Below are positions 1-64,000 of a stretch of DNA of 64,000 bases, in pieces. The notes beneath the pieces are model-generated. The model was given only the letters and a program-made list of their open reading frames with translations. It did no database searches and had not been told where the DNA came from. Origin of the DNA: Pelovirga terrestris (GTDB lineage: Bacteria; Desulfobacterota; Desulfuromonadia; Desulfuromonadales; Geopsychrobacteraceae); contig NZ_JACWUN010000003.1 of NCBI RefSeq assembly GCF_014773365.1, positions 1 through 64,000 of the forward strand, written 5' to 3'. The position numbers were made by a program, and so were the translations under genes. Numbering within the stretch: position 1 is the first letter of the stretch; each line of letters opens with the position of its first letter.

Positions 1-2
1 TC

Positions 3-749
3 CACGGCCTAACCCAGGCCTTCCTCAAACGGGGTCTGCCCCGGGCTCTGTTGACCGACAATGGAGCTGCCATGCTCGCCGAGGAGACCCGCCAGGGGCT
101 GGCCAGGCTGGCCATTGAGCACAAGACCACTCTACCGTATTCGCCCTACCAGAACGGCAAGCAGGAGGTGCTTTGGGCGCAACTCGAAGGCCGATTCCTG
201 GAGATGGTGCGCTCAGTCGAACCCCTCACACTGGCCTTTCTCAATCAGGCCGCACAAGCGTTCGTCGAGCAGGATTATCATCGCCGGATCCACCGTGAAA
301 CCAACCAGTCTCCTCTGGAGCGCCTGCTTGACGGTCCTGGGGTCGGTCGCCAGGCTCCCGATCCCGACGTCTTGCGCCAGGCGTTCTGCCGGCAGGTCAG
401 GCGCAGCCAGCGCCGCAGCGATGCGACGGTCACCGTCGATGCGATCCGTTACGAAGTTCCTGCCCGTTTCCGTCATTTGCCGCACCTGTTGCTGCGCTAT
501 CCCGGCTGGGACAAGAGTCGCCTGTGGCTTGTTGATGAACACAGCGGTGTCTTGCTGACCACCCTGCTGCCCCAGGACAAGCAGGCCAACAGTTCCGGTC
601 GCCGTCGAACCCTGACCCCACCATCCGCCGCAACACCCTGTCCCGCTCCGGAACCCGGCATGCCGGCACTACTGAGTCAGTGGCTTGCCGATTATGCCGC
701 CACTGGCTTGCCCCCGGCCTATCTGCCCAAGGAGGAAATCGATGAATGA
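3..749 (+). CDS. DDE transposase/integrase, 5' end outside window
   Basis: Catalyses DNA strand transfer of the transposon. The reading frame is open from the window edge, so the N-terminal DNA-binding part and the first catalytic Asp are not visible. What is visible is the second Asp in LTDNGAA (about nt 48-68), the catalytic Glu in GKQEVLW (about nt 165), and a C-terminal beta-barrel-like region of the Mu-transposase C type with several Arg-rich stretches. The 3' end overlaps the ATPase gene by 8 nt, which suggests translational coupling. Family placement (rve integrase core, TnsB/IstA-like) is confident; the exact IS family is not. No frameshift is seen in the visible part. Confidence 0.85.
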   Translation, partial: HGLTQAFLKRGLPRALLTDNGAAMLAEETRQGLARLAIEHKTTLPYSPYQNGKQEVLWAQLEGRFLEMVRSVEPLTLAFLNQAAQAFVEQDYHRRIHRETNQSPLERLLDGPGVGRQAPDPDVLRQAFCRQVRRSQRRSDATVTVDAIRYEVPARFRHLPHLLLRYPGWDKSRLWLVDEHSGVLLTTLLPQDKQANSSGRRRTLTPPSAATPCPAPEPGMPALLSQWLADYAATGLPPAYLPKEEIDE

Positions 750-1578
750 CGCCACCCTCAGAGCGGTCTACGGGCTGAAATACAATCCCTTCCTGCCGAC
801 CCTTCCACCTCAGGCATTGTGGAGCCTGCCCGGCGCTGAGGCCTTCGCCCTGCGCCTGGAGACGCTGACCATCCACGGCGGGTTCGCCCTGATCACCGGC
901 GAACCCGGTCAGGGTAAAAGTAAAACCTTACACTGGCTGTCCGAGAAGCTCAGGCAGGTGCCGGATCTGTCCATCGGCGTGATGGAGAGACCACAAAGCT
1001 CCATGGCAGACTTCTATCGGGAACTCGGCGACATCTTCGGCGTTCCCTTGAGTCTGGCCAACCGCTATGGGGGCTTCAAGTCGCTGCGCGCCCGTTGGCA
1101 GGCTCATTGCGATTCCACTCTGCACCGGGCGGTGTTGCTCATCGACGAGGCACAGGAAGTCTCCAGCCAATGCCTCACCGAACTGCGCTTGCTGCAGAGT
1201 TCCCGTTTCGACTCCGAGAGCTTACTGTTTACTGTGCTCTGTGGCGATTCGCGCCTGGGTGACCGCTTTCGCTTACCGGAACTGCTCCCGCTGGGCAGTC
1301 GCATCCGCGCACGTTTGCCCCTTGGCCCCCTCGCGCCGGAAACCCTCAAGGAGTATCTTGACTTTGCCCTGACTCAGGCCGGCCATCCGCAACTGATGAC
1401 ACCGGAGTTGATGGAGACTCTGGCCGCCCATGCTGCCGGTAATCTGCGGGTGCTCACCCACATGGCGGCAGAACTGCTGACAACAGCCGCATCTCGTAAT
1501 CTGCCGCGGCTGGATGAACGTCTCTATCTGGAACTGTTCACGCCGACTCCGAAGGCACGGCGAACGGAAAAGAGGTAA
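742..1578 (+). CDS. Transposition AAA ATPase (ExeA/TnsC/IstB-like)
   Basis: Likely the ATP-dependent helper that selects target DNA or activates the transposase. The 278-residue product has Walker A GEPGQGKS (about residues 54-61), Walker B VLLIDEA (about 130-136) and a C-terminal helical lid, the usual plan of the ExeA-type AAA family found beside DDE transposases. I chose ATG 742 because an AAGGAGG-like site lies at 729-735 with good spacing and the family N-terminus (NDATL...YNPF) starts there; an upstream in-frame start at 685 would add 19 atypical residues. The gene is intact. It overlaps the transposase stop by 8 nt. Confidence 0.87.
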   Translation: MNDATLRAVYGLKYNPFLPTLPPQALWSLPGAEAFALRLETLTIHGGFALITGEPGQGKSKTLHWLSEKLRQVPDLSIGVMERPQSSMADFYRELGDIFGVPLSLANRYGGFKSLRARWQAHCDSTLHRAVLLIDEAQEVSSQCLTELRLLQSSRFDSESLLFTVLCGDSRLGDRFRLPELLPLGSRIRARLPLGPLAPETLKEYLDFALTQAGHPQLMTPELMETLAAHAAGNLRVLTHMAAELLTTAASRNLPRLDERLYLELFTPTPKARRTEKR

Positions 1579-1747
1579 TGATGATGAAGAACCTCTGTCT
1601 ACTGATTATGCTGCTGGTCACTCGCTTGAGGATCAGAAAAGGTGAGCCAACCACCAAAAAAACGTCAACAACACCGCTGCCGGGACAGCTTCTGTTACCG
1701 TTTGACGAGACGTCACGACCCGACAACGAACATCACACCTAAACAAC

Positions 1748-1790
1748 GAACAGCCAATCAGCAGCACACAACGCTGCTGATTGGCTGTTC
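1748..1790. repeat. 18-bp perfect inverted repeat, 7-nt loop
   Basis: GAACAGCCAATCAGCAGC (1748-1765) pairs perfectly with 1773-1790 around the loop ACACAAC. No T-run follows on the + strand, so a classic intrinsic terminator is doubtful. It lies between the ATPase gene and the element end and may insulate the transposon or be part of its end structure. Confidence 0.7.
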
Positions 1791-1815
1791 CATCATTTAT
1801 CTTGGTCAAGCTCCG

Positions 1816-1851
1816 TCAATTAGCGTGGTCAGTCATCCCTCAATTACCGTG
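1816..1851 (+). repeat. Two direct repeats near transposon end
   Basis: TCAATTAGCGTG (1816-1827) and TCAATTACCGTG (1840-1851) differ at one base and sit 24 nt apart. Tandem sites like these are typical of TnsB-class transposase binding at element ends. The function is inferred from position only. Confidence 0.6.
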
Positions 1852-2145
1852 TTTACTCTCACTTAGCGACTCCCTCCTGCCAAAATAACGGACCATGGGG
1901 GATTCGAAATTTTGCGCCAATTCATTTCTCAGCAGCGAAATGAAATCGGCAAAGTTTTTATAGCCCAATCGCAACACAAATCTGCCGACGGTCGCATTGC
2001 CCACTCCAGCGCCGCTACTGATCGTGGTAATCGTTTCGTAAGCGAGTTGAGGATATTTCTGCTCCAGATACTCCGCGATTTTTGCTTCACTCGGCGTCAG
2101 TTTTTCAACGTCTCTTATTCTTTCCAGCAGCGATTTGGATTCCAT
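1840..2145 (-). pseudogene. RpiR-family regulator, 3'-truncated by the transposon
   Basis: Only the N-terminal HTH_6 domain of a RpiR/MurR-type regulator remains (about 95 native residues; the family is usually about 280 with a sugar-phosphate-binding SIS domain). Visible are LTPSEAKIAEYL and the recognition-helix region VGNATVGRFVLRLGY. The SIS domain is missing, and the last residues before the stop are encoded by the transposon end. ATG 2145 follows an AAGGTG site. It is divergent from the dcuC-type gene, so it was probably the local regulator. The HTH half might still bind DNA, but ligand control is lost. The insertion explains the truncation; the missing 3' part is not seen elsewhere in the window. 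Confidence 0.8.
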
Positions 2146-2563
2146 ATTTCACCTTGAGAGTCATTGAACAGAAATGGATCAGTCTTAAATCCTTCAGGGC
2201 CTGTATTGCTGACCGAGGCAATCACCTCCCCTGTTGGTTGGTTCATTTTTTCGGTCTCTTTGCTCGCACGATTCTTCCAGAAGACGAGGACTATAAGAGG
2301 CTTGTGCAACAAAGAACATCAATGCAGGACGAGCAGATATCTGTTTAATTTTGGAGGGTTAACATTTAGAGAGAACAACTGATTTTCCGCACCTATGATA
2401 TACAAATCCCTCTCCCATGGGAAGAGATTCCCAGACAAGATTCCCAGAGAAAGACTCGTCCCGCATTTGCATTTCACGCTCAGCAGGTTCTCCCGGAAGG
2501 CCGGCTCGCCGGACAACTCATGCCATAGCCGTAACCCGTAGGCAGATTGTGTATACAAAAATA
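2146..2563. other. Long intergenic stretch, no gene recognised
   Basis: Between the broken regulator and the DcuC promoter. Short open frames exist on both strands, but none has a ribosome binding site plus a recognisable sequence. A near-palindrome around CTCCCATGGGAAG sits at about 2411-2425. I see no known element. Confidence 0.5.
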
Positions 2564-2597
2564 TTGACAAAGACGCTAGTTGGTAATATTTTACCAA
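2550..2597 (+). promoter_or_regulatory. Promoter with overlapping palindromic operator for the DcuC gene
   Basis: TTGACA (2564-2569), a 17-nt spacer and TATTTT (2587-2592) form a good sigma-70-type promoter. The -10 box lies inside the 18-bp palindrome TTGGTAA-TATT-TTACCAA (2580-2597), and an 8-bp palindrome TGTATACA (2550-2557) lies just upstream of the -35. The arrangement suggests repression. The truncated RpiR regulator next door is the obvious candidate binder, but this is inference; GntR-family proteins also use such sites. Confidence 0.65.
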
Positions 2598-2779
2598 AAA
2601 AACATGGATCTTGGTAGTTTGTTATCATTTATCTGGTTACCGTTCATTCAGAGAGCAACAGCGCGGCGGTCGCAAATTGGCATTGTCGCTCTAACTGTCC
2701 GGTGATTTCAAAAATGGACTAACTCGTGCTTCGGTCGAGATCGGTGCTCACATGCACCCCTAATCAAAGGAGAATAACA

Positions 2780-4150
2780 ATGGTAGGGTTCCTGATTGGT
2801 TTGCTGGTAACGATCTGCGTCGGTTGGTTGATTATCAAGAAATATCAACCTCATACGGTCCTTCTTCTGGGCGGTTTAACGCTGCTTGGTCTCACGGTTT
2901 TAATCGCCCCTGAAACAAGCATTTTATTCAAAGATGCGAAGTCTACCGGCTGGATCGGCTTCGACCTGTTTGACTATGTCAAAAACACCATGTCCTATCG
3001 CGCCGCGGGTCTGGGGCTTATCATCATGGCGGCCGGCGGTTTTGCCAAGTACATGGATGAGATCGGGGCAACCAATGCCATGGTTTCCGTCTGTATCAAG
3101 CCCCTGCAGTTATTTCACGCTCCCTATGTCGTGCTTGCTCTGGGGTATGTTGTCGGCCAGATTATGAATATATTCATCCCCAGTGCTGCCGGGCTGGCGA
3201 TGCTGCTTCTGGTCACCTTCTACCCGACGCTGGTGAGATTGGGAGTCAGCAGAAAAGCCGCAGCAGCGATGATCGGCACGACGGCGGTACTGGATCTCGG
3301 CCCGGCAAGTGGCGCGTCGAACATGGCAGCCAAAACAGCAGGACTTGATGTTGCGGTCTACTTCGCCTCGTATCAGGTGCCGGTTGCTGTATTTTCCATC
3401 ATTACCATTTCCGTTCTTACCTATTTTACTGCCCGCTATTTTGATAATAAGGAAGGGCATGTCGCCACCGTAACCGCGTCATCGGCCCCCGAGGGTCAGC
3501 AGCTCGAAGCCCCCTCGAAACTTTACGCAATCCTCCCGCTGCTGCCGCTTACGCTGATTCTCATCTTCAGCAAGCTGCTGGTCAGCTCGATTAAATTAGA
3601 TGTGGTTACCGCGATGATTATCGGCGTGTTTGTCGGCATGCTGTTTGAGGTGATCCGGACCAGAGATTTCAAATCCATCTTCAAGGGAGTTATGGCCTTT
3701 TTCGATGGCATGGGGCATATGTTTGCACGTATCGTCTCCCTGATTATCTGTGCGGAAACCTTTGCTGCCGGTCTTAAAACCATAGGGGCTGTCGGTTTCC
3801 TGACCACTTCGGCGCAAAATGCAGGGCTGGGCTTCACGATTATGACGTTGCTGTTGTGCGCAATTGTGGCTGCGGTTGCGATTCTGACCGGCTCCGGTAA
3901 CGCGGCGTTCTTTTCCTTCGGCAATCTCGCTCCCGACATGTCCGCCAAGTTCGGTGCCGAAGCGGTCAGCATGTTGCTGCCGATGCAACTTACCGCCGGT
4001 CTGGCGCGCTCCATATCGCCGGTTGCGGGAGTAATCATTGCGGTCAGCGACGCCGGCCAATGTTCACCGATCGACATCGTCAAGAGAACGGCAATCCCGG
4101 TATTGGGTGGGATTGTCATTACTCTCCTGGTTAGTGTCTTTTTTGTCTGA
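2780..4150 (+). CDS. dcuC: C4-dicarboxylate carrier, DcuC family
   Basis: Inner-membrane transporter of the DcuC family, known for anaerobic exchange or efflux of succinate, fumarate, malate or aspartate. The 456-residue product is almost entirely hydrophobic, with about 12 predicted membrane segments; conserved-looking loops are GGFAKYMDEIGATN and the paired glycine-rich motifs PASGASNMAAK and TGSGNAAFFSFGN. I chose ATG 2780 because AAAGGAGA (2766-2773) sits directly upstream. The gene follows a promoter-palindrome and precedes two M20 peptidases, so it may take up or exchange the acidic amino acid or dicarboxylate released by them. The substrate is not readable from sequence. Intact. Confidence 0.85.
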   Translation: MVGFLIGLLVTICVGWLIIKKYQPHTVLLLGGLTLLGLTVLIAPETSILFKDAKSTGWIGFDLFDYVKNTMSYRAAGLGLIIMAAGGFAKYMDEIGATNAMVSVCIKPLQLFHAPYVVLALGYVVGQIMNIFIPSAAGLAMLLLVTFYPTLVRLGVSRKAAAAMIGTTAVLDLGPASGASNMAAKTAGLDVAVYFASYQVPVAVFSIITISVLTYFTARYFDNKEGHVATVTASSAPEGQQLEAPSKLYAILPLLPLTLILIFSKLLVSSIKLDVVTAMIIGVFVGMLFEVIRTRDFKSIFKGVMAFFDGMGHMFARIVSLIICAETFAAGLKTIGAVGFLTTSAQNAGLGFTIMTLLLCAIVAAVAILTGSGNAAFFSFGNLAPDMSAKFGAEAVSMLLPMQLTAGLARSISPVAGVIIAVSDAGQCSPIDIVKRTAIPVLGGIVITLLVSVFFV

Positions 4151-4296
4151 AGCGGCGAGGGCAACTAGCGATACCGATGGCGGAAGCGTAGCCGGTCACT
4201 CTGGTCACGGGCTACATTCAGTTCCAACAGCCAAATTCCAGGAACGGAGACCGACAACAATGATCAGCCTCAACTCTTGCAAAAATGGTGGATAGC

Positions 4297-5574
4297 ATGA
4301 CAAATAAAGCATCAAAGAAAAATGAATATCAGGTTTCAAAGGCCGTTCGCGATACCTTTGCTGATCTGGGCGCTAATCCAGAGGTCAATGCCGCGCTTGA
4401 GTTCATAAAAGCCGACCATGTCCATACCTTGAACGAGCAGAAGGAAATCTGCGCTATTTCAGCCCCCACATTTGAAGAAAAGTCGCGGGCCGAAGATTAC
4501 CTGCGACGCTTTAAGGAGTTGGGCCTGGACGAGACTCGGCTCGATGCCATCGGCAATGTCCTAGGCATGCTCAAAGGCTGCGCTGAAGCCCCCAAGCTTG
4601 TTGTTGCCGCTCACCTGGATACCGTCTTCCCTGCGGGAACCGATACCAAAGTCGTTGAAAAAGAAGGGATCTTTCATGCGCCCGGCATTGCCGACGACAC
4701 TCGCGGACTGGCCGAAATTCTCGGTATCATCAGAACCTTGAAACAGAGTCAGATCCAACTTCTGGGCGACATTCTCTTTGTCGGCAATGTCGGTGAAGAA
4801 GGCCTGGGTGATCTTAGGGGAACCAAGCAGTTGTTCAATGATTTCAAGGATATCGATGGATTCATTACGATCGATGGTACGGGGGTTGGGTCGATCACCT
4901 ATCGGGCCACAGGAAGCCACCGTTACCGAGTCACATTCAAGGGCCCCGGAGGTCACAGCTACCTCAATTTCGGGTTACCAAGCGCCATCCATGCCGCCGG
5001 CAGAGCGATCGCTCTTTTAGCAGACCTAAGCCCTCCCAAGGATCCGCTCACAACCTTCACCGTTGGGACCATCAACGGAGGCACATCGGTAAATACCATT
5101 GCGGCTCAAGCTGAAATGCTTATCGACATCCGTTCCAACGGCAGAGAAGAGTTGCTACAGCTGGGTTCTGATATTTTGTCCATTATCAAAGCTGCTGCCG
5201 CTCAGGAAAACACACACTGTAACAGCGATCAATTAACAGTTGACATTGAACTCCTCGGTGATCGACCCGCAGGTTTTCAATCGCCGGACGAACCGATTGT
5301 TCAGGCCGCTTATGCGGCAGGAAAACTGCTCGGCATCAATTCACAACTCGGAAACCCAGGCAGCACGGACGCCAACATACCGATCAGTCTCGGCATCCCC
5401 GCCATCTCCATTGGCAGGGGAGGAACCTCAGGGAACATTCATACCACAAACGAATGGTTTGATCCGACAGGCGCTTATCTAGGTCCACAGAAAACATTAT
5501 TAACGATTCTCGCTCTCGTCGGCGTCAAAGGAACCTGTCCTCCTCTACTGAAAAAATCTGCTGCAAACGTTTAA
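4297..5574 (+). CDS. M20 family metallopeptidase (PepT/ArgE-like)
   Basis: Predicted cytoplasmic two-metal hydrolase that cleaves di- or tripeptides or N-acyl amino acids. The 425-residue product has the M20 signature: metal-binding His-x-Asp in AAHLDTV, bridging Asp in GIADDTRG, the Glu-Glu pair in VGEEGLGD, and a C-terminal metal His in NIHTTNEW. A lid/dimerisation domain (around SHRYRVTFKGPGGHSY) sits between. ATG 4297 is preferred over 4285 because GGTGG lies just before it. It is 146 nt downstream of dcuC on the same strand and probably cotranscribed. The true substrate is unknown; PepT-like is the closest resemblance I can give. Confidence 0.8.
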   Translation: MTNKASKKNEYQVSKAVRDTFADLGANPEVNAALEFIKADHVHTLNEQKEICAISAPTFEEKSRAEDYLRRFKELGLDETRLDAIGNVLGMLKGCAEAPKLVVAAHLDTVFPAGTDTKVVEKEGIFHAPGIADDTRGLAEILGIIRTLKQSQIQLLGDILFVGNVGEEGLGDLRGTKQLFNDFKDIDGFITIDGTGVGSITYRATGSHRYRVTFKGPGGHSYLNFGLPSAIHAAGRAIALLADLSPPKDPLTTFTVGTINGGTSVNTIAAQAEMLIDIRSNGREELLQLGSDILSIIKAAAAQENTHCNSDQLTVDIELLGDRPAGFQSPDEPIVQAAYAAGKLLGINSQLGNPGSTDANIPISLGIPAISIGRGGTSGNIHTTNEWFDPTGAYLGPQKTLLTILALVGVKGTCPPLLKKSAANV

Positions 5575-5644
5575 ACGCAGCAATCACCCCCTTTGTTCGA
5601 CTATAATTGCCACCTATAATTGAACATTTATAAAAGAAGAAGCC

Positions 5645-6781
5645 ATGTTTACATTAGATAGATTTAGGGATGATATTCAGTTCCTTGTCAATATCGACAG
5701 CGGGACCCATTGCCGAGAAGGTGTCAATAAGCTTGGCCGGTGGTTTGCCGACCGGTTTTCTCGTATAGGATGGGACATTGACTGGTTCGAGCCGGCACCC
5801 GAATATGGCAAAAGTTTTTTGGCGTATTCCGGGGACAAGAACGCATTTGATTTATTGATTTTATGCCACCTGGATACCGTGTTCCCGGAAGGCGAAGCGA
5901 AAGCGCGGCCGTTTTCAGAAGATCAGGCGCGGATGTACGGTCCCGGCGTGGCGGATATGAAATCCGGATGCCTGTTTACCTGGTACGCTATCAAGGAGCT
6001 TCTGGATAAAGGGCAACTGAGCGGCAATGTAGCTGTGTTCTATAACGGCGAACACGAAATCAGCTGCCCGCATATTCGGCCTGTCATCGAAGAGCTTTCG
6101 CAGAAGGCAAAAGCGGTCATCTCTGCGGAATCAGCAAGGGTCAACGGGGCATACGTAAAGCAGCGAAAAGGGATCGGCAGATACCGAATCGAGTTCCATG
6201 GCAAAGGGGCCCATGCCGGGAACAATCCCTTTGAAGGGGAGTGTGCCATTACCGAGGCGGCCCACTGGACGCTTTTTCTGCGCGAATTCTGCGATCAGGA
6301 CAAAGGAATCTACGTCAACCCGGGGATTATTTCCGGCGGGATGTCGCAGAACTCGATTCCGCATTTTGCCGAACTGGCGATCGACACCAGATTTGATGCG
6401 TTGGAAGAAGGCGAACGCATAGAGCGCCTTATCAGGGAAAAGGCGGAACGGCCGTTCAACCCGCAGATCAAGGTTCAGGTGAAGGGTAAAATCATGCGTC
6501 CGCCTATGGTTCCCAACGCCAGAACTGAAGAACTCTGCTCCTCGATTGAAAAGATCGGCGAACGCCACGGAGTAGATGTTCATTGGGCCTTTGCTGGCGG
6601 AGGCTCCGATGCCTCTTTTGCCTCGCCTTTCGGCATACCAACCCTTTGTGGACTGGCCGCTGTCGGTGGCAAACTACACAGCAAGGATGAATACCTAGAA
6701 AAGAGCGACCTGGAAGAAAGGTACAAGGTGTTTCGGGATATTGTGTTAGAAATTTCTACCAACAATCCTGCTGATATTTGA
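5645..6781 (+). CDS. M20 family metallopeptidase (carboxypeptidase G2-like)
   Basis: Predicted zinc-dependent hydrolase related to glutamate carboxypeptidase/CPG2. In 378 residues it keeps all five expected metal ligands: His in CHLDTVFP, Asp in GVADMKSG, Glu in GEHEIS, Glu in SAESARVNG, and His in LHSKDEY. The residue that should be the general-base Glu, the first Glu of the usual DEE triad, appears as His (E-H-E). That may alter or abolish catalysis, or the alignment may be shifted by one. It starts 70 nt after the other peptidase; AAGAAG precedes ATG 5645. Together with DcuC it forms a small catabolic operon for acidic peptides or acyl amino acids (inference). Confidence 0.8.
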   Translation: MFTLDRFRDDIQFLVNIDSGTHCREGVNKLGRWFADRFSRIGWDIDWFEPAPEYGKSFLAYSGDKNAFDLLILCHLDTVFPEGEAKARPFSEDQARMYGPGVADMKSGCLFTWYAIKELLDKGQLSGNVAVFYNGEHEISCPHIRPVIEELSQKAKAVISAESARVNGAYVKQRKGIGRYRIEFHGKGAHAGNNPFEGECAITEAAHWTLFLREFCDQDKGIYVNPGIISGGMSQNSIPHFAELAIDTRFDALEEGERIERLIREKAERPFNPQIKVQVKGKIMRPPMVPNARTEELCSSIEKIGERHGVDVHWAFAGGGSDASFASPFGIPTLCGLAAVGGKLHSKDEYLEKSDLEERYKVFRDIVLEISTNNPADI

Positions 6782-6931
6782 CCTGTTCGTTTCTGGATCT
6801 CGAAGTCTAACATGCCCCCTCGGAAAACCGGGATGCTGATATCCTCAATCAGAGGCTGTATTCTTGTCTTCTCTCCGTCATTTAATTTGATGGCGTCTCC
6901 ATGAGGTGGTCAACAAAACCTTCCTATAACT

Positions 6932-6997
6932 CCTGCATCATAAGAAACGCCCACGATTTGGTATCCGTAGGCGTTTCGTGTTCTATGGTTGGTGGTA
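6932..6997 (-). repeat. Dispersed repeat, partial copy (hairpin part)
   Basis: The reverse complement of this stretch matches 27721-27784: a shared CCACCA start, ACACGAAACGCC, a GATACCA loop region, GTGGGCGTTT and TTATGATGCAGG. It contains a stem GAAACGCC (6944-6951)/GGCGTTTC (6970-6977). The rest of the 317-nt gap 6782-7098 holds nothing I can name. Confidence 0.7.
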
Positions 6998-7098
6998 ATA
7001 AAATCAAGCCTCGCCCAAGAAAATTTGGAACCTTTCCGCTTCGGCACCTTGGGGCCAACATTCCCAAGAAGATCAATTTCTGTCAATTCACCAGCAGG

Positions 7099-7413
7099 CT
7101 AAGCTCTTTGCAGATGCTGATAATCCTGAATCGACTCAAGCTCTTCCTCTTCTACTTGACGGGCTCGGTAGAGATCCCAACGCATTTGCAAATTGAGCCA
7201 AAAATCAGCACTCATGCCGAAGAACTTAGCCAGTCGCAAGGCCGTGCTGGGTGTAACTCCACGCTTCTGGTTTACTAATTCATTGACACGCTGGAATGGC
7301 ACATGGATGGCTGCAGCCAAATCTTTCTGGCTGATCGACATCGGCAACAAGAACTCCTCGCGGAGCATTTCGCCAGGATGAGTTGGTGGCCTGTTGGTTG
7401 GAATACGTACCAT
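7099..7413 (-). CDS. higA: HigA-family antitoxin
   Basis: Antitoxin and autoregulator of a HigBA toxin-antitoxin pair. The 104-residue protein has an XRE-type helix-turn-helix (ISQKDLAAAIHVPFQRVNELVNQ..., about residues 27-60) and the HigA hallmark PPTHPGEMLREEF near the N-terminus plus FWLNLQ. ATG 7413 follows AAGGAG. It lies 10 nt downstream of the toxin gene, the inverted toxin-first order typical of hig loci. It is expected to bind HigB and repress the shared promoter. Intact. Confidence 0.93.
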   Translation of the reverse strand: MVRIPTNRPPTHPGEMLREEFLLPMSISQKDLAAAIHVPFQRVNELVNQKRGVTPSTALRLAKFFGMSADFWLNLQMRWDLYRARQVEEEELESIQDYQHLQRA

Positions 7414-7423
7414 AATAAACTCC

Positions 7424-7717
7424 TTAGTGATAATCGGTTATTTCCACCTGTTTCGGCCCGGCATCTGACCAGACAAAGCAGATCCGATATTGATCATTGA
7501 TTCGGATGCTGTGCTGTCCTTTGCGATCACGGCCTAAAGCTTCAAGTCGGTTGCCTGGTGGAACTCTCAACTCATCCAACATGGTTACCGAATCGACTTG
7601 GTCGAGTTTGCGTGTGGCAACCTTCCAAAGCATTCTGGGACAGGATTTTCGGGCCTCCTTGGAGGAAACACCGTTGAAGATGTCTTCAGTCGCTTTATCT
7701 TTGAACGAGACAATCAT
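7424..7717 (-). CDS. higB: HigB/RelE-family toxin
   Basis: Predicted ribosome-dependent mRNA interferase of 97 residues. The HigB pattern is visible: IVSFKDKATEDIFNG at the N-terminus, the central ARRKL-like segment ATRKLDQVD, LRVPPGNRLEAL, and the C-terminal INDQYRICFVW with an Arg-rich active surface. It precedes higA by 10 nt. Full length for the family, no damage seen. The first of five toxin-antitoxin pairs in this 5-kb island. Confidence 0.93.
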   Translation of the reverse strand: MIVSFKDKATEDIFNGVSSKEARKSCPRMLWKVATRKLDQVDSVTMLDELRVPPGNRLEALGRDRKGQHSIRINDQYRICFVWSDAGPKQVEITDYH

Positions 7718-7901
7718 GAAAAAACGGTATCACGGTTGTCATGCTATCGCAAGTTATTTTTGGATTGATGTGGCGCGGTATCAAATGTCGTAAGTTTGGA
7801 TTGGCAGCCCTGTCCATTACTGCCCGAAAAGTTGTTTCACTAAATCTGGGTGGATTCCATACATTGGAAATAACCTTTTCTCGTATTTACTGGGTTAAAA
7901 G

Positions 7902-7934
7902 AAAACCCCGCCTGGATCGCCGAGCGGGGTTTTT
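7902..7934. terminator. Bidirectional intrinsic terminator
   Basis: AAAACCCCGC (7902-7911) pairs with GCGGGGTTTT (7924-7933), with T-rich tracts on both strands. It ends the leftward transcript of the membrane protein at 7984-8385. Its 22-nt core recurs in inverse orientation at 22997-23018. Confidence 0.85.
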
Positions 7935-7983
7935 CTGTTCCTTATGGTCGTGATTTAATCTCATAGCCCGCCACTCCACGAAT

Positions 7984-8385
7984 CTATTCCCAGCGACCGT
8001 CACGCCGGCGACGCAGTTCGATATCGATCGACTCAACCCGTCCTCGATCACTGATAAATGAACTAAGTAGCAGGCTGACGAGGCTGATAATAAGCGATCC
8101 GAGCAGGGCAGAGCCGAATCCGTCTACTAAGAGGCCCCCTGCAACACCCGAAGTCATCAGCAACAATAGAGCATTGATCACAAAAGTAAATAAGCCGAGG
8201 GTTAACACATTTATCGGCAGGGTCAGGATTAACAGGATGGGTCGGAAAAATGCGTTGAGAATACCCAGCACCATGGCGGCAATGAGAGCAGAGCCGTAAC
8301 CATCAACATGAATACCCTCAAAGAGGTGGGCGGCCACCATAATAGCAATAGATAGAATAAGCCACCGAAGTAAAAGTCCCTTCAT
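7984..8385 (-). CDS. Four-helix membrane protein, phage holin family 4 / YvlD-like
   Basis: A 133-residue hydrophobic protein with about four membrane segments (LLLRWLILSIAIMVAAHLF, IAAMVLGILNAFF, a third with LTLPINVLTLGLF, and SALLGSLIISLVSLLL) and a charged Arg-rich tail (ELRRRRDGR). The motif NAFFRPILLILTLPINVLTLGLF marks the DUF360/YvlD-type family annotated as phage holin superfamily 4; real lytic function is not established for it. AGGAGTGG precedes ATG 8385. It sits inside the toxin-antitoxin island, 36 nt after the parE stop, and could be read with parDE. Confidence 0.85.
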   Translation of the reverse strand: MKGLLLRWLILSIAIMVAAHLFEGIHVDGYGSALIAAMVLGILNAFFRPILLILTLPINVLTLGLFTFVINALLLLMTSGVAGGLLVDGFGSALLGSLIISLVSLLLSSFISDRGRVESIDIELRRRRDGRWE

Positions 8386-8421
8386 ATGTAAACCACTCCT
8401 TCACCACTCTGAAAAATGCAT

Positions 8422-8715
8422 TTAAAGGCGGACTTCCAGATCCATTCTTTCATGCAAAACGCGGATAACGTTGATGCCACCGGCAACCTGTTCGCGGTAA
8501 AAAACCACATGCTGACCGGAAGGGAATTTGCGGTACCCAGAACGGATTTCGTCACACCGCTGTCCTTGATTCGGATTTTCAGCCAAAGCATGAAAACATC
8601 GGTCCAGCTGAGCAAGGTAGTGACGGCGCTGATCTCGTCCCCAGCGTTCTTGAGTATATCGCCCAATCTCGCGAAGATCCTCAAGCGCCTGCTTTGTTAG
8701 CGAAAACATCGGCAT
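8422..8715 (-). CDS. parE: ParE/RelE-superfamily toxin
   Basis: Toxin of a ParDE-type module, 97 residues. The ParE pattern is visible: FSLTKQALEDLREIGRYTQERWG at the N-terminus, a central helix, then YRKFPSGQHVVFYRE and the C-terminal INVIRVLHERMDLEVRL. ParE proteins poison DNA gyrase; some relatives act as mRNA interferases, so the target is inferred. It overlaps parD by one nt (stop/start TAATG type). Intact. Confidence 0.92.
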   Translation of the reverse strand: MPMFSLTKQALEDLREIGRYTQERWGRDQRRHYLAQLDRCFHALAENPNQGQRCDEIRSGYRKFPSGQHVVFYREQVAGGINVIRVLHERMDLEVRL

Positions 8716-8954
8716 TAGCCGGCGATCTCATCGAGTTCACGATTCAGATCTTCCAAAGAGTAATTTGCTGGGCCGCTTTGTTCGCCCTGTATCAAGGCTT
8801 TACGTAGAATTTTAAACTTTGTTTCACGCTCTTCAAGCAACCGCAACCCGGCACGAATCGCTTCGCTGGCAGAACCATAGCGGCCGTCCTCAATGGCATG
8901 AAAAATAAACTTTTCGTAGTGCTCGCCTAAAGTCACACTGGTATTTTTTCCCAT
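8715..8954 (-). CDS. parD: ParD-family antitoxin
   Basis: A 79-residue ribbon-helix-helix antitoxin: an N-terminal beta strand (TSVTLGEHYEKFI), YGSASEAIRAGLRLLEE as the second helix, and a disordered acidic C-terminal toxin-binding tail ending DELAG-like. It precedes parE and should autorepress the pair. ATG 8954 has an AGGA-type site 6-9 nt upstream. Intact. Confidence 0.92.
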   Translation of the reverse strand: MGKNTSVTLGEHYEKFIFHAIEDGRYGSASEAIRAGLRLLEERETKFKILRKALIQGEQSGPANYSLEDLNRELDEIAG

Positions 8955-9004
8955 GATGTCCTCCTCTGATGAACTGACGCCATTCTATAATATTTATTGG
9001 TATT

Positions 9005-9436
9005 TTTCCAGATCGCTCATCAGTTCGGGATGGCGATGTCTTCGTTGTCACTAAACTGGATCGCCTCGCTCGATCCGTCGTGGACCTCGCCAATATCGTG
9101 CAAAAGTTTGAGGTCAAAAATGTCGATCTGGTGGTGCTGGACCAGGGGATTGACACGACATCGATTTATGGCCGACTCCAATTCAATATTCTTGCCACCA
9201 TCGGAGAGTTTGAAAGGGAAATTATCCGGGAGCGCTCATACGAGGGCAGAATGCGCGCCCTGGCCAGGGGTGTCAAATTTGGTGCCAGGCCAAAACTTAC
9301 TGTGAACGAGATATCCCAATGGATCAACGACTATGAAGCTACAGGATGCAGTAAGACAGAGATCGCTGACCACTACGGGATAAGCCGATCATCCGTCTAT
9401 CGCATCTATTCTGAAAACTGCCAACACATGTCCTGA
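9005..9436 (+). pseudogene. Serine recombinase/resolvase missing its catalytic N-terminus
   Basis: The frame reads from about 9005 and matches the resolvase/invertase family from the middle of the catalytic domain onward: GDVFVVTKLDRLARS, the IDTTSIYGRLQFNI core, the E-helix EFEREIIRER, and a C-terminal Hin-type helix-turn-helix (SKTEIADHYGISRSSVYRIY). About 55-60 residues including the nucleophilic Ser are absent, and there is no proper start upstream (in-frame stop at 8975). It is therefore a dead recombinase. It may be what is left of the enzyme that built the island, or just another passenger. A terminator follows at 9454-9485. Confidence 0.85.
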
Positions 9437-9453
9437 AATAGTAGCAATGCAGG

Positions 9454-9485
9454 AATGCCCCGTCCAGCACTCCGGGCGGGGTATT
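9454..9485 (+). terminator. Intrinsic-type hairpin after the recombinase fragment
   Basis: ATGCCCCG (9455-9462) pairs with CGGGGTAT (9477-9484); the loop is GC-rich. The T-tract is weak, so efficiency is uncertain. Confidence 0.5.
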
Positions 9486-9694
9486 CGTGTTCAAAAAGTG
9501 GTCAGTTGTGAGACGGGGGGCTTAGATCTTTTACAATAACCATGTAAAAACCTTGTATGTGTCACGGTTTATCCCTGATGGCTAGTTACACAATCTTTTT
9601 TACCCTGGGTTATCAGAAAATCCACACCTGGATGACCAATCGGGGGAACAATATTTAAGATGCCGTGACTTTTATAAAAACCTCAGCAACTACT

Positions 9695-9958
9695 CTATTC
9701 ATAATGCGTCCACATGCGCAGCACTTTCACCACTCTTGTCTCTTCCAGAACCTGATAGACAAGTCGATGCTGTATGTTGATTCGACGGGAATATGCTCCA
9801 GCCAAATCGCCAACGAGCTTTTCATACGGAGGCGGGGTCTGATATGGATTCTCCGCTAAAACACTAAGTAGTTTTTCGGCTTTCGGCTTCAGTCCTGAAG
9901 CCGATAATTTCTTCCCATCCTTTTGGGCCTGCTTGGTAAAAACGATCCGCCAACTCAC
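9695..9958 (-). CDS. yoeB: Txe/YoeB-family toxin
   Basis: An 87-residue ribosome-dependent mRNA interferase. Family marks: WRIVFTKQAQKDGKKL at the N-terminus, NPYQTPPPYEKLVGDL, then YSRRINIQHRLVYQV and the C-terminal VLRMWTHYE with the YoeB-type catalytic His-Tyr end. It overlaps yefM by 4 nt (ATGA), as in most yefM-yoeB operons. Intact. The 258-nt gap to the recombinase fragment holds no recognisable gene. Confidence 0.94.
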   Translation of the reverse strand: MSWRIVFTKQAQKDGKKLSASGLKPKAEKLLSVLAENPYQTPPPYEKLVGDLAGAYSRRINIQHRLVYQVLEETRVVKVLRMWTHYE

Positions 9959-10197
9959 CAGTCAAGTTCCTCGTCGCACTCATCGACAGGGGTTTTCAGC
10001 CCCTCAACGATTGATTCCTTCATTCCCGGCACGGAATGGAGATAGAGTGTTTCCTGAACAGCCCGCCAATCATCTTCAGCGATCAGGACTGCATTGCCGC
10101 GCTTACCGGTAATTTGTACAGGTTCATGCGATTCGGAAACTTCATCGAGAAGTTTATAGAGGCTTTTCCTTGCTTCAGTAGCGGTTATAGTAGGCAT
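9955..10197 (-). CDS. yefM: YefM/Phd-family antitoxin
   Basis: An 80-residue antitoxin: the N-terminal Phd fold (TITATEARKSLYKLLDEV), the conserved PVQITGKRGNAVLIAEDDWRAV segment, and an acidic C-terminal tail (PVDECDEELDW) that would neutralise the toxin. Upstream of ATG 10197 is AGAGGAGAA. A GTACG/CGTAC inverted repeat 21-36 nt further upstream is a likely autoregulatory operator. Confidence 0.94.
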   Translation of the reverse strand: MPTITATEARKSLYKLLDEVSESHEPVQITGKRGNAVLIAEDDWRAVQETLYLHSVPGMKESIVEGLKTPVDECDEELDW

Positions 10198-10217
10198 TTT
10201 AGTTCTCCTCTCTGGGG

Positions 10218-10233
10218 GTACGTAAAAGCGTAC
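10218..10233 (-). promoter_or_regulatory. Inverted repeat, probable YefM operator
   Basis: GTACG (10218-10222) and CGTAC (10229-10233) with a 6-nt spacer. YefM-type antitoxins bind TGTACA-like palindromes; the match and the position just upstream of yefM support this role. Confidence 0.5.
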
Positions 10234-10389
10234 GCCAGCTGGAGTTGATAGTCAACTAAAACAGAACTCAACAACCCATTAGTGTTCAGCGCCAACAAAA
10301 GAACCACGTTTCTCATAAATCATTTTGGATTGAATGGATGGTGTAAATTTTGTCTAGGTGCGGTCTTCCGACAAACCCTGCTTTGTCAG

Positions 10390-10419
10390 AAATCCCGTCG
10401 GTCGATCCGAGCGGGATTT
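10390..10419. terminator. Intrinsic terminator hairpin
   Basis: AAATCCCG (10390-10397) pairs with CGGGATTT (10412-10419), with A/T tails on both sides. It separates yefM-yoeB from the next toxin pair and would stop leftward transcripts of the 10468-11036 operon. Confidence 0.65.
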
Positions 10420-10467
10420 TGGTGTGTTTATGTCGGCAAGTTATCGATTTGATATTTCCCTTGGCAG

Positions 10468-10767
10468 TTAGTAATAGTCCTCTTCGAGTTGGTGCCGGAC
10501 AGCTAAAATAGTGGCCGTCTTACTATCCTCAATTTCAAAAAGAACGACATACCCCTTTGCACCAAAAGAAATGATCATTTCGCGCAATAGAGGATCTTCG
10601 GGGGTTGCCTTTCGGCAGGTGAAGGGGAATTCTTGTAGAAATTTGATGCCCTTCTGGATAGAACTTAGGGCCTTTCGTGCAGCATCAATGTCCCGTTCAA
10701 CAAGAAAACCATAGAGCCGAACAAGATCATCCTTAGCTGTTCGGGTATAGCGAACCCGATAATTCAC
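10468..10767 (-). CDS. RelE/ParE-superfamily toxin
   Basis: A 99-residue toxin: YRVRYTRTAKDDLVRLYGFLVERD at the N-terminus (ParE-like helix hairpin), FPFTCRKATPEDPLLREMII, then GAKGYVVLFEIEDSKTATILAVRHQLEEDYY, with the usual strand-turn-strand and final Arg-His. ParE-type gyrase poison or RelE-type ribonuclease cannot be told apart by eye. It overlaps its antitoxin by 4 nt. Intact. Confidence 0.88.
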   Translation of the reverse strand: MNYRVRYTRTAKDDLVRLYGFLVERDIDAARKALSSIQKGIKFLQEFPFTCRKATPEDPLLREMIISFGAKGYVVLFEIEDSKTATILAVRHQLEEDYY

Positions 10768-11036
10768 TTATCCCTCTTTGTCTCTGCCTGGGCAAGCATC
10801 CCGCTCAGTTCATTTAAAACATCTTCAGCGGAGCAGTATTCCCCAGTCCGTCGAGACTCGTCTCTTGCAGCAATCCCTCTGGAAATAAATTCCCGGTGAA
10901 TTTTCCTGTGCTGAATACCGGCCCGTAATGACTTTTCCATAAAGCCGGATAAGGTTTCACCTTCACGTAAGACACTTTCAGCCGCTTGGCGTAATTCGGG
11001 CTCAACTCGTAGAGAAGGAATTGTTGCTGATTTCAT
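10764..11036 (-). CDS. Antitoxin of the RelE/ParE pair (YlcI/YnfO-like)
   Basis: A 90-residue partner with a ribbon-helix-helix-like N-terminus (SATIPSLRVEPELRQAAESVL), then SGFMEKSLRAGIQ and an RGIAARDESRRTGEY segment resembling the YlcI/YnfO family, often paired with ParE-type toxins. I prefer ATG 11036 over an upstream in-frame start at 11096 because AAGGAGG lies just ahead of it and the ribbon-helix-helix strand begins there. It overlaps the toxin by 4 nt and is expected to autorepress. Confidence 0.82.
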   Translation of the reverse strand: MKSATIPSLRVEPELRQAAESVLREGETLSGFMEKSLRAGIQHRKIHREFISRGIAARDESRRTGEYCSAEDVLNELSGMLAQAETKRDK

Positions 11037-11380
11037 GACGGACCTCCTTGCGTCGCATTTGCAACTCATTCTAACGGAAATTGATTCTGTGGGCAATGGG
11101 ATTTAGTGACCGAAAGGTAGAGCTTCAGAAGAAAACGTAAAGCCAAGGGAATCATGAGCGTACCATATCGTGGGTGTTTCTTGCATTGCGCTAGATGTAG
11201 CAAGTCTGAAAATAATGGGAATAATGGCTTACGTCAGTCTCTCTCGCGCCATTGAATTCCAAAATTTCTCCTGGAATCTGGAATCGAGTTTTTTAACATG
11301 GGTATCTGGTCACCACGCTACAGACTTGCCATTCTCCCGATAAAGTATATACTATGAATATATATTTATGGGAGGTGTTT
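11037..11380. other. Intergenic between divergent toxin-antitoxin operons
   Basis: No gene recognised. The last 40 nt are AT-rich (AGTATATACTATGAATATATATT, split around 11345-11368) and likely hold the vapBC promoter and the VapB operator. No longer repeat is visible. Confidence 0.5.
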
Positions 11381-11608
11381 ATGAAAACCGCAAAATTGTT
11401 TAAAAATGGCAAAAGCCAAGCAGTCAGACTGCCCAAAGAGTTTCGTTTGGACGGCGAAGAAGTTTACATTAAGCAGACCGGCAACGTCGTTCAGTTGATC
11501 CCCATGTCCGGCTCATGGGACTCTTTGTTTTCTAGCCTGGATAAGTTTTCTCCTGACTTTATGGCTGATCGTCAACAACCCCAGCTGGAAAATCGGGAGG
11601 ATTTTTGA
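11381..11608 (+). CDS. vapB: VapB-family antitoxin
   Basis: A 75-residue antitoxin with an N-terminal AbrB/SpoVT swapped-hairpin DNA-binding domain (MKTAKLFKNGKSQAVRLPKEF) and a C-terminal toxin-binding tail (FSPDFMADRQQPQLENREDF). ATG 11381 sits behind GGGAGG; the upstream in-frame ATG at 11354 lacks one. It precedes vapC and overlaps its start codon by one nt. AT-rich inverted sequence upstream is the probable operator. Confidence 0.94.
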   Translation: MKTAKLFKNGKSQAVRLPKEFRLDGEEVYIKQTGNVVQLIPMSGSWDSLFSSLDKFSPDFMADRQQPQLENREDF

Positions 11609-12024
11609 TGATCCTGCTCGACACAAACATCTGTATCTACATCATCAAACGCAAACCAGAGGAGGTCCTGCACCATTTCCAGCAATATCATCCGGGCGAT
11701 ATAGGAATTTCATCAATCACCCTGGCTGAGCTTCAATATGGAGTTGCCAAAAGTCAGGCACAGAAGCGCAACGCTGAGGCGTTGTCTGAGTTTCTGATCC
11801 CCTTTGAGATTCTTCCCTTCGGTGAATCAGCTACGCAGGCCTACGGGGCGATCCGGACAGTGCTGGAGCAACAGGGAAAAATCATCGGGGCGATGGATTT
11901 ACTAATCGCTGCACATGCTGTCTCGTTGGATGCTGTTCTAGTGACGAACAACGTGAAGGAATTCAAAAGGGTACCGGATCTCAAAATCGAGAACTGGGTA
12001 AACACCAAGACCACCGAATCCTGA
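11608..12024 (+). CDS. vapC: VapC-family PIN-domain ribonuclease toxin
   Basis: A 138-residue PIN endoribonuclease; known VapCs cut tRNA or rRNA. Acidic metal ligands are visible: Asp in LLDTNICIYI, Glu in LAELQYG, Asp in GAMDLLIAAHA, and a final VLVTNNVKEF with the Thr-Asn motif. ATG 11608 overlaps the vapB stop (TGATG), which fits the family length better than the TTG one codon upstream. Intact and fully paired. Confidence 0.94.
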   Translation: MILLDTNICIYIIKRKPEEVLHHFQQYHPGDIGISSITLAELQYGVAKSQAQKRNAEALSEFLIPFEILPFGESATQAYGAIRTVLEQQGKIIGAMDLLIAAHAVSLDAVLVTNNVKEFKRVPDLKIENWVNTKTTES

Positions 12025-12028
12025 TTCC

Positions 12029-12161
12029 AGAATCCCTTACCTCCGCCAAATTCTTACCCTCCACTCAATCAAAGATGATTTATAAGAGACCCTCCTTCCC
12101 GTTCATTCGAGTGGCCACGCTCACCCAACTCAGGGAAAAGTCTTTGTTGTGTTGCTCATGA
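12029..12161 (+). repeat. Dispersed repeat, copy of 27792-27929
   Basis: About 133 nt closely match 27792-27929 with a few substitutions and small indels: AGAATC, TCCGCCAAATTCTTA, CCACTCAATCAAAGATGATT, TATAAGA, CCTTCCCGTTCATTCGAGTG, CCCAACTCAGGGAAAAGTCT, GTTGTGTTGCTCATGA. It lies between vapC and the end of the cysteine desulfurase operon. No open reading frame or known element is recognised; it may be a degenerate mobile sequence. Confidence 0.85.
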
Positions 12162-12211
12162 CCAAAACCTTTTCTACCTTGAATAATGCAATGGGTGACT
12201 GGCGTTAGGCT

Positions 12212-13333
12212 CTACAGAGAAAGATGTCGCAGACAGCTAATCACCTCATCCAGTTCTTTCCAGGTCGTGGCTCGGCCCAGGCTGAATCGGATCGCCCCCA
12301 TCCCCTCCCTCACAGGAACACCCATGGCGGCAAGAACGGGGGAAAGGGTCACTGAGCCGGCATGGCAGGCAGAGCCGGTAGAAGCAGCGACCTGCGGCAT
12401 ACGGCCGAGAATCTCGGCCCCTGTACGGCCGGTGAAATTGATGTTGAGGGTGTTGGAGAGCCGCTGCGTCGGGTGTCCGTTGAGGGAGACCTTCGGCCCG
12501 AAGGTCTCCTGCAGCTGATCCCAGAAACGATCGCGCAGATCCTTTATCTGTGGCGCATCGATCCAACCGGCGGCTACTTCGCAGGCCGCTCCCAGTGCCA
12601 CGGCCAGGAGGACGTTTTCCGTTCCGGCCCGCCGCCCTGATTCATGCCCGGCGCCATGGATGAAAGGCTCAATGCATGTCCCTTTGCGAATGTACAAGGC
12701 ACCGATTCCTTTGGGGGCATAGAGCTTGTGTCCGGCCAGCGACAGAAGATCGACCCCGAGGGTGTCGACCCTGGTGGGAATCTTGCCGACACTCTGAGCC
12801 GCATCGGTGTGGCAAAGAACCCCTGCTTCGTGAGCGATGGCGGCGATCTCTGCAATGGGTTGGATCGTGCCGACCTCGTTGTTGGCATGCATTACTGAGA
12901 TCAGAATCGTACGGGAGGAGATCGCCCGGCGCACATCGTCCGGATCGACACGACCAAATCGATCAACGGGAAGGATGGTAACCTTGGCTCCAAGTCGCTC
13001 CAGGAAGCGGCCGGGTGCGAGGGTCGCCGGATGCTCTACCGCTGTAGTGATGATGTGGTCGCCGTGTTCCCGATGGGCAAAAAAGACTCCCTTGAGAGCA
13101 TGATTATTCGACTCACTACCACCGCTGGTGAAGACGACTTCGGTGGGATCGCAGTCCAGAAGGGCCGCAACCTGCGTCCGCGCGCGTTCCACTGCGTCCT
13201 TGGCTGGGATCCCGGCCCAGTGCGGACTGGAGGGGTTGCCGTAGTGCTGGGTCAGAAAGGGGCGCATCGCCTCCAGTGCCTCATGGGCGATGGGGGTGCT
13301 GGCGTTGTAGTCGAGATAGATTTGCTTCGTCAT
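12212..13333 (-). CDS. Cysteine desulfurase (NifS/IscS-like), last gene of the CooS operon
   Basis: PLP enzyme that moves sulfur from cysteine to an active-site Cys persulfide. The 373-residue class-V aminotransferase fold is complete: YLDYNASTP start, GGSESNN, HxxP-type EHPATL, ASTPLP-binding HTDAAQ, the PLP lysine in LAGHKLYAPKG, the Arg-rich RRAGTEN, and the catalytic Cys in TGSACHAG. It ends an operon that starts with a CooS homologue, 63 nt after the HMA protein gene. That suggests a dedicated sulfur supply for the operon's Fe-S or sulfur chemistry rather than general Isc function; no iscU is adjacent. Intact. Confidence 0.88.
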   Translation of the reverse strand: MTKQIYLDYNASTPIAHEALEAMRPFLTQHYGNPSSPHWAGIPAKDAVERARTQVAALLDCDPTEVVFTSGGSESNNHALKGVFFAHREHGDHIITTAVEHPATLAPGRFLERLGAKVTILPVDRFGRVDPDDVRRAISSRTILISVMHANNEVGTIQPIAEIAAIAHEAGVLCHTDAAQSVGKIPTRVDTLGVDLLSLAGHKLYAPKGIGALYIRKGTCIEPFIHGAGHESGRRAGTENVLLAVALGAACEVAAGWIDAPQIKDLRDRFWDQLQETFGPKVSLNGHPTQRLSNTLNINFTGRTGAEILGRMPQVAASTGSACHAGSVTLSPVLAAMGVPVREGMGAIRFSLGRATTWKELDEVISCLRHLSL

Positions 13334-13396
13334 GAAATACCTTTCAATTCGACTCAGGCCGAGGGCTCTTCATGGGAGCGGATTGGGTGGTGCAGT

Positions 13397-14266
13397 TCAG
13401 CCACCGCAAGAACCGCCGCAGCCGGAACGTGAACCGCTGTTGGCAGCCTTGAGTTCCGGATCAAAGATCACCAGCGGCGTGGTTCTGACCAGCTGTTGAT
13501 ACCAGAATTGCAACTGCTGTTGTTGCTGGGCCGCTGACAGACCTGGAGCGCTGACATTCAGGGCCAGGTGCTTGCTGATGATCATATCATTTTTGAGTTG
13601 CACGGAAAAAGCCGCCAAACTGCCGAATCTCTTGGCCAGCAGTTGGTCAAAGTCGGCATGGTCGGCTTTGATCCTCTCGATTTCGGCAAAGACCTCGTCC
13701 TCGTAAACGACGACCTGGCTTTGCTCGGCCGCATTGAGCAGCAGCTCGCGCTGGAGCAGCTCGTTCCACACCTGCTGGCGCAGTTGATTCAGCATTGCGG
13801 GGGGCGGCGACTGAGGTATAGATTCCATGCGTTTTTCGAGAACCGCCTGGAATTCTTCGCGGGGCAGTAACCGTTCCCCCACCCGGGCCACGTAACGGTT
13901 GGCCAGGCGCTCGTCCTCGGCTTTTAGAGCGCGGTATTCATCGGTACTTAAGGATTCCTGAAGAGTTGCCGGGTAGCCGGCGGCAGTAATCGCGGCGGCG
14001 ATGGTCGCGGGATCGACCCGTGCGGCATCATACTCGACGTTACTGCGTCCGGTAGTGACGCTGACCTCGACCTTACCAACGCCGTTGACGCCCGCTAGGG
14101 CATTTTGAACCCTTCGCACACAGGCTCCGCAGGTCATTTTTTCGACATTGTAGACCGCCAGAGAGACGTCGGCGGCATCAATGGTACGTGGCGTCCAGCC
14201 CATTGCGACTACTGCCAACACGGTAAACACTGCTAACGCGGCAAGATAGGTTGTTTTTTGTTTCAT
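13397..14266 (-). CDS. Exported HMA-domain / SurA-N-like protein with Cys-Gly tail
   Basis: A 289-residue protein with an unusual domain mix. Residues 1-31 form a signal peptide or membrane anchor (LAALAVFTVLAVVAMGW). Residues about 35-103 are a heavy-metal-associated domain with the metal-binding pair in MTCGACVRRV. Residues about 115-265 are helical and resemble the N-terminal SurA/PpiC chaperone module (RVGERLLPREEFQAVLEKR, QVWNELLQRELLLNAAEQ). The protein ends in SRSGCGGSCGG, a second likely metal- or sulfur-binding site. It probably acts in the periplasm as a metal carrier or assembly chaperone. It lies between the ABC transporter ATPase and the cysteine desulfurase in one operon. I do not know a named family for the whole architecture. 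Confidence 0.7.
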   Translation of the reverse strand: MKQKTTYLAALAVFTVLAVVAMGWTPRTIDAADVSLAVYNVEKMTCGACVRRVQNALAGVNGVGKVEVSVTTGRSNVEYDAARVDPATIAAAITAAGYPATLQESLSTDEYRALKAEDERLANRYVARVGERLLPREEFQAVLEKRMESIPQSPPPAMLNQLRQQVWNELLQRELLLNAAEQSQVVVYEDEVFAEIERIKADHADFDQLLAKRFGSLAAFSVQLKNDMIISKHLALNVSAPGLSAAQQQQQLQFWYQQLVRTTPLVIFDPELKAANSGSRSGCGGSCGG

Positions 14267-14346
14267 GTTGTCTCCTGTTGGCTCGTTTTACCAATTTCCT
14301 TACAACGTTAAGCTAACCCTTTAGCTCAGGCACAGATCTGTCTTAT

Positions 14347-15141
14347 TCAGATTGCATAATCCATCGCTTCTTCGTGAACCAGCTGAAATTCACGGAACAG
14401 CTCGCGTCGGTAGGCGGCAAAGACGCTGTCGGTGCGATCGCAAGGGCGGGGAAGTTGAATATCAACAATTTTACGGAGACGGCCGGGATATGGGGCCATC
14501 AGGATGACTTTGCTGCCAAGATAGATGGCTTCGTCCAGATCATGGGTCACAAAAACGACTGTTGGTTGCTGCTCCTGCCAGATCCGCAGCAGCTCATCCT
14601 GCAAGCGCAAACGGGTGAAAGCGTCCAGCGCCGCGAATGGTTCATCCATAAACAGCACTTGTGGCGATGCCGCCAGGGCTCTGGCAATGGCAACACGCTG
14701 TTTCATGCCGCCTGAAAGCTGGTGCGGATAGCGTTCGGCACTGTCCTTTAGCCCGACGATTTCAAGGTGATGCAAAGCGGTAGCTTTGGCCTCGGATTTG
14801 GCCACCCCTTTGGCTTCAAGGGCGAACATGACATTACCCAGGGCGCTTTTCCAGGGGTAGAGGCCGTAATCCTGAAAAATCATGATCCGTTCAGAATCGG
14901 GCTTGGTCACTGGTTTGCCGTCGATGGTGATGGAGCCGCAACTGGGCTGGTCAAATCCGGCCAAAAGATTTATTAATGTCGTCTTGCCGCAGCCGCTCGG
15001 TCCGACCAGACAAACAAACTCACTAGCCGCGATATCAAGATCAAGGGGAGATAACGCCGCCATGCGTTCACCATTGGGATTGCGATAATATTTGGCCACC
15101 CCGCGCAGCGACATTGTTCCCGATGTCATCTGTTGACCCAT
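14347..15141 (-). CDS. ABC transporter ATPase, NitT/TauT family
   Basis: Energises the importer encoded upstream. The 264-residue ATPase has Walker A GPSGCGKTT, Q-loop IFQDYGLYPW, signature LSGGMKQR, Walker B VLFMDEPFAALD and H-loop VFVTHDLDEA, all as in SsuB/TauB/NrtD-type proteins. I chose ATG 15141, preceded by GGAGGAGTG; the permease stop is 1 nt upstream, so the genes are translationally linked. Together with 15143-16918 it forms a complete binding-protein-dependent importer. The substrate cannot be read off; family members carry nitrate, sulfonates, cyanate, bicarbonate or thiamin precursors. Confidence 0.92.
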   Translation of the reverse strand: MGQQMTSGTMSLRGVAKYYRNPNGERMAALSPLDLDIAASEFVCLVGPSGCGKTTLINLLAGFDQPSCGSITIDGKPVTKPDSERIMIFQDYGLYPWKSALGNVMFALEAKGVAKSEAKATALHHLEIVGLKDSAERYPHQLSGGMKQRVAIARALAASPQVLFMDEPFAALDAFTRLRLQDELLRIWQEQQPTVVFVTHDLDEAIYLGSKVILMAPYPGRLRKIVDIQLPRPCDRTDSVFAAYRRELFREFQLVHEEAMDYAI

Positions 15142-15142
15142 A

Positions 15143-15907
15143 TCACACTCCTCCCCAACGCCGTTTAAGTAAATCTTCAAGCTGGCGCATGGCGCGATAG
15201 ATTGCCAGCCCAAGCAGACCGACCACCAGCATCCCCGCTAGAATCCAGTCGGTACGCAAGAAGTTGCGGGCATCGACAATCAAATAACCAAGCCCCGACT
15301 GGGCGCCGAGCATTTCTCCCGCGACCAGGTGAATCCAGGCGGTACCAACAGCAATATGCAAGCCGACCATGATGCCGGGAAAGGCTGCCGGAATGACAAC
15401 TCGCAGAAATACCATCATTTTGCCGGCGCCGAAATTGGCGGCGACCTTTAGATAGATCGCAGGAATTTGACGCACCGCGTCGATGGTTGCCAGCAGCATG
15501 GGGAAAAAAGCCGACAGGAAAATGATAAAAATGGCCGGTGCGTTACCGATACCGAACCAGAGCACCGCCAGCGGGAACCAGGCAATGGGAGAGATTGGAC
15601 GCAGAACCTGGAGTAACGGATCCATGGCTCGGCGGGCGGTTATATAGCTGCCCAGAAACAGACCAAGAGGGATGGCGATGCTAACGGCCAGCAGATAGGC
15701 ACTGAAAAATCGATAGAGACTGATGCTGATGTGACTGAATAATACGCCGTCGGTCATCAGCTCACGTAGAGCCCGCAGGACATCCAGCGGTCCAGGCAGC
15801 TGTACCGGGGGATAAAACCCTGCGGCAAATTGCCACAAGGAGATGAAACCCAGCAGACCGACCGTCGGCACCAGATGGCTGAAAATCTTTTGAAACCCGA
15901 TATTCAT
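15143..15907 (-). CDS. ABC transporter permease, NitT/TauT family
   Basis: A 254-residue integral membrane protein with about six segments and the cytoplasmic coupling motif (EMLGAQSGLGYLIVDARNF, close to the EAA loop of SsuC/TauC). PGPLDVLRALRELM near the N-terminus and PISPIAWFPLAVLWFG in the middle are typical for this family. It is 39 nt downstream of the binding protein gene and abuts the ATPase gene. Intact. Confidence 0.92.
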   Translation of the reverse strand: MNIGFQKIFSHLVPTVGLLGFISLWQFAAGFYPPVQLPGPLDVLRALRELMTDGVLFSHISISLYRFFSAYLLAVSIAIPLGLFLGSYITARRAMDPLLQVLRPISPIAWFPLAVLWFGIGNAPAIFIIFLSAFFPMLLATIDAVRQIPAIYLKVAANFGAGKMMVFLRVVIPAAFPGIMVGLHIAVGTAWIHLVAGEMLGAQSGLGYLIVDARNFLRTDWILAGMLVVGLLGLAIYRAMRQLEDLLKRRWGGV

Positions 15908-15946
15908 CTATATTTCTTTGTTTCAAGATATCTGTTCAGCACAGGA

Positions 15947-16918
15947 TCAGGCATTCAGAGCAAAATGCGCATCCAAATACTGATCTAGATCGACCTGCTC
16001 CCTGGCGACATTAAATTGCAGCATATAGTTCTGGGTCGCTGCAAAATCAGCTACGGTCGGGGCAAGACTGTCGAAGGTAATGCGCCCTTTCGGGGTCGTG
16101 AGCACTGTCTTGATGATCTCCGGACGCTGGCCCAGTAGCCGCACCGACAGTTGTGCCGCTTCATCCGGTTCACTCTGAATAAAGTGAGCCGTCCGGGTCA
16201 GTCCGGTGACCAGATCCTGCGCGATCTCCGGCTGATTGATGATGTTTTCTCGCAGATTCAGGACGCAGCAGATATGATCGTTCCAGATATCCTTGGAAAG
16301 GGTCAGCACCTTTCCGACCTGCTGTGCTTCGGCCTGAGCACCAAACGGCTCGGCGACGATGAATCCGTCAATACGGCGAGTCGCCAGCGCCATCACCATT
16401 TCCGGGGGCGCCATGTCGAGCAATCGGACATCAGAATCGGGGATCAGCCCATTTTCCGTCAGCACCTTGCGCAACAGCAGATTGTGGGTCGAAAAGGGGC
16501 TGGGGATGGCAATTGTTTTCCCCTTAAGATCACTAATGCTGTTGATATCATTGCCATTTCTTACGGTGATGACACTGCCGTTGCGATGTCCCAGCAACAC
16601 CGCCTTGATCGGCGCTCCGTTACGCCGCAGGGTCAAGCCGATGGGGGTCAGCAGAAAAGCTCCATCGACAGCGCCAGCGCGAAGAGCCTCTGCCGCTTCC
16701 GGCCAGGAGGAAAATTTGATCGGCTCCAGCTTGATATGCTCGAATCTGTGTTGCTGGGCGGCGATCATCAGCAGATGATCGGTAATGGGTAGATAGCCGA
16801 TTTTCAGCGTCTGTTTGCCGGTGGCAAACGCTCTGGAAACCCCTCCGGGAAAAGCGCCAAACACCGGAGCTGCGGCCAGCGTTGTCAATCCGACCTTGAT
16901 AAAGTCGCGTCTTTTCAT
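15947..16918 (-). CDS. NitT/TauT-type substrate-binding protein with Tat signal
   Basis: The 323-residue periplasmic ligand-binding protein of the importer. The N-terminus MKRRDFIKVGLTTLAAA carries a twin-arginine motif, so it is probably exported folded, possibly with a bound cofactor. The mature part begins near LKIGYLPITDHLLM and shows the two-lobe SsuA/NMT1-type fold (FSSWPEAAEALRAGAVDGAFL; LKGKTIAIPSPFSTHNLL; RRIDGFIVAEPFG). A Cys pair in DHICCVLNL is unusual. The ATG shares one nt with the CooS stop (TGATG), indicating tight coupling. The ligand is unknown; linkage to CooS hints at a small C1, N or S compound or a metal chelate (inference). Confidence 0.88.
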   Translation of the reverse strand: MKRRDFIKVGLTTLAAAPVFGAFPGGVSRAFATGKQTLKIGYLPITDHLLMIAAQQHRFEHIKLEPIKFSSWPEAAEALRAGAVDGAFLLTPIGLTLRRNGAPIKAVLLGHRNGSVITVRNGNDINSISDLKGKTIAIPSPFSTHNLLLRKVLTENGLIPDSDVRLLDMAPPEMVMALATRRIDGFIVAEPFGAQAEAQQVGKVLTLSKDIWNDHICCVLNLRENIINQPEIAQDLVTGLTRTAHFIQSEPDEAAQLSVRLLGQRPEIIKTVLTTPKGRITFDSLAPTVADFAATQNYMLQFNVAREQVDLDQYLDAHFALNA

Positions 16919-18870
16919 CAGTTTTCTCCTTTAGCAAAGGTTGTGGCAACAGCTTTCCAGCCGAGTTCACTGCGGCGTTGGTCAAAATCGAGAATAATTC
17001 GTTTGGCCAGGGTTGCTGGATCGGGTTCGATGACCATCACCGAACCCAGACTTTCACGGGTCTGTTCGTAGAAGAAACGAGCGACTTTGTCCGAACCACT
17101 GACCGGTGGAGAGATACAGTGGTAGGAGTTGATTCCCAGCAGGCGGAAACTTAAGGCGGCACCGACCCCTTTTTCGTTTGACCATTCCGGGCTCGAAAAG
17201 GCGAAAGGGGTTTGTTTTAGAGGCTTGCCGCAGGCGTCTGACAAGACCCGAAACAACGCTGATGCCCGGGCATTGTCGAGACACTCTCCCATGTGCCAGA
17301 CGGGTGGCAATTGATGCTGTTCCAGGACTCCCTGCAAACCTGAACCTGCCTGGCTTAAGCCGTCGGGATGACAGAAGCCGAGCTTGAGCAAGGCATAGGC
17401 GGCGCAGCCGTTGGTCAGAACCAGCACGTCGTTGGCGATCAGCTCGCGGGCCACGATGGTAATCGCCTCTTCGTAAACCAGCTTGGGATTGTTACACCCC
17501 ACCAGATTGACGACCCCTCGAATGTTGCCGTGCTTTAAATGATCAATGAGAACCGGTGCACCGCCAAAGGTTTCAAGAATATTTTCAACAGCGAACCCGA
17601 CCTCTGCGGCAACCCGCGCCGGCGGAATGAAAACCTTCCCGGACAGCCGTCCAGAAAAACTGTGAATGGCTTTTTCAATGATTTTTGTCGCTATTACGTC
17701 AGCCTGATCCAGATTGCTGTGATGATGATCAAACGCCAGGTGCTCGGCACCCGGCAAGCGGGCAGAATCGCTGGTTGTTATCACACGGGTATGAAAGCAG
17801 GCGGCAACATCCATAATGCCGGGGAAAACATCTTGCACATCAGCAACCCACAGATCCAGAGCCCCGGTCGCCAAAGCCAGTTCAGCCCCCATAGCGCTGG
17901 CTAAAGGCTGAATATCACCAAATTTTGCCAGCGCCGAATGGCCGGAACAGCAGATGCCGTAAAGACGAATACCGGACGCTCCCTGTTGCCGCGCTGCGGC
18001 GATCAGATCTTCGTTCCGTGCTGCTTTAACGATAGCGGCTACCAACACCGGTGAATGCCCGTGAACGGCAATATTGACGGAATCTTCTGTGATCGAACCC
18101 AGATTGACTTCTACCGTACTGCGCTTGGGCAGGCCATAAAGGCTGTCCATTGCGATACTGGAACCGACCACGCTGCTCCAGGCGAACGCCAGACCGCAAC
18201 GCAGCATTTGCTGCAGAATATTTTGCCAATCGCCATCAGTTCCAGTGGTGGTGCGGTGAAGGGCCTCGAACACTTCGTGATAGGCACCGATCGGCAGGAT
18301 ATCCAGTTCTTTCCAGACCGCCAGTCGCTCCGGCGGTGCCATCGCTTCCAGGGTACGATGCGGTCCGGGAAGCGTACGACACAGATCCTCCAGCAGAATC
18401 ATGGCGATTTCGCCAGCCAGTTCCTTAATCTCGCGCCCTTCTACATCCAAACCAAAACTGCGGGCGGCAGCCTGTACCTTTTCCGGCCCTAGGATCGGCA
18501 GATCAAGAGAACCGTCAGCAGCTCCTTTAAGAGCAAGCATCACCTCGCGACCCCGTGCGCCATGAGCGGATACCCCGGCAGCGACCCAGCGCAGGATGTT
18601 GCGCGCCGCAATCAGATGGGCATCGGCGCCGCAGACTCCGCGCGGACTTTTGGGGGTAATCCGGCACGGCCCCATATGACAGTTCTTGCAGCAGGTTCCA
18701 TTCAGTCCAAAACCACAATGGGGTTTCTGTGCATCAAAACGATCAAAAGCCGTTTCAAGACCAAGCTTATCCATGCGCTGAATCATCTCCCTGACAGAGG
18801 GATCCGGCGTTCGTTTCAACACGGTTTGTTTGTCGGGAAAATTGCGGATGTCATTTTTTCTTGTAGCCAT
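16918..18870 (-). CDS. cooS: Carbon monoxide dehydrogenase CooS homologue lacking one C-cluster cysteine
   Basis: A 650-residue cytoplasmic metalloprotein with the full CODH scaffold. The D- and B-cluster cysteines are all present (C52, C60, C61, C64, C69, C80). For the active-site C-cluster I see the His of VHGHSP (270/272), Cys in GICCSG (307/308), C459 in VGCNNPK, C489 in LTNGCAA, C530 in HMGECLD and the catalytic-type K567 in NEKG. The cysteine expected in the VDxQC motif is replaced by Asp347 (ADVQDVFP; codon 17830-17832). The His ladder after H103 is also reduced (SAHGARGREV). Deviant CooS proteins that miss a C-cluster Cys are known, and one, CooS-V of Carboxydothermus, was reported to hold a Fe/S/O hybrid cluster and not to turn over CO. 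This protein may be of that kind. First gene of a six-gene operon. Confidence 0.88.
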   Translation of the reverse strand: MATRKNDIRNFPDKQTVLKRTPDPSVREMIQRMDKLGLETAFDRFDAQKPHCGFGLNGTCCKNCHMGPCRITPKSPRGVCGADAHLIAARNILRWVAAGVSAHGARGREVMLALKGAADGSLDLPILGPEKVQAAARSFGLDVEGREIKELAGEIAMILLEDLCRTLPGPHRTLEAMAPPERLAVWKELDILPIGAYHEVFEALHRTTTGTDGDWQNILQQMLRCGLAFAWSSVVGSSIAMDSLYGLPKRSTVEVNLGSITEDSVNIAVHGHSPVLVAAIVKAARNEDLIAAARQQGASGIRLYGICCSGHSALAKFGDIQPLASAMGAELALATGALDLWVADVQDVFPGIMDVAACFHTRVITTSDSARLPGAEHLAFDHHHSNLDQADVIATKIIEKAIHSFSGRLSGKVFIPPARVAAEVGFAVENILETFGGAPVLIDHLKHGNIRGVVNLVGCNNPKLVYEEAITIVARELIANDVLVLTNGCAAYALLKLGFCHPDGLSQAGSGLQGVLEQHQLPPVWHMGECLDNARASALFRVLSDACGKPLKQTPFAFSSPEWSNEKGVGAALSFRLLGINSYHCISPPVSGSDKVARFFYEQTRESLGSVMVIEPDPATLAKRIILDFDQRRSELGWKAVATTFAKGEN

Positions 18871-19278
18871 AGGGAATCCTCAGTCGACAGGGACCGTTAT
18901 TTTCAATAAAGGGAAATGTAATATCATAGACAGGCCGATAGCCTATCTGATCAGTGTTGATCTGTTTAATTTTAGCTTAGCTAATTGGTGGGCTTTATAT
19001 TGTGTTTTTATATATTTGTCAATCTTAAATGTGGTGTTTATAAATTAATATACACAGTTAAGGATGTGGATATGACCTTTTGGATTTGTTAATTTTTTAA
19101 AAAGACAGACAGCCAAATAGACACACATCTTGTCGAGGATGCTATGAGCGTCAATATGCTGAGATTCAAAAACTTTAGGGAATGATTGCTATTTAGGGCG
19201 TTTTTCTAGATTGACAAAAACATTGGGTCTCTCGGATAGCAATCAGCCTCTAGGATGAGATGGATATTCCAGGGGATA
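18871..19278. other. AT-rich upstream region of the CooS operon
   Basis: About 400 nt without a gene. It must contain the promoter of the leftward CooS operon. Small palindromes GATAG-C-CTATC (about 18957-18967) and TTAGC-TTA-GCTAA (about 18972-18984) are visible. I cannot assign a regulator, and no convincing sigma-54 or CooA-type site was found. Confidence 0.45.
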
Positions 19279-20025
19279 TTAAGTGCGAAGAATAAGCTGG
19301 TAGAGAATCCCGCCCGCCGCACTGACGGCCAGTGTAGGAATCAAACCCACCTTGGTACGAAACAGGACGAAAAAAGCAGCCGCTGCAATAATCAGCGCCG
19401 GCAGATCTAGGGTATTCAAGGTCGGGATGAGGATACGGATGCCAGGGAAGGTCTGCACCGTCAGATGGCCAAAGAGCGTATTGAAGGAAAACCAGACCGC
19501 CAGATTGAGGATGACGCCAACTACCGCCGCCGTTACTGCTGTCAAGGCGGTTTTAAGGGAAAGGTTGCGATTAAACCTTTCTATGTAGGGGGCACCAAGG
19601 AAGATCCAGAGAAAGCAGGGCACAAAGGTGACCCAGGTCACGACGACAGAGGCCAATAGCCCCGCCGCCAAAGGAGAAAGCTCGTCGACCAGACGAAAAG
19701 CGCCCATAAAGCCGACAAACTGTACGACCTGGATCAAAGGCCCCGGTGTCGTCTCAGCCATGCCCAACCCATCAAGCATCTCCCCTGGTGCCAGCCAGCC
19801 GTAATCCTCCACCGCCCGCTGGGCCACATAGACAAGGACGGCGTATGCGCCTCCAAAGGTTACCACCGCCATCTTGCTGAAGAACACGCCTTGCGTCACA
19901 AAGAGATGTTCGGTGCCAAACACATAAACCAATAACGCAAGGGGGGCAAACCACAGGGGCAACCAGATGGCCAGCTGCCACAAACAGTGCCATATAATCA
20001 AATCCAAGACGCATATCTCGGTCAA
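19279..20025 (-). pseudogene. chrA: Chromate transporter ChrA, C-terminal half only
   Basis: The 248-residue frame corresponds to the second half of the two-domain ChrA family (full length about 400 residues or more). FFSKMAVVTFGGAYAVL, the conserved MLDGLGMAETTPGPLIQ and FVGFMGAF, then about five membrane segments are seen. The first CHR domain is missing, and residues 1-20 look like read-in sequence. Single-domain ChrA pairs exist, but this piece has no partner gene and begins within the linker, so I call it a truncated remnant. The 346-nt gap upstream contains only hairpins and repeats. Confidence 0.75.
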
Positions 20026-20157
20026 AACTTGCTACTTTTGAAAACAGGATCATCAATCCGATTTCCGTTTCCCATAGTAAGATCCTGACTTTTTACAAAC
20101 CTATTCGGTGCGATTTGTCTCTAGATGAAGGAAGGAATCATTCCTGCGCAACATAAA

Positions 20158-20196
20158 AAACTGACCCAACCATTTGGACTCTGGTTGGGTCAGTTT
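20158..20196. terminator. Strong hairpin, 15-bp perfect stem
   Basis: AAACTGACCCAACCA (20158-20172) pairs perfectly with 20182-20196 around a 9-nt loop, with A- and T-rich flanks. It probably ends leftward transcription from the AOR gene. Confidence 0.8.
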
Positions 20197-20214
20197 GATT
20201 ACGAATGATGATGG

Positions 20215-20338
20215 CTAAGAAAAAACGCACCAACTGCCGCGTTGCTGCGTTTATTTCGCTGCTTCGACGTACCTAAGTACGCTTCATTGCTCAACAAACG
20301 CGCGCCTTGCATTTGGCGCTTTTTGCTTAGCCAGCTAA
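20215..20338. repeat. Palindrome-rich intergenic repeat candidate
   Basis: Contains CGTAC-CTAA-GTACG (about 20268-20281) flanked by imperfect pairs such as GCTAAGAAAAAACGC near the left and GCGCTTTTTGCTTAGC near the right. This gives an extended inverted structure bounded by GCTAAG/CTTAGC. It resembles the REP-like palindromic units found between genes in many proteobacteria. Only one copy is in the window. Confidence 0.5.
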
Positions 20339-20371
20339 CCGGATACTTTTTGCGAAAGCATCAATGATGAT

Positions 20372-22249
20372 TTAAAAAAATTCCCGCAAGCTTTCATCTA
20401 TCCCCATCAGAGTTTCGTACCAAAACTCCTTGGCCGCATCAGCCTTGTCGCGATCAAACTTTTCAAGCCATTCCCCAAGGCGCGGGTCAGGGTCTTTGTC
20501 GACTTCTTTTTTGCGCTGCAGAAAACTCAGCAAATAGTCGATATTGGATTCCGATTCCCAGAAAATTGGGCTGTTACGGCTGTTAATCCGACTTGCAAGA
20601 ACATCAATGGATTGCAGGAACTTATCCTTGCAATTATAGAGCGAGCCCATGATTTCCGGCATCATTTCCTCGGCCCATCCACGGTGAAAGCGGCAGAGGC
20701 CCATGTTGTCTATAATCAACTCTTTTTTCATCCGCTCTGCACACATCCGCCCTAAGGCCCGGGGTGGGATGAAGTCGTAGCTGTAGATCATGTAATATTT
20801 GCCCATCATCGCCATCGGAGCGAGAACACCGGAGACCCAATACTGATTGGGAACCATCCACCCTCGGCGATTGTGAGCGGTATAGACGAATCGATTATGT
20901 AGTGCCGTTCCTTTCGCCCGTGAATGAATACGGCTCCATTTACGCACCCCTTCTCTAAAGTCAATAATACCGCGACGCTCCAGTATAGCGTCGATCAGTT
21001 CGCAGCCAAGTTCGGCATTGTGCATCGAATCTTGAACGACATCGAATTCTGTCATTTCCCACTTTGGCAATCGTGTGACGCCGAGTTCTGCGAGGGATAA
21101 AAGTTTCCCGTCGAGCAAATCCATCAGCCAAGCCAGAACACCTCCGCTTGAGATGGCGTCAAAACCCATGGCATCACAGTGATGGTTGAGCTTTTCCGCC
21201 GCCCGTTGGTCAAAAATACCGCACAACGGCCCCATGGTTTGGTAGGGCTCAAAGTCCTTCTTGTACGTTCCATTCATCTTCTTGCATACAGCGACACAGG
21301 GCTCACCACAGGTGGCTTGCTGTTTGTTTTTGATGGTCTCGTCGTTGAACTGTTTGAGGTAGTGATCAACAACCAAATTCTGATGCAGGGAAAGACGTTC
21401 ATCTTCGCTCCAGGAGTTCGTACGGTAATTGAAGGCCATAATTCGCCCCCCGACTGAGGCGTAATTAACGCCAAATGTTCCGCCAGTGTTGAACTTTTCG
21501 TCGAAGCGGTACTTGCTGGTCACCTCCAGATCTTTCTTCATCAACCGCAGATCATACTTGTTCTGAAACCACTCATCGGCCACCTTGCGATCACGGAAGT
21601 CTTCGTCAACCAGAGTGCCGCCATAGATAATCGCGACAATGCCGTGATTCTGCACCATCGCGCTACCAAAACCGCCACGACCGGCCCAGGTATCGACATG
21701 GCTAATCTCCCCCTTGTTAATTGGAACCGACATAATGCCGCCCATGTCGGTTTCCTGCGCCGACGGTCCGGTCACCAGAATACGCGGATCATTTTCGTAG
21801 CGCCCCTTGAACATCTCATAAACCTGGTCAGTGAGCGAGTACACCCCGGTTCTCCCGGAGTTCCAGATATTCTCAATATCGAGCGGAACAATCTCCACCT
21901 CAATCTCTTCACCATGAGTACGGTTCAGAAAAAGTACCGAGGGAACCGGAGCCTTGCCCACCAGGCTGAGCATGTTGATCCCCAAATTGTTGAAGACCAA
22001 CCCTGCCCCTCCCATGGAACTGATATAGTTCCCTTGCCAGCAAGGGGAAAAGCCGGTCAGCATCAGCCGATTCGAACCCGGCAAGATGGAGCCGGCAAAG
22101 ATGCCAACCCCGAAATTGAGACTGTGATGTTTCTCGGCCAGATGAATGCCGAGGTCAATCGGTCCGAAATATCGATCAAAACTGTATTTTTTTGTCTTGT
22201 AAAAACCGGTTGATGAATCGACCAAAAGTACTCTCTGAAACATATTCAT
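20372..22249 (-). CDS. Aldehyde:ferredoxin oxidoreductase family (tungsten-type)
   Basis: A 625-residue member of the AOR family, which binds a bis-pterin tungsten cofactor and a 4Fe-4S cluster and oxidises aldehydes (or reduces acids) with ferredoxin. Family marks: the N-terminal domain with NFGVGIFAGSILPGSNR and FSPCWQGNYISSMGGAG, GRGGFGSAMVQNHG for the pterin, GFDAISSGGVLAWLMDLLD, and DNMGLCRFHRGW with the fourth cluster Cys (C519). The N-terminal cluster cysteines are spaced C-x3-C-x3-C (C314, C318, C322) instead of the usual C-x2-C-x3-C. The gene stands alone. The substrate is unknown; it could also be a BamB- or WOR-like subgroup. Confidence 0.85.
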   Translation of the reverse strand: MNMFQRVLLVDSSTGFYKTKKYSFDRYFGPIDLGIHLAEKHHSLNFGVGIFAGSILPGSNRLMLTGFSPCWQGNYISSMGGAGLVFNNLGINMLSLVGKAPVPSVLFLNRTHGEEIEVEIVPLDIENIWNSGRTGVYSLTDQVYEMFKGRYENDPRILVTGPSAQETDMGGIMSVPINKGEISHVDTWAGRGGFGSAMVQNHGIVAIIYGGTLVDEDFRDRKVADEWFQNKYDLRLMKKDLEVTSKYRFDEKFNTGGTFGVNYASVGGRIMAFNYRTNSWSEDERLSLHQNLVVDHYLKQFNDETIKNKQQATCGEPCVAVCKKMNGTYKKDFEPYQTMGPLCGIFDQRAAEKLNHHCDAMGFDAISSGGVLAWLMDLLDGKLLSLAELGVTRLPKWEMTEFDVVQDSMHNAELGCELIDAILERRGIIDFREGVRKWSRIHSRAKGTALHNRFVYTAHNRRGWMVPNQYWVSGVLAPMAMMGKYYMIYSYDFIPPRALGRMCAERMKKELIIDNMGLCRFHRGWAEEMMPEIMGSLYNCKDKFLQSIDVLASRINSRNSPIFWESESNIDYLLSFLQRKKEVDKDPDPRLGEWLEKFDRDKADAAKEFWYETLMGIDESLREFF

Positions 22250-22425
22250 GCTTAATCCCTATCCTTTTTCGGTAGCGGCATGCTGCTTCCAGGTATTGTC
22301 ACCTCAACGCTCTTCCATTCAGAATGCGTGTATGAATATGGTTCTCTATCTATAAAGGCTATCAATTCCCTGCAGCCGTAATCAGTCACGCTGTATGGCT
22401 ATACCAACGATTCTCTATGATTTGA

Positions 22426-22480
22426 AGAGAGGTAGAAGAGGTTCTCGCGGCTCGTGGCGTGAGAGTCTGCTGGCCACACT
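22426..22480 (+). pseudogene. Tiny transposase remnant (IS6-like?)
   Basis: A short frame reads REVEEVLAARGVRV, close to the LRDVEELLAERGI-type segment of IS6-family and related transposases; the rest is lost. This is a weak call from one motif. The surrounding 280-nt gap (22250-22529) has no other feature. Confidence 0.35.
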
Positions 22481-22529
22481 TCAAAGGTCACTGCAATCAC
22501 TGAGAAGCCTACTTAATGCTTCTATCCAT

Positions 22530-22901
22530 TCACGGGTTACGGAATAAACAAAACGCCAACAATAACCAACCCATCAGGAAAGTCATGCCACCAATAGGTG
22601 TCACCATACCAAGAGCACGTACGCCGCTGACAACCATCACATAGAGGCTGCCGGAGAAAAGAACAATCCCGGAAAACAGTAGCCATCCTGAAGCCCGCAA
22701 CAGACCTGTCTGCGGAAACAGATGTATCAGTACCCCAAGTAAAATCAAACCCAGAGCATGAAACATGTGATACTGCACGCTGGTCTGCCAGGCCGCCAGC
22801 ATGTCTGGCGAAACTTTACTCTTTAGCCCATGAGCACCAAAAGCTCCGAACGCTACAGCAAGAAAAGCGTTGAGACTCCCCATTACGACAAAAAGCTTCA
22901 T
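22530..22901 (-). CDS. DUF423 (YgdD-type) membrane protein
   Basis: A 123-residue protein with four membrane segments. Family hallmarks: LNAFLAVAFGAFGAHGLK near the N-terminus, WQTSVQYHMFHALGLI, and VTPIGGMTFLMGW. Function unknown across the family. AAAGGAG precedes ATG 22901. Stand-alone and intact. Confidence 0.9.
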   Translation of the reverse strand: MKLFVVMGSLNAFLAVAFGAFGAHGLKSKVSPDMLAAWQTSVQYHMFHALGLILLGVLIHLFPQTGLLRASGWLLFSGIVLFSGSLYVMVVSGVRALGMVTPIGGMTFLMGWLLLAFCLFRNP

Positions 22902-22992
22902 ATCAACTCCTTTATATTGGATACTTTCTCTACAGTATAATCAATTGGGCCAAAAAAGATTAACAATCCATAGTTGCGACCATAAGTACCGC

Positions 22993-23024
22993 AAATCCCC
23001 GCTCGGCGATCCAGGCGGAGATTT
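22993..23024. repeat. Hairpin sharing a 22-nt core with the terminator at 7902-7934
   Basis: AAATCCCCGC (22993-23002) pairs imperfectly with GCGGAGATTT (23015-23024). The core CCCCGCTCGGCGATCCAGGC and two more bases equal the reverse complement of the 7902-7934 terminator. A relocated or recombined terminator, perhaps for DUF423 antisense or upstream reads. Confidence 0.65.
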
Positions 23025-23105
23025 CTGATAGTGCAGGATTTCCACAAAAGGACCGTTGACCACCAAATACGCCGTCAAGTTTAATGCAGGACAAAATGTA
23101 AACAT

Positions 23106-23330
23106 ATCCAGTGCTCAGGGCTGGACCCAGGCTTGCTTGAGCTGGAATTAACCGAAAGCATGATCATGGATGATCCCCAGGGAGCCCAAACCGCCCTGAT
23201 TGCGCTGAAAAAACTGGGGGTCTCATTAAGTCTGGACGACTTTGGTGCCGGCAGATGACATGGCCCGACTGTTACAGCAAGGCACCTGTTTACATGACCA
23301 GGTAGCCGGAGGCTCCGCAGAAAAAAATCA
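23106..23330 (+). pseudogene. EAL-domain (c-di-GMP phosphodiesterase) remnant
   Basis: A frame from about 23118 to the stop at 23255-23257 reads GLDPGLLELELTESMIM, then ALIALKKLGVSLSLDDFGAG, the classic EAL-domain core with the catalytic ELTES and DDFGAG motifs. It is cut just after DDFGAG. The next bases, in another frame, give DDMARLLQQGTC, which resembles the C-terminal LLQQG end of the same domain, so an internal deletion is likely. Both ends are missing; nonfunctional. It lies just upstream of a c-di-GMP riboswitch. Confidence 0.8.
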
Positions 23331-23410
23331 TTTTTTTAGAAGAAAATGGGAACCGAAGCCCCTCAGTCAGAAATTTTTAGGATGTCGTCTGGTATGATGG
23401 TCAAGAATAC

Positions 23411-23490
23411 CACCACAAAGAGCAAACCCGGAGCAATCCGGGGACGCAAAGCCACGGATCCCCCAGGGACAGCCGGGTTGCCGTAGACCC
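23411..23490 (+). ncRNA. Cyclic di-GMP-I (GEMM) riboswitch
   Basis: The GEMM-I conserved blocks appear in order: AGCAAACC (23421-23428), GGGACGCAAAGCCACGG (23441-23457) and GACAGCCGGGTTGCCG (23468-23483), with P2 and P3 stems between. The pattern is distinctive and common in Geobacter-like genomes. A hairpin GCAGA...TCTGC (23495-23519) just downstream may belong to the expression platform. The next large gene starts at 23809, about 320 nt downstream, so the switch likely controls the signalling operon 23809-27655, perhaps through the small frame at 23657. Confidence 0.9.
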
Positions 23491-23656
23491 ATTTGCAGAT
23501 AAGTTTTCAATCGTCTGCTAACGGTTCTTCGTCAAGCACATGACAAGGTGATCTATTGCCTCATTGTCTCCGGGGAATGGTTATTTAAATGAGCAACGCG
23601 GCAGCTTGAAAACCGTCCTTGCAGCGTCGTTCTTGATCGGAACACAGGGGGTAACT

Positions 23657-23812
23657 ATGACATCGTATGGCTTCCCGGCACAACTTTCTTTCATCACGGA
23701 TCTTTTTTTCAACACCCGTTTGCGCCAGGAGTTCGTTGCATCGATCGCCGACACATTGCAGGTATGGACCACTGTTGTGCTTACTGATCACATCGGTGGG
23801 AGGGCTTCATGA
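23657..23812 (+). CDS. Hypothetical 51-residue ORF between riboswitch and kinase
   Basis: ATG 23657 follows GGGGGT. The product has a hydrophobic middle and no recognisable family. Its stop overlaps the kinase start by 4 nt (ATGA), so it could act as a coupled leader. The same frame is open upstream to 23564. No homologue comes to mind; it may be noncoding. Confidence 0.3.
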   Translation: MTSYGFPAQLSFITDLFFNTRLRQEFVASIADTLQVWTTVVLTDHIGGRAS

Positions 23813-26154
23813 AGCAACGATTGACAAGACATGCGCTAATCGCAGTGATTCTGTTGGCATTGCTACCGGCAGCGCTGTGGGGCAAAGACATCCCTACTAT
23901 TCGTGTTGCCGCCTTCAACTATTACCCCGCCATCTTCCTTGATACCGATAATCGGGTTCGAGGATTTTATGTCGATATGCTGGACGAGATTTCGACACGG
24001 GAGCAGCTCCGTTTCGAGTATGTGTTCGGCTCATGGAGCGAGGGGTTGGAGCGTTTGCAACAAGGCGAAGTCGATCTGGTTACCAGCGCCGCCTTTACCG
24101 AAGAGCGGGCCACCTTCATGGACTTTGGCGAGCAGGTTCTGCTCACCGTCTGGGGAGAACTCTATACCCCCAAGGACGAACAAACTGTCTCGATTACAGG
24201 CTTTCAGAATCAACCGGTTGCGGTCATGCGAGGTGATCATAATGCTCGATCCTTCAAGGAGCATCTGGAAAAGTTCGGCATCAGCAGCCGATTTATTGAG
24301 TATGCTGATTTCGATGAGGTCTTCGCGGCGGTCAAAGCAAAGAAGGTCCGTGGTGGTGTCGTCAATTCAGTTTTTGGCGATGCCGCTGCGAAACAATATG
24401 AGGTGCAATCAAGCGGTATCGCCTTTAAGCCCTTTGATATCTATTTTGCTACCGCCAAGGGACAGAATGCCGGGATACTGAGGTTGCTGGATGATTATCT
24501 TTTGCACTGGCGCAACGACAGCGCTTCAGTCTATTACCATGCCCGCCTGAAATGGGGTGCCGGGCAGGAACCGGAAGAAGTCATTCCGGTCTGGGTCCTC
24601 AAGCTGGCGGCCGTGGCAGCGCTGGTGATTTTCAGCGGACTGGTGTTTATTGTGCTGCTGCGCCATCAGGTAAATAAGGCAACCCGCGAGTTACAAAAAA
24701 GCAACAACATGATTCGCCTGTTGCTTGACTCCACTGCTGAAGGAATTTACGGCCTCGACATTCAGGGCAGCTGTACCTTCTGCAATGCAGCCTGCGTTCA
24801 GATCCTGGGTTATGACAATGAAGACCAGCTCATCGGTCGTAACATGCACGACCTGATTCACCATTCCCATGCAGACGGAACGGCAATGCCGGCCGAAGAA
24901 TGTGATCTGCTAAAAGGTCTGGAACGGAAAGTTCATTGTGACAGTGAAATGTTCTGGCGTGCCGATGACAGCAGTTTCCCCGTCGAGTACTGGTCACATC
25001 CTATTCGTCAGGAGGATCAAGTAATCGGCCTGGTGGTCTCCTTTTTGAACATCACCGAACGCAAACGCATTGAGCAGGGTCTCATTGAGCAGAAAAATGC
25101 TTATCAAAGTATTTTGTCCGCTTCACATGACGGATTTTTAGCCCTCGACACACAGGGACACATATTGGATGTCAATCCAGCTTACCTGACTTTTTCCGGT
25201 TACGATCGGGAGGAATTGTTGAGCCGGCATATTTCTGAAATGGATGTCAACGAAAATGCTGAAGACGCCGCTCTGCACGTTACCAAAGTGATGACGCAGG
25301 GGAGCAATTTATTTGAAAGCGTACATCAACGTAAAGACGGTTCGGTCTGGCCGGCAGAAGTCAGTACGACCTACAGTCCGGTGAATGGGGGTCGCTTTTT
25401 CACGTTTCTTCGCGACATCACTGAACGCAAGAAGGCACAATGGGCGCTGGAACTGAAAAACCAGGAACTTGAGCAATTTGTTTACAGTGTTTCCCATGAT
25501 TTAAAAAGTCCCCTGGTTACCGTCAGGACCTATGCAGACATGTTACGACAGGATCTGCAGAGCAAAGATCAGCAACAGATCACCGAAGACCTCAAATATA
25601 TCGACAAAGCCGCCAATAAGATGCAGCAACTTCTCGACGCCTTGTTGCACTATTCACGCATTGGCAGAGCAGAGACACATGCCCAAACCTTATCGGCCCA
25701 CCAGTTGGTTGACGACTGCTTAAGCGCCCTGGCAGGCATCCTGGAAAAGCAGCAGATCAAGGTGTCAACCAGTGAACTGCCCCAGCAGTTACATGGCGAT
25801 TCCCTGCATTTTGAACGAGTCTGGCAGAACCTGATTGAAAACGCTGTCAAATACAGGGGGAATCAGGATCAGCTCCACATCGAAATTGGAACAAAACAAC
25901 AGGGGCAAGATGTTATTTTTTATGTCCGCGACAACGGGATGGGGATTGCGCCTGAGCACAGCGAGCGCATCTTCAATCTGTTTTCCCAGCTCAATCCGGG
26001 GAGCGACGGCAGTGGGCTGGGGCTGGCCCTGGTGAAAAAAATCGTCTCTATCTATCAGGGTCGCATCTGGGTAGAATCGGCAGGAGAGGGGCAAGGCAGC
26101 TGCTTTATGTTTACCTTACCCGGGGCGACGGTCAAAACAGCTAGCGCCACATGA
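23809..26154 (+). CDS. Sensor histidine kinase: periplasmic SBP-3 domain, two PAS domains
   Basis: A 781-residue membrane kinase. A signal/anchor at 1-25 is followed by a bacterial extracellular solute-binding family 3 domain (about 30-250; IRVAAFNYYPAIFLDTD...GFYVDML, LQQGEVDLVTSAAFT, VAVMRGDHNA). Then come a membrane helix (about 262-285), two PAS domains (about 305-415 and 425-540, each ending in ITERK), a HisKA helix with phospho-acceptor His in VSHDLKSPL, and a HATPase (NLIENAVKY, DNGMGIAP, GSGLGLALVKK). It probably senses an amino-acid-like ligand in the periplasm. It lies downstream of a c-di-GMP riboswitch and upstream of a second kinase and a receiver. Confidence 0.9.
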   Translation: MKQRLTRHALIAVILLALLPAALWGKDIPTIRVAAFNYYPAIFLDTDNRVRGFYVDMLDEISTREQLRFEYVFGSWSEGLERLQQGEVDLVTSAAFTEERATFMDFGEQVLLTVWGELYTPKDEQTVSITGFQNQPVAVMRGDHNARSFKEHLEKFGISSRFIEYADFDEVFAAVKAKKVRGGVVNSVFGDAAAKQYEVQSSGIAFKPFDIYFATAKGQNAGILRLLDDYLLHWRNDSASVYYHARLKWGAGQEPEEVIPVWVLKLAAVAALVIFSGLVFIVLLRHQVNKATRELQKSNNMIRLLLDSTAEGIYGLDIQGSCTFCNAACVQILGYDNEDQLIGRNMHDLIHHSHADGTAMPAEECDLLKGLERKVHCDSEMFWRADDSSFPVEYWSHPIRQEDQVIGLVVSFLNITERKRIEQGLIEQKNAYQSILSASHDGFLALDTQGHILDVNPAYLTFSGYDREELLSRHISEMDVNENAEDAALHVTKVMTQGSNLFESVHQRKDGSVWPAEVSTTYSPVNGGRFFTFLRDITERKKAQWALELKNQELEQFVYSVSHDLKSPLVTVRTYADMLRQDLQSKDQQQITEDLKYIDKAANKMQQLLDALLHYSRIGRAETHAQTLSAHQLVDDCLSALAGILEKQQIKVSTSELPQQLHGDSLHFERVWQNLIENAVKYRGNQDQLHIEIGTKQQGQDVIFYVRDNGMGIAPEHSERIFNLFSQLNPGSDGSGLGLALVKKIVSIYQGRIWVESAGEGQGSCFMFTLPGATVKTASAT

Positions 26155-26249
26155 CAAGCAAAAAACAACCTGATTACTCAGCGGTCAAAGGATGTTGAGC
26201 TTTTAATAACAGGTTAACAACCTCGGACGAAATGGAGGGCAATCAGACG

Positions 26250-27236
26250 ATGCCGATATTTGACATGTTTCGTCACTCCTGGCTGGTAGCCGGGCGGATT
26301 GCCCTGTTTTACCTGGTTTTTTCACTTATCTGGATATACCTGGGCGATCTGATGCTGTTCCATTTAATTGAGGATACTAACCGCTTGACCCGTTGGCAGA
26401 CATACAAAGGAGCTTTTTTTGTTGTTTTAAGCTCGACTCTCATCTACGCACTGATACTCCATGCAGTCAAAACACTGAAGCGAGAACAAGCTAAAGCTGA
26501 GAAAATTCTTTCTAGTCGCAATACCGCACTTAAGCAACGCAATAGTGCCCTTAAACAGTTTAACTACGCCGTTTCTCATGAGCTGAAGACACCGCTGGTC
26601 AGCATTGAGTCCTCTCTGGGGCTGATTCACAGCTCCCTGCCGCAAAATATGGACCCTGAGCTAACCACAGCCATCGGGTATGCCCGTTCCGCCACTCGAC
26701 AGATGAATAACTTGCTTGAAAGTCTGCTGCTGATGTTCCAACTGGATGCAGCAGACAGGGTCACAGGGGCAACCGCCCTTCGTGCTCTGGTGCAGGATGC
26801 CATCGATCAATTAACCAGAGGGGGCAAGCTGAATGGAATCAAGCTGACCATTGCCGATGAAGGCCTGGACTTCTGCGGCGACCGAAACAAGCTGGTGCAG
26901 ATCTGGCTGCACCTGATCGGTAACGCCGCCAAATACATGGGAGACCAGAAACACCCGGCTATTGCTATCGGGGCTGAGCCAGTTGGTCAGGACATCCGTT
27001 TTTTTGTTCGTGACAATGGCAAGGGTATTGAGATGTCTTATCAGGACAAGATTTTTGGTTTATTCGATCGACTTGACAAAACCGCCGACGGCACGGGGTT
27101 GGGACTGACCCTGGTAAAACGGATAGTTGAGTATTATGGTGGAACCATCCGGGTTGAATCAGCGGGAGCGGGTCAGGGAAGTTGCTTCTACTTTACCCTG
27201 CCGGATGCTCTGATTAATAAGGATAGGACAACATGA
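26250..27236 (+). CDS. Membrane histidine kinase, short
   Basis: A 328-residue kinase with two N-terminal membrane segments (about 8-35 and 55-75), a short coiled linker (SSRNTALKQRNSALKQ), HisKA with VSHELKTPL, and a HATPase (HLIGNAAKY, DNGKGIEM, GTGLGLTLVKRIVEYYGG). No separate sensor domain, so it may sense through the membrane or act as a partner of the first kinase, whose catalytic ends are similar. ATG 26250 is chosen because GGAGGG precedes it. It overlaps the receiver gene by 4 nt (ATGA). Confidence 0.9.
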   Translation: MPIFDMFRHSWLVAGRIALFYLVFSLIWIYLGDLMLFHLIEDTNRLTRWQTYKGAFFVVLSSTLIYALILHAVKTLKREQAKAEKILSSRNTALKQRNSALKQFNYAVSHELKTPLVSIESSLGLIHSSLPQNMDPELTTAIGYARSATRQMNNLLESLLLMFQLDAADRVTGATALRALVQDAIDQLTRGGKLNGIKLTIADEGLDFCGDRNKLVQIWLHLIGNAAKYMGDQKHPAIAIGAEPVGQDIRFFVRDNGKGIEMSYQDKIFGLFDRLDKTADGTGLGLTLVKRIVEYYGGTIRVESAGAGQGSCFYFTLPDALINKDRTT

Positions 27237-27655
27237 CAAAGGAGAATAGCAGAGTCATATTACATGCGGAGGACGAACCGGCTCATGCGGCCATCGTTCG
27301 GTTGGCACTTCGGCACAATGCTGGTGATGTGCAACTTAGGCAGGTTGAGGATGGCAGGTCGGCACTTGACTATCTCTATCGCCGTGGGCCCTATGAGAAT
27401 TCGGCCATCTCCCCCAGGCCCGACCTAGTTCTGCTTGATTTGCGGATGCCACATGTCAGTGGGCTTGAAGTTCTCGCCATCGTCAAGAAGGATCCGGAAC
27501 TGCAGACGATCCCCGTGGTGGTACTGACAACCTCTGATATCGAAGAAGACCGTTCAGAGGCACGCGCCTGTGGGGTGGATGGTTATTTAACCAAGCCGGT
27601 CGATTTTGACAAGTTTGTGAGCATGATCAGTGAACTATGTAATACGTGGCTTTAG
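27233..27655 (+). CDS. Single-domain response regulator (Rcp1/CheY-like)
   Basis: A 140-residue stand-alone receiver. The acidic pocket (HAEDEPAHA), phospho-acceptor Asp in VLLDLRMPHVSG, Thr in VVLTTSD and Lys in YLTKPVDF are all present, and the ALDYLYRRGPY insert is typical of the phytochrome-associated Rcp1 type. It has no output domain, so it must act by protein-protein interaction or in a phosphorelay. Overlaps the kinase gene, and a terminator-like hairpin follows at 27740-27771. Confidence 0.93.
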   Translation: MTKENSRVILHAEDEPAHAAIVRLALRHNAGDVQLRQVEDGRSALDYLYRRGPYENSAISPRPDLVLLDLRMPHVSGLEVLAIVKKDPELQTIPVVVLTTSDIEEDRSEARACGVDGYLTKPVDFDKFVSMISELCNTWL

Positions 27656-27720
27656 CGATCAGTTGACAAACACTGAGTCAATCATCGACATATAATGAAA
27701 GTATTTTTCTGTCCCATAAA

Positions 27721-27929
27721 CCACCATCAACAGAACACGAAACGCCCACAGATACCAGCTCGTGGGCGTTTGTTATGATGCAGGCCTTGTAAGAATCACT
27801 TGCTTCCGCCAAATTCTTAACCTCCACTCAATCAAAGATGATTTATAAGACGCCACCTCCTTCCCGTTCATTCGAGTGGCGCTCATTCAAACCCAACTCA
27901 GGGAAAAGTCTGTGTTGTGTTGCTCATGA
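27721..27929 (+). repeat. Dispersed repeat, longest copy (two modules)
   Basis: Module A (27721-27784) matches the reverse complement of 6932-6997 and contains the stem AAACGCCCAC (27740-27749)/GTGGGCGTTT (27762-27771). Module B (27792-27929) matches 12029-12161. Here the two are adjacent, so the other copies look like separated halves of one element. No coding potential is seen. It lies between the signalling operon and the copper operon. Confidence 0.8.
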
Positions 27930-27966
27930 GTAAAAAACCCCGTCCTCTGAGCGGGGTTTTTTACTC
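27928..27966. terminator. Bidirectional intrinsic terminator, 15-bp stem
   Basis: GAGTAAAAAACCCCG (27928-27942) pairs perfectly with CGGGGTTTTTTACTC (27952-27966), loop TCCTCTGAG. A T-run follows on both strands. Confidence 0.85.
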
Positions 27967-28158
27967 ATTTGATTTGGGATTGGTATAGTTCATGCGCTGA
28001 TACCCTGCTGACCTATGAACATATCAGGCCGGGTTGGGGCCGTTAGAGCCAACAGAGCTGTGACATCAGGAGCAGCCTGCAGACAAAGAGCCTGACGAGA
28101 GCTGAAAGTGTAGAAGATTCAACGGTGTCACAAAAAAACAAACCGCCGCGCTTTTTCT

Positions 28159-28181
28159 CTTGACTCTGGTCTATGGTCAAG
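28159..28181 (+). promoter_or_regulatory. MerR-type operator/promoter
   Basis: CTTGAC (28159-28164) and GTCAAG (28176-28181) form an inverted repeat starting at a -35-like TTGACT. The long spacer to a weak -10 (TTAGGC, about 19 nt) is characteristic of promoters untwisted by MerR-family activators. It lies about 64 nt upstream of the merR-type gene and probably controls the whole copper operon. Confidence 0.6.
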
Positions 28182-28244
28182 GGTTTAGGCTTGAACCAAC
28201 AAAGAAGACAAATACCACAGACTCACAACTTCGGGAGCAACCAC

Positions 28245-28670
28245 ATGCCTCACTCTCTGACCATAGGCAAGCTTTCAAAGCAAGCAGGCATCAGCATTGA
28301 CAGCATAAGATTTTACGAACGGCAGGGCTTACTCGCCAAACCGGCGCGAACCGAATCCAATTATCGACTCTACCCCCTGGAGGCAGCGAGTCGACTCAGG
28401 TTTATAAAAAAAGCGCAGAAACTTGGGTTTTCATTGGGTGAAATCCAGGATCTTCTGGATCTGAGTCATGATCCGTCGGCTTCCAAGGCCGACGTCAAGA
28501 AAAAAGCGCAGGGCAAAATCGCAGACATTAAGAGCAAAATTCAGGATCTAAGTCGAATGCTCAAAGCTCTAGAGCAATTGGACGAGAGCTGTGATGGGCA
28601 TGGTTCGGTAGTCGGATGCCCGATCCTGATCGCATTGGCTGAAGATGACGGCCAGGAGTGTCATCACTAA
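28245..28670 (+). CDS. MerR-family metal-responsive regulator
   Basis: A 141-residue activator. N-terminal winged HTH (LTIGKLSKQAGISIDSIRFYERQGLL, read in parts; NYRLYP), dimerisation coiled coil (about 80-115), and a metal-binding C-terminus with Cys residues in DESCDGHGSVVGCPI and a further CHH end. This arrangement fits the ZntR/CadR/PbrR/CueR group; context with a copper-type P-ATPase favours copper. ATG 28245 is chosen over upstream starts because GGGAG precedes it and the family N-terminus begins there. Confidence 0.88.
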   Translation: MPHSLTIGKLSKQAGISIDSIRFYERQGLLAKPARTESNYRLYPLEAASRLRFIKKAQKLGFSLGEIQDLLDLSHDPSASKADVKKKAQGKIADIKSKIQDLSRMLKALEQLDESCDGHGSVVGCPILIALAEDDGQECHH

Positions 28671-28689
28671 CAACAATTGAGGTAATTTT

Positions 28690-28845
28690 ATGGACGCAAC
28701 ATGGACAAACATTCTCTGGTTCCTGGTCATTGGTGCCCTCTTTTTCATGATGATGCGCAAAGGTGGATGCTGCGGTAGTCATCGCCAAAAAGAACAAAAA
28801 CAGGAAGTCAAATCAAGCAAAGCCGATCATAAGAAGTACAATTAA
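28690..28845 (+). CDS. Small membrane protein with Cys-Cys motif
   Basis: A 51-residue protein: a single membrane helix (TNILWFLVIGALFFMMM), then KGGCCGSH and a charged Lys-rich tail. It begins 19 nt after the MerR stop behind TGAGG. Position in the operon and the CC/His residues suggest a metal-linked role. No named family recognised. Too short for routine gene calling but well placed. Confidence 0.65.
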   Translation: MDATWTNILWFLVIGALFFMMMRKGGCCGSHRQKEQKQEVKSSKADHKKYN

Positions 28846-28911
28846 CGTTGCTTTCTTTTTTGGAAAGCACAGATAAGCCTCATCACTTTTTACACGCAAA
28901 AGGAGATCACC

Positions 28912-29592
28912 ATGAAAAGAGTATTGGGTACCACCGTTCTCATCGGTCTATTTCTGGGGGCAACAGTCCTCACCGGCTTTGCCGCCAGCGACCATGAAGC
29001 ACATCACCCCGGCGGCGAACAAACTGCCGCACCGACGTCCTCCGAGAAAATGATGATGACGCAAGCGGCGAAGAGAGGCCAGATGCCCTGCATGGCTGAT
29101 TCAGCTTCCGGCTCCACGTCCCAGATGATGGGCATGATGGGTGGCAAGGGGACGGGTGGCATGATGAGCGCCGGCATGTCCGGAATGATGGGTGGAGACG
29201 GCAGGCACAGCATGATGCACGGAGGACAAATGGGCATGATGGCGCAAGGCATGGGACATATGTTCTATCTCGACCGTGCTGATGAGCTTGGGCTCTCCGC
29301 AGATCAGGTAAGCAAGCTCAAAGCGATTCATGTGGAAGGCCGCAAGGACAACATCCGCAACGCTGCCGAAGCGCACATCGTCCGGCTGGAGTTGGCGGAA
29401 TTGATCGCCGGCGAAACCTGGACGTTAAAGGACGCGGAGTCGCTCATTCGCAAGGTACAAAATCTTGAAGGCGACATGCAGATCCGTCACTTGCAGGCGC
29501 TGAGCGATGCCCGCAAGGTGTTGACCGCCGAACAATTGAAGCAAGCCCGGACAGACGGCGGTACTGATAATCCTGAAAGCCTGTTCCAATAA
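28912..29592 (+). CDS. Met/His-rich periplasmic Spy/CpxP-like protein
   Basis: A 226-residue exported protein. Signal peptide 1-24 (LIGLFLGATVLTGFA), then a long Met-Gly-His-rich linker (repeated MMG/GMMGG and MMHGG units, about residues 45-115) able to bind copper, then a helical Spy/CpxP/CnrX-type domain (LGLSADQVSKLKAI, LTAEQLKQAR). It may buffer copper, act as a periplasmic chaperone, or both. Lies between the regulator and the P-type ATPase on the same strand; AAAGGAG precedes ATG 28912. Confidence 0.82.
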   Translation: MKRVLGTTVLIGLFLGATVLTGFAASDHEAHHPGGEQTAAPTSSEKMMMTQAAKRGQMPCMADSASGSTSQMMGMMGGKGTGGMMSAGMSGMMGGDGRHSMMHGGQMGMMAQGMGHMFYLDRADELGLSADQVSKLKAIHVEGRKDNIRNAAEAHIVRLELAELIAGETWTLKDAESLIRKVQNLEGDMQIRHLQALSDARKVLTAEQLKQARTDGGTDNPESLFQ

Positions 29593-29620
29593 CTTTCCAC
29601 CGAAAGGTTAGGTGTACATC

Positions 29621-31915
29621 ATGCGCGATCCGGTCTGCGGCATGACCGTAAGTACAGAGAAAAACGCCGGCTCCCATAGCCACGAAGGGACAGAGTATCT
29701 GTTTTGCTCCAGCAAGTGTCTGGAAAAATTCGTGGCCGACCCTGACGCCTACCTCCATCCACAGCCGAAGACAAACGACTCGGCGGCGGCGACGCGGGAA
29801 TATACCTGTCCGATGCACCCCGAAATTGTGCAGCAGGGACCGGGTAGCTGCCCCAAGTGCGGTATGGACCTGGAGCCGATGACCGCGTCGGCCGATACCG
29901 ATGAAGAGGAAGAAGTGGCGATTCGGAGCTTAAAGCGCAAAACCCTGGTCGCCGGGCTGCTGACCCTGCCGATTATGTTCCTCGCTTTTAACAGCATGAT
30001 TCCCGGGCTCTCCTTCAATGAGATCATCGCGCCAAAAACCCAGGGATGGCTGGAACTGATCCTGGCGACACCAGTCATTCTGTGGGCGGGCGCCATGTTT
30101 TTCACCAGGGGTTGGCGTTCCATCGTCAACCGCAGCCTGAACATGTTCACCCTGATCATGCTGGGTGTCGGTGCGGCCTATGCATACAGCATCGTCGCGG
30201 TATTGTTCCCGGAACTCTTCCCGACATCCTTCCGCATCCATGGGGAAGTCGCGTTGTATTTCGAGGCGGCAGCGGTCATCACGACCCTCGTCCTGCTCGG
30301 GCAGTGGCTCGAAGCCCGCGCCCGGCGGCAGACCGGCCAAGCCATCCAGAGTCTACTCAACCTCGCAGCCAAGACCGCACATCGAATCAAGGATGACGGC
30401 GCTGAGGAGGAAGTGGCGATCGACGCCATTGTCAAGGGCGACCACCTGCGCGTGCGCCCCGGCGAAAAGATTCCCCTCGACGGCGTCATTATTGAGGGAA
30501 AAAGCACGATTGATGAATCCATGCTCACCGGCGAGCCGATCCCGGTAAAAAAGGGCAAGGACGACAAGGTCATCGGCGCCACGGTCAACCAGACCGGCAG
30601 TTTTGTCATGCGCGCGCAGGCCGTGGGCGAGGAAACCATGCTCGCACGGATCGTGAAAATGGTCGCCGAGGCCCAACGTAGCCGGGCACCCATTCAGAAC
30701 CTGGTCGACCGGGTCGCGGGCTATTTTGTGCCTGCGGTAGTGCTGATCGCCCTGTTCGCTTTCGGCGTCTGGGCCTCCTTCGGTCCCGCACCGGCCATGG
30801 CCTACGCCATCGTCGTGGCCGTTTCGGTGCTGATCATCGCCTGCCCCTGCGCGCTCGGTCTGGCCACCCCCATGTCGATCATGGTCGGGGTTGGCAAGGG
30901 AGCTCAAAACGGCATCCTGATCAAAAACGCCGAAGCCTTTGAACGCGCCGAGAAAGTCACGCACCTCATCACCGACAAGACCGGCACCCTCACCGAGGGA
31001 AAGCCGTCGGTTGTCGATATTCGCGTGCCGGACGGTGTTAACACCGACGACTTGCTGCGTCTGGCGGCGGCGGTTGAATCTCAGTCCGAGCACCCTCTCG
31101 CCCGCGCCGTAGTCGATCAAGCGACGCAAGTGGGCCTTAAACTGCCGGTCATCACTGACTTTAAGAGCACCACCGGAGGTGGCGTCCAGGCCAGGGTCGA
31201 TGGCAAGATGATTCGCATCGGCAAGCGGACCTTCCTCGAAGTGGACGACATCACCATCCCCGGCAACTTAAGCGAGGAAGCCGAGCGTCTGCAAGGCGAG
31301 GCCAAAACGGTGATCTGGACGGCACGCGACGATCAGCTCCTTGGCCTCATCGCCATCGCCGATCCGATCAAGAAAACCTCGAAGGAGGCCATCGCAGCGC
31401 TGCACGAAATGGGGATCACGGTCGTCATGTGCACAGGGGATAATCTGCGCACCGCCAACGCCGTAGCCACCGAACTGGGGATAGACGAAGTGCATGCCGA
31501 AGTGTCCCCCGAAGACAAACAACGCATCGTCAACGAATTAAAGGCCAAGGGGTATCGCGTTGCCATGGCGGGCGACGGGATCAACGACGCGCCTGCACTG
31601 GCCGCTGCCGATGTCGGCATCGCCATGGGCACAGGCACGGACGTTGCCATCGAGAGCGCCGGCCTAACCTTGGTGAAGGGCGACCTGCGCGGTATTGTGG
31701 GTGGTTTGCGTCTCAGCCAAGCCGTTATGCGCAATATCCGCCAGAACCTGTTCTTCGCTTTTATCTACAATGCCACCGGCGTTCCCATCGCAGCGGGAGT
31801 GCTCTATCCTTTCTTCGGCATCCTGCTCAGCCCGATGATCGCCGGTGCCGCCATGGCCTTCAGTTCCGTTTCAGTGATCACCAACGCCTTACGTCTGCGC
31901 AAGTTCACGATATAA
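29621..31915 (+). CDS. Copper-type P1B ATPase with YHS and CPMHPE metal-binding domains
   Basis: A 764-residue heavy-metal exporter. N-terminus: a YHS/TRASH domain (DPVCGMTV...[11 protein letters not shown]) followed by a SilP-type domain (CPMHPEI...CPKCGMD). Then eight membrane segments with the CPC transport motif (IACPCALG), phosphorylation site [12 protein letters not shown] loop, HP motif ([10 protein letters not shown]), and hinge [11 protein letters not shown]. The CPC signature plus these domains indicate Cu(I)/Ag(I) efflux. ATG 29621 is preferred over GTG 29612, as AGGTG spacing and the YHS start fit. Intact. Last full gene of the metal operon. Confidence 0.93.
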
Positions 31916-31958
31916 CGAGACCCTGGACGTTAGAGCGACGACATACAGGAGTTGAGTC

Positions 31959-32246
31959 ATGAATGAGTCGATCAGTCATACTGGGGCATGGGGTATCGCG
32001 ATGATCGTCATCGTTTTGATATCCTGGTTTTTCTATCGCTATGTTGCGCCGTAGAACTGGCGTGAGTGGGCGAGCGCCGGGGCGGTACAGGCCTTTATCA
32101 TCGCCCTGTATACGGAGAGGTTCGGCTTCCCGCTCACCAGTTATCTGTGGGTGCGCTTTTTCGGCCTCGACAGTGCATTCGTCAGCACCAGCCTCTGGTC
32201 AGTTGCCAAGGGAGCTGTTGATGTTAGACAGCTTGTCGGAGGATGA
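31959..32246 (+). pseudogene. ICMT-type methyltransferase start, interrupted by TAG and truncated
   Basis: The frame begins MNESISHTGAWG, runs through a membrane helix and YVAP, meets TAG at 32052-32054, and continues in frame with NWREWASAGAVQAFIIALY, then FGFPLTSYLWVRFFGLD. The latter is the N-terminal membrane part of the isoprenylcysteine carboxyl methyltransferase family, where a Lys codon often follows this Pro; one AAG-to-TAG change explains the stop. The catalytic C-terminal domain is missing (stop TGA 32244). So the gene is doubly broken. The 31-residue upstream piece could still be made as a small membrane peptide. Confidence 0.75.
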
Positions 32247-32336
32247 TGTGCAGCTGATCTGTCAAAAAAAAATTCAGCTGTGATGGTGGAGGAGTGAATA
32301 TGAACGTGCGAGTTCAAGTCGATGATTCAGAGCCGG

Positions 32337-32372
32337 GTGAAATTCTTCAATGCCGAGAAAGGCCCGGTCTGA
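32337..32372 (+). pseudogene. Possible cold-shock protein fragment
   Basis: GTG AAA TTC TTC... reads VKFFNAEKG, the start of the cold-shock domain, then stops after two residues. Only nine residues match, so chance is possible. The rest of 32247-32501 has nothing recognisable. Confidence 0.25.
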
Positions 32373-32479
32373 ATCGGCTCAGCGGACAAGGGGAAAATAC
32401 CAGTTGAACCGGGCATGTCGCTTCAAAAATGCCATGTAACAACAACGCTTTCGTGACCGCCGTTCACAAAAAATCAGTT

Positions 32480-32513
32480 GTGTCCGGTTAGAAAATTGCA
32501 TTTAACCGGACAC
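32480..32513 (-). terminator. Intrinsic terminator of the selenoprotein operon
   Basis: GTGTCCGGTTA (32480-32490) pairs with TAACCGGACAC (32503-32513); on the minus strand a T-run follows (32468-32475). It overlaps the selenoprotein stop codon. Confidence 0.8.
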
Positions 32514-33320
32514 TACTGAGTCTGTGTTGTACTTGTGTCTGCGCCAGGCGAAAGGCAAGTCGATAATGGTGCCCGGAGTTTCAATCTCGTAGAGCAGGCG
32601 CAGGCTCTCGGTGACAACAGTGCGTTGCTGAGCCTTGTTATGCGGTTCACCAACGGGATGGCCGAAGGGCCATTTCAGAAACACCGTGCGAGGAGGTCTG
32701 ACCTGCTCGGCGTATTCCCGTACGATGGAAATACCGATGGTGGCGATCCCGACTTCTTCAATGACCCGCTGAATCAGTCCCACGGACTGATTGCAGATCC
32801 CTCAGCCAGGAGTTAGCAGGACAACATCGACCTTGTCTTCGAGCAGTTTTCGGGCAACCTCCACAGCGGTTTGATGGATCAGGGTATCAATGTGCGGCCC
32901 GTCGATATGTCCCATAAAAGAATAGTGGATAGTGGCCAGGCTGCCGAGTTTCTTTTCCTCAACCATTTCCCGCATACGATCCAGCGGCAGGATGATGTTG
33001 GGATCCTTATCGGCATCGCTGTGGTCGTAATAGTCATGGGTAATGGTAAAATCGGCGAATAACCGGTTGCCATCAACCGCCCGGTAACTCGGGTCACCAT
33101 TGGGGTCGTTCATGTCAAAGGGTTGCTGCTCCGGGTGATGAATGCCTGCCGTCGTTACCAACGCCAGCTTAGCCTGGTGCAAGGGAACCTCGGGGCGAAC
33201 CCAGGGGATATCCCCTGAGTTCGCGCGCGGAATGTAGCTGTCCGTAAATTTTTTTGCCAGGGCCGGAAAGCGGGTTGCCAAACGGGCCAGCAGCTGATTT
33301 TTTTGACGGGAAAATAGCAT
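32502..33320 (-). CDS. Selenoprotein of the glycine/sarcosine/betaine/D-proline reductase B family (in-frame UGA)
   Basis: A 272-residue protein in which codon 173 is TGA (32802-32804), read as selenocysteine. The upstream part (LALVTTAGIHHPEQQPFDM, DFTITHDYYDHSDADKDPN, IHYSFMGHIDG) and the downstream part (GICNQSVGLIQRVIEEVGI, YAEQVRPPRTVFLKWPFGHP) are both typical of the GrdB/PrdB-like family. The UGA falls exactly at the active-site U-x-x-C (UGIC). A 9-bp SECIS-type hairpin starts 9 nt after the UGA. Conventional gene finders would split it in two. It is 6 nt downstream of a rhodanese gene. Reductase subunits of the Grd/Prd complexes are absent nearby, so its substrate and electron donor are unknown. 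Confidence 0.88.
32772..32804 (-). promoter_or_regulatory. UGA plus bacterial SECIS hairpin
   Basis: Read on the minus strand: TGA (32804-32802), nine nt, then AATCAGTCC, loop GTG, GGACTGATT (32792-32772), a perfect 9-bp stem with a G in the apical loop at the distance expected for SelB recruitment. Confidence 0.85.
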
Positions 33321-33326
33321 TTATGC

Positions 33327-34274
33327 TTACCTGTTCCAAAGGCCGGTAGCGGCCGGACTGCGATGTTGAAGGTCCCCATCAAGCGTGCCATCTGCGCTGA
33401 TGATGGGCAGTGTTGGATTGTTTGCCCATTCAATCCAGGAACCATCATAGTTCTTTATCCGCTCATAGCCAAGGCCCATTAGTACCAGCGTTGCATAAGC
33501 AGAGCGGATACCGGTCTGGCAATGGGCGACGATCTCCCGGTCGGGGGTCAGGCCACGTTCATTGAGTAGAGTGATGATCTCGTCGCGACTTTTTAGAACG
33601 CTTACCCCATCAACATTCTGCTGTAATTCCGTCCAATCCAGATGAATAGCACCTGGGATATGTCCACCCCGGTTCGCCCTTACCTCAGAGCCCAGAAATT
33701 CAGCTGTTCTGCGGGTATCCCAGATAACCGTATAGGGGTGATCTATACGGGTTCTGATGTAGTCCGCTTCTGCCCGCACATCGGGATAGCTTGGCAGTTC
33801 AACCACTCTGTACTCCACTGGTTCAGGCTTTGTGCTGGATAAAAGACTGGTCGGATGTCCTTCTTTAGACCATTTCTGATAACCGCCATCCAGAACGTAG
33901 GCATTGCGATGACCGTGGTAATGCAGGGTCCAGACCAACCGTGCCGCATAGGGGTTGTTGTCCTCAGCATAAACGATAACCGGAGTGTCCTGAGTGGCCC
34001 CCAGACTGCCAAGCAGGATAGCGATGTCGGCAAAGTCCGGCACCAGACTTTTAACCTCATTGCGGGTCGAGAGGAACTGGTCTCGGCTGACATGCTGTGC
34101 TCCATCAATATGGCCAAGCCAGTAGAGGGGCGCATGGCGCACATCCAGAACAAGAGCCTGCTCGCGGTTGTCAACCAACCATTCGGTACTGACAAAGTAA
34201 CGGTCGAGGGAAGCGTGACTGGTGCCGACACTGATGGCCAGTAGTGCAATTACAACAGTAAAAAACCTTTTCAT
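33327..34274 (-). CDS. Exported two-domain rhodanese-type sulfurtransferase
   Basis: A 315-residue protein with a signal peptide (about 1-22: FFTVVIALLAISVGTSHA) and two rhodanese modules. The first (about 28-150: LVLDVRH, GHIDGAQHV) has no Cys in its active loop (VYAEDNN). The second (about 180-290) has the catalytic loop HCQTGIRS. This thiosulfate/mercaptopyruvate sulfurtransferase layout predicts persulfide transfer in the periplasm. ATG 34274 with AAGGAG upstream is chosen over the longer frame. It heads a two-gene operon with the selenoprotein, but note the different compartments. Confidence 0.88.
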   Translation of the reverse strand: MKRFFTVVIALLAISVGTSHASLDRYFVSTEWLVDNREQALVLDVRHAPLYWLGHIDGAQHVSRDQFLSTRNEVKSLVPDFADIAILLGSLGATQDTPVIVYAEDNNPYAARLVWTLHYHGHRNAYVLDGGYQKWSKEGHPTSLLSSTKPEPVEYRVVELPSYPDVRAEADYIRTRIDHPYTVIWDTRRTAEFLGSEVRANRGGHIPGAIHLDWTELQQNVDGVSVLKSRDEIITLLNERGLTPDREIVAHCQTGIRSAYATLVLMGLGYERIKNYDGSWIEWANNPTLPIISADGTLDGDLQHRSPAATGLWNR

Positions 34275-34985
34275 GGGATTGCTCCTTGTTGAGTGTGTAT
34301 ATGGGGTTATACTTTCAGCAAAGTACTGTGTCAACATAAATAATAAAATAATGTTAAACACACCTATCATTGCGGTTAATCTTCAAGCGCGGGGATATTG
34401 AACGGAGGGGAAAGGTTGAAGGCAGGCTACTCATATCATCAGACATTCTCAGCCAGTTGAGCCAACATGCATGATTGACGCTGCAAGCGCAGCAAAACCA
34501 CCTGAATGAACAAGTTGCATCGGCAAACTTTGAGAACAGCCGCTGTGATGTGGTAGCTTTTTTACATATTGGTATTGCTAGAAGGGAGGTGTTTCTATGG
34601 CTGAAATTATTCATACATCACAAATCACGAGTACCAGAGACCGAGGGCCACGCTCATTTACATTGAACAGTGCCCAGCAGCCATGAGTGTTACTGGCTGC
34701 ATCCGGATTGAACATTCCCTTGAACTTGATTTGGAGCAACGAGACAGTGGTGATTGCTTGCGTCAGAAGCTTTTTTAAACTGCCGATGTTCAGGTTTGTG
34801 ATAGGTGACGTACAGGTCAAATCCAAGTTGCTAAATCAGAAAAAGTGAAAGCCAGTTGCGGGGATTTCTGACAATACCGAAACCTGGCATCGCTCCCTGG
34901 ATGCTTCTCTTTATTCAAGGACTGATGTTAAAGTCTAATAACTATGGTTTGATGCGAGCCTACAAGCCTAAAAACGGAGCCATCC
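34275..34985. other. Long intergenic region with one small, unassigned ORF
   Basis: About 710 nt. A 29-codon frame at 34597-34686 (start MAEIIHTSQITSTRDRG) has a fine GGGAGG site but no recognised family and may be a truncated gene start. The following bases encode no continuing frame. The rhodanese promoter must lie in 34275-34400 (AT-rich). Nothing else identified. Confidence 0.4.
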
Positions 34986-35828
34986 ATGTGCCAATTGCTT
35001 GGTATGAACTGTAATGTCCCCACCGATATCTGTTTCTCTTTCAGCGGCTTTCGCAAAAGGGGCGGAGAAACGGATGTCCATCGTGACGGCTGGGGAATTG
35101 GATTTTTTGAAGGCAAGGGATCACGGGTTTTCCTTGATCCGGAGCCTTCAGCGCATTCCGTTTTGGCTGAACTGGTACGCAGCTATCCGATTCGATCACT
35201 GAACGTGATTGCTCATATCCGCAAAGCAACAGAAGGGGACGTAAGGTTGGAGAACACCCACCCTTTTCTCCGAGAATTGTGGGGGCGTCACTGGCTGTTC
35301 GCTCACAACGGTCATCTGCCCGATTTCAGGCCTCCACTAAAAGGGATCATGACTCCGGTGGGAAACACCGACAGCGAGTGGCTGTTCTGCTGGATATTGG
35401 AAAAGCTTCGGTGTCAATTCGGCACCAGGACTCCCTCCCGTAATGACCTTTTTTCCGCTCTGCGTAAACTAACTCTCACCTTTGCTGAACACGGCATCAG
35501 CAATTTTTTATTATCCAACGGTGACGTCCTGGTTGCCCACTGTTCGACCCATCTCAGCTATATCGTCCGACAGGCGCCGTTTGGGGAAGCACACTTGGCT
35601 GATGAAGATATGTCAGTCGATTTTCGCGAACTGACTAAGCCTGCAGATCGTGTTGCAGTCATTACCTCGCTGCCACTGACCGACAACGAAGCCTGGGTTG
35701 ATATGCGGCCCGGAAGTCTGTGGATGTTCTGCGATGGAAACATCTATGACCAATGCGACACCATTCCCAGCCCGTACAAAACAATGGCGGACCTGGCGAC
35801 GGCAACAGCAGAGGGTTCCCGATTTTGA
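34986..35828 (+). CDS. Class-II glutamine amidotransferase (YafJ/EgtC-like)
   Basis: A 280-residue Ntn-hydrolase. The nucleophile is Cys2 after Met removal (MCQLLGMN). Other conserved parts: HRDGWGIGFFEG, VIAHIRKAT, HPFLRELWG, FAHNGHLPDF and GNTDSEWLFCWILE. The fold releases ammonia from glutamine or hydrolyses related gamma-glutamyl bonds; the physiological partner of YafJ-type proteins is not known. No partner synthetase is adjacent. Intact. Confidence 0.88.
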   Translation: MCQLLGMNCNVPTDICFSFSGFRKRGGETDVHRDGWGIGFFEGKGSRVFLDPEPSAHSVLAELVRSYPIRSLNVIAHIRKATEGDVRLENTHPFLRELWGRHWLFAHNGHLPDFRPPLKGIMTPVGNTDSEWLFCWILEKLRCQFGTRTPSRNDLFSALRKLTLTFAEHGISNFLLSNGDVLVAHCSTHLSYIVRQAPFGEAHLADEDMSVDFRELTKPADRVAVITSLPLTDNEAWVDMRPGSLWMFCDGNIYDQCDTIPSPYKTMADLATATAEGSRF

Positions 35829-35856
35829 ATTTGTTAAGTGGCTTGATGCAGATCTG

Positions 35857-35943
35857 ATTTTTGGTGAGCTGTTCAGGAACCCCTGTGAGGTACCAGTAGG
35901 TATCACTTATTTTGGCATGTCCAACATAGATCGATAGCGCCAA
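35857..35943 (-). pseudogene. Tyrosine recombinase C-terminal remnant
   Basis: The minus strand reads ALSIYVGHAKISDTYWYLTG followed by VPEQL, the catalytic end of phage/transposon-type integrases with the last His and the nucleophilic Tyr (DTYWYL). Upstream parts are missing. A decayed integrase, likely tied to past insertion at this site. Confidence 0.7.
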
Positions 35944-36038
35944 AATCGCCTGATTATCGGCTATACCCTGCTCGCAAAAGCGCCGTAAGAAGCAAAAAAA
36001 GCAGAGAAGGCTGTTTTTTGCGATTTTTCTGCTAGCAT

Positions 36039-36052
36039 TTGATCTGGGTCAA
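36039..36052 (+). promoter_or_regulatory. FNR/HcpR-like box upstream of hcp
   Basis: TTGATCTGGGTCAA: two five-base arms TTGAT/GTCAA spaced by 4, one base off the FNR/DNR consensus palindrome. It lies 104 nt before the hcp start. CRP/FNR-family NO sensors (HcpR, DNR) control hcp in many bacteria. Confidence 0.6.
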
Positions 36053-36156
36053 TTTTTTATAGCAGGTTTTGCGGCAGTGTTACTCGCAAGCACTATGAAT
36101 CATCTAGAGCAACTAAGCGCAACAACCTATAACCCGAAAAAAAAGGAGTCCGTCTT

Positions 36157-37785
36157 ATGAGTATGTTCTGTTATCAGTGTCAGGAGACAGCCAAAGGAAG
36201 CGGTTGCACCATCGCCGGCGTTTGCGGCAAAAAAGAGGATACCGCCGGTCTGCAGGATCTGCTGGTCTTTACCCTTAAGGGACTGGCGGTTGTCGCCGAG
36301 GAAGCCAAAAAGCAGAACAAGCTTGATCCGGCCATCGGACTGTTCATCTGCCAGAGCTTTTTTGCCACTATAACAAATGCCAACTTTGATAATGCCCGCT
36401 TCGTTGCCCTGATTAAGGCATCGATCTCCAAGCGCGATGCGTTGAAACTGGCCATCGGCTACAGCAGTGACCTTGATGCGGTCAACTGGAACGGTCCTGA
36501 GGGCGATTATGCCGCTAAAGCGGCCGAGGTCAGCGTCTTGTCACAGCCCAACGAAGATGTCCGCTCCCTGCGTGAGCTGCTGATCTATGGCCTCAAAGGG
36601 ATGGCGGCTTATGCCGATCACGCTGCCGTACTCGGTTTTGAGAAGCCGGAAATCTACGACTTCATGATTTCCGCCCTGGCTACCACCACCCGCGACTTGA
36701 GCGTTGACGAGATGGTCGCTCAAGTCCTCAAATGTGGTGAGGTCGCAGTCACCACTATGGCCCTGCTGGATGAGGCCAATACCACCACCTACGGCAATCC
36801 GGAAATCACCACGGTGAATCTGGGCGTGCGCAACAACCCCGGTATTCTGATCTCTGGTCATGACCTCAAGGACATGGAAGAGCTGCTCAAGCAGACCGAA
36901 GGCAGCGGCGTCGATGTCTACACCCACAGCGAAATGCTGCCGGCCAACTATTATCCCGCCTTCAAGAAATATGATCATTTCGTCGGCAACTACGGTAATG
37001 CCTGGTGGTTGCAGGACAAGGAATTCACCTCCTTTAACGGTCCGATCCTGATGACCACCAACTGTATCACCCCGGTCAAAGAGGCCTACAAGGATCGCAT
37101 CTACACCACCGGTATGGCCGGCTGGCCGGGCGCAACCCATATTGCTGATCGCCCCGAAGGTGGCGTCAAGGATTTTTCGGAGATCATCGCCAAGGCCAAA
37201 ACCTGTGCCGCTCCGACCGAGATCGAGACCGGCACCATCGTTGGTGGCTTTGCCCATGCCCAGGTCATGGCCCTGGCTGACAAGGTGGTTGACGCCGTCA
37301 AGTCCGGCGCCCTCAAACGTTTTGTCGTCATGGCCGGTTGTGACGGTCGTCAGCCTGGTCGTAATTACTTCACGGAAGTCGCAGAAGCGTTGCCGAATGA
37401 TACCGTCATATTGACCGCCGGTTGTGCCAAGTACCGTTACAACAAGCTCAACCTGGGTGACATCGGTGGCATCCCACGGGTTCTGGATGCCGGTCAGTGC
37501 AATGATTCTTACTCCCTGGCTTATATCGCACTGCAACTCAAGGAAGTGTTCGGACTTGAGGATATCAACGATCTGCCAATCTCTTACGATATCGCCTGGT
37601 ACGAGCAGAAAGCCGTCGTTGTGCTTCTCGCATTGCTCGCGTTGGGAGTAAAGCACATCCGCCTGGGACCGACATTGCCGGCTTTCCTGTCGCCGAACGT
37701 CGCCAAGGTGCTGGTGGAAAATTTCGATATCAAACCGACAGGTGATGTCGCCGGCGATGTCGCTGCGATTATGGCCGGCAACTGA
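36157..37785 (+). CDS. hcp: Hybrid cluster protein (hydroxylamine reductase / NO reductase)
   Basis: A 542-residue cytoplasmic protein with an N-terminal 4Fe cluster motif (C-x2-C-x8-C-x5-C in [15 protein letters not shown]...GVC) and the Fe-S-O hybrid cluster ligands further on ([37 protein letters not shown], and Glu/His residues). Hcp reduces NO and hydroxylamine and protects against nitrosative stress. It is preceded by an FNR-like box and followed by a strong terminator. Its structural relative CooS sits 18 kb away in this window. Confidence 0.96.
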
Positions 37786-37850
37786 TCGATACAAAAGCAA
37801 GGCTATGCTGGATCCTGAGCTAAGTGCCGGGGCTGACCAGCAGTCAGCAA

Positions 37851-37893
37851 AAAAAAGGGGGGGGCCGGTGTGTTATACCGGCCCCCCTTTTTT
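37851..37893 (+). terminator. Intrinsic terminator after hcp
   Basis: A5-6 G-rich arm (37851-37868) pairs with CCGGCCCCCCTTTTTT (37878-37893) around TGTGTTATA. Confidence 0.9.
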
Positions 37894-38031
37894 AATAATA
37901 ACAACCGGGATACGGCGGTCGCTCTGGTTTTTCGGCTCCCTTAAGGGATTGGTGCTGCTCGCTACAGATCGATAATCCTGATCAGATGCGGACTGACCAC
38001 TGCTCAGCTTCACCAGCCGGAGAAAAACCAG

Positions 38032-38527
38032 TGGGTCGTAACAACAAGAAACATCTCAGCGGCAAACAATGGATAGTCATCTTGCTTGCCATGACCTTAC
38101 TGTTGGTGTGGGTCGGTCACCATGTCAGCGATTATTCTGGCCATCGGCCTGCTGGTCGATGACAGCATTGTGGTCCTGGAAAATATCCACCGTTACCTGG
38201 AGCAGGGGTTATGTGCAAAGACGGCGGCGATCAAGGGAACCGCAGAGATTCTGGTCCCAAGCAGCGGCGGGACGATCACCACCCTGGCGGTACGGGTCCC
38301 GCTGACGCTGTTGGGAGGATTCATCGGCGCCCTGTTCCGCCCCCTGGCCCTGACCCTGATCTTTGCTCTTTCTGCTTCGCTGATTATTTCCCTGACCCTG
38401 GTTCCTCCGATTGCCGCCGCCTGGTTACGACCTGACACCGGGCAATCCTGCTATTACTGGTCGCCGCCATTTTCCTGTTGTGGATGGGCGGTAGTGAAAT
38501 GATGCCCCGTTTTGACTCCGGCAGCTT
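38032..38527 (+). pseudogene. RND efflux pump remnant, front piece
   Basis: The first frame (from GTG 38032) gives a short basic start plus one membrane helix, resembling the start of an efflux adaptor or pump gene. From 38122 another frame gives AIILAIGLLVDDSIVVLENIH (read in parts), TAEILVPSSGGTITTLAVRVPL and FRPLALTLIFALSASLIIS, the membrane segments 4-6 region of RND pumps. After a frameshift near 38450 comes FLLWMGGSEMMPRFDSGS. It then breaks at AGCTT (38523-38527). The continuation of the same protein lies inverted at 40500-40084. Confidence 0.82.
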
Positions 38528-38631
38528 AACCGGCAGGTTGAAGTTGGTAAGGGCCCCCTCCTGCCGGGCCCCATCTTGAAAATATCCCGTCCGGCAGTCC
38601 AGATCAAAAAAAACAACAAAAAATGTCATAA

Positions 38632-38645
38632 TTGATCCCGGTCAT
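38632..38645 (+). promoter_or_regulatory. FNR/HcpR-like box upstream of the DUF1858-hemerythrin operon
   Basis: TTGATCCCGGTCAT resembles the hcp box (TTGATCTGGGTCAA) in both arms and spacer; it lies 57 nt ahead of the first start codon. Suggests co-regulation with hcp. Confidence 0.5.
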
Positions 38646-38701
38646 GTTTTTGAGCGGTTTTTTCCCTTAGTCTGGCCTCAACAAACAATAAGGAGGTCAG
38701 C

Positions 38702-38917
38702 ATGAAGTTGCATCAGGATATTGGGAATCAGGCGATTCAGGACGTCTTAACAGTCCATCCGCAGATTGGCACTATTCTCGAAAAGTTCGATATCGGTTGT
38801 GTCACCTGTCGTGTCGGCATCTGCCTGCTCAAGGATGTCGTGACGATTCACGCCCTTGGTGAAGAGGTTGAAGCACAAATCGAACAGGAAATTAATGATT
38901 ACCTAACACCGGCATAA
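38702..38917 (+). CDS. DUF1858 / hybrid-cluster-protein-associated redox disulfide protein
   Basis: A 71-residue protein with CVTCRVGIC (about residues 33-41), the cysteine signature of the small domain that co-occurs with Hcp (DUF1858-like). The N-terminus (IQDVLTVHPQIGTILEKFDIGC) matches the family. Likely a redox or Fe-S partner in nitrosative stress defence. AAGGAGG precedes ATG 38702. First gene of a three-gene unit. Confidence 0.88.
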   Translation: MKLHQDIGNQAIQDVLTVHPQIGTILEKFDIGCVTCRVGICLLKDVVTIHALGEEVEAQIEQEINDYLTPA

Positions 38918-38947
38918 AAACCCACTTTAAACATCAGGAGAAAAATC

Positions 38948-39403
38948 ATGAAAAATCTTGCATGCGGTTGTCCCGGCAGCCAGGTACGCAGCGTTGAAAA
39001 AGCCAGTTCGGCCAATCAGAATAGCGGACGGATCGAGACAGAACTGCGCCAGTGGCCGACCCAGTTACATCTGGTGCCGCCCCATGCCCCCTGGTTGCAG
39101 GGCGCTCATCTGCTCATCGCTGCTGATTGTACTCCCTTTGCCTACGCGGAATTCCACCGTGATTTCATCAAGGGGCGGGTACTGGTCAATGCCTGTCCCA
39201 AGCTGGATGACACCAGCAACTATGTGAACAAACTGACGGAGATCCTGCAGCAGAACGATATCAAGTCAGTGACCGTTACCATCATGGAGGTTCCCTGCTG
39301 TCGCGGTATGGCAATCATGGCGGAACAGGCAGTCAAGGCATCGGGCAAGGATATCCCCCTGGAAATTGCCATTATCGGCGTTGCCGGAGAAAGGGTAGCA
39401 TAA
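38948..39403 (+). CDS. Cys-rich Fe-S-type protein of the Hcp accessory set
   Basis: A 151-residue protein. Cys residues occur in ACGCPGS (start), AADCTPFAY, VNACPKLDD and EVPCCRG. Proteins with HLVPPHAPWLQGAHLLIAADC and NACPKLDDTSNY are known as a domain fused to or beside ferredoxins in anaerobes; I infer a Fe-S or redox role, but the chemistry is unknown. It overlaps the hemerythrin gene by 1 nt (TAATG). AGGAG precedes ATG 38948. Confidence 0.75.
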   Translation: MKNLACGCPGSQVRSVEKASSANQNSGRIETELRQWPTQLHLVPPHAPWLQGAHLLIAADCTPFAYAEFHRDFIKGRVLVNACPKLDDTSNYVNKLTEILQQNDIKSVTVTIMEVPCCRGMAIMAEQAVKASGKDIPLEIAIIGVAGERVA

Positions 39404-39957
39404 TGAGAACGGACATTACCCAAGTGATGGTTAAAGAGCATCAACTGATTCTGCGGATGATTGCACTACTGGAAAAAAACGTCGCGCTGATGGAGCAAGG
39501 ACGTTTTCGCAACTGGCAGTTTTTCCTCGATGCGGTCGATTTTATCCGTAACTACGCCGACCGTTTTCATCACGCCAAAGAGGAAGATGTGCTGTTTGTC
39601 GCGTTGATCAATAATGGTATGCCGGAAAAACAGTCACCGATTGAGGCCATGCATATTGAGCACGACCAAGGGCGCGCCTTTGTCCGTAACATGGCTGATG
39701 CGGCGGAAAAAGCTCTGGCCGGTGAAGCCGGGCAGATAGGAATCATCGCCGAAAATGCTAACGGTTATATTGACCTGCTGCGCGAACATATCGACAAGGA
39801 GGACACCGTCCTCTACCCGTTAGCAGAGCGGATTCTGCCGGATGATGTACGGGCACAGATGGTTGACGCGTATCACCGGGCGGAGGAGCAGACGCTGGGA
39901 CTAGAGGAAAAATATCAGCGTCTGTTGGCGGAGTATGAGCGTCAGGCGGCTGCTTAG
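39403..39957 (+). CDS. Hemerythrin-domain protein
   Basis: A 184-residue four-helix protein with the non-haem diiron ligands: His in KEHQLI, His-x3-Glu in HHAKEED, His in MHIEHDQG and His-x3-Asp in REHIDKED. Such proteins bind O2 or NO and in Hcp contexts likely deliver or scavenge NO or protect Fe-S clusters. It ends the accessory operon. Intact. Confidence 0.92.
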   Translation: MRTDITQVMVKEHQLILRMIALLEKNVALMEQGRFRNWQFFLDAVDFIRNYADRFHHAKEEDVLFVALINNGMPEKQSPIEAMHIEHDQGRAFVRNMADAAEKALAGEAGQIGIIAENANGYIDLLREHIDKEDTVLYPLAERILPDDVRAQMVDAYHRAEEQTLGLEEKYQRLLAEYERQAAA

Positions 39958-40083
39958 CTTTAGAGAAAAATATCCGACTTTTCCTGGGGCGCAACCATTT
40001 GACGCTATTGCACTATCGAAGAGGATCTCTCAACAGCTTGGTTTATTGAGCTTTTAAGTCGGAATATTCAAGACATAATAATG

Positions 40084-40509
40084 CTACCGGCCGGTTGTTT
40101 TTATCGGCAGAGCTTTGAGTAACACCGGAATAATCACCAGGGTCAGCAGGGTCGAGGCGAGGATGCCGCCGATAATCACCGTGGCAATGGGGGAAAAACG
40201 TTCAGAGCCCACGGCCAATTCAAGGGCTAATGGCAGCATGCCGGCCACGGTAGACAGGGCAGTCATCATGACGGGTCGGAAGCGGGTCGCCACCGCATTC
40301 AGGTCAACGCTGATTTCGGCCTGATGGGTGTCCATGGCACCACGGCCGCCGAGATAGCGTGCCCCTTGTTCGTAACCAATGCGGGTGCTGATATTGGTGA
40401 CGGCCTCTTCGCGTAACAGGGCCTGTTCGATGTCGGCGATGATCGTCTGGGTCTGATCCAGTCTGGTGCCGGGGATCACATCCACCAGTACGCGAAAGCT
40501 CAACACCAA
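40084..40509 (-). pseudogene. RND efflux pump remnant, rear piece (inverted)
   Basis: Minus-strand frame: SFRVLVDVIPGTRLDQTQ, IGYEQGARYLGGRGAM, then, after an apparent internal deletion at EISVDLN/AVATRFRP, the last membrane region (VMMTALSTVAGMLPLALEL, GGILASTLLTLVIIPVLL). Residues FRVLVDV continue exactly where the front piece at 38527 stops (FDSGS). The middle of the pump (several hundred residues) is missing. Nonfunctional. Confidence 0.82.
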
Positions 40510-40551
40510 CGTAAAGACCCAAAAGGGCCTGCGCCAACGGTAACGTCCAAG

Positions 40552-40995
40552 TTAGCTGCTATTTTTTTCTTTTTCCAACTCGGCAATGCGCTCCTTCAGG
40601 GCTTTTTCTCGCGTCCAGGCGTCGGTGACATCACGCATGATCGAAGCAACTCCGGTTGGCTTTCCGCTATCGTCCTTGAGCATGACAATGGAAAAAGCAC
40701 AGGACAGCTGATGCCCGTCTTTATGCAGGGCCGGCACCGCTAACAGTTTGGTTCCATAAGCACTGACGCCGGTTTTCATCACCTGATGATAGCCTTGCCA
40801 ATGCCGCACCCGCAGTTTTTCCGGAATGATCAGATCGAGAGACTGCCCCAACGCTTCGGCTTCACTGTAACCAAATACGAGCTCACAACCGCGGTTCCAG
40901 AGACGGATGATCCCCTCGTGGTCGGAAAACAGAATCGCGTCGGGTGCCTGTTCTATAATCTTGCGACAAAAGTCAGCAGAAAGTGTCTCTTTCAT
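40552..40995 (-). CDS. Single PAS-domain protein
   Basis: A 147-residue soluble protein that is essentially one PAS domain (IIEQAPDAILFSDHEGIIRLWN, FGYSEAEALGQSL, then a PAC-like MRDVTDAWTREKAL) with a C-terminal coiled coil (about 128-147). No output domain, so it may bind a partner kinase or cyclase. ATG 40995 is chosen because AGGATGAGAGG precedes it. Such H-W-Q-GYH PAS proteins may bind haem or flavin, but no ligand residues can be fixed by eye. Confidence 0.85.
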   Translation of the reverse strand: MKETLSADFCRKIIEQAPDAILFSDHEGIIRLWNRGCELVFGYSEAEALGQSLDLIIPEKLRVRHWQGYHQVMKTGVSAYGTKLLAVPALHKDGHQLSCAFSIVMLKDDSGKPTGVASIMRDVTDAWTREKALKERIAELEKEKNSS

Positions 40996-41268
40996 CCTCT
41001 CATCCTTTCTTATGGGTTTTTGATAGAAGCGTAACACGTCACAGCGCGGTTAAAACCACCATCCAGCAACAGGCAAATGACATTGAACCATACCAGGCGC
41101 ATTCCGGGGTGATGGCCTTGATCTGCTGGCCGCAAGATGAAGGTTCCATACACCGCGCCAGCCAAGGCCCAGCCGCTACCATGAGACCCTGATTCACTGC
41201 CACGGGGACGAAAAAGACGGATCCATCATCATCTGAAATGTGCAGGCAATTGTGGGGAGCAAGCATAA
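40996..41268. other. Intergenic, probable decayed membrane gene
   Basis: The minus strand contains a frame with hydrophobic pieces (GWALAGAVYGTFI, FNVICLLLDGG) that look protein-like but cannot be assigned; no start or ribosome site fits. Otherwise nothing recognised. Confidence 0.3.
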
Positions 41269-41336
41269 ACAAAGAGCGGGATCCTTGCTATCGGAAGCCC
41301 GCTCTGTTATTCACCCCTTCGCTTAACGAAGGGGTG
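41269..41336. terminator. Two tandem hairpins after katG
   Basis: AACAAAGAGCGGG/CCCGCTCTGTT (about 41269-41310) and the perfect CACCCCTTCG (41312-41321)/CGAAGGGGTG (41327-41336). The second directly follows the katG stop in the direction of transcription. Confidence 0.75.
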
Positions 41337-41339
41337 ATT

Positions 41340-43770
<2,431 letters not shown>

Positions 43771-43804
43771 AAAGCGGAAAACCCTCTGTGGGGCTCTCCG
43801 CTTT
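43771..43804 (-). terminator. Intrinsic terminator after rpsU
   Basis: AAAGCGGA (43771-43778) pairs with TCCGCTTT (43797-43804); a run of A before it gives the U-tract on the minus strand. Confidence 0.85.
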
Positions 43805-43841
43805 CTATCTTGCTAAAGGAGTGTTTTAACGCCTTGACCGA

Positions 43842-44039
43842 TCAGGCAAACCGCTTGATGGCGCGCATTTTCTTGCGCAGTCGGCGCTGGGCTTCCTTCT
43901 CTTTGCGCTTCCGTTTAATGCTTGGTTTTTCGTAAAACTTGCGCTGCTTCATTTCACGGAAAAGCCCTTCCTGCTGCAACTTACGCTTCAGGACTTTAAT
44001 CGCTTTTTCGACGTTGCCGTCGATAACAGTGATTTCCAC
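43842..44039 (-). CDS. rpsU: 30S ribosomal protein S21
   Basis: A 65-residue very basic protein: EITVIDGNVEKAIKVLKRKL, EGLFREMKQRKFYEKPS and a Lys/Arg-rich tail (KRKRKEKEAQRRLRKKM). Small-subunit protein near the anti-Shine-Dalgarno end of 16S rRNA. GTG 44039 gives the normal family N-terminus and has GGGGTG at the right distance; a TTG two codons upstream is the alternative. Intact. Confidence 0.95.
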   Translation of the reverse strand: MEITVIDGNVEKAIKVLKRKLQQEGLFREMKQRKFYEKPSIKRKRKEKEAQRRLRKKMRAIKRFA

Positions 44040-44128
44040 GAACAATCACCCCACTTTCTTCTCAATCTTTGCAAAAGCTTTGTGCTGGTGCAAGAGGTGG
44101 GACTTATACACTCTTAAGCCCGGACAAG

Positions 44129-45250
44129 TCAAGGAGATTTGCCCGGCTCCTTGACATAGAGAGAAACCCGGATGCCTCCGTGGGAGAAATTCAGCAGCGG
44201 GTGAATTTTAAGCTTTTTTATGTGTCCGGCAACCACGGCAGGACACAACAGGGCACATTTCCAGCTCGCGAACACCTCACCACACAAATATTCAATATCA
44301 CGATAAAATGGCCGTAAATCAGCACTGCCTCCCAGCCTGGCACCATAGGGCGGATTGCCGATCAACAAACCGGTCGTCCCTGACGGCACAAGATCCTGTA
44401 GTTTAGCGTGACAGACCTCGATACCGGCACCAAGACCTGCGCGGGCAAGATTGGCATGCGCAGCGGCTATTGCTTTGGGATTATTGTCGACACCTTTAAT
44501 CGGAGCATAACCACCACGTTCTCCTTTTTTTGCCTCGAGTAGCATCTGATGCCACAGCCGTTCACGGTATTTGGGCCAGAGCATAAAAGCAAAATCGCGA
44601 CCCGTGCCGGGGGCCTTGTTCGCGGCGATCAGGCCCGCTTCAATCACAAAGGTACCGGAACCGGTCATCATATCGACCAGGGGTGATGAGCCGTCGTAAC
44701 CACAGGTCAATAAGGCCGCCGCTGCAAGATTCTCACGCAGGGGGGCGGCGCTACGTGCCTGGCGATAACCACGGCGGTGCAGATGCTCACCGGAACTGTC
44801 GATAGAAACCTCGACCTGGTCATCATTGACCCGCAACAGGACCATTTGCGTCGGGCCGGAGCCCGCCACCGATGACCCTAGTGCTTTCCTGACGGCCTCC
44901 CGGCAGACTTCGACAATGCGCCCGGTGTGTGATAAGCGTGAACGCTGACTGACCGCCCGAATATCGCAGGCCGTCCCCGGTTTGATGTAGCGCCCCCAGG
45001 GCAGACGTACCAGCCGCTGATACAGGGTCGGAAAATCGCGGGCCGTCAAGGTCTCCAGACGCACCAGAATACGATTTGCGCTACGCAACCAGAGGTTGGC
45101 CAGGTAGATATCACGGACCCCGCCACTAAAACCGACACCACCGGTTACCGGCTCCCGCGGAAGCAAACCCAACCTGACAAGCTCCTGAAAACAGATGGCC
45201 TCAAGTCCAGGAGGCGTAACCGCGAAGCAATCTCTTGGTGAATCTTTCAT
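44129..45250 (-). CDS. THUMP-type class-I rRNA methyltransferase (RlmL-like)
   Basis: A 373-residue SAM-dependent RNA methylase. N-terminal ferredoxin-like/THUMP region (FAVTPPGLEAICFQELVRLGL; VRAVSQRSRLSHTG-like segment), then the Rossmann domain with MTGSGTFVIEAGL and the catalytic GNPPYGARLG. This fits the YpsC/RlmL group that methylates guanine N2 in 23S rRNA; the exact target is not known. ATG 45250 is chosen where the family begins (MKDSPRDCFAVTPPGL). Intact and stand-alone. Confidence 0.87.
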   Translation of the reverse strand: MKDSPRDCFAVTPPGLEAICFQELVRLGLLPREPVTGGVGFSGGVRDIYLANLWLRSANRILVRLETLTARDFPTLYQRLVRLPWGRYIKPGTACDIRAVSQRSRLSHTGRIVEVCREAVRKALGSSVAGSGPTQMVLLRVNDDQVEVSIDSSGEHLHRRGYRQARSAAPLRENLAAAALLTCGYDGSSPLVDMMTGSGTFVIEAGLIAANKAPGTGRDFAFMLWPKYRERLWHQMLLEAKKGERGGYAPIKGVDNNPKAIAAAHANLARAGLGAGIEVCHAKLQDLVPSGTTGLLIGNPPYGARLGGSADLRPFYRDIEYLCGEVFASWKCALLCPAVVAGHIKKLKIHPLLNFSHGGIRVSLYVKEPGKSP

Positions 45251-45419
45251 GATCAAACCTTTTGCCTGTTCAGCAACAGAAACTGCTGCACCAATGAATA
45301 CTGACTGTAACAATCTGCAGCTACTGAAAAAAGAGAAATACGTACTCCCCATGACCTTTTTTATGTAATATGGAGGGACTATCAGCCGTCAGAACCTGGA
45401 TGAGCAAACGGACATACCG

Positions 45420-46121
45420 ATGAATTTCAAACGTTACTTCAAAACCGATCAACAACTCGTCCTGCAACGTCAGAACGATCCATCATCGGCTACCGGGCGT
45501 ACTGAGCTGCTGATTGTTTCAGTGGTAGGGGTGGAGGGCAATCAGCTGATCGTCAACTCCCCCTATGGCAGTGAGGTAGTTGAGCATTACGCTATCTCCC
45601 CCGAAACGGTTGTAGAAGTCACCACTGACGTCATGGGAATGGGTGCCCGCGTCAGCGGTCGTCTTGAAAAAAAACTCAGCAACAAGCAATTTTCCATTAT
45701 CCTCAACTATGACATGTCGCTGTTCCAGCGCCGCGTCAAAGAACGCCTCGACTGTGATTTAGGCATTCGTTTCAGTCGCGGCGCCAGGACGTTGCCGGCG
45801 ATGCGCGCCATCTGGGAAAAAAACCTCACGGTTCTCTATGGCCCGGAAGCGCCGCTGATTTTTCAGGGATTTCGCTCCTGTCGCGTCAATATCAGTGCCG
45901 GCGGGATCCGCTTTGCCATGAAACCGGCAGCCAATCAGGGGGATCTGTGCCTGATTCTGGTTCATCTTGATGACAACAAGCCACCGGTCTGCAGCATAGC
46001 TGAAGTTGTCTGGAGTTGCATGATCGGCGAAGATGCCGCAACAACCGGCATGCGCTTTATCAATATTCTCAAGGAAGATCAGGATCGCATTGACGCTTTC
46101 ATTGGAAGAAACAAACAATAG
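45420..46121 (+). CDS. PilZ-domain protein
   Basis: A 233-residue cytoplasmic protein with an N-terminal YcgR-like domain (about 30-100) and a C-terminal PilZ domain. c-di-GMP-binding marks are QRRVKER (RxxxR type, about 102-108) and, less canonically, NISAGGIRFA for the D/N-x-S-x-x-G motif. Suggests c-di-GMP control of motility or surface functions. First of a run of rightward genes up to pldA. Intact. Confidence 0.82.
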   Translation: MNFKRYFKTDQQLVLQRQNDPSSATGRTELLIVSVVGVEGNQLIVNSPYGSEVVEHYAISPETVVEVTTDVMGMGARVSGRLEKKLSNKQFSIILNYDMSLFQRRVKERLDCDLGIRFSRGARTLPAMRAIWEKNLTVLYGPEAPLIFQGFRSCRVNISAGGIRFAMKPAANQGDLCLILVHLDDNKPPVCSIAEVVWSCMIGEDAATTGMRFINILKEDQDRIDAFIGRNKQ

Positions 46122-46234
46122 GCTTTTTTAAACCGGACTGATGCAAGGGCTCTTGTTTTGGCAGAACGCCTAAGCTATAAAAGTTTCAACGCCTGATCGA
46201 TTATTTGAACTGCCTGAATTACCGGACCAACGTG

Positions 46235-46999
46235 ATGTCACATCTCTGTGAAAACGAAGTTTATCGTGCCTGTCGCACCCTCTTCGGACCTGAGCTTCAG
46301 GTCAACCGCAGTTTTTTGAGCTATCTCCAACCTTCCGGGGTGCGATCGGCCTATCGTCGCCAGGCCAAAGAACTTCATCCTGACCGTTTTGCTGTTGCCG
46401 CCGCAGACATTAGAAAAAAACAACACCACCTGTTTCAGGATCTCAATCAGGCCCACCAAACGATCCAGCATTTTCTCAAGTTGCGGCAAACCAACAAGTC
46501 AATCGGGACACCACCGGCTGCCCAGCAGCGGCCAAAGGCCTCACGCGCCAAACCCCAGGGGCGCAACAGCAACCAGCCACATCAGGGACTCCCCCCTTAC
46601 CCGCTGCAGTTCGGCCTGTTCCTCTATTATCTGGGCATTGTCCCCTTCAAGGAGCTGATTTCAGCCATCACCAGCCAACGCCGCCAACGTCCCCAGATGG
46701 GTGACATAGCCAAACGCTGGGGCTGGCTGAACGATTTCCACATCCGTCAGATCATTGCTCACCGTGGCAAACCTTTGCGCTTTGGTGAGAAGGCCGAGCA
46801 GCTGGGCCTGCTCACTGCCCAGCAGGTTCGCACCCTGCTCTATTACCAGCGCACGCGCCAGCAGCAATTGGGGGAATATTTTGTTGAACAGGGATTGCTT
46901 GACCGCGATACACTTCACGATCTGCTTGGCCAACTAGCCGCACATAATCGCAAATTCCGCAAAGACTACAGTGGGCAATACTATTACTATCACGCCTGA
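46235..46999 (+). CDS. J-domain protein with repeated C-terminal motif
   Basis: A 254-residue protein. N-terminus: a divergent J-domain with HPD in ELHPDRFAV (about 45-53), including SGVRSAYRRQAKELHPD. A Pro/Gln/Lys-rich linker follows (about 85-130). The C-terminus has two copies of a helix motif (FGEKAEQLGLLTAQQVRTLL and LGEYFVEQGLLDRDTLHDLL), similar to the N-terminal repeats of type II/IV secretion ATPases. Likely a DnaK co-chaperone with a targeting domain. ATG 46235 is chosen over a TTG at 46205. Family otherwise undescribed to me. Confidence 0.75.
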   Translation: MSHLCENEVYRACRTLFGPELQVNRSFLSYLQPSGVRSAYRRQAKELHPDRFAVAAADIRKKQHHLFQDLNQAHQTIQHFLKLRQTNKSIGTPPAAQQRPKASRAKPQGRNSNQPHQGLPPYPLQFGLFLYYLGIVPFKELISAITSQRRQRPQMGDIAKRWGWLNDFHIRQIIAHRGKPLRFGEKAEQLGLLTAQQVRTLLYYQRTRQQQLGEYFVEQGLLDRDTLHDLLGQLAAHNRKFRKDYSGQYYYYHA

Positions 47000-47087
47000 T
47001 GACGGCCTTGTCCCGGTTTTATTGACACGCATTCGTTGTCGATGAAATAGTCAGTTTTTTTAATCTCCTCACTAAAGGATTTTTTTC

Positions 47088-48254
47088 ATGGGCTTTCTAT
47101 CTGCCTCTACCAGTATTTGCTATTTCCAGGTCAAAGGCGCCGAAGAACTTCAGGGCAATGATGATCTGATCCGCAGTAAACTTGTCACTGAAGGCTTCCG
47201 TTCCATCGAACAATCGGCTGAAGAGCTGGCAACCGGCTGGGTCGCCTTTGATGACGATGACGACAGCGAATTCACCTCCCCCCAGAGCTACCGCCGTGAT
47301 CAGTACTTCTGTTTCAGCCTGCGTCAGGATCGCCGGCGCGTGCCGGGAGCGCTGCTCAAACGCCACTTTGGCCACCTGTGCGGGCAGTTTCTGGCGGCTC
47401 ATCCGACCTATCACCGGGTCCCCAAATCCCAGCGTGAACAGTTGCGCGAGCAGGCGCGCGACGTTCTTCTCGCCCGCACTCTGCCGACCCCTTCAGTGAC
47501 CAATCTGATCTGGGACACCAATCTGCAGCTGATCCGTTTCTGTTCGTTGGGAAAAAACACCCTCGACAGTTTCCAGAGCCTGTTTCACCAAACCTTTCCC
47601 GGCCTGCGTCTGCAGCTCCTGCCACCACTGGAGCGAGCCGCACGGGTATTGCCGGAAGAACTGCAGGAATCCCTCGACCAAGCGAACCAGGCCCAAACCG
47701 ACAGCACCCTTGAACAGATCGAGGCCAATCGTTGGCTGGGCAGCGATTTTTTCTTTTGGCTTTTTTACCGCACCCTTAACTCTGACTCCACCTATGGCAT
47801 CAACCTGCCCGGTCCGTTACTTGAGCAGCAACCCTTCCATGCTTTTCTCGATAACCGCCTGGTGCTGGTGGGTGGCGGTCAGGAGGGGGTGCAGAAGATT
47901 GTGGTGGCCGGACCACAGGATCACTTCCTCGAGGTCAAGGCCGCGCTGAATCAAGGAAAGCAGATTGAAGAGGCAACTATCCATCTACGCCAGGACGAAG
48001 AACGCGCCTGGAAACTGACCCTTAAAGGTGAACGTTTTTCTTTCGGGAATTTTCTCACGCCGATGCTGCGCCCGGAAAAAGATCCCGACAGTGATCCGGC
48101 AGCAGAGGCAGAAGCCGCCTTTCTGACCAAAATGGCAGCCGTACTGGAAGGTGAGCAAATGTTCGACAGTCTGTTAAAATCATTTCTAAGGACCCGGCTT
48201 TCGCCTGACTGGATAGCGGAAGAGACCAGAATTTCCAACTGGCTCAAAGAATAA
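47088..48254 (+). CDS. rdgC: RdgC-like recombination-associated protein
   Basis: A 388-residue protein, somewhat longer than enterobacterial RdgC (about 300). Family features: an N-terminal LSASTSICYFQVKG strand, GWVAFDD, an R-P-x-x-L region RRRVPGALLKRHF, and the C-terminal strands WKLTLKGERFSFGNFLTP. RdgC binds double-stranded DNA as a ring dimer and modulates RecA. TTTTTCATG-type start after AAGGA at about 47076. Divergent, so I keep the name with moderate confidence. Intact. Confidence 0.72.
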   Translation: MGFLSASTSICYFQVKGAEELQGNDDLIRSKLVTEGFRSIEQSAEELATGWVAFDDDDDSEFTSPQSYRRDQYFCFSLRQDRRRVPGALLKRHFGHLCGQFLAAHPTYHRVPKSQREQLREQARDVLLARTLPTPSVTNLIWDTNLQLIRFCSLGKNTLDSFQSLFHQTFPGLRLQLLPPLERAARVLPEELQESLDQANQAQTDSTLEQIEANRWLGSDFFFWLFYRTLNSDSTYGINLPGPLLEQQPFHAFLDNRLVLVGGGQEGVQKIVVAGPQDHFLEVKAALNQGKQIEEATIHLRQDEERAWKLTLKGERFSFGNFLTPMLRPEKDPDSDPAAEAEAAFLTKMAAVLEGEQMFDSLLKSFLRTRLSPDWIAEETRISNWLKE

Positions 48255-48321
48255 ACCTGTATACTGTATCTGTTGGCAGGGAAAAACCCCAAAAAAACTT
48301 GTCGACAAAGGTGTCCAGACC

Positions 48322-50484
48322 ATGAATTTTCGTACCAAACTGCTGCTTTTGCTCCTGACGTTCACCCTGCTCCCCCTGGGACTGAGCTTTCTCGCACAAC
48401 GCAGCCTGGTGAGTTACTATGGCAACAAGCTGGCTGAGGACACCCATACCCTGATCAACGATAATGCTGTCAATCTGCTGCACGTACTGGTCGATGATTA
48501 TGGTCGCATCCTCAGTCGTGATCATGCCATGGCGCGCTTTGCCCTGCAGGCCCAGGCTCAGGCGGTGAGACAGGCCTTTGTTGCGCCACAACCCAAATTT
48601 CAAACCCCGGTGTACCTGGCCGGAGATTTTGATCATCCGTTCAGACAACCGGCCGATTTAAGTCTGTCACCTCTTCATTTGCGTCGCGATCAGGACGGTT
48701 CATTACAGCCAATGGCGGTTTCCTGGAACCATCAGGTCTTCTATCTGTCGGCGGATACCAACCCTGCTGAGGTCGCCGATCAACTCCAGCGGCTGGCCGA
48801 CATGACCCGAATTTATCGCTCTTTGCAGCAGATCGAGCCGGATCTGTTCCTGTGGCAATACACGGCACTGACCACTGGAGTTCATTCGAGCTATCCCGGC
48901 AAGGGGGGATACCCGGAAGACTACGATCCACGCCGGCGCCAATGGTATCAGCAGGCCGTTATCAATGGCGGGACCGTGCAGCAGGTGCTGACCGATGTTA
49001 CCACCGGTTCGCTGATCCTGACCCTGGCGCAGCCGGTCTATGATGATGAGGGTGAATTGCTCGGAGTCACCGCTCTGGACATCGATTACCGCAAACTTTT
49101 CACCGACTGGAACATCCCCGCCCAATGGCATGGGGTCACCAGAAGCATGATCATGCGCCTCAACAGCGACCAGAGCGATCCGACCAGGCAACTTGAGATT
49201 CTCCTGACCAATCAGGACAACGCCGTTGCCCGCGACTGGGCGATGCCCTTGACCCCGGAATTCATTGATCTGTCAGACCCGCAGCTTGAACCGGTCGCCC
49301 ACGATTTACTACAGGGACGCTCTGCCGTCAGAAAGATCGAATATGCCGGCGAAGAGGTACTGTTTGCCTATGGCGTCAGCACCGACGCCTCTCCTTTCCC
49401 GCTGGTCATGGTTCCTTATGAACAGGTCATCGCTCCGGCGGCACGAGCCCGCCAGGCGGTTAACCGCCAGATTACCCTCGGGCTCTCGTTCAGCGCCCTG
49501 CTGACCCTGGTTGCGGTGCTCGCCGCGTCACTGCTGGCCCTGCGACACGCCCGCCGCGTCACTGATCCGATTACCCAGCTGGCAACCGCAGCGCAGCAAC
49601 TTACCCAGGGAAATTTTGATGCACGGGTCGATATCCGTACCAACGACGAACTGCAGAATCTCGGAGAAATCTTCAATGGCCTCGGCTGCCGTCTCGAGGA
49701 GCGGGAGCAACTCAAACAGTCCCTGGCTCTGGCTAAAGAGATTCAACAACAGTTACTGCCCCACAACACCCCACACTGCAACAACTTTGAACTGATCGGC
49801 GTCAGTCGCTACTGTGATGAAACGGGAGGGGACTATTACGATTTCATCTCCCTGAAGGAAGCCGACAATACCACCCTGGGCGTTGTGGTCGGTGATGTTT
49901 CAGGGCATGGAATCGGTGCCGCCCTGGTGATGGCCAGCGCCCGCGGCATGCTGCATGCTCTGATTAATCATCACAGCTCCGACCTGCCCGGCCTGGCAGC
50001 AGAGGTTAACCGACAGCTGTGTCGTTCTACTGATGATTCAAGCTTTATGACCCTGTTCTTCGGAACCCTTGATCCTGAACAGCGCACCCTCAATTGGGTT
50101 TCTGCCGGTCAGGCACCGGTATTTCTCTATCGCGCACAGCCCCCCGGGGGTCAGATTGTAGAACTGCAGAGTTCCGGTATCCCTTTAGGTATCATTGCCG
50201 CCGGCGACTACGAGATGGAGCCGGCTATCCATTTTAATCCCGGCGACATTCTGCTGATTGGTACCGACGGCATCTGGGAGACCCATAACTTCGCCGGTGA
50301 AATATTCGGCACCAGCCGCTTGTGCGATATTCTGCGGCAATCAGCCGAGCTACCGGTGGACAATATTGCCGAGCGGATTTTTGCTGAACTTGACCAGTTT
50401 CGCGGCGATCGCACGGTTGATGATGACCGGACCCTGGTACTGATTAAAGCAACAAGCGCCTTAAACACCAACCAAACCCTCTAA
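48322..50484 (+). CDS. SpoIIE/RsbU-type phosphatase with dCache sensor and HAMP
   Basis: A 720-residue membrane protein. TM1 (about 8-28), a long periplasmic dCache sensor (about 35-365; YDPRRRQWYQQAV and GVTALDIDYRKLF are classic Cache motifs), TM2 (about 370-395), HAMP (RRVTDPITQLATAAQQL...), then a PP2C/SpoIIE domain (GGDYYDFISL, VGDVSGHGIGAAL, GTDGIWE, DDRTLVLI). It dephosphorylates partner proteins, probably an anti-anti-sigma factor, in response to an extracellular signal. No STAS partner gene is next to it. A TTGTCGACAA palindrome precedes the start (48299-48308). Confidence 0.92.
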   Translation: MNFRTKLLLLLLTFTLLPLGLSFLAQRSLVSYYGNKLAEDTHTLINDNAVNLLHVLVDDYGRILSRDHAMARFALQAQAQAVRQAFVAPQPKFQTPVYLAGDFDHPFRQPADLSLSPLHLRRDQDGSLQPMAVSWNHQVFYLSADTNPAEVADQLQRLADMTRIYRSLQQIEPDLFLWQYTALTTGVHSSYPGKGGYPEDYDPRRRQWYQQAVINGGTVQQVLTDVTTGSLILTLAQPVYDDEGELLGVTALDIDYRKLFTDWNIPAQWHGVTRSMIMRLNSDQSDPTRQLEILLTNQDNAVARDWAMPLTPEFIDLSDPQLEPVAHDLLQGRSAVRKIEYAGEEVLFAYGVSTDASPFPLVMVPYEQVIAPAARARQAVNRQITLGLSFSALLTLVAVLAASLLALRHARRVTDPITQLATAAQQLTQGNFDARVDIRTNDELQNLGEIFNGLGCRLEEREQLKQSLALAKEIQQQLLPHNTPHCNNFELIGVSRYCDETGGDYYDFISLKEADNTTLGVVVGDVSGHGIGAALVMASARGMLHALINHHSSDLPGLAAEVNRQLCRSTDDSSFMTLFFGTLDPEQRTLNWVSAGQAPVFLYRAQPPGGQIVELQSSGIPLGIIAAGDYEMEPAIHFNPGDILLIGTDGIWETHNFAGEIFGTSRLCDILRQSAELPVDNIAERIFAELDQFRGDRTVDDDRTLVLIKATSALNTNQTL

Positions 50485-50499
50485 TCGGCCAAAGATCTG

Positions 50500-51744
50500 A
50501 TGATGAAAAACTCTCACCCTCGGCACCGTACGTCCCTGATCCACCACATGGTGTTGATCACCCTGACCTGCCTGTTGTTCTCTGCACCTGCTGCTGCGCA
50601 AGAAACACCAATACCACTACTGCGTTTTCCAACCCAATCGCTGACCGCCGGCCAGAGCGCAAGCCTGTTCGCTTACTACCACAATGAAACCATCGAGATC
50701 TTACCCCTTTCCCCTCCACCCTCTCTCATGCTGGAGTTGATCAACCACAGCGGCACGACGCGCCTGCTTGACGCCCATGCCACGACAGAAACACCAATGG
50801 TTGAACTGCTGCCCGGCCAATTTTACCGCCTTGAGTACCAGCTGGCTCTGCCGCAGGACCTATCCGCAATCCTCGACGTCCGACTGGCCGAGTACCCCGA
50901 TGCCATCACCCGTATCAACGTCGAGCCCGCATTGCATCTGGCTGAGGCTGCCAATGCCGGCGATGGTAACGGTTCTGCAACTGTGACCTATCGGTCCCTC
51001 AAGGATATGGAATCCCTTTATCAGTCCTACACCGCTGACCTGTTCACTTATGAACCAATCTACTTTCTGGTCGGCAGTGATCCATCCAAGAGCACCTTTC
51101 AACTGAGTTTCAAGTACCGTCTGCTCAATCGCAGTGGCACTTTAAGTCAAAAGTATCCGTGGCTCAGTGGCCTATTCTTTGCCTATACCCAGACATCTTT
51201 CTGGGACCTGGACTCCGACTCCATCCCTTTTAACGACACCAGCTACAAACCGCAGCTGATGTTTCAGACGGAAAACTTAAGCCGATTGGATGCTATGGCC
51301 GGCTTTTTTGTGCGCTCCGGCCTGTCCCATGAATCGAACGGCCGCGATGGCAGCAGTTCGCGCAGCACTAATTACTTTTATCTCAAACCGATGGCGGTTT
51401 TTTACCATCAGGCATCACGTCTGGGCATCATGATCAGCCCCAAATTTCTGGTTTATGTCAATAACGAGGATGACACCAACCCCGACCTGCCCGATTACCG
51501 CGGCCACGTTGAACTGGAAACCCGCATCGGCCGGGCCCACAGCCTGATGCTGACCACCAACCTGCGCTTTGCCCGCAAGGGCACCTCGGTTCAGACCGAC
51601 CTGACCTATCCTATCGACCGCCTGATCGGCAACAACCTGAACGTCTATCTGCACCTGCAATACAGCAACAGCTTGGCTGAAAGCCTGGTCGATTATAAAG
51701 AACGAAGCGAAGTTTTCCGTTTGGGGCTGTCATTTTTCCGTTGA
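50500..51744 (+). CDS. pldA: Outer-membrane phospholipase A (OMPLA/PldA)
   Basis: A 414-residue beta-barrel lipase. Signal peptide 1-34, an unusual N-terminal beta domain (about 35-160) not found in E. coli PldA, then the OMPLA barrel. The active-site motif HESNGRDGSSSRSTN has the same spacing as in E. coli: catalytic His, Ser at +2 and Asn at +14. Calcium-dependent hydrolysis of phospholipids that flip to the outer leaflet. It ends in an aromatic residue plus Arg (LGLSFFR), unlike the usual terminal Phe. Intact; a terminator follows. Confidence 0.9.
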   Translation: MMKNSHPRHRTSLIHHMVLITLTCLLFSAPAAAQETPIPLLRFPTQSLTAGQSASLFAYYHNETIEILPLSPPPSLMLELINHSGTTRLLDAHATTETPMVELLPGQFYRLEYQLALPQDLSAILDVRLAEYPDAITRINVEPALHLAEAANAGDGNGSATVTYRSLKDMESLYQSYTADLFTYEPIYFLVGSDPSKSTFQLSFKYRLLNRSGTLSQKYPWLSGLFFAYTQTSFWDLDSDSIPFNDTSYKPQLMFQTENLSRLDAMAGFFVRSGLSHESNGRDGSSSRSTNYFYLKPMAVFYHQASRLGIMISPKFLVYVNNEDDTNPDLPDYRGHVELETRIGRAHSLMLTTNLRFARKGTSVQTDLTYPIDRLIGNNLNVYLHLQYSNSLAESLVDYKERSEVFRLGLSFFR

Positions 51745-51770
51745 GCTGCTCCATCCTTTAAGCAAACAGT

Positions 51771-51803
51771 AAAGGGCTTCGCCATTAGTGGTTGAAGCCC
51801 TTT
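51771..51803. terminator. Convergent terminator pldA/glnA
   Basis: AAAGGGCTTC (51771-51780) pairs with GAAGCCCTTT (51794-51803). Both flanking genes point to it. Confidence 0.88.
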
Positions 51804-51833
51804 AAGTTAACCTGTCAGCTTTCCTTTGCAACA

Positions 51834-53156
51834 TCAGATATTCAAATACTTGCGGTGCTCCATGTCGGTAATGGTGGTGCGGTGATCTTCCCACTCGGTC
51901 ATTTTGATGCGCATGTAATTATCGAACAGATCGGCGCCTAACACCTCAGGCATGAAGGTGCTGTTTTCTGCCTCCATCAACGCCGGGAAAAAATCACGCG
52001 GAATAAAGCGACGATCCAGCACCTTGGGGCGCTCACCGGTTGGTTTTTTATAGGCACTACCGACATCAGCCGGACCGGCGTCGGCTTTATTTTTAATCCC
52101 ATCAAGACCGGCAAAAATCAGCACGGCAAACTGCAGATAGACATTGCCGGTGGCATCAGGACAACGTAATTCCATGCGTGTTGCCTTGGGGCTGGTGGCA
52201 TGGGGCATGCGGATCATCGAACTACGGTTACGCAGCCCCCAACCCCGTACGATGGGGGCCTCCTTGTCGAGGACGTAGGCTTTATAGGAGTTAAAAGTCG
52301 CTGCGAAAACAATCGACGCCTCCCGCGCATGGCCAATAACCCCACCGACAAAATTCATCAACAGGGGACTTAAATGATGCTCGCAGTTTTCATCGTAACA
52401 AAGACTCTTGCCCTCCAGATCCGTGAAAGAGAGATGGATATGAAAGGCGTTACGGTTAAAGCCGGTAAAGGGCTTGGACATAAAGGTAGCGTGCAGACCA
52501 TAGTGGGCAGCCACCTCTTTGGTGACGAAATCAAAGAGGATGGTGCGATCGGCTATCGTTAACGGATCACCCGGTTCGAGATTGATCTCATGTTGCGATG
52601 AGGTGACTTCGTGATGGGTCTTTTCGTACTTGACGCCGCACGTTCCCAGCACATTGACGATTTCCTGCCTGACGATCTCACCAATATCACCAGGAGAGGA
52701 GCCGAAATAACCAAGTTTATCGGTATGGATATCGCTGTGGATTTCATCGCCGTTGAGCAGGAAAAATTCATGCTCGGGCCCCAGCATGAACTGCATCTGA
52801 TATTCGTTGACCCCCTTTTCTACTGCCCGCTCAAGGGCGTAGCGCGGATCGACACTGGAGCGTGAGCCATCCTGATTAAAAATCTGTCCAACAAAAAAAC
52901 CGATCTTGCGATCACCAAAGTCAACCAGGCGAAAACTTTCCGGCACCGGCTTTAACATACGGTCACTGTTGTCAACCGTAGCGATCCCGGCAATCGAACT
53001 ACCGTCGATACCAACACCTTGAGCAATAATGGTGTCAATATCCTGCGGATTGATAGCAAGGTTTTTCGACCGCCCATTGAGGTCGGTGAAAAATATTTTC
53101 GTGGTATAAGCCTGCGTTAACTGATCCTTGATCGCACTGATATCTGCGCCGCTCAT
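51834..53156 (-). CDS. glnA: Glutamine synthetase, type I short form
   Basis: A 440-residue enzyme for ATP-dependent amidation of glutamate. Conserved motifs: FFTDLNGRSKNL and GIDGSSIAG (N-domain), GPEHEFFLL, the ammonia/glutamate region HEVTSSQHEINL, NAFHIHLSF, RGWGLRNRSSMIRMP and the RMELRCPDATGNVYLQFA segment. The classic adenylylation Tyr motif (NLYDL) of the beta type is not seen, suggesting the alpha group. ATG 53156 is chosen behind GGGAGA; an in-frame extension upstream is not family-like. A close relative of GlnA; a role in other amines cannot be excluded. Confidence 0.87.
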   Translation of the reverse strand: MSGADISAIKDQLTQAYTTKIFFTDLNGRSKNLAINPQDIDTIIAQGVGIDGSSIAGIATVDNSDRMLKPVPESFRLVDFGDRKIGFFVGQIFNQDGSRSSVDPRYALERAVEKGVNEYQMQFMLGPEHEFFLLNGDEIHSDIHTDKLGYFGSSPGDIGEIVRQEIVNVLGTCGVKYEKTHHEVTSSQHEINLEPGDPLTIADRTILFDFVTKEVAAHYGLHATFMSKPFTGFNRNAFHIHLSFTDLEGKSLCYDENCEHHLSPLLMNFVGGVIGHAREASIVFAATFNSYKAYVLDKEAPIVRGWGLRNRSSMIRMPHATSPKATRMELRCPDATGNVYLQFAVLIFAGLDGIKNKADAGPADVGSAYKKPTGERPKVLDRRFIPRDFFPALMEAENSTFMPEVLGADLFDNYMRIKMTEWEDHRTTITDMEHRKYLNI

Positions 53157-53223
53157 CGTTTCTTCTCCCATGAAGAATATTACAACCTGATCATCATTGA
53201 TCCTGTTGGTTGTTCTATCGAGC

Positions 53224-53261
53224 AAAAAAAACCGGTTGGCGGCAAACATGCCGACAACCGG
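53224..53261 (-). terminator. Intrinsic terminator of the KamA gene
   Basis: CCGGTTGGCGGCA (53232-53244) pairs with TGCCGACAACCGG (53249-53261); the minus-strand U-tract is 53224-53231. Confidence 0.9.
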
Positions 53262-53277
53262 GCTCAACGGATACGAT

Positions 53278-54354
53278 CTACGCTGGCATATTGGGGATTT
53301 TTGTCGTTTCCCCTTTATAGTTGCGCAACGTATACTCTTTGTCGTTTTTGTCGACAATGTAGTAATCAGGCATCAGCGGAATCTTGCCGATATTGGTGGC
53401 CAGCACGTACATGGGCTGAGCCAGACCGGTGGTATGACCCCGCAGAGCATCCCGAATCAATTCCGCACCCTTTTCCACCGGGGTGCGGAAATGATCGATT
53501 CCCGGTGCCGGCTCGCAGTAGAAAACGTAGTAGGGGCGGATGCGGGTGCGCAGCAGCTTCTGGTGCAGCTCCCGAAACGTCGGCACATCATCGTTGATCC
53601 CTTTGAGCAGCACCGCCTGATTGCCGACGTTGATCCCGCAGCTGAGCAGCTCAAAAACAGCGCGCTCGGTTTCTGCGGTAATCTCCTTGGGGTGGTTACA
53701 CTGGGTATTGATCCAAACCGGCACCTTGTGAAAACCGCCGATGGCTTTTTTTAGACCCTCGGTAATCCGCTGCGGCAAAACGATCGGCAAACGTGAGCCG
53801 ATACGAATCATCTCGACGTGAGGGATCTCACGCAGAGCGCCAATCAGATAGCTCAGTTTTTCATCGGACAGCAGCAACGGATCGCCACCAGTCACCAGGA
53901 CATCACGAATTTCCGGGTGCTCACGAATCCACTCCAGACCCTCCTCAACGTCAAACCGCAGTTTCAGGTCCTGATCGACCACCAGTTCTTTACGGAAACA
54001 GTGCCGGCAATAGATCCCGCACACTTCCGTCACGGTAAAGGCGATACGATCCTTGTATTGACGGGCGATACTGTCGGGACGCACCTCATCAGTGGCACGA
54101 TTTTCTTTCCACATCAGGTAATCCTTCATACCGAATTCGTTGACCTGTTCCTTCATGGAAGGGATCACCTGCATACGAATCGGACATGTGGGATCATCTT
54201 TATCCATCAAGGACGCGAAATAAGGAGTCGTACCCCAGCGCGTTTTAAGAGTCGTAATGGCGTGGCGTTCATCATCGCTCACATCGATATACTGTTCCAG
54301 TTGTTCCAGGGTTCTTACTTCGTTACGAACTTGCTCCATCCATGTTTCTGCCAT
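53278..54354 (-). CDS. KamA-family radical SAM enzyme (lysine 2,3-aminomutase-like)
   Basis: A 358-residue radical SAM protein with PLP-type KamA architecture: the Fe-S motif EVCGIYCRHCFRKEL (C-x3-C-x2-C), VLVTGGDPLLLSDE, RIGSRLPIVLPQRI, WINTQCNHPKEIT and FELLSCGINVGNQAVLLKGIND. Known members make beta-lysine from lysine (catabolism or the osmolyte N-acetyl-beta-lysine) or act on EF-P (EpmB). No ablB acetyltransferase or efp is adjacent. A GntR regulator lies directly upstream on the same strand, and a GGTCAC-6-GTGACC palindrome lies between them. Confidence 0.86.
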   Translation of the reverse strand: MAETWMEQVRNEVRTLEQLEQYIDVSDDERHAITTLKTRWGTTPYFASLMDKDDPTCPIRMQVIPSMKEQVNEFGMKDYLMWKENRATDEVRPDSIARQYKDRIAFTVTEVCGIYCRHCFRKELVVDQDLKLRFDVEEGLEWIREHPEIRDVLVTGGDPLLLSDEKLSYLIGALREIPHVEMIRIGSRLPIVLPQRITEGLKKAIGGFHKVPVWINTQCNHPKEITAETERAVFELLSCGINVGNQAVLLKGINDDVPTFRELHQKLLRTRIRPYYVFYCEPAPGIDHFRTPVEKGAELIRDALRGHTTGLAQPMYVLATNIGKIPLMPDYYIVDKNDKEYTLRNYKGETTKIPNMPA

Positions 54355-54368
54355 GTGTTCATCCTCCA

Positions 54369-54386
54369 GGTCACCTCATTGTGACC
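54369..54386 (-). promoter_or_regulatory. Inverted repeat in the KamA leader
   Basis: GGTCAC (54369-54374) and GTGACC (54381-54386), 6-nt spacer, 15 nt upstream of the KamA start. Possible operator or leader structure. Confidence 0.45.
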
Positions 54387-54435
54387 ACTGTTAGGGGTTA
54401 ATAAACAACCTTACGCAGTTCCCTACTGTTGTTAC

Positions 54436-55101
54436 TCAAATGACTGTGACCGAATTGAGCGCCTGTACCGCAACAATTTTAGAACCGGTCTCGACATAAT
54501 GAGCGCGGACAACCTGCTCAATCCGTGTCTTGTCCTGCGCTTTGATGCTGGTAACGATAGCACGGTGACGTTGTTCAATTTCATCGGGCCGATAAAGCAT
54601 TCCCCAGTGTTTGTAAAACAGAACGTGAAGTTTCATACTCAGGCGGCTGGAATATTCCAGCAGCTGCTGATTATCACTGCGGGCAACCAGAAAATCATGG
54701 AACTCACCACCGATATCAACAACCTGTTTATGCTCACCATCTCTGGCTGCCTGCCCCATATCATCAACTAAACGATCAAGGCGTTCCAGCTCCTGGCGGG
54801 TAAAGTGTTCGCTGGCCGACATCACAGCATACCCCTCAAGAACCCCCCTGGTGGTATAGCTGTCGATAATCTGCTTGGGGGTCATCACCGGAAGAAAATT
54901 ACCGATCTGGGGCTTGTAGTCGATCAGTCCGAGGGTCATTAGTTCTTTCAATGCCTCACGGATAGGGGCACGACTGATACCCATCTCCAGCGCCAGCAAA
55001 CTCTCCTTGAGACGATCACCCGGCTTGAGTTGATCAGCAAGGAGCATCTGATAAATATGATCGATCACCTGATCCTTGTAGGTTTTTTTAACAATCACCA
55101 T
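54436..55101 (-). CDS. GntR-family regulator (FCD/FadR type)
   Basis: A 221-residue transcription factor: N-terminal winged helix (VIDHIYQMLLADQLKPGDRLKE, MGISRAPIREALKELMTLGLI), C-terminal FCD helical ligand-binding domain (about 95-215; TRGVLEGYAVMSASEHF, DIGGEFHDFLVARSDN, HRAIVTSIKAQD with His/Asp residues that bind a metal). It probably senses an organic acid or amino acid and controls itself and the KamA-type gene downstream. ATG 55101 is chosen for GGAGGTG just upstream. A palindrome overlaps its own promoter. Confidence 0.88.
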   Translation of the reverse strand: MVIVKKTYKDQVIDHIYQMLLADQLKPGDRLKESLLALEMGISRAPIREALKELMTLGLIDYKPQIGNFLPVMTPKQIIDSYTTRGVLEGYAVMSASEHFTRQELERLDRLVDDMGQAARDGEHKQVVDIGGEFHDFLVARSDNQQLLEYSSRLSMKLHVLFYKHWGMLYRPDEIEQRHRAIVTSIKAQDKTRIEQVVRAHYVETGSKIVAVQALNSVTVI

Positions 55102-55117
55102 AACACCTCCGTCGTCG

Positions 55118-55153
55118 AATGTCGACATTAGACACATGCCCAGTTAATGTCAA
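55118..55153 (-). promoter_or_regulatory. gntR promoter with overlapping palindrome
   Basis: On the minus strand TTGACA (55153-55148), a 17-nt spacer and TAATGT (55130-55125). The 12-bp perfect palindrome AATGTCGACATT (55118-55129) covers the -10. TGTCGACA cores are typical operators of FCD-type GntR proteins, so this is probably autorepression. Confidence 0.7.
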
Positions 55154-55178
55154 GTCTTGTATTATGTTAGTTTTGAGA

Positions 55179-55868
55179 TCACTCAGGAGAAAATAAACTG
55201 ACCAACGGGCCGTAAGGGGGTACGGACGCCTGGTGCAGGTGGCTGGCGAACTGTTTGCGGGAAATCTCGCAGGCGCCAAAACTCAGGAGATGATCGGTGG
55301 TCTGCTGGCAATCAATCAATTCAAATTGACGCCGGCGCAGGTGTTCCACCAGATGACAGAGAACAATCTTTGAGGTGTTATCTTTGCGACTGAACATCGA
55401 TTCACCAAAAAAACAACGACCGATGCAGATCCCGTAGAGTCCGCCAACCAGGTTCTCCCCTTCCCAGCATTCCACCGAATGGGCAAAACCGAGCTGATGT
55501 AAACGCTGATAGGCGTTTTTCATCTCGTTGGTAATCCAGGTGCCATGGCCGCCCGGCCCGGCCCGCAGACGCCGACACCAATAGATCACCGCAGCAAAAT
55601 TTTCGTTAAAACTCAAGCGATAGGGATGCTTGCGCAGCACACGCCGCAGGGAGCGAGAGATGTGAAATTGGTCGGGAAAAAGGACACAGCGCGGATCAGG
55701 AGACCACCAGAGGATCGGCTCTCCCGGGTTGTACCAGGGGAAAACCCCCAGACTGTAAGCCAGCAGCAAGCGCTCGGCAGAAAGGTCGCCGCCAATAGCC
55801 AGCAACCCTGACTCATGGGCACGATCCACAGGCGGAAACCAGAGCTCGCGATCAAGCAGTACCGGCAT
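55179..55868 (-). CDS. aat: Leucyl/phenylalanyl-tRNA-protein transferase
   Basis: A 229-residue enzyme that adds Leu or Phe to N-terminal Lys/Arg of proteins, marking them for ClpS-ClpAP. Family marks: FPPVDRAHESGLLAIGGDL, FPWYNPGEPILWWSPDPR, GTWITNEMKNAY, SVECWEGENLVGGLYG, FFGESMFS, and IDCQQTTDHLLSFGA. It follows clpA by 8 nt on the same strand, so the N-end-rule writer and reader are genetically linked. Intact. Confidence 0.96.
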   Translation of the reverse strand: MPVLLDRELWFPPVDRAHESGLLAIGGDLSAERLLLAYSLGVFPWYNPGEPILWWSPDPRCVLFPDQFHISRSLRRVLRKHPYRLSFNENFAAVIYWCRRLRAGPGGHGTWITNEMKNAYQRLHQLGFAHSVECWEGENLVGGLYGICIGRCFFGESMFSRKDNTSKIVLCHLVEHLRRRQFELIDCQQTTDHLLSFGACEISRKQFASHLHQASVPPYGPLVSLFSPE

Positions 55869-55876
55869 GAAAACGG

Positions 55877-58123
55877 TCAGTGAAAACTGAAGGTAAAGGT
55901 ACCTCCACGGATACCAACCCGCGCTTCACCACCCTGTTTCAACTCACCAAACAGAATTTTTCCGGCTAACGGGTCGCTCAGCTCTGATTGAATCAGGCGT
56001 GCCAGAGGGCGAGCACCAAAGAAGGGATCATAGCCTTGCTTGGCCAGTGCCTTTCGGGCTGCCGGGGAGACCTTCAAGTGCACTTCTCTTTCCGCCAGTT
56101 GCGCAGACAACTCGACCAGGAATTTATCAACAACCTGGAGCATCACAGTCTGATCGAGTGGTGAAAAATGGATAACAGCATCCAGACGGTTACGGAACTC
56201 CGGGGTAAAGGCTTTTTCCAGAGCAGCTTTGGGAGCCGCGGTAGAGCGATCACCAAAGCCAATGGGGACAACATTCATCTGGCGACTGCCAACATTGCTG
56301 GTCATAATCAGAATTACGTTACGAAAATCGGTTTCTTTGCCGTTGTTGTCGGTCAGGGTGCCGTGATCCATGACCTGCAGCAAGATATTGAATAGATCCG
56401 GATGGGCCTTTTCGATTTCATCGAGAAGCAGTACCGACCAGGGATTTTTGCCAACAGACTCGGTCAGCAGACCACCTTGATCGAAGCCGACATAACCGGG
56501 AGGAGCACCGATGAGTCGAGCGACCGAATGCTTCTCCATATATTCACTCATGTCAAAGCGTAAGAACTTAACCCCTAGTTGACTCGCCAACTGCTTGGCA
56601 ACTTCGGTTTTACCCACGCCGGTGGGGCCGGTAAAGAGCAGGGATCCAACCGGCTTTTCCGGATGACCGAGGCCGGCACGGGACCGATGAATCGCTCGCA
56701 CCAACGAATCAATCGCAGGATCCTGACCGAATACTACCCGCTTGAGATCGCGCTCCAGATGACGCAGACGCTGACGGTCGCTGCCACTGATCGATTTGAT
56801 CGGCACCCGCGCCATCCGCGCCACCACCCGCTCAATCTCGTCAACGCCGACAGGACGATCGGGAGAACCGTCGAGACGGTGTTGGGCCCCAGCCTCGTCA
56901 ATAACATCGATGGCCTTATCGGGCAGATGACGTTGAGGAAGATGCTTGACCGCCAGTTTGACCGCCGATTCAAGGGCCTCATCGGAATAACTGACCTTAT
57001 GATACCCTTCGTAGTGGGAACGCAGACCACGCAGAATAGCAATAGTTTCTTCACTGCTTGGTTCATGCAAGTCAATTTTCTGAAAACGCCGTGACAGGGC
57101 ACGATCCTTGCTGAACAGATTACGGTATTCCTCGTAGGTGGTTGAACCGATGCAGCGCAGTTCGCCGTTGCCCAGCGCAGGTTTCAGAATATTGGACGCA
57201 TCAAGGGAACCGCCACTGGTCGCGCCGGCACCGACAATCGTATGAATTTCATCAATAAACAGAATCGCCCGCTCGCGCTTCTGCAAGGCACCAACAACCG
57301 CCTTGAGACGTTCCTCAAAATCACCCCGGAATTTGGTGCCGGCCAACAAGGCACCCATATCGAGGGTGAAGATCTCACTGTCTTTCAGGAGTTCCGGCAC
57401 CTCGCCCTGTGAGACCCGCAAGGCCAGACCTTCTACCATGGCGGTTTTACCGACCCCCGGCTCGCCAACAAACAGGGGGTTGTTCTTACGCCTCCGACAC
57501 AGCACCAGTATCGCCCGCTCGAGCTCTTCGCCACGACCGATGAGCGGGTCAATCTTCCCCTGGCGGGCACGTTGAATCAGGTTGATGGTAAAGGCCTCAA
57601 GGGGATCGACCGGCTTTTGTTTCGGCTTTGCCCGTTCCGAAGGAGGCCCTTCTACCGGACGCTCACCCGGTTTGGGATTACTGGTCGCACTGGCCCGTCC
57701 ATGGGAGATATGATCGAGCAGATCAACCCGCTCAATCCCCTGATTCTGGAGGAAAAAACAGGCGTGGGAATTCTCCTCTTCAAGGATCGCCGCCAGCAGG
57801 TCACCCACGCCAACTTCGGTCTGACGGGCGGATTGCATGTGCATCACGGTACGCTGCAGCATCCGTTGCAGCGCCAGGGTCTGGCGCGGCACATCTTCAT
57901 CTTCAACCCCCTCGGCCAAGTGCTCAAGGTGGGCATCAAAAAAATGCTCCAGCTGGTGTTTGAGCTCATCTGTATCGCCACCGCAGGCAAGCAATATCTG
58001 CTGCCCCGCTTCTTCAAACAGCAGGGCATAGAGTACGTGTTCGGTGGTAAGATACTCATGGCGACGGCGCTGAGCTTCACGCACCGCAAGAGTAAAAGCG
58101 ATCTGGACATCCTGACTGAACAT
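55877..58123 (-). CDS. clpA: ClpA ATPase subunit of ClpAP
   Basis: A 748-residue AAA+ unfoldase. N-domain ([16 protein letters not shown], about 1-145), linker, D1 with Walker [10 protein letters not shown] and Walker [10 protein letters not shown]2 with [20 protein letters not shown] and the sensor ILIMTSNVG, and the ClpP-binding loop region ([10 protein letters not shown]-type IGF). Feeds N-end-rule and SsrA-tagged proteins to ClpP. Located between clpS and aat. Intact. Confidence 0.97.
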
Positions 58124-58250
58124 AATACCTGCCGTTTCTAAGCTCGCTGCTTTAGCAAAAAGTAAAACATCTTAAGGGTACATCTTTAAGCGTATCTGTT
58201 CAGCACCGGATCGGGAATCCTGTGGCAAGGATAGAGCTGAATCGTCACCT

Positions 58251-58571
58251 TTAAGCTTCTTCGAGGGAACAGCGTAGTGGAAATCCGGCTTTACGCGCTT
58301 TTAACCGCGCCCGGTCAACCTTGCTTTCCGCAATCGAATAAGGAAAGGTTCCACAGTAGCCCACCCCTTGAAAATGAATAGTCAGCATAATCTTTTCCGC
58401 CTCGGTAGCTGACTTGTTAAACACCTCCTGCAACACGTCGATGACAAATTCCATCGTGGTGTAGTCATCATTGTGCATCAGCACTTTAAACAACGACGGA
58501 GTCTGTGTTTTTTTCTCGGTGGCTACCCGACTCCCGATTTTGTTGCTGGTGTTGGTATCTGCGTTTTCCAT
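58251..58571 (-). CDS. clpS: ClpS adaptor protein
   Basis: A 106-residue N-recognin. Core motif LFKVLMHNDDYTTMEFVIDVLQEVF (Asn-Asp pair that binds the alpha-amino group), then HFQGVGYCGTFPYSIAESK with the C-terminal ALRC-like end (FPLRCSLEEA). It selects proteins with Leu/Phe/Tyr/Trp at the N-terminus for ClpA. ATG 58571 gives the usual length. It lies 127 nt upstream of clpA. Confidence 0.95.
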   Translation of the reverse strand: MENADTNTSNKIGSRVATEKKTQTPSLFKVLMHNDDYTTMEFVIDVLQEVFNKSATEAEKIMLTIHFQGVGYCGTFPYSIAESKVDRARLKARKAGFPLRCSLEEA

Positions 58572-58750
58572 GGTCTTTGATTCATTCCTGCGCTGAATAT
58601 TTTGGTCTATCCTAACATAAAACCATTGCCCCAAACAATCGGGCACAGGTTGAAGAAATCAGCCGATATACAAGTTTCTTGTGGATTGGGTTACCCATTT
58701 GCTATTTTACCATCTTCACCGTTGCCATTGTTGTTACCAAGGAGTTTTTT

Positions 58751-60100
58751 GTGTCAATAATCCAAAGTCCGGAAGCACTGATTGTCCTGATTTTTCTTGC
58801 CGGTCTTTTGTGCGGGGGGCTGCTGGGAGTGACACTGACTCTGAGGCGTAGTCAACAACGTCTGACCGATGAGCGTCAGGCCCGGGGAGAAGCACTGCAA
58901 CGCCTGGCGCGGCTTGAAGCACAACTGGAAGCGGAGAAGAACAGTACGCTGGAGAAGCTGGATCTGCTGGAAGAGATCCGTCAACGCTCAGAGAAAAACT
59001 TCCAACATCTATCGAGCCAGGCCCTCGCCGCTAACAACCGTAACTTCCTGGATCTGGCTAAAGCAACCCTGGAGCAACACCAGGGTCAGGCCCGCCAGGA
59101 ACTGGAACAGCGTCAGAGCGCGATCGACCAACTGGTGCAACCGTTAAAGGAAGCATTGACCCAGGTTAATGGCAAAATCGCCCAACTGGAGCAAGCCCGC
59201 AGCGGTGCCTATGCCCGCCTGGATGAACAGGTCAAATCCCTGCTCGGCAGTCAGCTCAAACTCGAAGAGGAAACCGGCAACCTGGTAAAAGCCCTGCGCA
59301 CCCCCACCGTACGCGGCCGCTGGGGGGAAATTCAGCTGCGCAAGGTCGTCGAAATGGCAGGAATGCTGGATTATTGTGACTTTGTGGAGCAGGAATCTTC
59401 CGCTGACGGGCGGGCACGCCCGGACATGATTGTCCGACTCCCCAATAGCCGAAATATCGTTATCGATGCTAAAGCACCACTGATGGCCTATCTTGAGGCG
59501 ATTGAAGCTAACGATGAAAAAACGCAAGCCCAGGCCATGAACCACCATGCCCGGCATATCCGTAACCACATTATTAAGCTCTCGGGCAAACAATACTGGG
59601 ATCAGTTTCAGCCGACTCCCGAGTTCGTTGTCCTGTTCCTGCCCGGCGAATCCTTTTTTTCAGCGGCCTTGAGCGTCGATCCCGCCCTGATTGAAGCAGG
59701 CGTTGAGCGCAAAGTGCTACTGGCCACCCCGACCACCCTAATTGCCCTGCTGCGCTCGGTTGCGTACGGCTGGCGCGAAGACAAACTGACCGCCAATGCC
59801 CTGGCTATCAGCCGTCTGGGACAGGAAATCCACGAGCGGCTGGCGACCATGCACCAGCATTTTGAGCAAATGGGCAAAAGTCTGGATAAAGCCGTCGACA
59901 GCTACAATAAAGGGATGGCCTCGCTGGACAGCAGAGTACTGGTTACCGCGAGAAAATTTACCGAATTAGGTGCGGCAAGCAGCAAAGAAATAAACGGAGC
60001 GATAGCAGTTGAAAAACGCACCAGAACCCCACTGATGGCGGAAGAGGATGAGGAATATCAACCTGAAAGTCCCGGCACCTCACCAGAAAACGGCGATTAA
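58751..60100 (+). CDS. rmuC: RmuC family protein
   Basis: A 449-residue protein: an N-terminal membrane helix (ALIVLIFLAGLLCGGLLGV), a long coiled coil (about 35-170), then the endonuclease-like RmuC domain (TVRGRWGEIQLRKVVEMAGM, DFVEQ, RPDMIVRLPNSRNIVIDAKAP, FVVLFLPGESFFSAAL, TPTTLIALLRSVAYGW). Reported to limit recombination at inverted repeats. I use GTG 58751 because AAGGAG lies just before it; a TTG at 58679 would add 24 residues. Overlaps uppP by 21 nt, tail to tail. Confidence 0.92.
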   Translation: MSIIQSPEALIVLIFLAGLLCGGLLGVTLTLRRSQQRLTDERQARGEALQRLARLEAQLEAEKNSTLEKLDLLEEIRQRSEKNFQHLSSQALAANNRNFLDLAKATLEQHQGQARQELEQRQSAIDQLVQPLKEALTQVNGKIAQLEQARSGAYARLDEQVKSLLGSQLKLEEETGNLVKALRTPTVRGRWGEIQLRKVVEMAGMLDYCDFVEQESSADGRARPDMIVRLPNSRNIVIDAKAPLMAYLEAIEANDEKTQAQAMNHHARHIRNHIIKLSGKQYWDQFQPTPEFVVLFLPGESFFSAALSVDPALIEAGVERKVLLATPTTLIALLRSVAYGWREDKLTANALAISRLGQEIHERLATMHQHFEQMGKSLDKAVDSYNKGMASLDSRVLVTARKFTELGAASSKEINGAIAVEKRTRTPLMAEEDEEYQPESPGTSPENGD

Positions 60101-60877
60101 AATCACCCCGAGGACAACACGATAGATGACAAAGGGCTGCATGCCGATACGGCGGATAAACGCCATAAAGTAGTGAATACACGCAAAGGCGCTGACAGCC
60201 GACAACAGCACCCCGAGGAGAAGAGCGTTCCAATCGGGAGTTGCGGCAGAACGGAACAGATCCACAAGTTGCAACCCGCCGGCGAGAAAGATCACCGGAA
60301 TTGACAGCAGAAACGAGAAACGCGCGGCCGCCTCACGATTCAAGCCGAGCAACAAAGCGGCGGTGATGGTAATTCCCGAGCGCGATGTTCCGGGAAATAA
60401 AGCCAGGGCCTGGGCGCAGCCAATCAACAGCATCCCCAGCCAGGTTAAACGGTAGACATCGAACTCGCCGCGACGGCGCCAGTCGGCCCACCCCAACAAC
60501 AAACCGAACGCAATCAAGCCGACAGCAATCAGCAGCGGCGAACGCAGGTGGACCCCGATAAACCCCTTTAAGGTGATCCCCGCCAGCCCCACCGGGATCG
60601 TCGCCAGCAACACCCCCCAGGCCAGCCGTGCTGCGGGGGTCACCGTTCCGGTCACCAGGGAGCGGCTCCACTCTGTCGCCATCTGCATCAGATCATGGCG
60701 GAAGTAGATCACCACGGCCAGCAGAGTGCCGGCATGGACAGCAATATCAAAGCCCAACCCCTGATCTTGCCAGGGAGTCAACACCGGCACCAGAATCAGG
60801 TGGGCTGAACTGGAAACAGGGAGAAATTCGGTGACCCCCTGCAATACAGCAAGAACAATAATCTGAAGAATATCCAC
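60080..60877 (-). CDS. uppP: Undecaprenyl-diphosphate phosphatase UppP/BacA
   Basis: A 265-residue inner-membrane enzyme that recycles the undecaprenyl carrier for peptidoglycan. Catalytic motifs: LQGVTEFLPVSSSAH (E/QxxxE type) and ALFPGTSRSGITI (PGxSRSG). About eight membrane segments. Related to bacitracin resistance. Convergent overlap with rmuC. Intact. Confidence 0.96.
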   Translation of the reverse strand: MDILQIIVLAVLQGVTEFLPVSSSAHLILVPVLTPWQDQGLGFDIAVHAGTLLAVVIYFRHDLMQMATEWSRSLVTGTVTPAARLAWGVLLATIPVGLAGITLKGFIGVHLRSPLLIAVGLIAFGLLLGWADWRRRGEFDVYRLTWLGMLLIGCAQALALFPGTSRSGITITAALLLGLNREAAARFSFLLSIPVIFLAGGLQLVDLFRSAATPDWNALLLGVLLSAVSAFACIHYFMAFIRRIGMQPFVIYRVVLGVILIAVFW

Positions 60878-61025
60878 CGTTAGCCCTTCATGTCGCCGGT
60901 GTTAAAAATTGACACCGCTCTTCTATCCCTTGATCATCCCACTGTCAACAAAGTAACGCCGGCCAGACCTCATTGCAGCACTCAACATATTGCACAATCA
61001 TCAAATATCCTCTATGGTTTCAACT

Positions 61026-62171
61026 ATGAGTATCTATCTTGATTGTGCCTCGACCACCCCCGTTGAACCCGCTGTAGCACAGATCGTTCGACGGTTCACA
61101 GAAGAAGACTACGGCAACGCCGCCAGTCCCATCCACGACTACGGCTGCTTTGCGCGCATGGCAGTCGACCATGCCCGGGGCCAGATAGCTAAACTGGTCA
61201 AAACAAGACGCGATGATGTCATCCTCACCAGCGGCGCCACCGAAGCAAACAATCTGGCCCTTCTCGGTTTGCGTGAGTACGGCCTGAAAACTGGTCGGCG
61301 CCACCTGATCTGCAGTGCCATCGAACACAAAGCCGTGCTGGAACCGCTTGAAGCCCTGACCAAAACCGGTTTCGAGCTGACCGTGATCCCGGTCGGCAGC
61401 GACGGCCGCATTCTCATCGCCGCACTGCGCAAAGCCCTGCGCCCCGACACCCTGCTGGTGTCAACCATGCAGGTCAACAACGAAACCGGGATGATTCAGC
61501 CCTTGGCAGAGATTGCCGAGGTCTTGGCTGACCACTCGGCCTTCTGGCATGTCGATGCCGCCCAGGGGTTCGGTAAGGAACTTGACAGTATCACCCATCC
61601 GCGCATTGATCTGATCAGTATCAGCGGCCACAAGATTTACGGTCCGAAAGGGATTGGCGCCCTGATTACCCGCAAGCGCCATAGCGAACCGCCGCCGTTA
61701 AAACCCTTGATGTTTGGCGGCGACCAGGAACAGGGGTTGCGACCCGGCACCCTGCCGGTCGCTCTAATTGCCGGCCTGGGTGAAGCGGCCCGCTGTGCCC
61801 TGCGGGATCATAGCGAGCGGCTGGAAAAAGTCCGCCATATCCGCGCCCGGGCACTGAGCGCGCTGGCACCGCTGCTGCCGGTAATAAATGGGGATCCGGC
61901 ATACTGCTTGCCCCACGTTATCAACATCTCCCTGCCGGGCATCCCCTCCGTCACCGCCATTCGCGCCCTGGCAAAAGTCATCGCCATTTCCAGCACCTCC
62001 GCCTGCACCAGCCATCATACCGCCCCCAGTCACGTTCTCAATGCCATGGGGTGCAGTGAAGCAGAGTCCTCCTCGGCGCTGCGACTAAGCTGGTGTCACC
62101 TGACCGACGATGTAGATTGGGATACGGTAGTTACGACATTGAAGCAGTTACAATATCAAAATCCATTCTAA
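61026..62171 (+). CDS. Second cysteine desulfurase (IscS/DndA-like)
   Basis: A 381-residue class-V PLP enzyme. IYLDCASTTPVEP start, SGATEANNLALLG, EHKAVLEPLE, NNETGMIQP, HVDAAQGFGK, PLP Lys in SISGHKIYGPKG, and Cys in SSTSACTSHH followed by APSHVLNAMG. The SACTSHH loop and the S-H-V-L end recall DndA, but no dndBCDE genes are near. It could serve Fe-S assembly or tRNA thiolation. ATG 61026 is chosen at the family start. It is followed by a convergent rhodanese gene. Confidence 0.85.
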   Translation: MSIYLDCASTTPVEPAVAQIVRRFTEEDYGNAASPIHDYGCFARMAVDHARGQIAKLVKTRRDDVILTSGATEANNLALLGLREYGLKTGRRHLICSAIEHKAVLEPLEALTKTGFELTVIPVGSDGRILIAALRKALRPDTLLVSTMQVNNETGMIQPLAEIAEVLADHSAFWHVDAAQGFGKELDSITHPRIDLISISGHKIYGPKGIGALITRKRHSEPPPLKPLMFGGDQEQGLRPGTLPVALIAGLGEAARCALRDHSERLEKVRHIRARALSALAPLLPVINGDPAYCLPHVINISLPGIPSVTAIRALAKVIAISSTSACTSHHTAPSHVLNAMGCSEAESSSALRLSWCHLTDDVDWDTVVTTLKQLQYQNPF

Positions 62172-62203
62172 ACCACTCATCAATCGAGAAGAACCCATGG
62201 TGA

Positions 62204-62656
62204 CTATTGATTGGGATAAGGCTCAATCGGCAACCCACGCTTGAGCCAACCGGGTCCGGCGGAGCTGCCAACCATCCCTTCGCTGATGTTGTAAACCTGA
62301 CCGAAGCCACGCGCTACCAGCAAACGCTGAACCTGGGTTGTGCGATTGCCGGTGCGACAGATCAGCGCGATCGGCGCATCTGCGTCGCCATCAACCTGAT
62401 CAAGGATCTCACTGACAAAACCGTCCACGCCACCCGGATGCACCATATTGACCAGCTTCGCATTTCGGGGGACCCCGGTCTGACGCCACTCCTCCGGGGT
62501 ACGAATATCAATCAGGGTCACATCTCCGGCCGCTACAAGACGCTGCGCTTCGGGGGCCGTCAGTTCAAGATAATCAGCAGAACGGCTAGTCATCAGCACA
62601 TAAACACCTGCCCCGGTTAGTACGACCACCACCAGTATCCATAATTTCACCGTCAT
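62204..62656 (-). CDS. Membrane-anchored single-domain rhodanese
   Basis: A 150-residue protein: a membrane anchor (about 4-22: LWILVVVVLTGAGVYVL), then one rhodanese domain (TLIDIRTPEEWRQTGVP, active loop ICRTGNRTTQVQRLLVARGF, and the end VYNISEGMVG). It is oriented with the domain in the periplasm. Sulfur transfer or tellurite/cyanide-type detoxification are possible roles. It is 23 nt downstream of the cupin gene. Intact. Confidence 0.88.
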   Translation of the reverse strand: MTVKLWILVVVVLTGAGVYVLMTSRSADYLELTAPEAQRLVAAGDVTLIDIRTPEEWRQTGVPRNAKLVNMVHPGGVDGFVSEILDQVDGDADAPIALICRTGNRTTQVQRLLVARGFGQVYNISEGMVGSSAGPGWLKRGLPIEPYPNQ

Positions 62657-62679
62657 TTCTCCTTCTTTTTGCGGTTATT

Positions 62680-62979
62680 TCATATTTTCTGAAAATCATA
62701 TTTTCCCACTCCCTGGATCAACAGATAGCTGACCGGCTCAGTGCCTGCTGCGCTGACCCGATGCGGGCGCCCAACGCTGATTTCACAACGTTCACCCACG
62801 CTGAGGACTGTTGTTTCCTGTGGATCTGCAAGTTCGACTTTCATCTCCCCCTGAAGGCAATACATGGTATCAACCACCTGGGTATGAACGTGCCAGGGAA
62901 CCTCTGCTCCGACCTCAAGAAACATCTGACGGACGCTGACATCGTCAGTCCGGATAATGGTTTTGTCTTTATAAGCCAT
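62680..62979 (-). CDS. Small cupin protein
   Basis: A 99-residue single cupin barrel: PWHVHTQVVDTMYCLQGEMKVEL as metal-site motif 1 (two His) and RPHRVSAAG as motif 2. Metal binding is likely, the substrate unknown. It lies in line with the rhodanese gene; both may form one transcript. Confidence 0.85.
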   Translation of the reverse strand: MAYKDKTIIRTDDVSVRQMFLEVGAEVPWHVHTQVVDTMYCLQGEMKVELADPQETTVLSVGERCEISVGRPHRVSAAGTEPVSYLLIQGVGKYDFQKI

Positions 62980-63215
62980 TTGCCTCTTCCATTCTTAGGG
63001 AAGCCATTTTTACCATGCTACTATTCAACGACATAGGCACAGAGGCCACCCTTGGTACGATTTTGTGAACAAAACCCCGTGAACTATTTCTTCAGCAACA
63101 GAATAGCACCGCAGCCATACACCGATCTATTCCCACTTGTCGGGCAGTGGCAAGGGCCTGCTCACATGACATGCCAATGCCCTGATGTCGGTTTTTCGTC
63201 AAATATTGTAGCTGT

Positions 63216-64000
63216 TCAGCAGTCGATAAACTGACTCGCGCGATCAATCAGATAGCGGGCGATACTGCGTGATGGTGGCAGGATCGGCAGTTGATCCAAC
63301 CGGTACCAATCAGCTGCGCACAGTTCCTTATCCCTCAGTTCGATCTCGCCGCCGGCATAGTCTGCGACAAAACCACACATCAACTGACTCGGAAAAGGCC
63401 AGGACTGACTGCCCAGGTAACGGATATTGGTAATACTGATACCGGTTTCCTCAAGAGCCTCGCGCGCCATCGCCTCTTCCAGCGATTCGCCAAACTCGAC
63501 AAACCCTGCCACCAACCCGTAACGCCCGGTAGCCCAGTCTCCCTTGCGGACCAGCAGCAATTGATCGTCGCGCACAAGCAGACCAATGACACACGGGTGA
63601 ATACGGGGAAAATGATGGGCACCACACTGCACACAGAATTTACCCCACTCACCGGCCAATCGTTCCATTTTGCCGTCGCAGTTGCCGCAGTAGCGACTGG
63701 TCATCTCCCAGTGCAGGATCATCAGACCAAGCCCGCCCAGAGAGGACAGGGACGCCGGCAGGGTTGATTCACTTGCCCGCAGATGATGGGACGTAAGCGT
63801 TGCCGGCAGGTCGGCATCTTGCGGGACCGCCACCAGACGACAGGGCTGTTCTTGCCACTGCCCCAGATACAGGCTACTACCCGCCAATGATGAAATCGGA
63901 CAGTCGCCACCGGGAAGCTGTTCCGGCATCCCCTCCAGAGTGAACAGCCGCATCCCCTGCAGCAGGACCCAGACCCCGTCACCTCCGGGATCTCGATCAG
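63216..64000 (-). CDS. nudC: NADH pyrophosphatase NudC, 5' end outside window
   Basis: Cleaves NAD(H) and removes NAD caps from RNA. Visible: the zinc ribbon CGNCDGKMERLAGEWGKFC with CVQCG (four Cys), Nudix box GFVEFGESLEEAMAREALEE TG-type, and the NADH signature SQSWPFPSQ. The frame stays open past the first Met (63953) to the window edge (GGDGVWVLLQG), so the true start lies beyond 64000. The 236-nt gap to the cupin gene has no recognisable gene. Confidence 0.94.
   Translation of the reverse strand, partial: DRDPGGDGVWVLLQGMRLFTLEGMPEQLPGGDCPISSLAGSSLYLGQWQEQPCRLVAVPQDADLPATLTSHHLRASESTLPASLSSLGGLGLMILHWEMTSRYCGNCDGKMERLAGEWGKFCVQCGAHHFPRIHPCVIGLLVRDDQLLLVRKGDWATGRYGLVAGFVEFGESLEEAMAREALEETGISITNIRYLGSQSWPFPSQLMCGFVADYAGGEIELRDKELCAADWYRLDQLPILPPSRSIARYLIDRASQFIDC

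Follow-up and report, generated by a model that had tools for sequence, protein, structure and literature searches.

A clade B CooS locus of Pelovirga terrestris and the recurrence of sulfur-assimilation genes beside its relatives

A deviant homologue of carbon monoxide dehydrogenase (CooS) is encoded beside a NitT/TauT-type importer in Pelovirga terrestris, which raises the question of what this protein does and which of the neighbouring genes take part. In the window (the whole stretch of contig NZ_JACWUN010000003.1 that was analysed, 64,000 nucleotides), six ORFs lie on the minus strand at 12212-18870. A preliminary description had presented these as a six-gene operon, and its spacings were found to be correct: cooS and the solute-binding protein (SBP) gene overlap in TGATG at 16918, followed by gaps of 39, 1, 80 and 63 nt, with the ATPase start at ATG 15141. 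The features of the locus are as follows.

19279..20025, minus strand: ChrA-like gene of the chromate-transporter family, a possible member, 408 nt upstream of cooS (PF02417)
16918..18870, minus strand: cooS of clade B group B-2 type, 650 aa (Pfam Prismane, TIGR01702, alignment to solved CODHs)
15947..16918, minus strand: NMT1_2 SBP with a twin-Arg leader (Pfam NMT1_2)
15143..15907, minus strand: ABC permease (Pfam BPD_transp_1)
14347..15141, minus strand: ABC ATPase (Pfam ABC_tran; start taken from the sequence)
13397..14266, minus strand: HMA and SurA_N protein, outside the conserved module (Pfam HMA, SurA_N; locus comparison)
12212..13333, minus strand: NifS/IscS-like cysteine desulfurase, a lineage-specific neighbour (Pfam Aminotran_5; TIGR03402)

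The CooS protein scores above the cutoff of TIGR01702, the model for anaerobic CODH (512.6 against 478 bits), and its predicted model has the CODH fold (Z 54.1 to 6t7j). It carries a type II D-cluster (C52 and C60, seven residues between), a B-cluster (C61/C64/C69/C80) and the C-cluster and acid-base residues H103, H270, C308, D347, C459, C489, C530 and K567, of which D347 stands at a cysteine position that we take to be Cys333 of CODH-II. All of these residues, both D-cluster cysteines included, are common to the 79 non-redundant clade B sequences, that of the window among them. The description of this CooS as deviant was thus borne out: Asp347 replaces the second C-cluster cysteine, with the remaining C-cluster ligands and the acid-base His and Lys kept, and the protein departs from the five-Cys, one-His C-cluster of functional CO dehydrogenase. 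In a tree built without the published clade B reference accessions, the split between the 79 clade B loci and 51 other CooS had support 1.0. The window CooS shows the features of group B-2, namely the type II D-cluster, the Cys to Asp exchange, the absence of a His-rich extension at either end, and NitT/TauT ABC neighbours. Group B-2 of the clade B Ni-CODHs was described in 2019 with the same exchange, D-cluster type, retained His and Lys, and core of CooS and NitT/TauT importer (PMC6344411), so that this core, previously put forward as a candidate new system, was already known (PMC6344411, PMC13056359). PMC13056359 and PMC13240472 give the role of clade B as unknown; PMC6344411 proposes nickel import, and its accessible sections make no sulfur link. 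The window locus differs in having HMA/SurA and NifS-like genes downstream.

Ordinary CO oxidation or CO2 reduction, giving electrons to sulfur assimilation next to an unrelated importer, would agree with the retention of C295, C446, C476, C526, H261 and the acid-base residues. We regard it as very doubtful, given that Asp occupies the Cys333 position in all 79 sequences, that importer genes lie near cooS in most loci (see below), and that CooF, hydrogenase and an ACS cluster were not seen in the neighbour lists, inspected by eye. CooF, CooC and ACS were also missing among the eight window proteins scanned with Pfam (the six genes, the ChrA-like and an AFOR-like protein), and the earlier statement that this is not a standard CO system is upheld.

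Loss of a C-cluster cysteine is shared with CooS-V of C. hydrogenoformans, which also has the CODH fold (PMC9311411; window model Z 50.3 to 7b7q) and for which a hybrid-cluster-like activity on NO, hydroxylamine or redox stress has been proposed. PMC13056359 reports that HCP and CODH widely co-occur, and the single other prismane-family gene of the host genome is an HCP-like ORF (36157-37785). Such a role is nevertheless quite improbable for clade B: in CooS-V, a clade D protein, it is Cys295 that has been exchanged, for Glu (PMC9311411), whereas the equivalent C308 is kept in 79/79 clade B sequences, Glu standing there in 13 of 51 control CooS. No nitrogen-oxide family was prominent among the first 45 ORF clusters listed, in a general view rather than a targeted search. 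For CooS-V itself, the available text of PMC13056359 gives no clear pattern of genomic context.

That a dedicated importer accompanies the deviant CooS was confirmed by locus comparison: of 76 non-redundant clade B loci, 65 have the full set of three transporter genes no more than 6.5 kb from cooS. Among 16 fresh non-redundant loci, five, from Negativicutes, had no importer within 8 kb of cooS. Conserved synteny therefore held for the four-gene core and was refuted for the six-gene version, in which HMA/SurA would be a periplasmic metal chaperone and NifS a dedicated sulfur donor. Tight spacing within the window speaks for this larger pathway, but among 84 loci compared HMA/SurA is adjacent to and co-directional with cooS in the window alone, and in the relative KA08 (CooS 99% identical) all that is left of the gene is roughly the final 25 codons. 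The window and KA08 are the only loci in which a close NifS-like homologue (97%) adjoins cooS. Elsewhere in the order, all six full-length HMA/SurA homologues that were opened sit with an FtsX/ABC-ATPase cassette, with no cooS in the stretch; because such a cassette stands divergently beside cooS in L064 and L081, a loose association may exist. HMA/SurA and the NifS-like gene are not conserved partners of cooS, and the six-gene pathway, largely refuted by this comparison, is exceedingly improbable. The NifS-like protein scores 441 bits against TIGR03402 (cutoff 531), and a sulfur link of its gene to the module is plausible; in 4/79 loci a different kind of cysteine desulfurase, of the encapsulin-2 cargo type, occurs no further than about 8 kb from cooS. 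The ChrA-like gene is retained in KA08, and its product has a weak match (29%, 113-117 aa) to the chromate transporter of the S. elongatus sulfur plasmid. A promoter and terminator scan of the window performed no better than on shuffled sequences.

By eye, the SBP has the twin-Arg leader MKRRDFIK, and C217-C218, H111, S143 and E190 are invariant in 26 aligned relatives. Its best solved match is 3un6 (277.9 bits with profile A1; Z 37.0, rmsd 2.0, 279 aligned), in which zinc is bound. The importer subunits are of a NitT/TauT kind related to those of the SAO system (SaoX/SaoP/SaoA), but fall below all three model cutoffs (SaoA 239/360, SaoP 184/295, SaoX 80/300 bits), and a selenoprotein/SAO link was rejected. 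The bound zinc, together with the invariant Cys-Cys and His, would suit the hypothesis of PMC6344411, that the transporter brings in Ni2+ (or another metal) and that CooS is a nickel enzyme loaded through His-rich tails. His-rich N-termini do occur in Negativicutes and Clostridium members, and a MinD/CooC-like gene stands beside cooS in L098, L111, L115 and L130 (CooC is our reading, and the L098 member is below the MinD cutoffs); the tail-less CooS of the window fits this hypothesis poorly, and the recurrent neighbours of clade B cooS are sulfur genes.

Of the 79 non-redundant clade B loci, 34 had a sulfur marker within 8 kb, whereas other-clade CooS had one at 2 of 51 loci and arbitrary windows in none of 20 cases (Fisher p = 2.5e-7 for clade B versus other CooS), with a marker list compiled after the loci had been viewed and neighbour ORFs chosen by homology-weighted picking. 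LarE serves a nickel cofactor too. Without LarE and MetQ the count was 29/79 (p = 6e-6), with the eight marker-supplying loci also left out 22/71 (p = 1.4e-4), and with one locus per 80% CooS cluster 11/38 (p = 0.0015). Fresh loci gave 5/16 (p = 0.007), two of the five positives having LarE as their sole marker. No marker lay within 8 kb in 45/79 clade B loci, many of whose flanks end at contig edges; 10 of 36 loci with full flanks had one. The window has none of the listed markers within 8 kb of cooS, and the host PLP genes of Cys/Met metabolism sit on other contigs. In L073, L087 and L090, cooS lies between genes for a sulfate-binding protein and CysT/W-type permeases (sulfate ABC genes), and L284 has the order Rrf2 regulator-cysK-cooS. 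Other markers were MetY or CGS, CysK, CysE, and encapsulin-2 with its cargo desulfurase; the annotation 'major membrane protein I' presumably denotes an encapsulin. The order of genome G527 (Burkholderiales-type) yielded one clade B genome in 250, G527 itself, and therefore no fresh loci. The location of clade B CooS in sulfur-assimilation neighbourhoods is new here: no sulfur role for the clade appears in the accessible sections of the literature covered (including PMC6344411, PMC13056359, PMC13240472, PMC11338639, PMC8776680 and PMC13188914), subscription journals and preprints being outside its scope.

A SAM riboswitch (89.5 bits, cutoff 44.4) is located directly upstream of cooS in L128 (Clostridium luticellarii), with two terminator-like hairpins between it and the cooS ATG. 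It was the only one before cooS among 25 loci searched; none preceded cooS in 23 further sources, which included the window and a repeat of L100, and L093 has one more on a neighbour gene.

The same importer type occurs in aerobes with another enzyme. At each of the 13 aerobic plasmid loci inspected, an acyl-CoA-dehydrogenase-like (ACAD-like) gene lay near the importer; one of these loci is on a Synechococcus plasmid whose sulfur-regulated genes are known. The Cys-Cys motif was present in all 12 aerobic SBPs inspected at sequence level. The importer of S. elongatus plasmid 1 matches in its Cys-Cys SBP type (42% identical over 222 residues), permease and ATPase, but at loci of this type CooS gives way to a flavoprotein, frequently accompanied by a gene of the AhpD, OsmC or DUF4242 type. 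Among 72,556 plasmid records, CooS was found at 56% identity in one, from R. albus, where cooS stands at the importer without ACAD, and as a distant 35% match in another. Both cooS and ACAD occur in five clade B loci (L099, L114, L115, L116 and L119, the last with ACAD on the opposite strand); 71 control loci, searched at E 1e-8, had no ACAD of this type. This pairing with a flavoprotein, the near absence of CooS from plasmids and the sulfur neighbours argue against nickel supply, which we consider unlikely, as is nickel import for CODH alone.

Expression data from other organisms touch the same gene classes. Some classes flanking cooS go up in S. elongatus starved of sulfur (PMC8049743), and some are isethionate-induced in R. 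capsulatus, where serine acetyltransferase, cysteine desulfurase, sulfate ABC and 'major membrane protein I' genes are co-induced with the isethionate reductase IsrBHDK (PMC11423573). IsrBHDK serves anaerobic sulfonate assimilation with an importer, SsuABC, but it and its relative MarBHDK are nitrogenase-like proteins, not of the prismane/CODH fold (PMC11423573). Full nifH was found in 8/11 genomes searched, the host included; it is missing in KA08, Caldicoprobacter and C. bovifaecis, and a nitrogenase partnership was therefore rejected.

We propose that cooS, SBP, permease and ATPase probably form a module for scavenging sulfur, with CooS substituting in anaerobes for the flavoprotein and freeing sulfur from an imported small compound. 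The preliminary description, supported in part overall, had offered several ligand classes, of which a sulfur-containing one is judged plausible. In the four-gene module observed here, the Cys-Cys SBP and ABC transporter would import a small sulfur compound, and CooS, with its Asp ligand, might use low-potential electrons to free the sulfur as sulfide, sulfite or thiol without O2, for cysteine and methionine synthesis. Since the importer type is shared with the aerobic flavoprotein loci, CooS may do the flavoprotein's work in anaerobes, on an identical or similar substrate. Candidate substrates are small sulfonates (isethionate, taurine, methanesulfonate) or a triatomic C-S anion (thiocyanate); cynS was found at one Acetobacter importer locus and at none of the others compared, so that cyanase does no more than hint at thiocyanate. 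More tentatively, and with slightly less than even confidence, clade B CooS could be an oxygen-independent desulfurising enzyme of CODH fold, with a Ni,Fe-S (or Fe-S) cluster and a carboxylate ligand, equivalent to the aerobic ACAD-like flavoprotein. Clade B CODHs are tallied among CO-metabolism genes in surveys, and such counts would mislead if these proteins serve sulfur acquisition. If the proposal is true, a second metalloenzyme fold, besides that of the nitrogenase-like proteins, would take part in scavenging sulfur under anaerobic conditions.

Six open reading frames, all on the minus strand, fill positions 12212-18870 of the window, and both these frames and the spacings assigned to them in the preliminary description were confirmed from the window sequence. 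The operon and the genes upstream of it are as follows.

Within 12212-18870, minus strand: CODH-family CooS
Within 12212-18870, minus strand: solute-binding protein (SBP), NMT1_2
Within 12212-18870, minus strand: permease and ATPase
Within 12212-18870, minus strand: HMA+SurA_N protein
Within 12212-18870, minus strand: NifS/IscS-like desulfurase
408 nt upstream of cooS, minus strand as cooS: ChrA-like gene
Beyond the ChrA-like gene, seen from cooS: AFOR-family gene

By eye, several small ORF pairs at positions 8422-12024, beside the operon, resemble RelE/ParE-, YefM- and VapBC-like toxin-antitoxin modules, and they are accompanied by a resolvase fragment; the VapC-like ORF is also present in KA08 (locus L072), a relative of the window. 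Elsewhere in the window are a hybrid cluster protein-like gene (36157-37785, plus strand), the genome's only other prismane-family gene, and, by eye, a second cysteine-desulfurase-like gene (60990-62171, plus strand).

The predicted model of the window CooS has the CODH fold (pLDDT 86), with structural matches to 6t7j (Z 54.1), CooS-V (50.3) and class III HCP (26.7). Alignment to solved CODHs revealed that Asp347 replaces one C-cluster cysteine, the remaining ligands and the acid-base residues being kept. This Asp-for-Cys pattern with the other ligands kept was common to all 79 non-redundant clade B sequences, and cysteine occupied the position in 51/51 other-clade CooS, sampled in the order to which the window belongs and in the class that includes Clostridium bovifaecis. 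Low potentials tend to go with Asp-ligated Fe-S clusters. Between the two sets, 60 positions were at least 95% conserved in the clade B group and below 15% elsewhere; those adjoining active-site ligands include N487, E529, S560, N565 and G568, and an inserted Asn386 adjoins the conserved H382 and H384. The clade B group split from the 51 other CooS in the tree (support 1.0) and, judged by its residue pattern, the window CooS matches group B-2 of clade B as set out in Table 2 of PMC6344411.

The six genes had been proposed as one candidate system in a single operon, of which the cooS-importer core held. A contig scan gave 237 relatives, and among 76 non-redundant clade B loci (drawn from the window and the best 80 of the 237) SBP, permease and ATPase genes all lay within 6.5 kb of cooS in 65; the other 11 had two transporter genes (four loci), one (three loci, short contigs among these) or none (four loci). 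The HMA/SurA and NifS-like genes, however, were not conserved across the 84 loci compared: HMA/SurA lay beside the operon in the same orientation in the window alone, and a close homologue of the NifS-like gene adjoined the operon only in the window and KA08, whose CooS is 99% identical to that of the window. Locus L076 carries a NifS-like gene (62%) on the opposite strand, and an encapsulin-2 cargo-type desulfurase, different from the NifS-like gene, lay near cooS in 4/79 loci. In KA08, HMA/SurA is cut down to about its last 25 codons, adjoining an ABC ATPase fragment (L072:8863-9450). Full-length homologues elsewhere in the order (L066-L071) had the same FtsX/ABC-ATPase cassette alongside in all six opened, with no cooS in the opened stretches. 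Because this cassette lies divergently beside cooS in two Desulfuromonadales-type loci (L064:12131-15426, L081:6019-8405), where HMA-like matches are weak (59-60 bits), a loose association of cooS with the HMA/SurA cassette may exist within this order. Clade B cooS genes of Negativicutes in loci L270, L272, L276, L277 and L281 had no importer within 8 kb; in L270, cysE- and cysK-like genes lie directly upstream of cooS instead.

ORFs around clade B genes were clustered, and representatives named by NCBIfam comprised MetY/CGS, CysK, CysE, sulfate-binding protein, CysT/W and sulfite reductase, besides family 2 encapsulin with cargo desulfurase, LarE and MetQ; CysD, CysN and CysH were assigned by inspection. 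After removal of 11 of 90 clade B loci as redundant at a CooS identity of 95% or more, sulfur markers, from a list picked after viewing the first locus set, lay within 8 kb of cooS in 34/79 loci, related loci not being independent, versus 2/51 other-clade CooS loci from two groups (a sulfate-binding protein in both) and 0/20 arbitrary windows from nine host genomes. The count was 29/79 without LarE and MetQ, 22/71 without these and the marker-supplying loci, 21/79 for markers on the same strand within 6.5 kb, 11/38 after 80% clustering and 10/36 when only loci with complete flanks were counted. A fresh set of 32 loci from Negativicutes and Geobacterales, 16 of them removed as duplicates, gave markers in 5/16, with LarE the sole marker in two. 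NifH-like proteins near clade B cooS (L074:413-1369, L103:15146-15970), which share their surroundings with a second NitT/TauT importer, a radical SAM protein and a gene judged by eye to be PPOX-like, are possibly another anaerobic sulfur reductase.

In Clostridium luticellarii (L128), a SAM riboswitch identified with Rfam (3581-3681) precedes cooS (start 3893) with no intervening gene, and the folded leader forms two terminator-like hairpins in addition to the aptamer region; this was one of 25 loci in the initial riboswitch search. In L122 a T-box lies ahead of a cystathionine-family gene that is oriented divergently to cooS, L093 has a SAM riboswitch ahead of a similar neighbour gene, and in L284 cooS comes after an Rrf2 regulator gene and cysK. 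The window itself has a c-di-GMP-I-GGC riboswitch (23411-23486, plus strand; 59.6 bits against a cutoff of 59), and downstream of it a large sensor kinase-like ORF begins at 23809.

The nearest solved structure to the predicted SBP model (pLDDT 90.7) was the zinc-bound 3un6 (Z 37.0, rmsd 2.0, 279 aligned), followed by nitrate-binding NrtA (Z 33.5), bicarbonate-binding CmpA (32.9), SsuA (29.0) and TauA (28.2). Together with C217, C218, H111, S143 and E190, invariant in 26 sequences, these neighbours fit a small anion as ligand, perhaps with a soft or metal-assisted contact.

The window SBP matched 49 plasmid records, and 14 importer regions were opened, 13 of them from organisms taken as aerobes. 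An acyl-CoA-dehydrogenase-like (ACAD-like) flavoprotein gene lay near the importer in 13/13 aerobe regions (12 by annotation; one, in the unannotated B. arboris region, through tblastn at 26% identity), and the fourteenth, from Ruminococcus albus, has cooS in its place. The Cys-Cys motif was present in each of the 13 SBP sequences inspected, 12 from aerobes and one from R. albus. Five clade B loci also carry the flavoprotein (L099, L114, L115, L116 and L119, the last on the other strand), which was absent from 71/71 control loci searched. An AhpD-like gene is common to L099 and L115, and OsmC to L114, L116, L119, L079 and L081. Nickel import alone as the importer's role does not explain the aerobic loci, where the importer sits with the flavoprotein and no CODH; nickel itself is likely in at least some clade B members because of MinD/CooC-like neighbours and His-rich tails.

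Plasmid 1 of S. elongatus (pANL), presumably the sulfur-gene plasmid of that strain, carries carbonic anhydrase, catalase, a chromate transporter and cysK, then the importer. PMC8049743 describes one plasmid in this strain as coding for many sulfur-related genes, with SrpI up on sulfur starvation. On an Acetobacter plasmid (L307:1647-8236), OsmC, ACAD, rubredoxin, an NrtA-like importer and cyanase follow in succession, which hints at thiocyanate or cyanate chemistry. The major membrane protein I of R. capsulatus we take to be an encapsulin. With isethionate as sole sulfur source, PMC11423573 reports induction in R. capsulatus of ssuCAB, tauABC and a cysteine desulfurase with the isethionate reductase IsrBHDK, major membrane protein I, serine acetyltransferase and sulfate transport genes also being up.

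The CooS-importer pair is already published. The function of clade B is described as not deducible and awaiting biochemistry (PMC13056359), its role as still unknown (PMC13240472), and a genomic context with cysteine synthase, noted in Megasphaera, as a minor one (PMC11338639); the portions of the literature searched held no precedent for a sulfur assignment or the flavoprotein/CooS swap. The residue pattern, gene order, marker enrichment and riboswitch are observations, as is the swap at the level of gene association, whereas the substrate class, the reaction and the metal content are inferred. The importer would bring in a small sulfur compound, whose sulfur the module would then free without O2, and such a pathway accounts for the neighbouring genes as well as for the riboswitch and the swap of enzymes.
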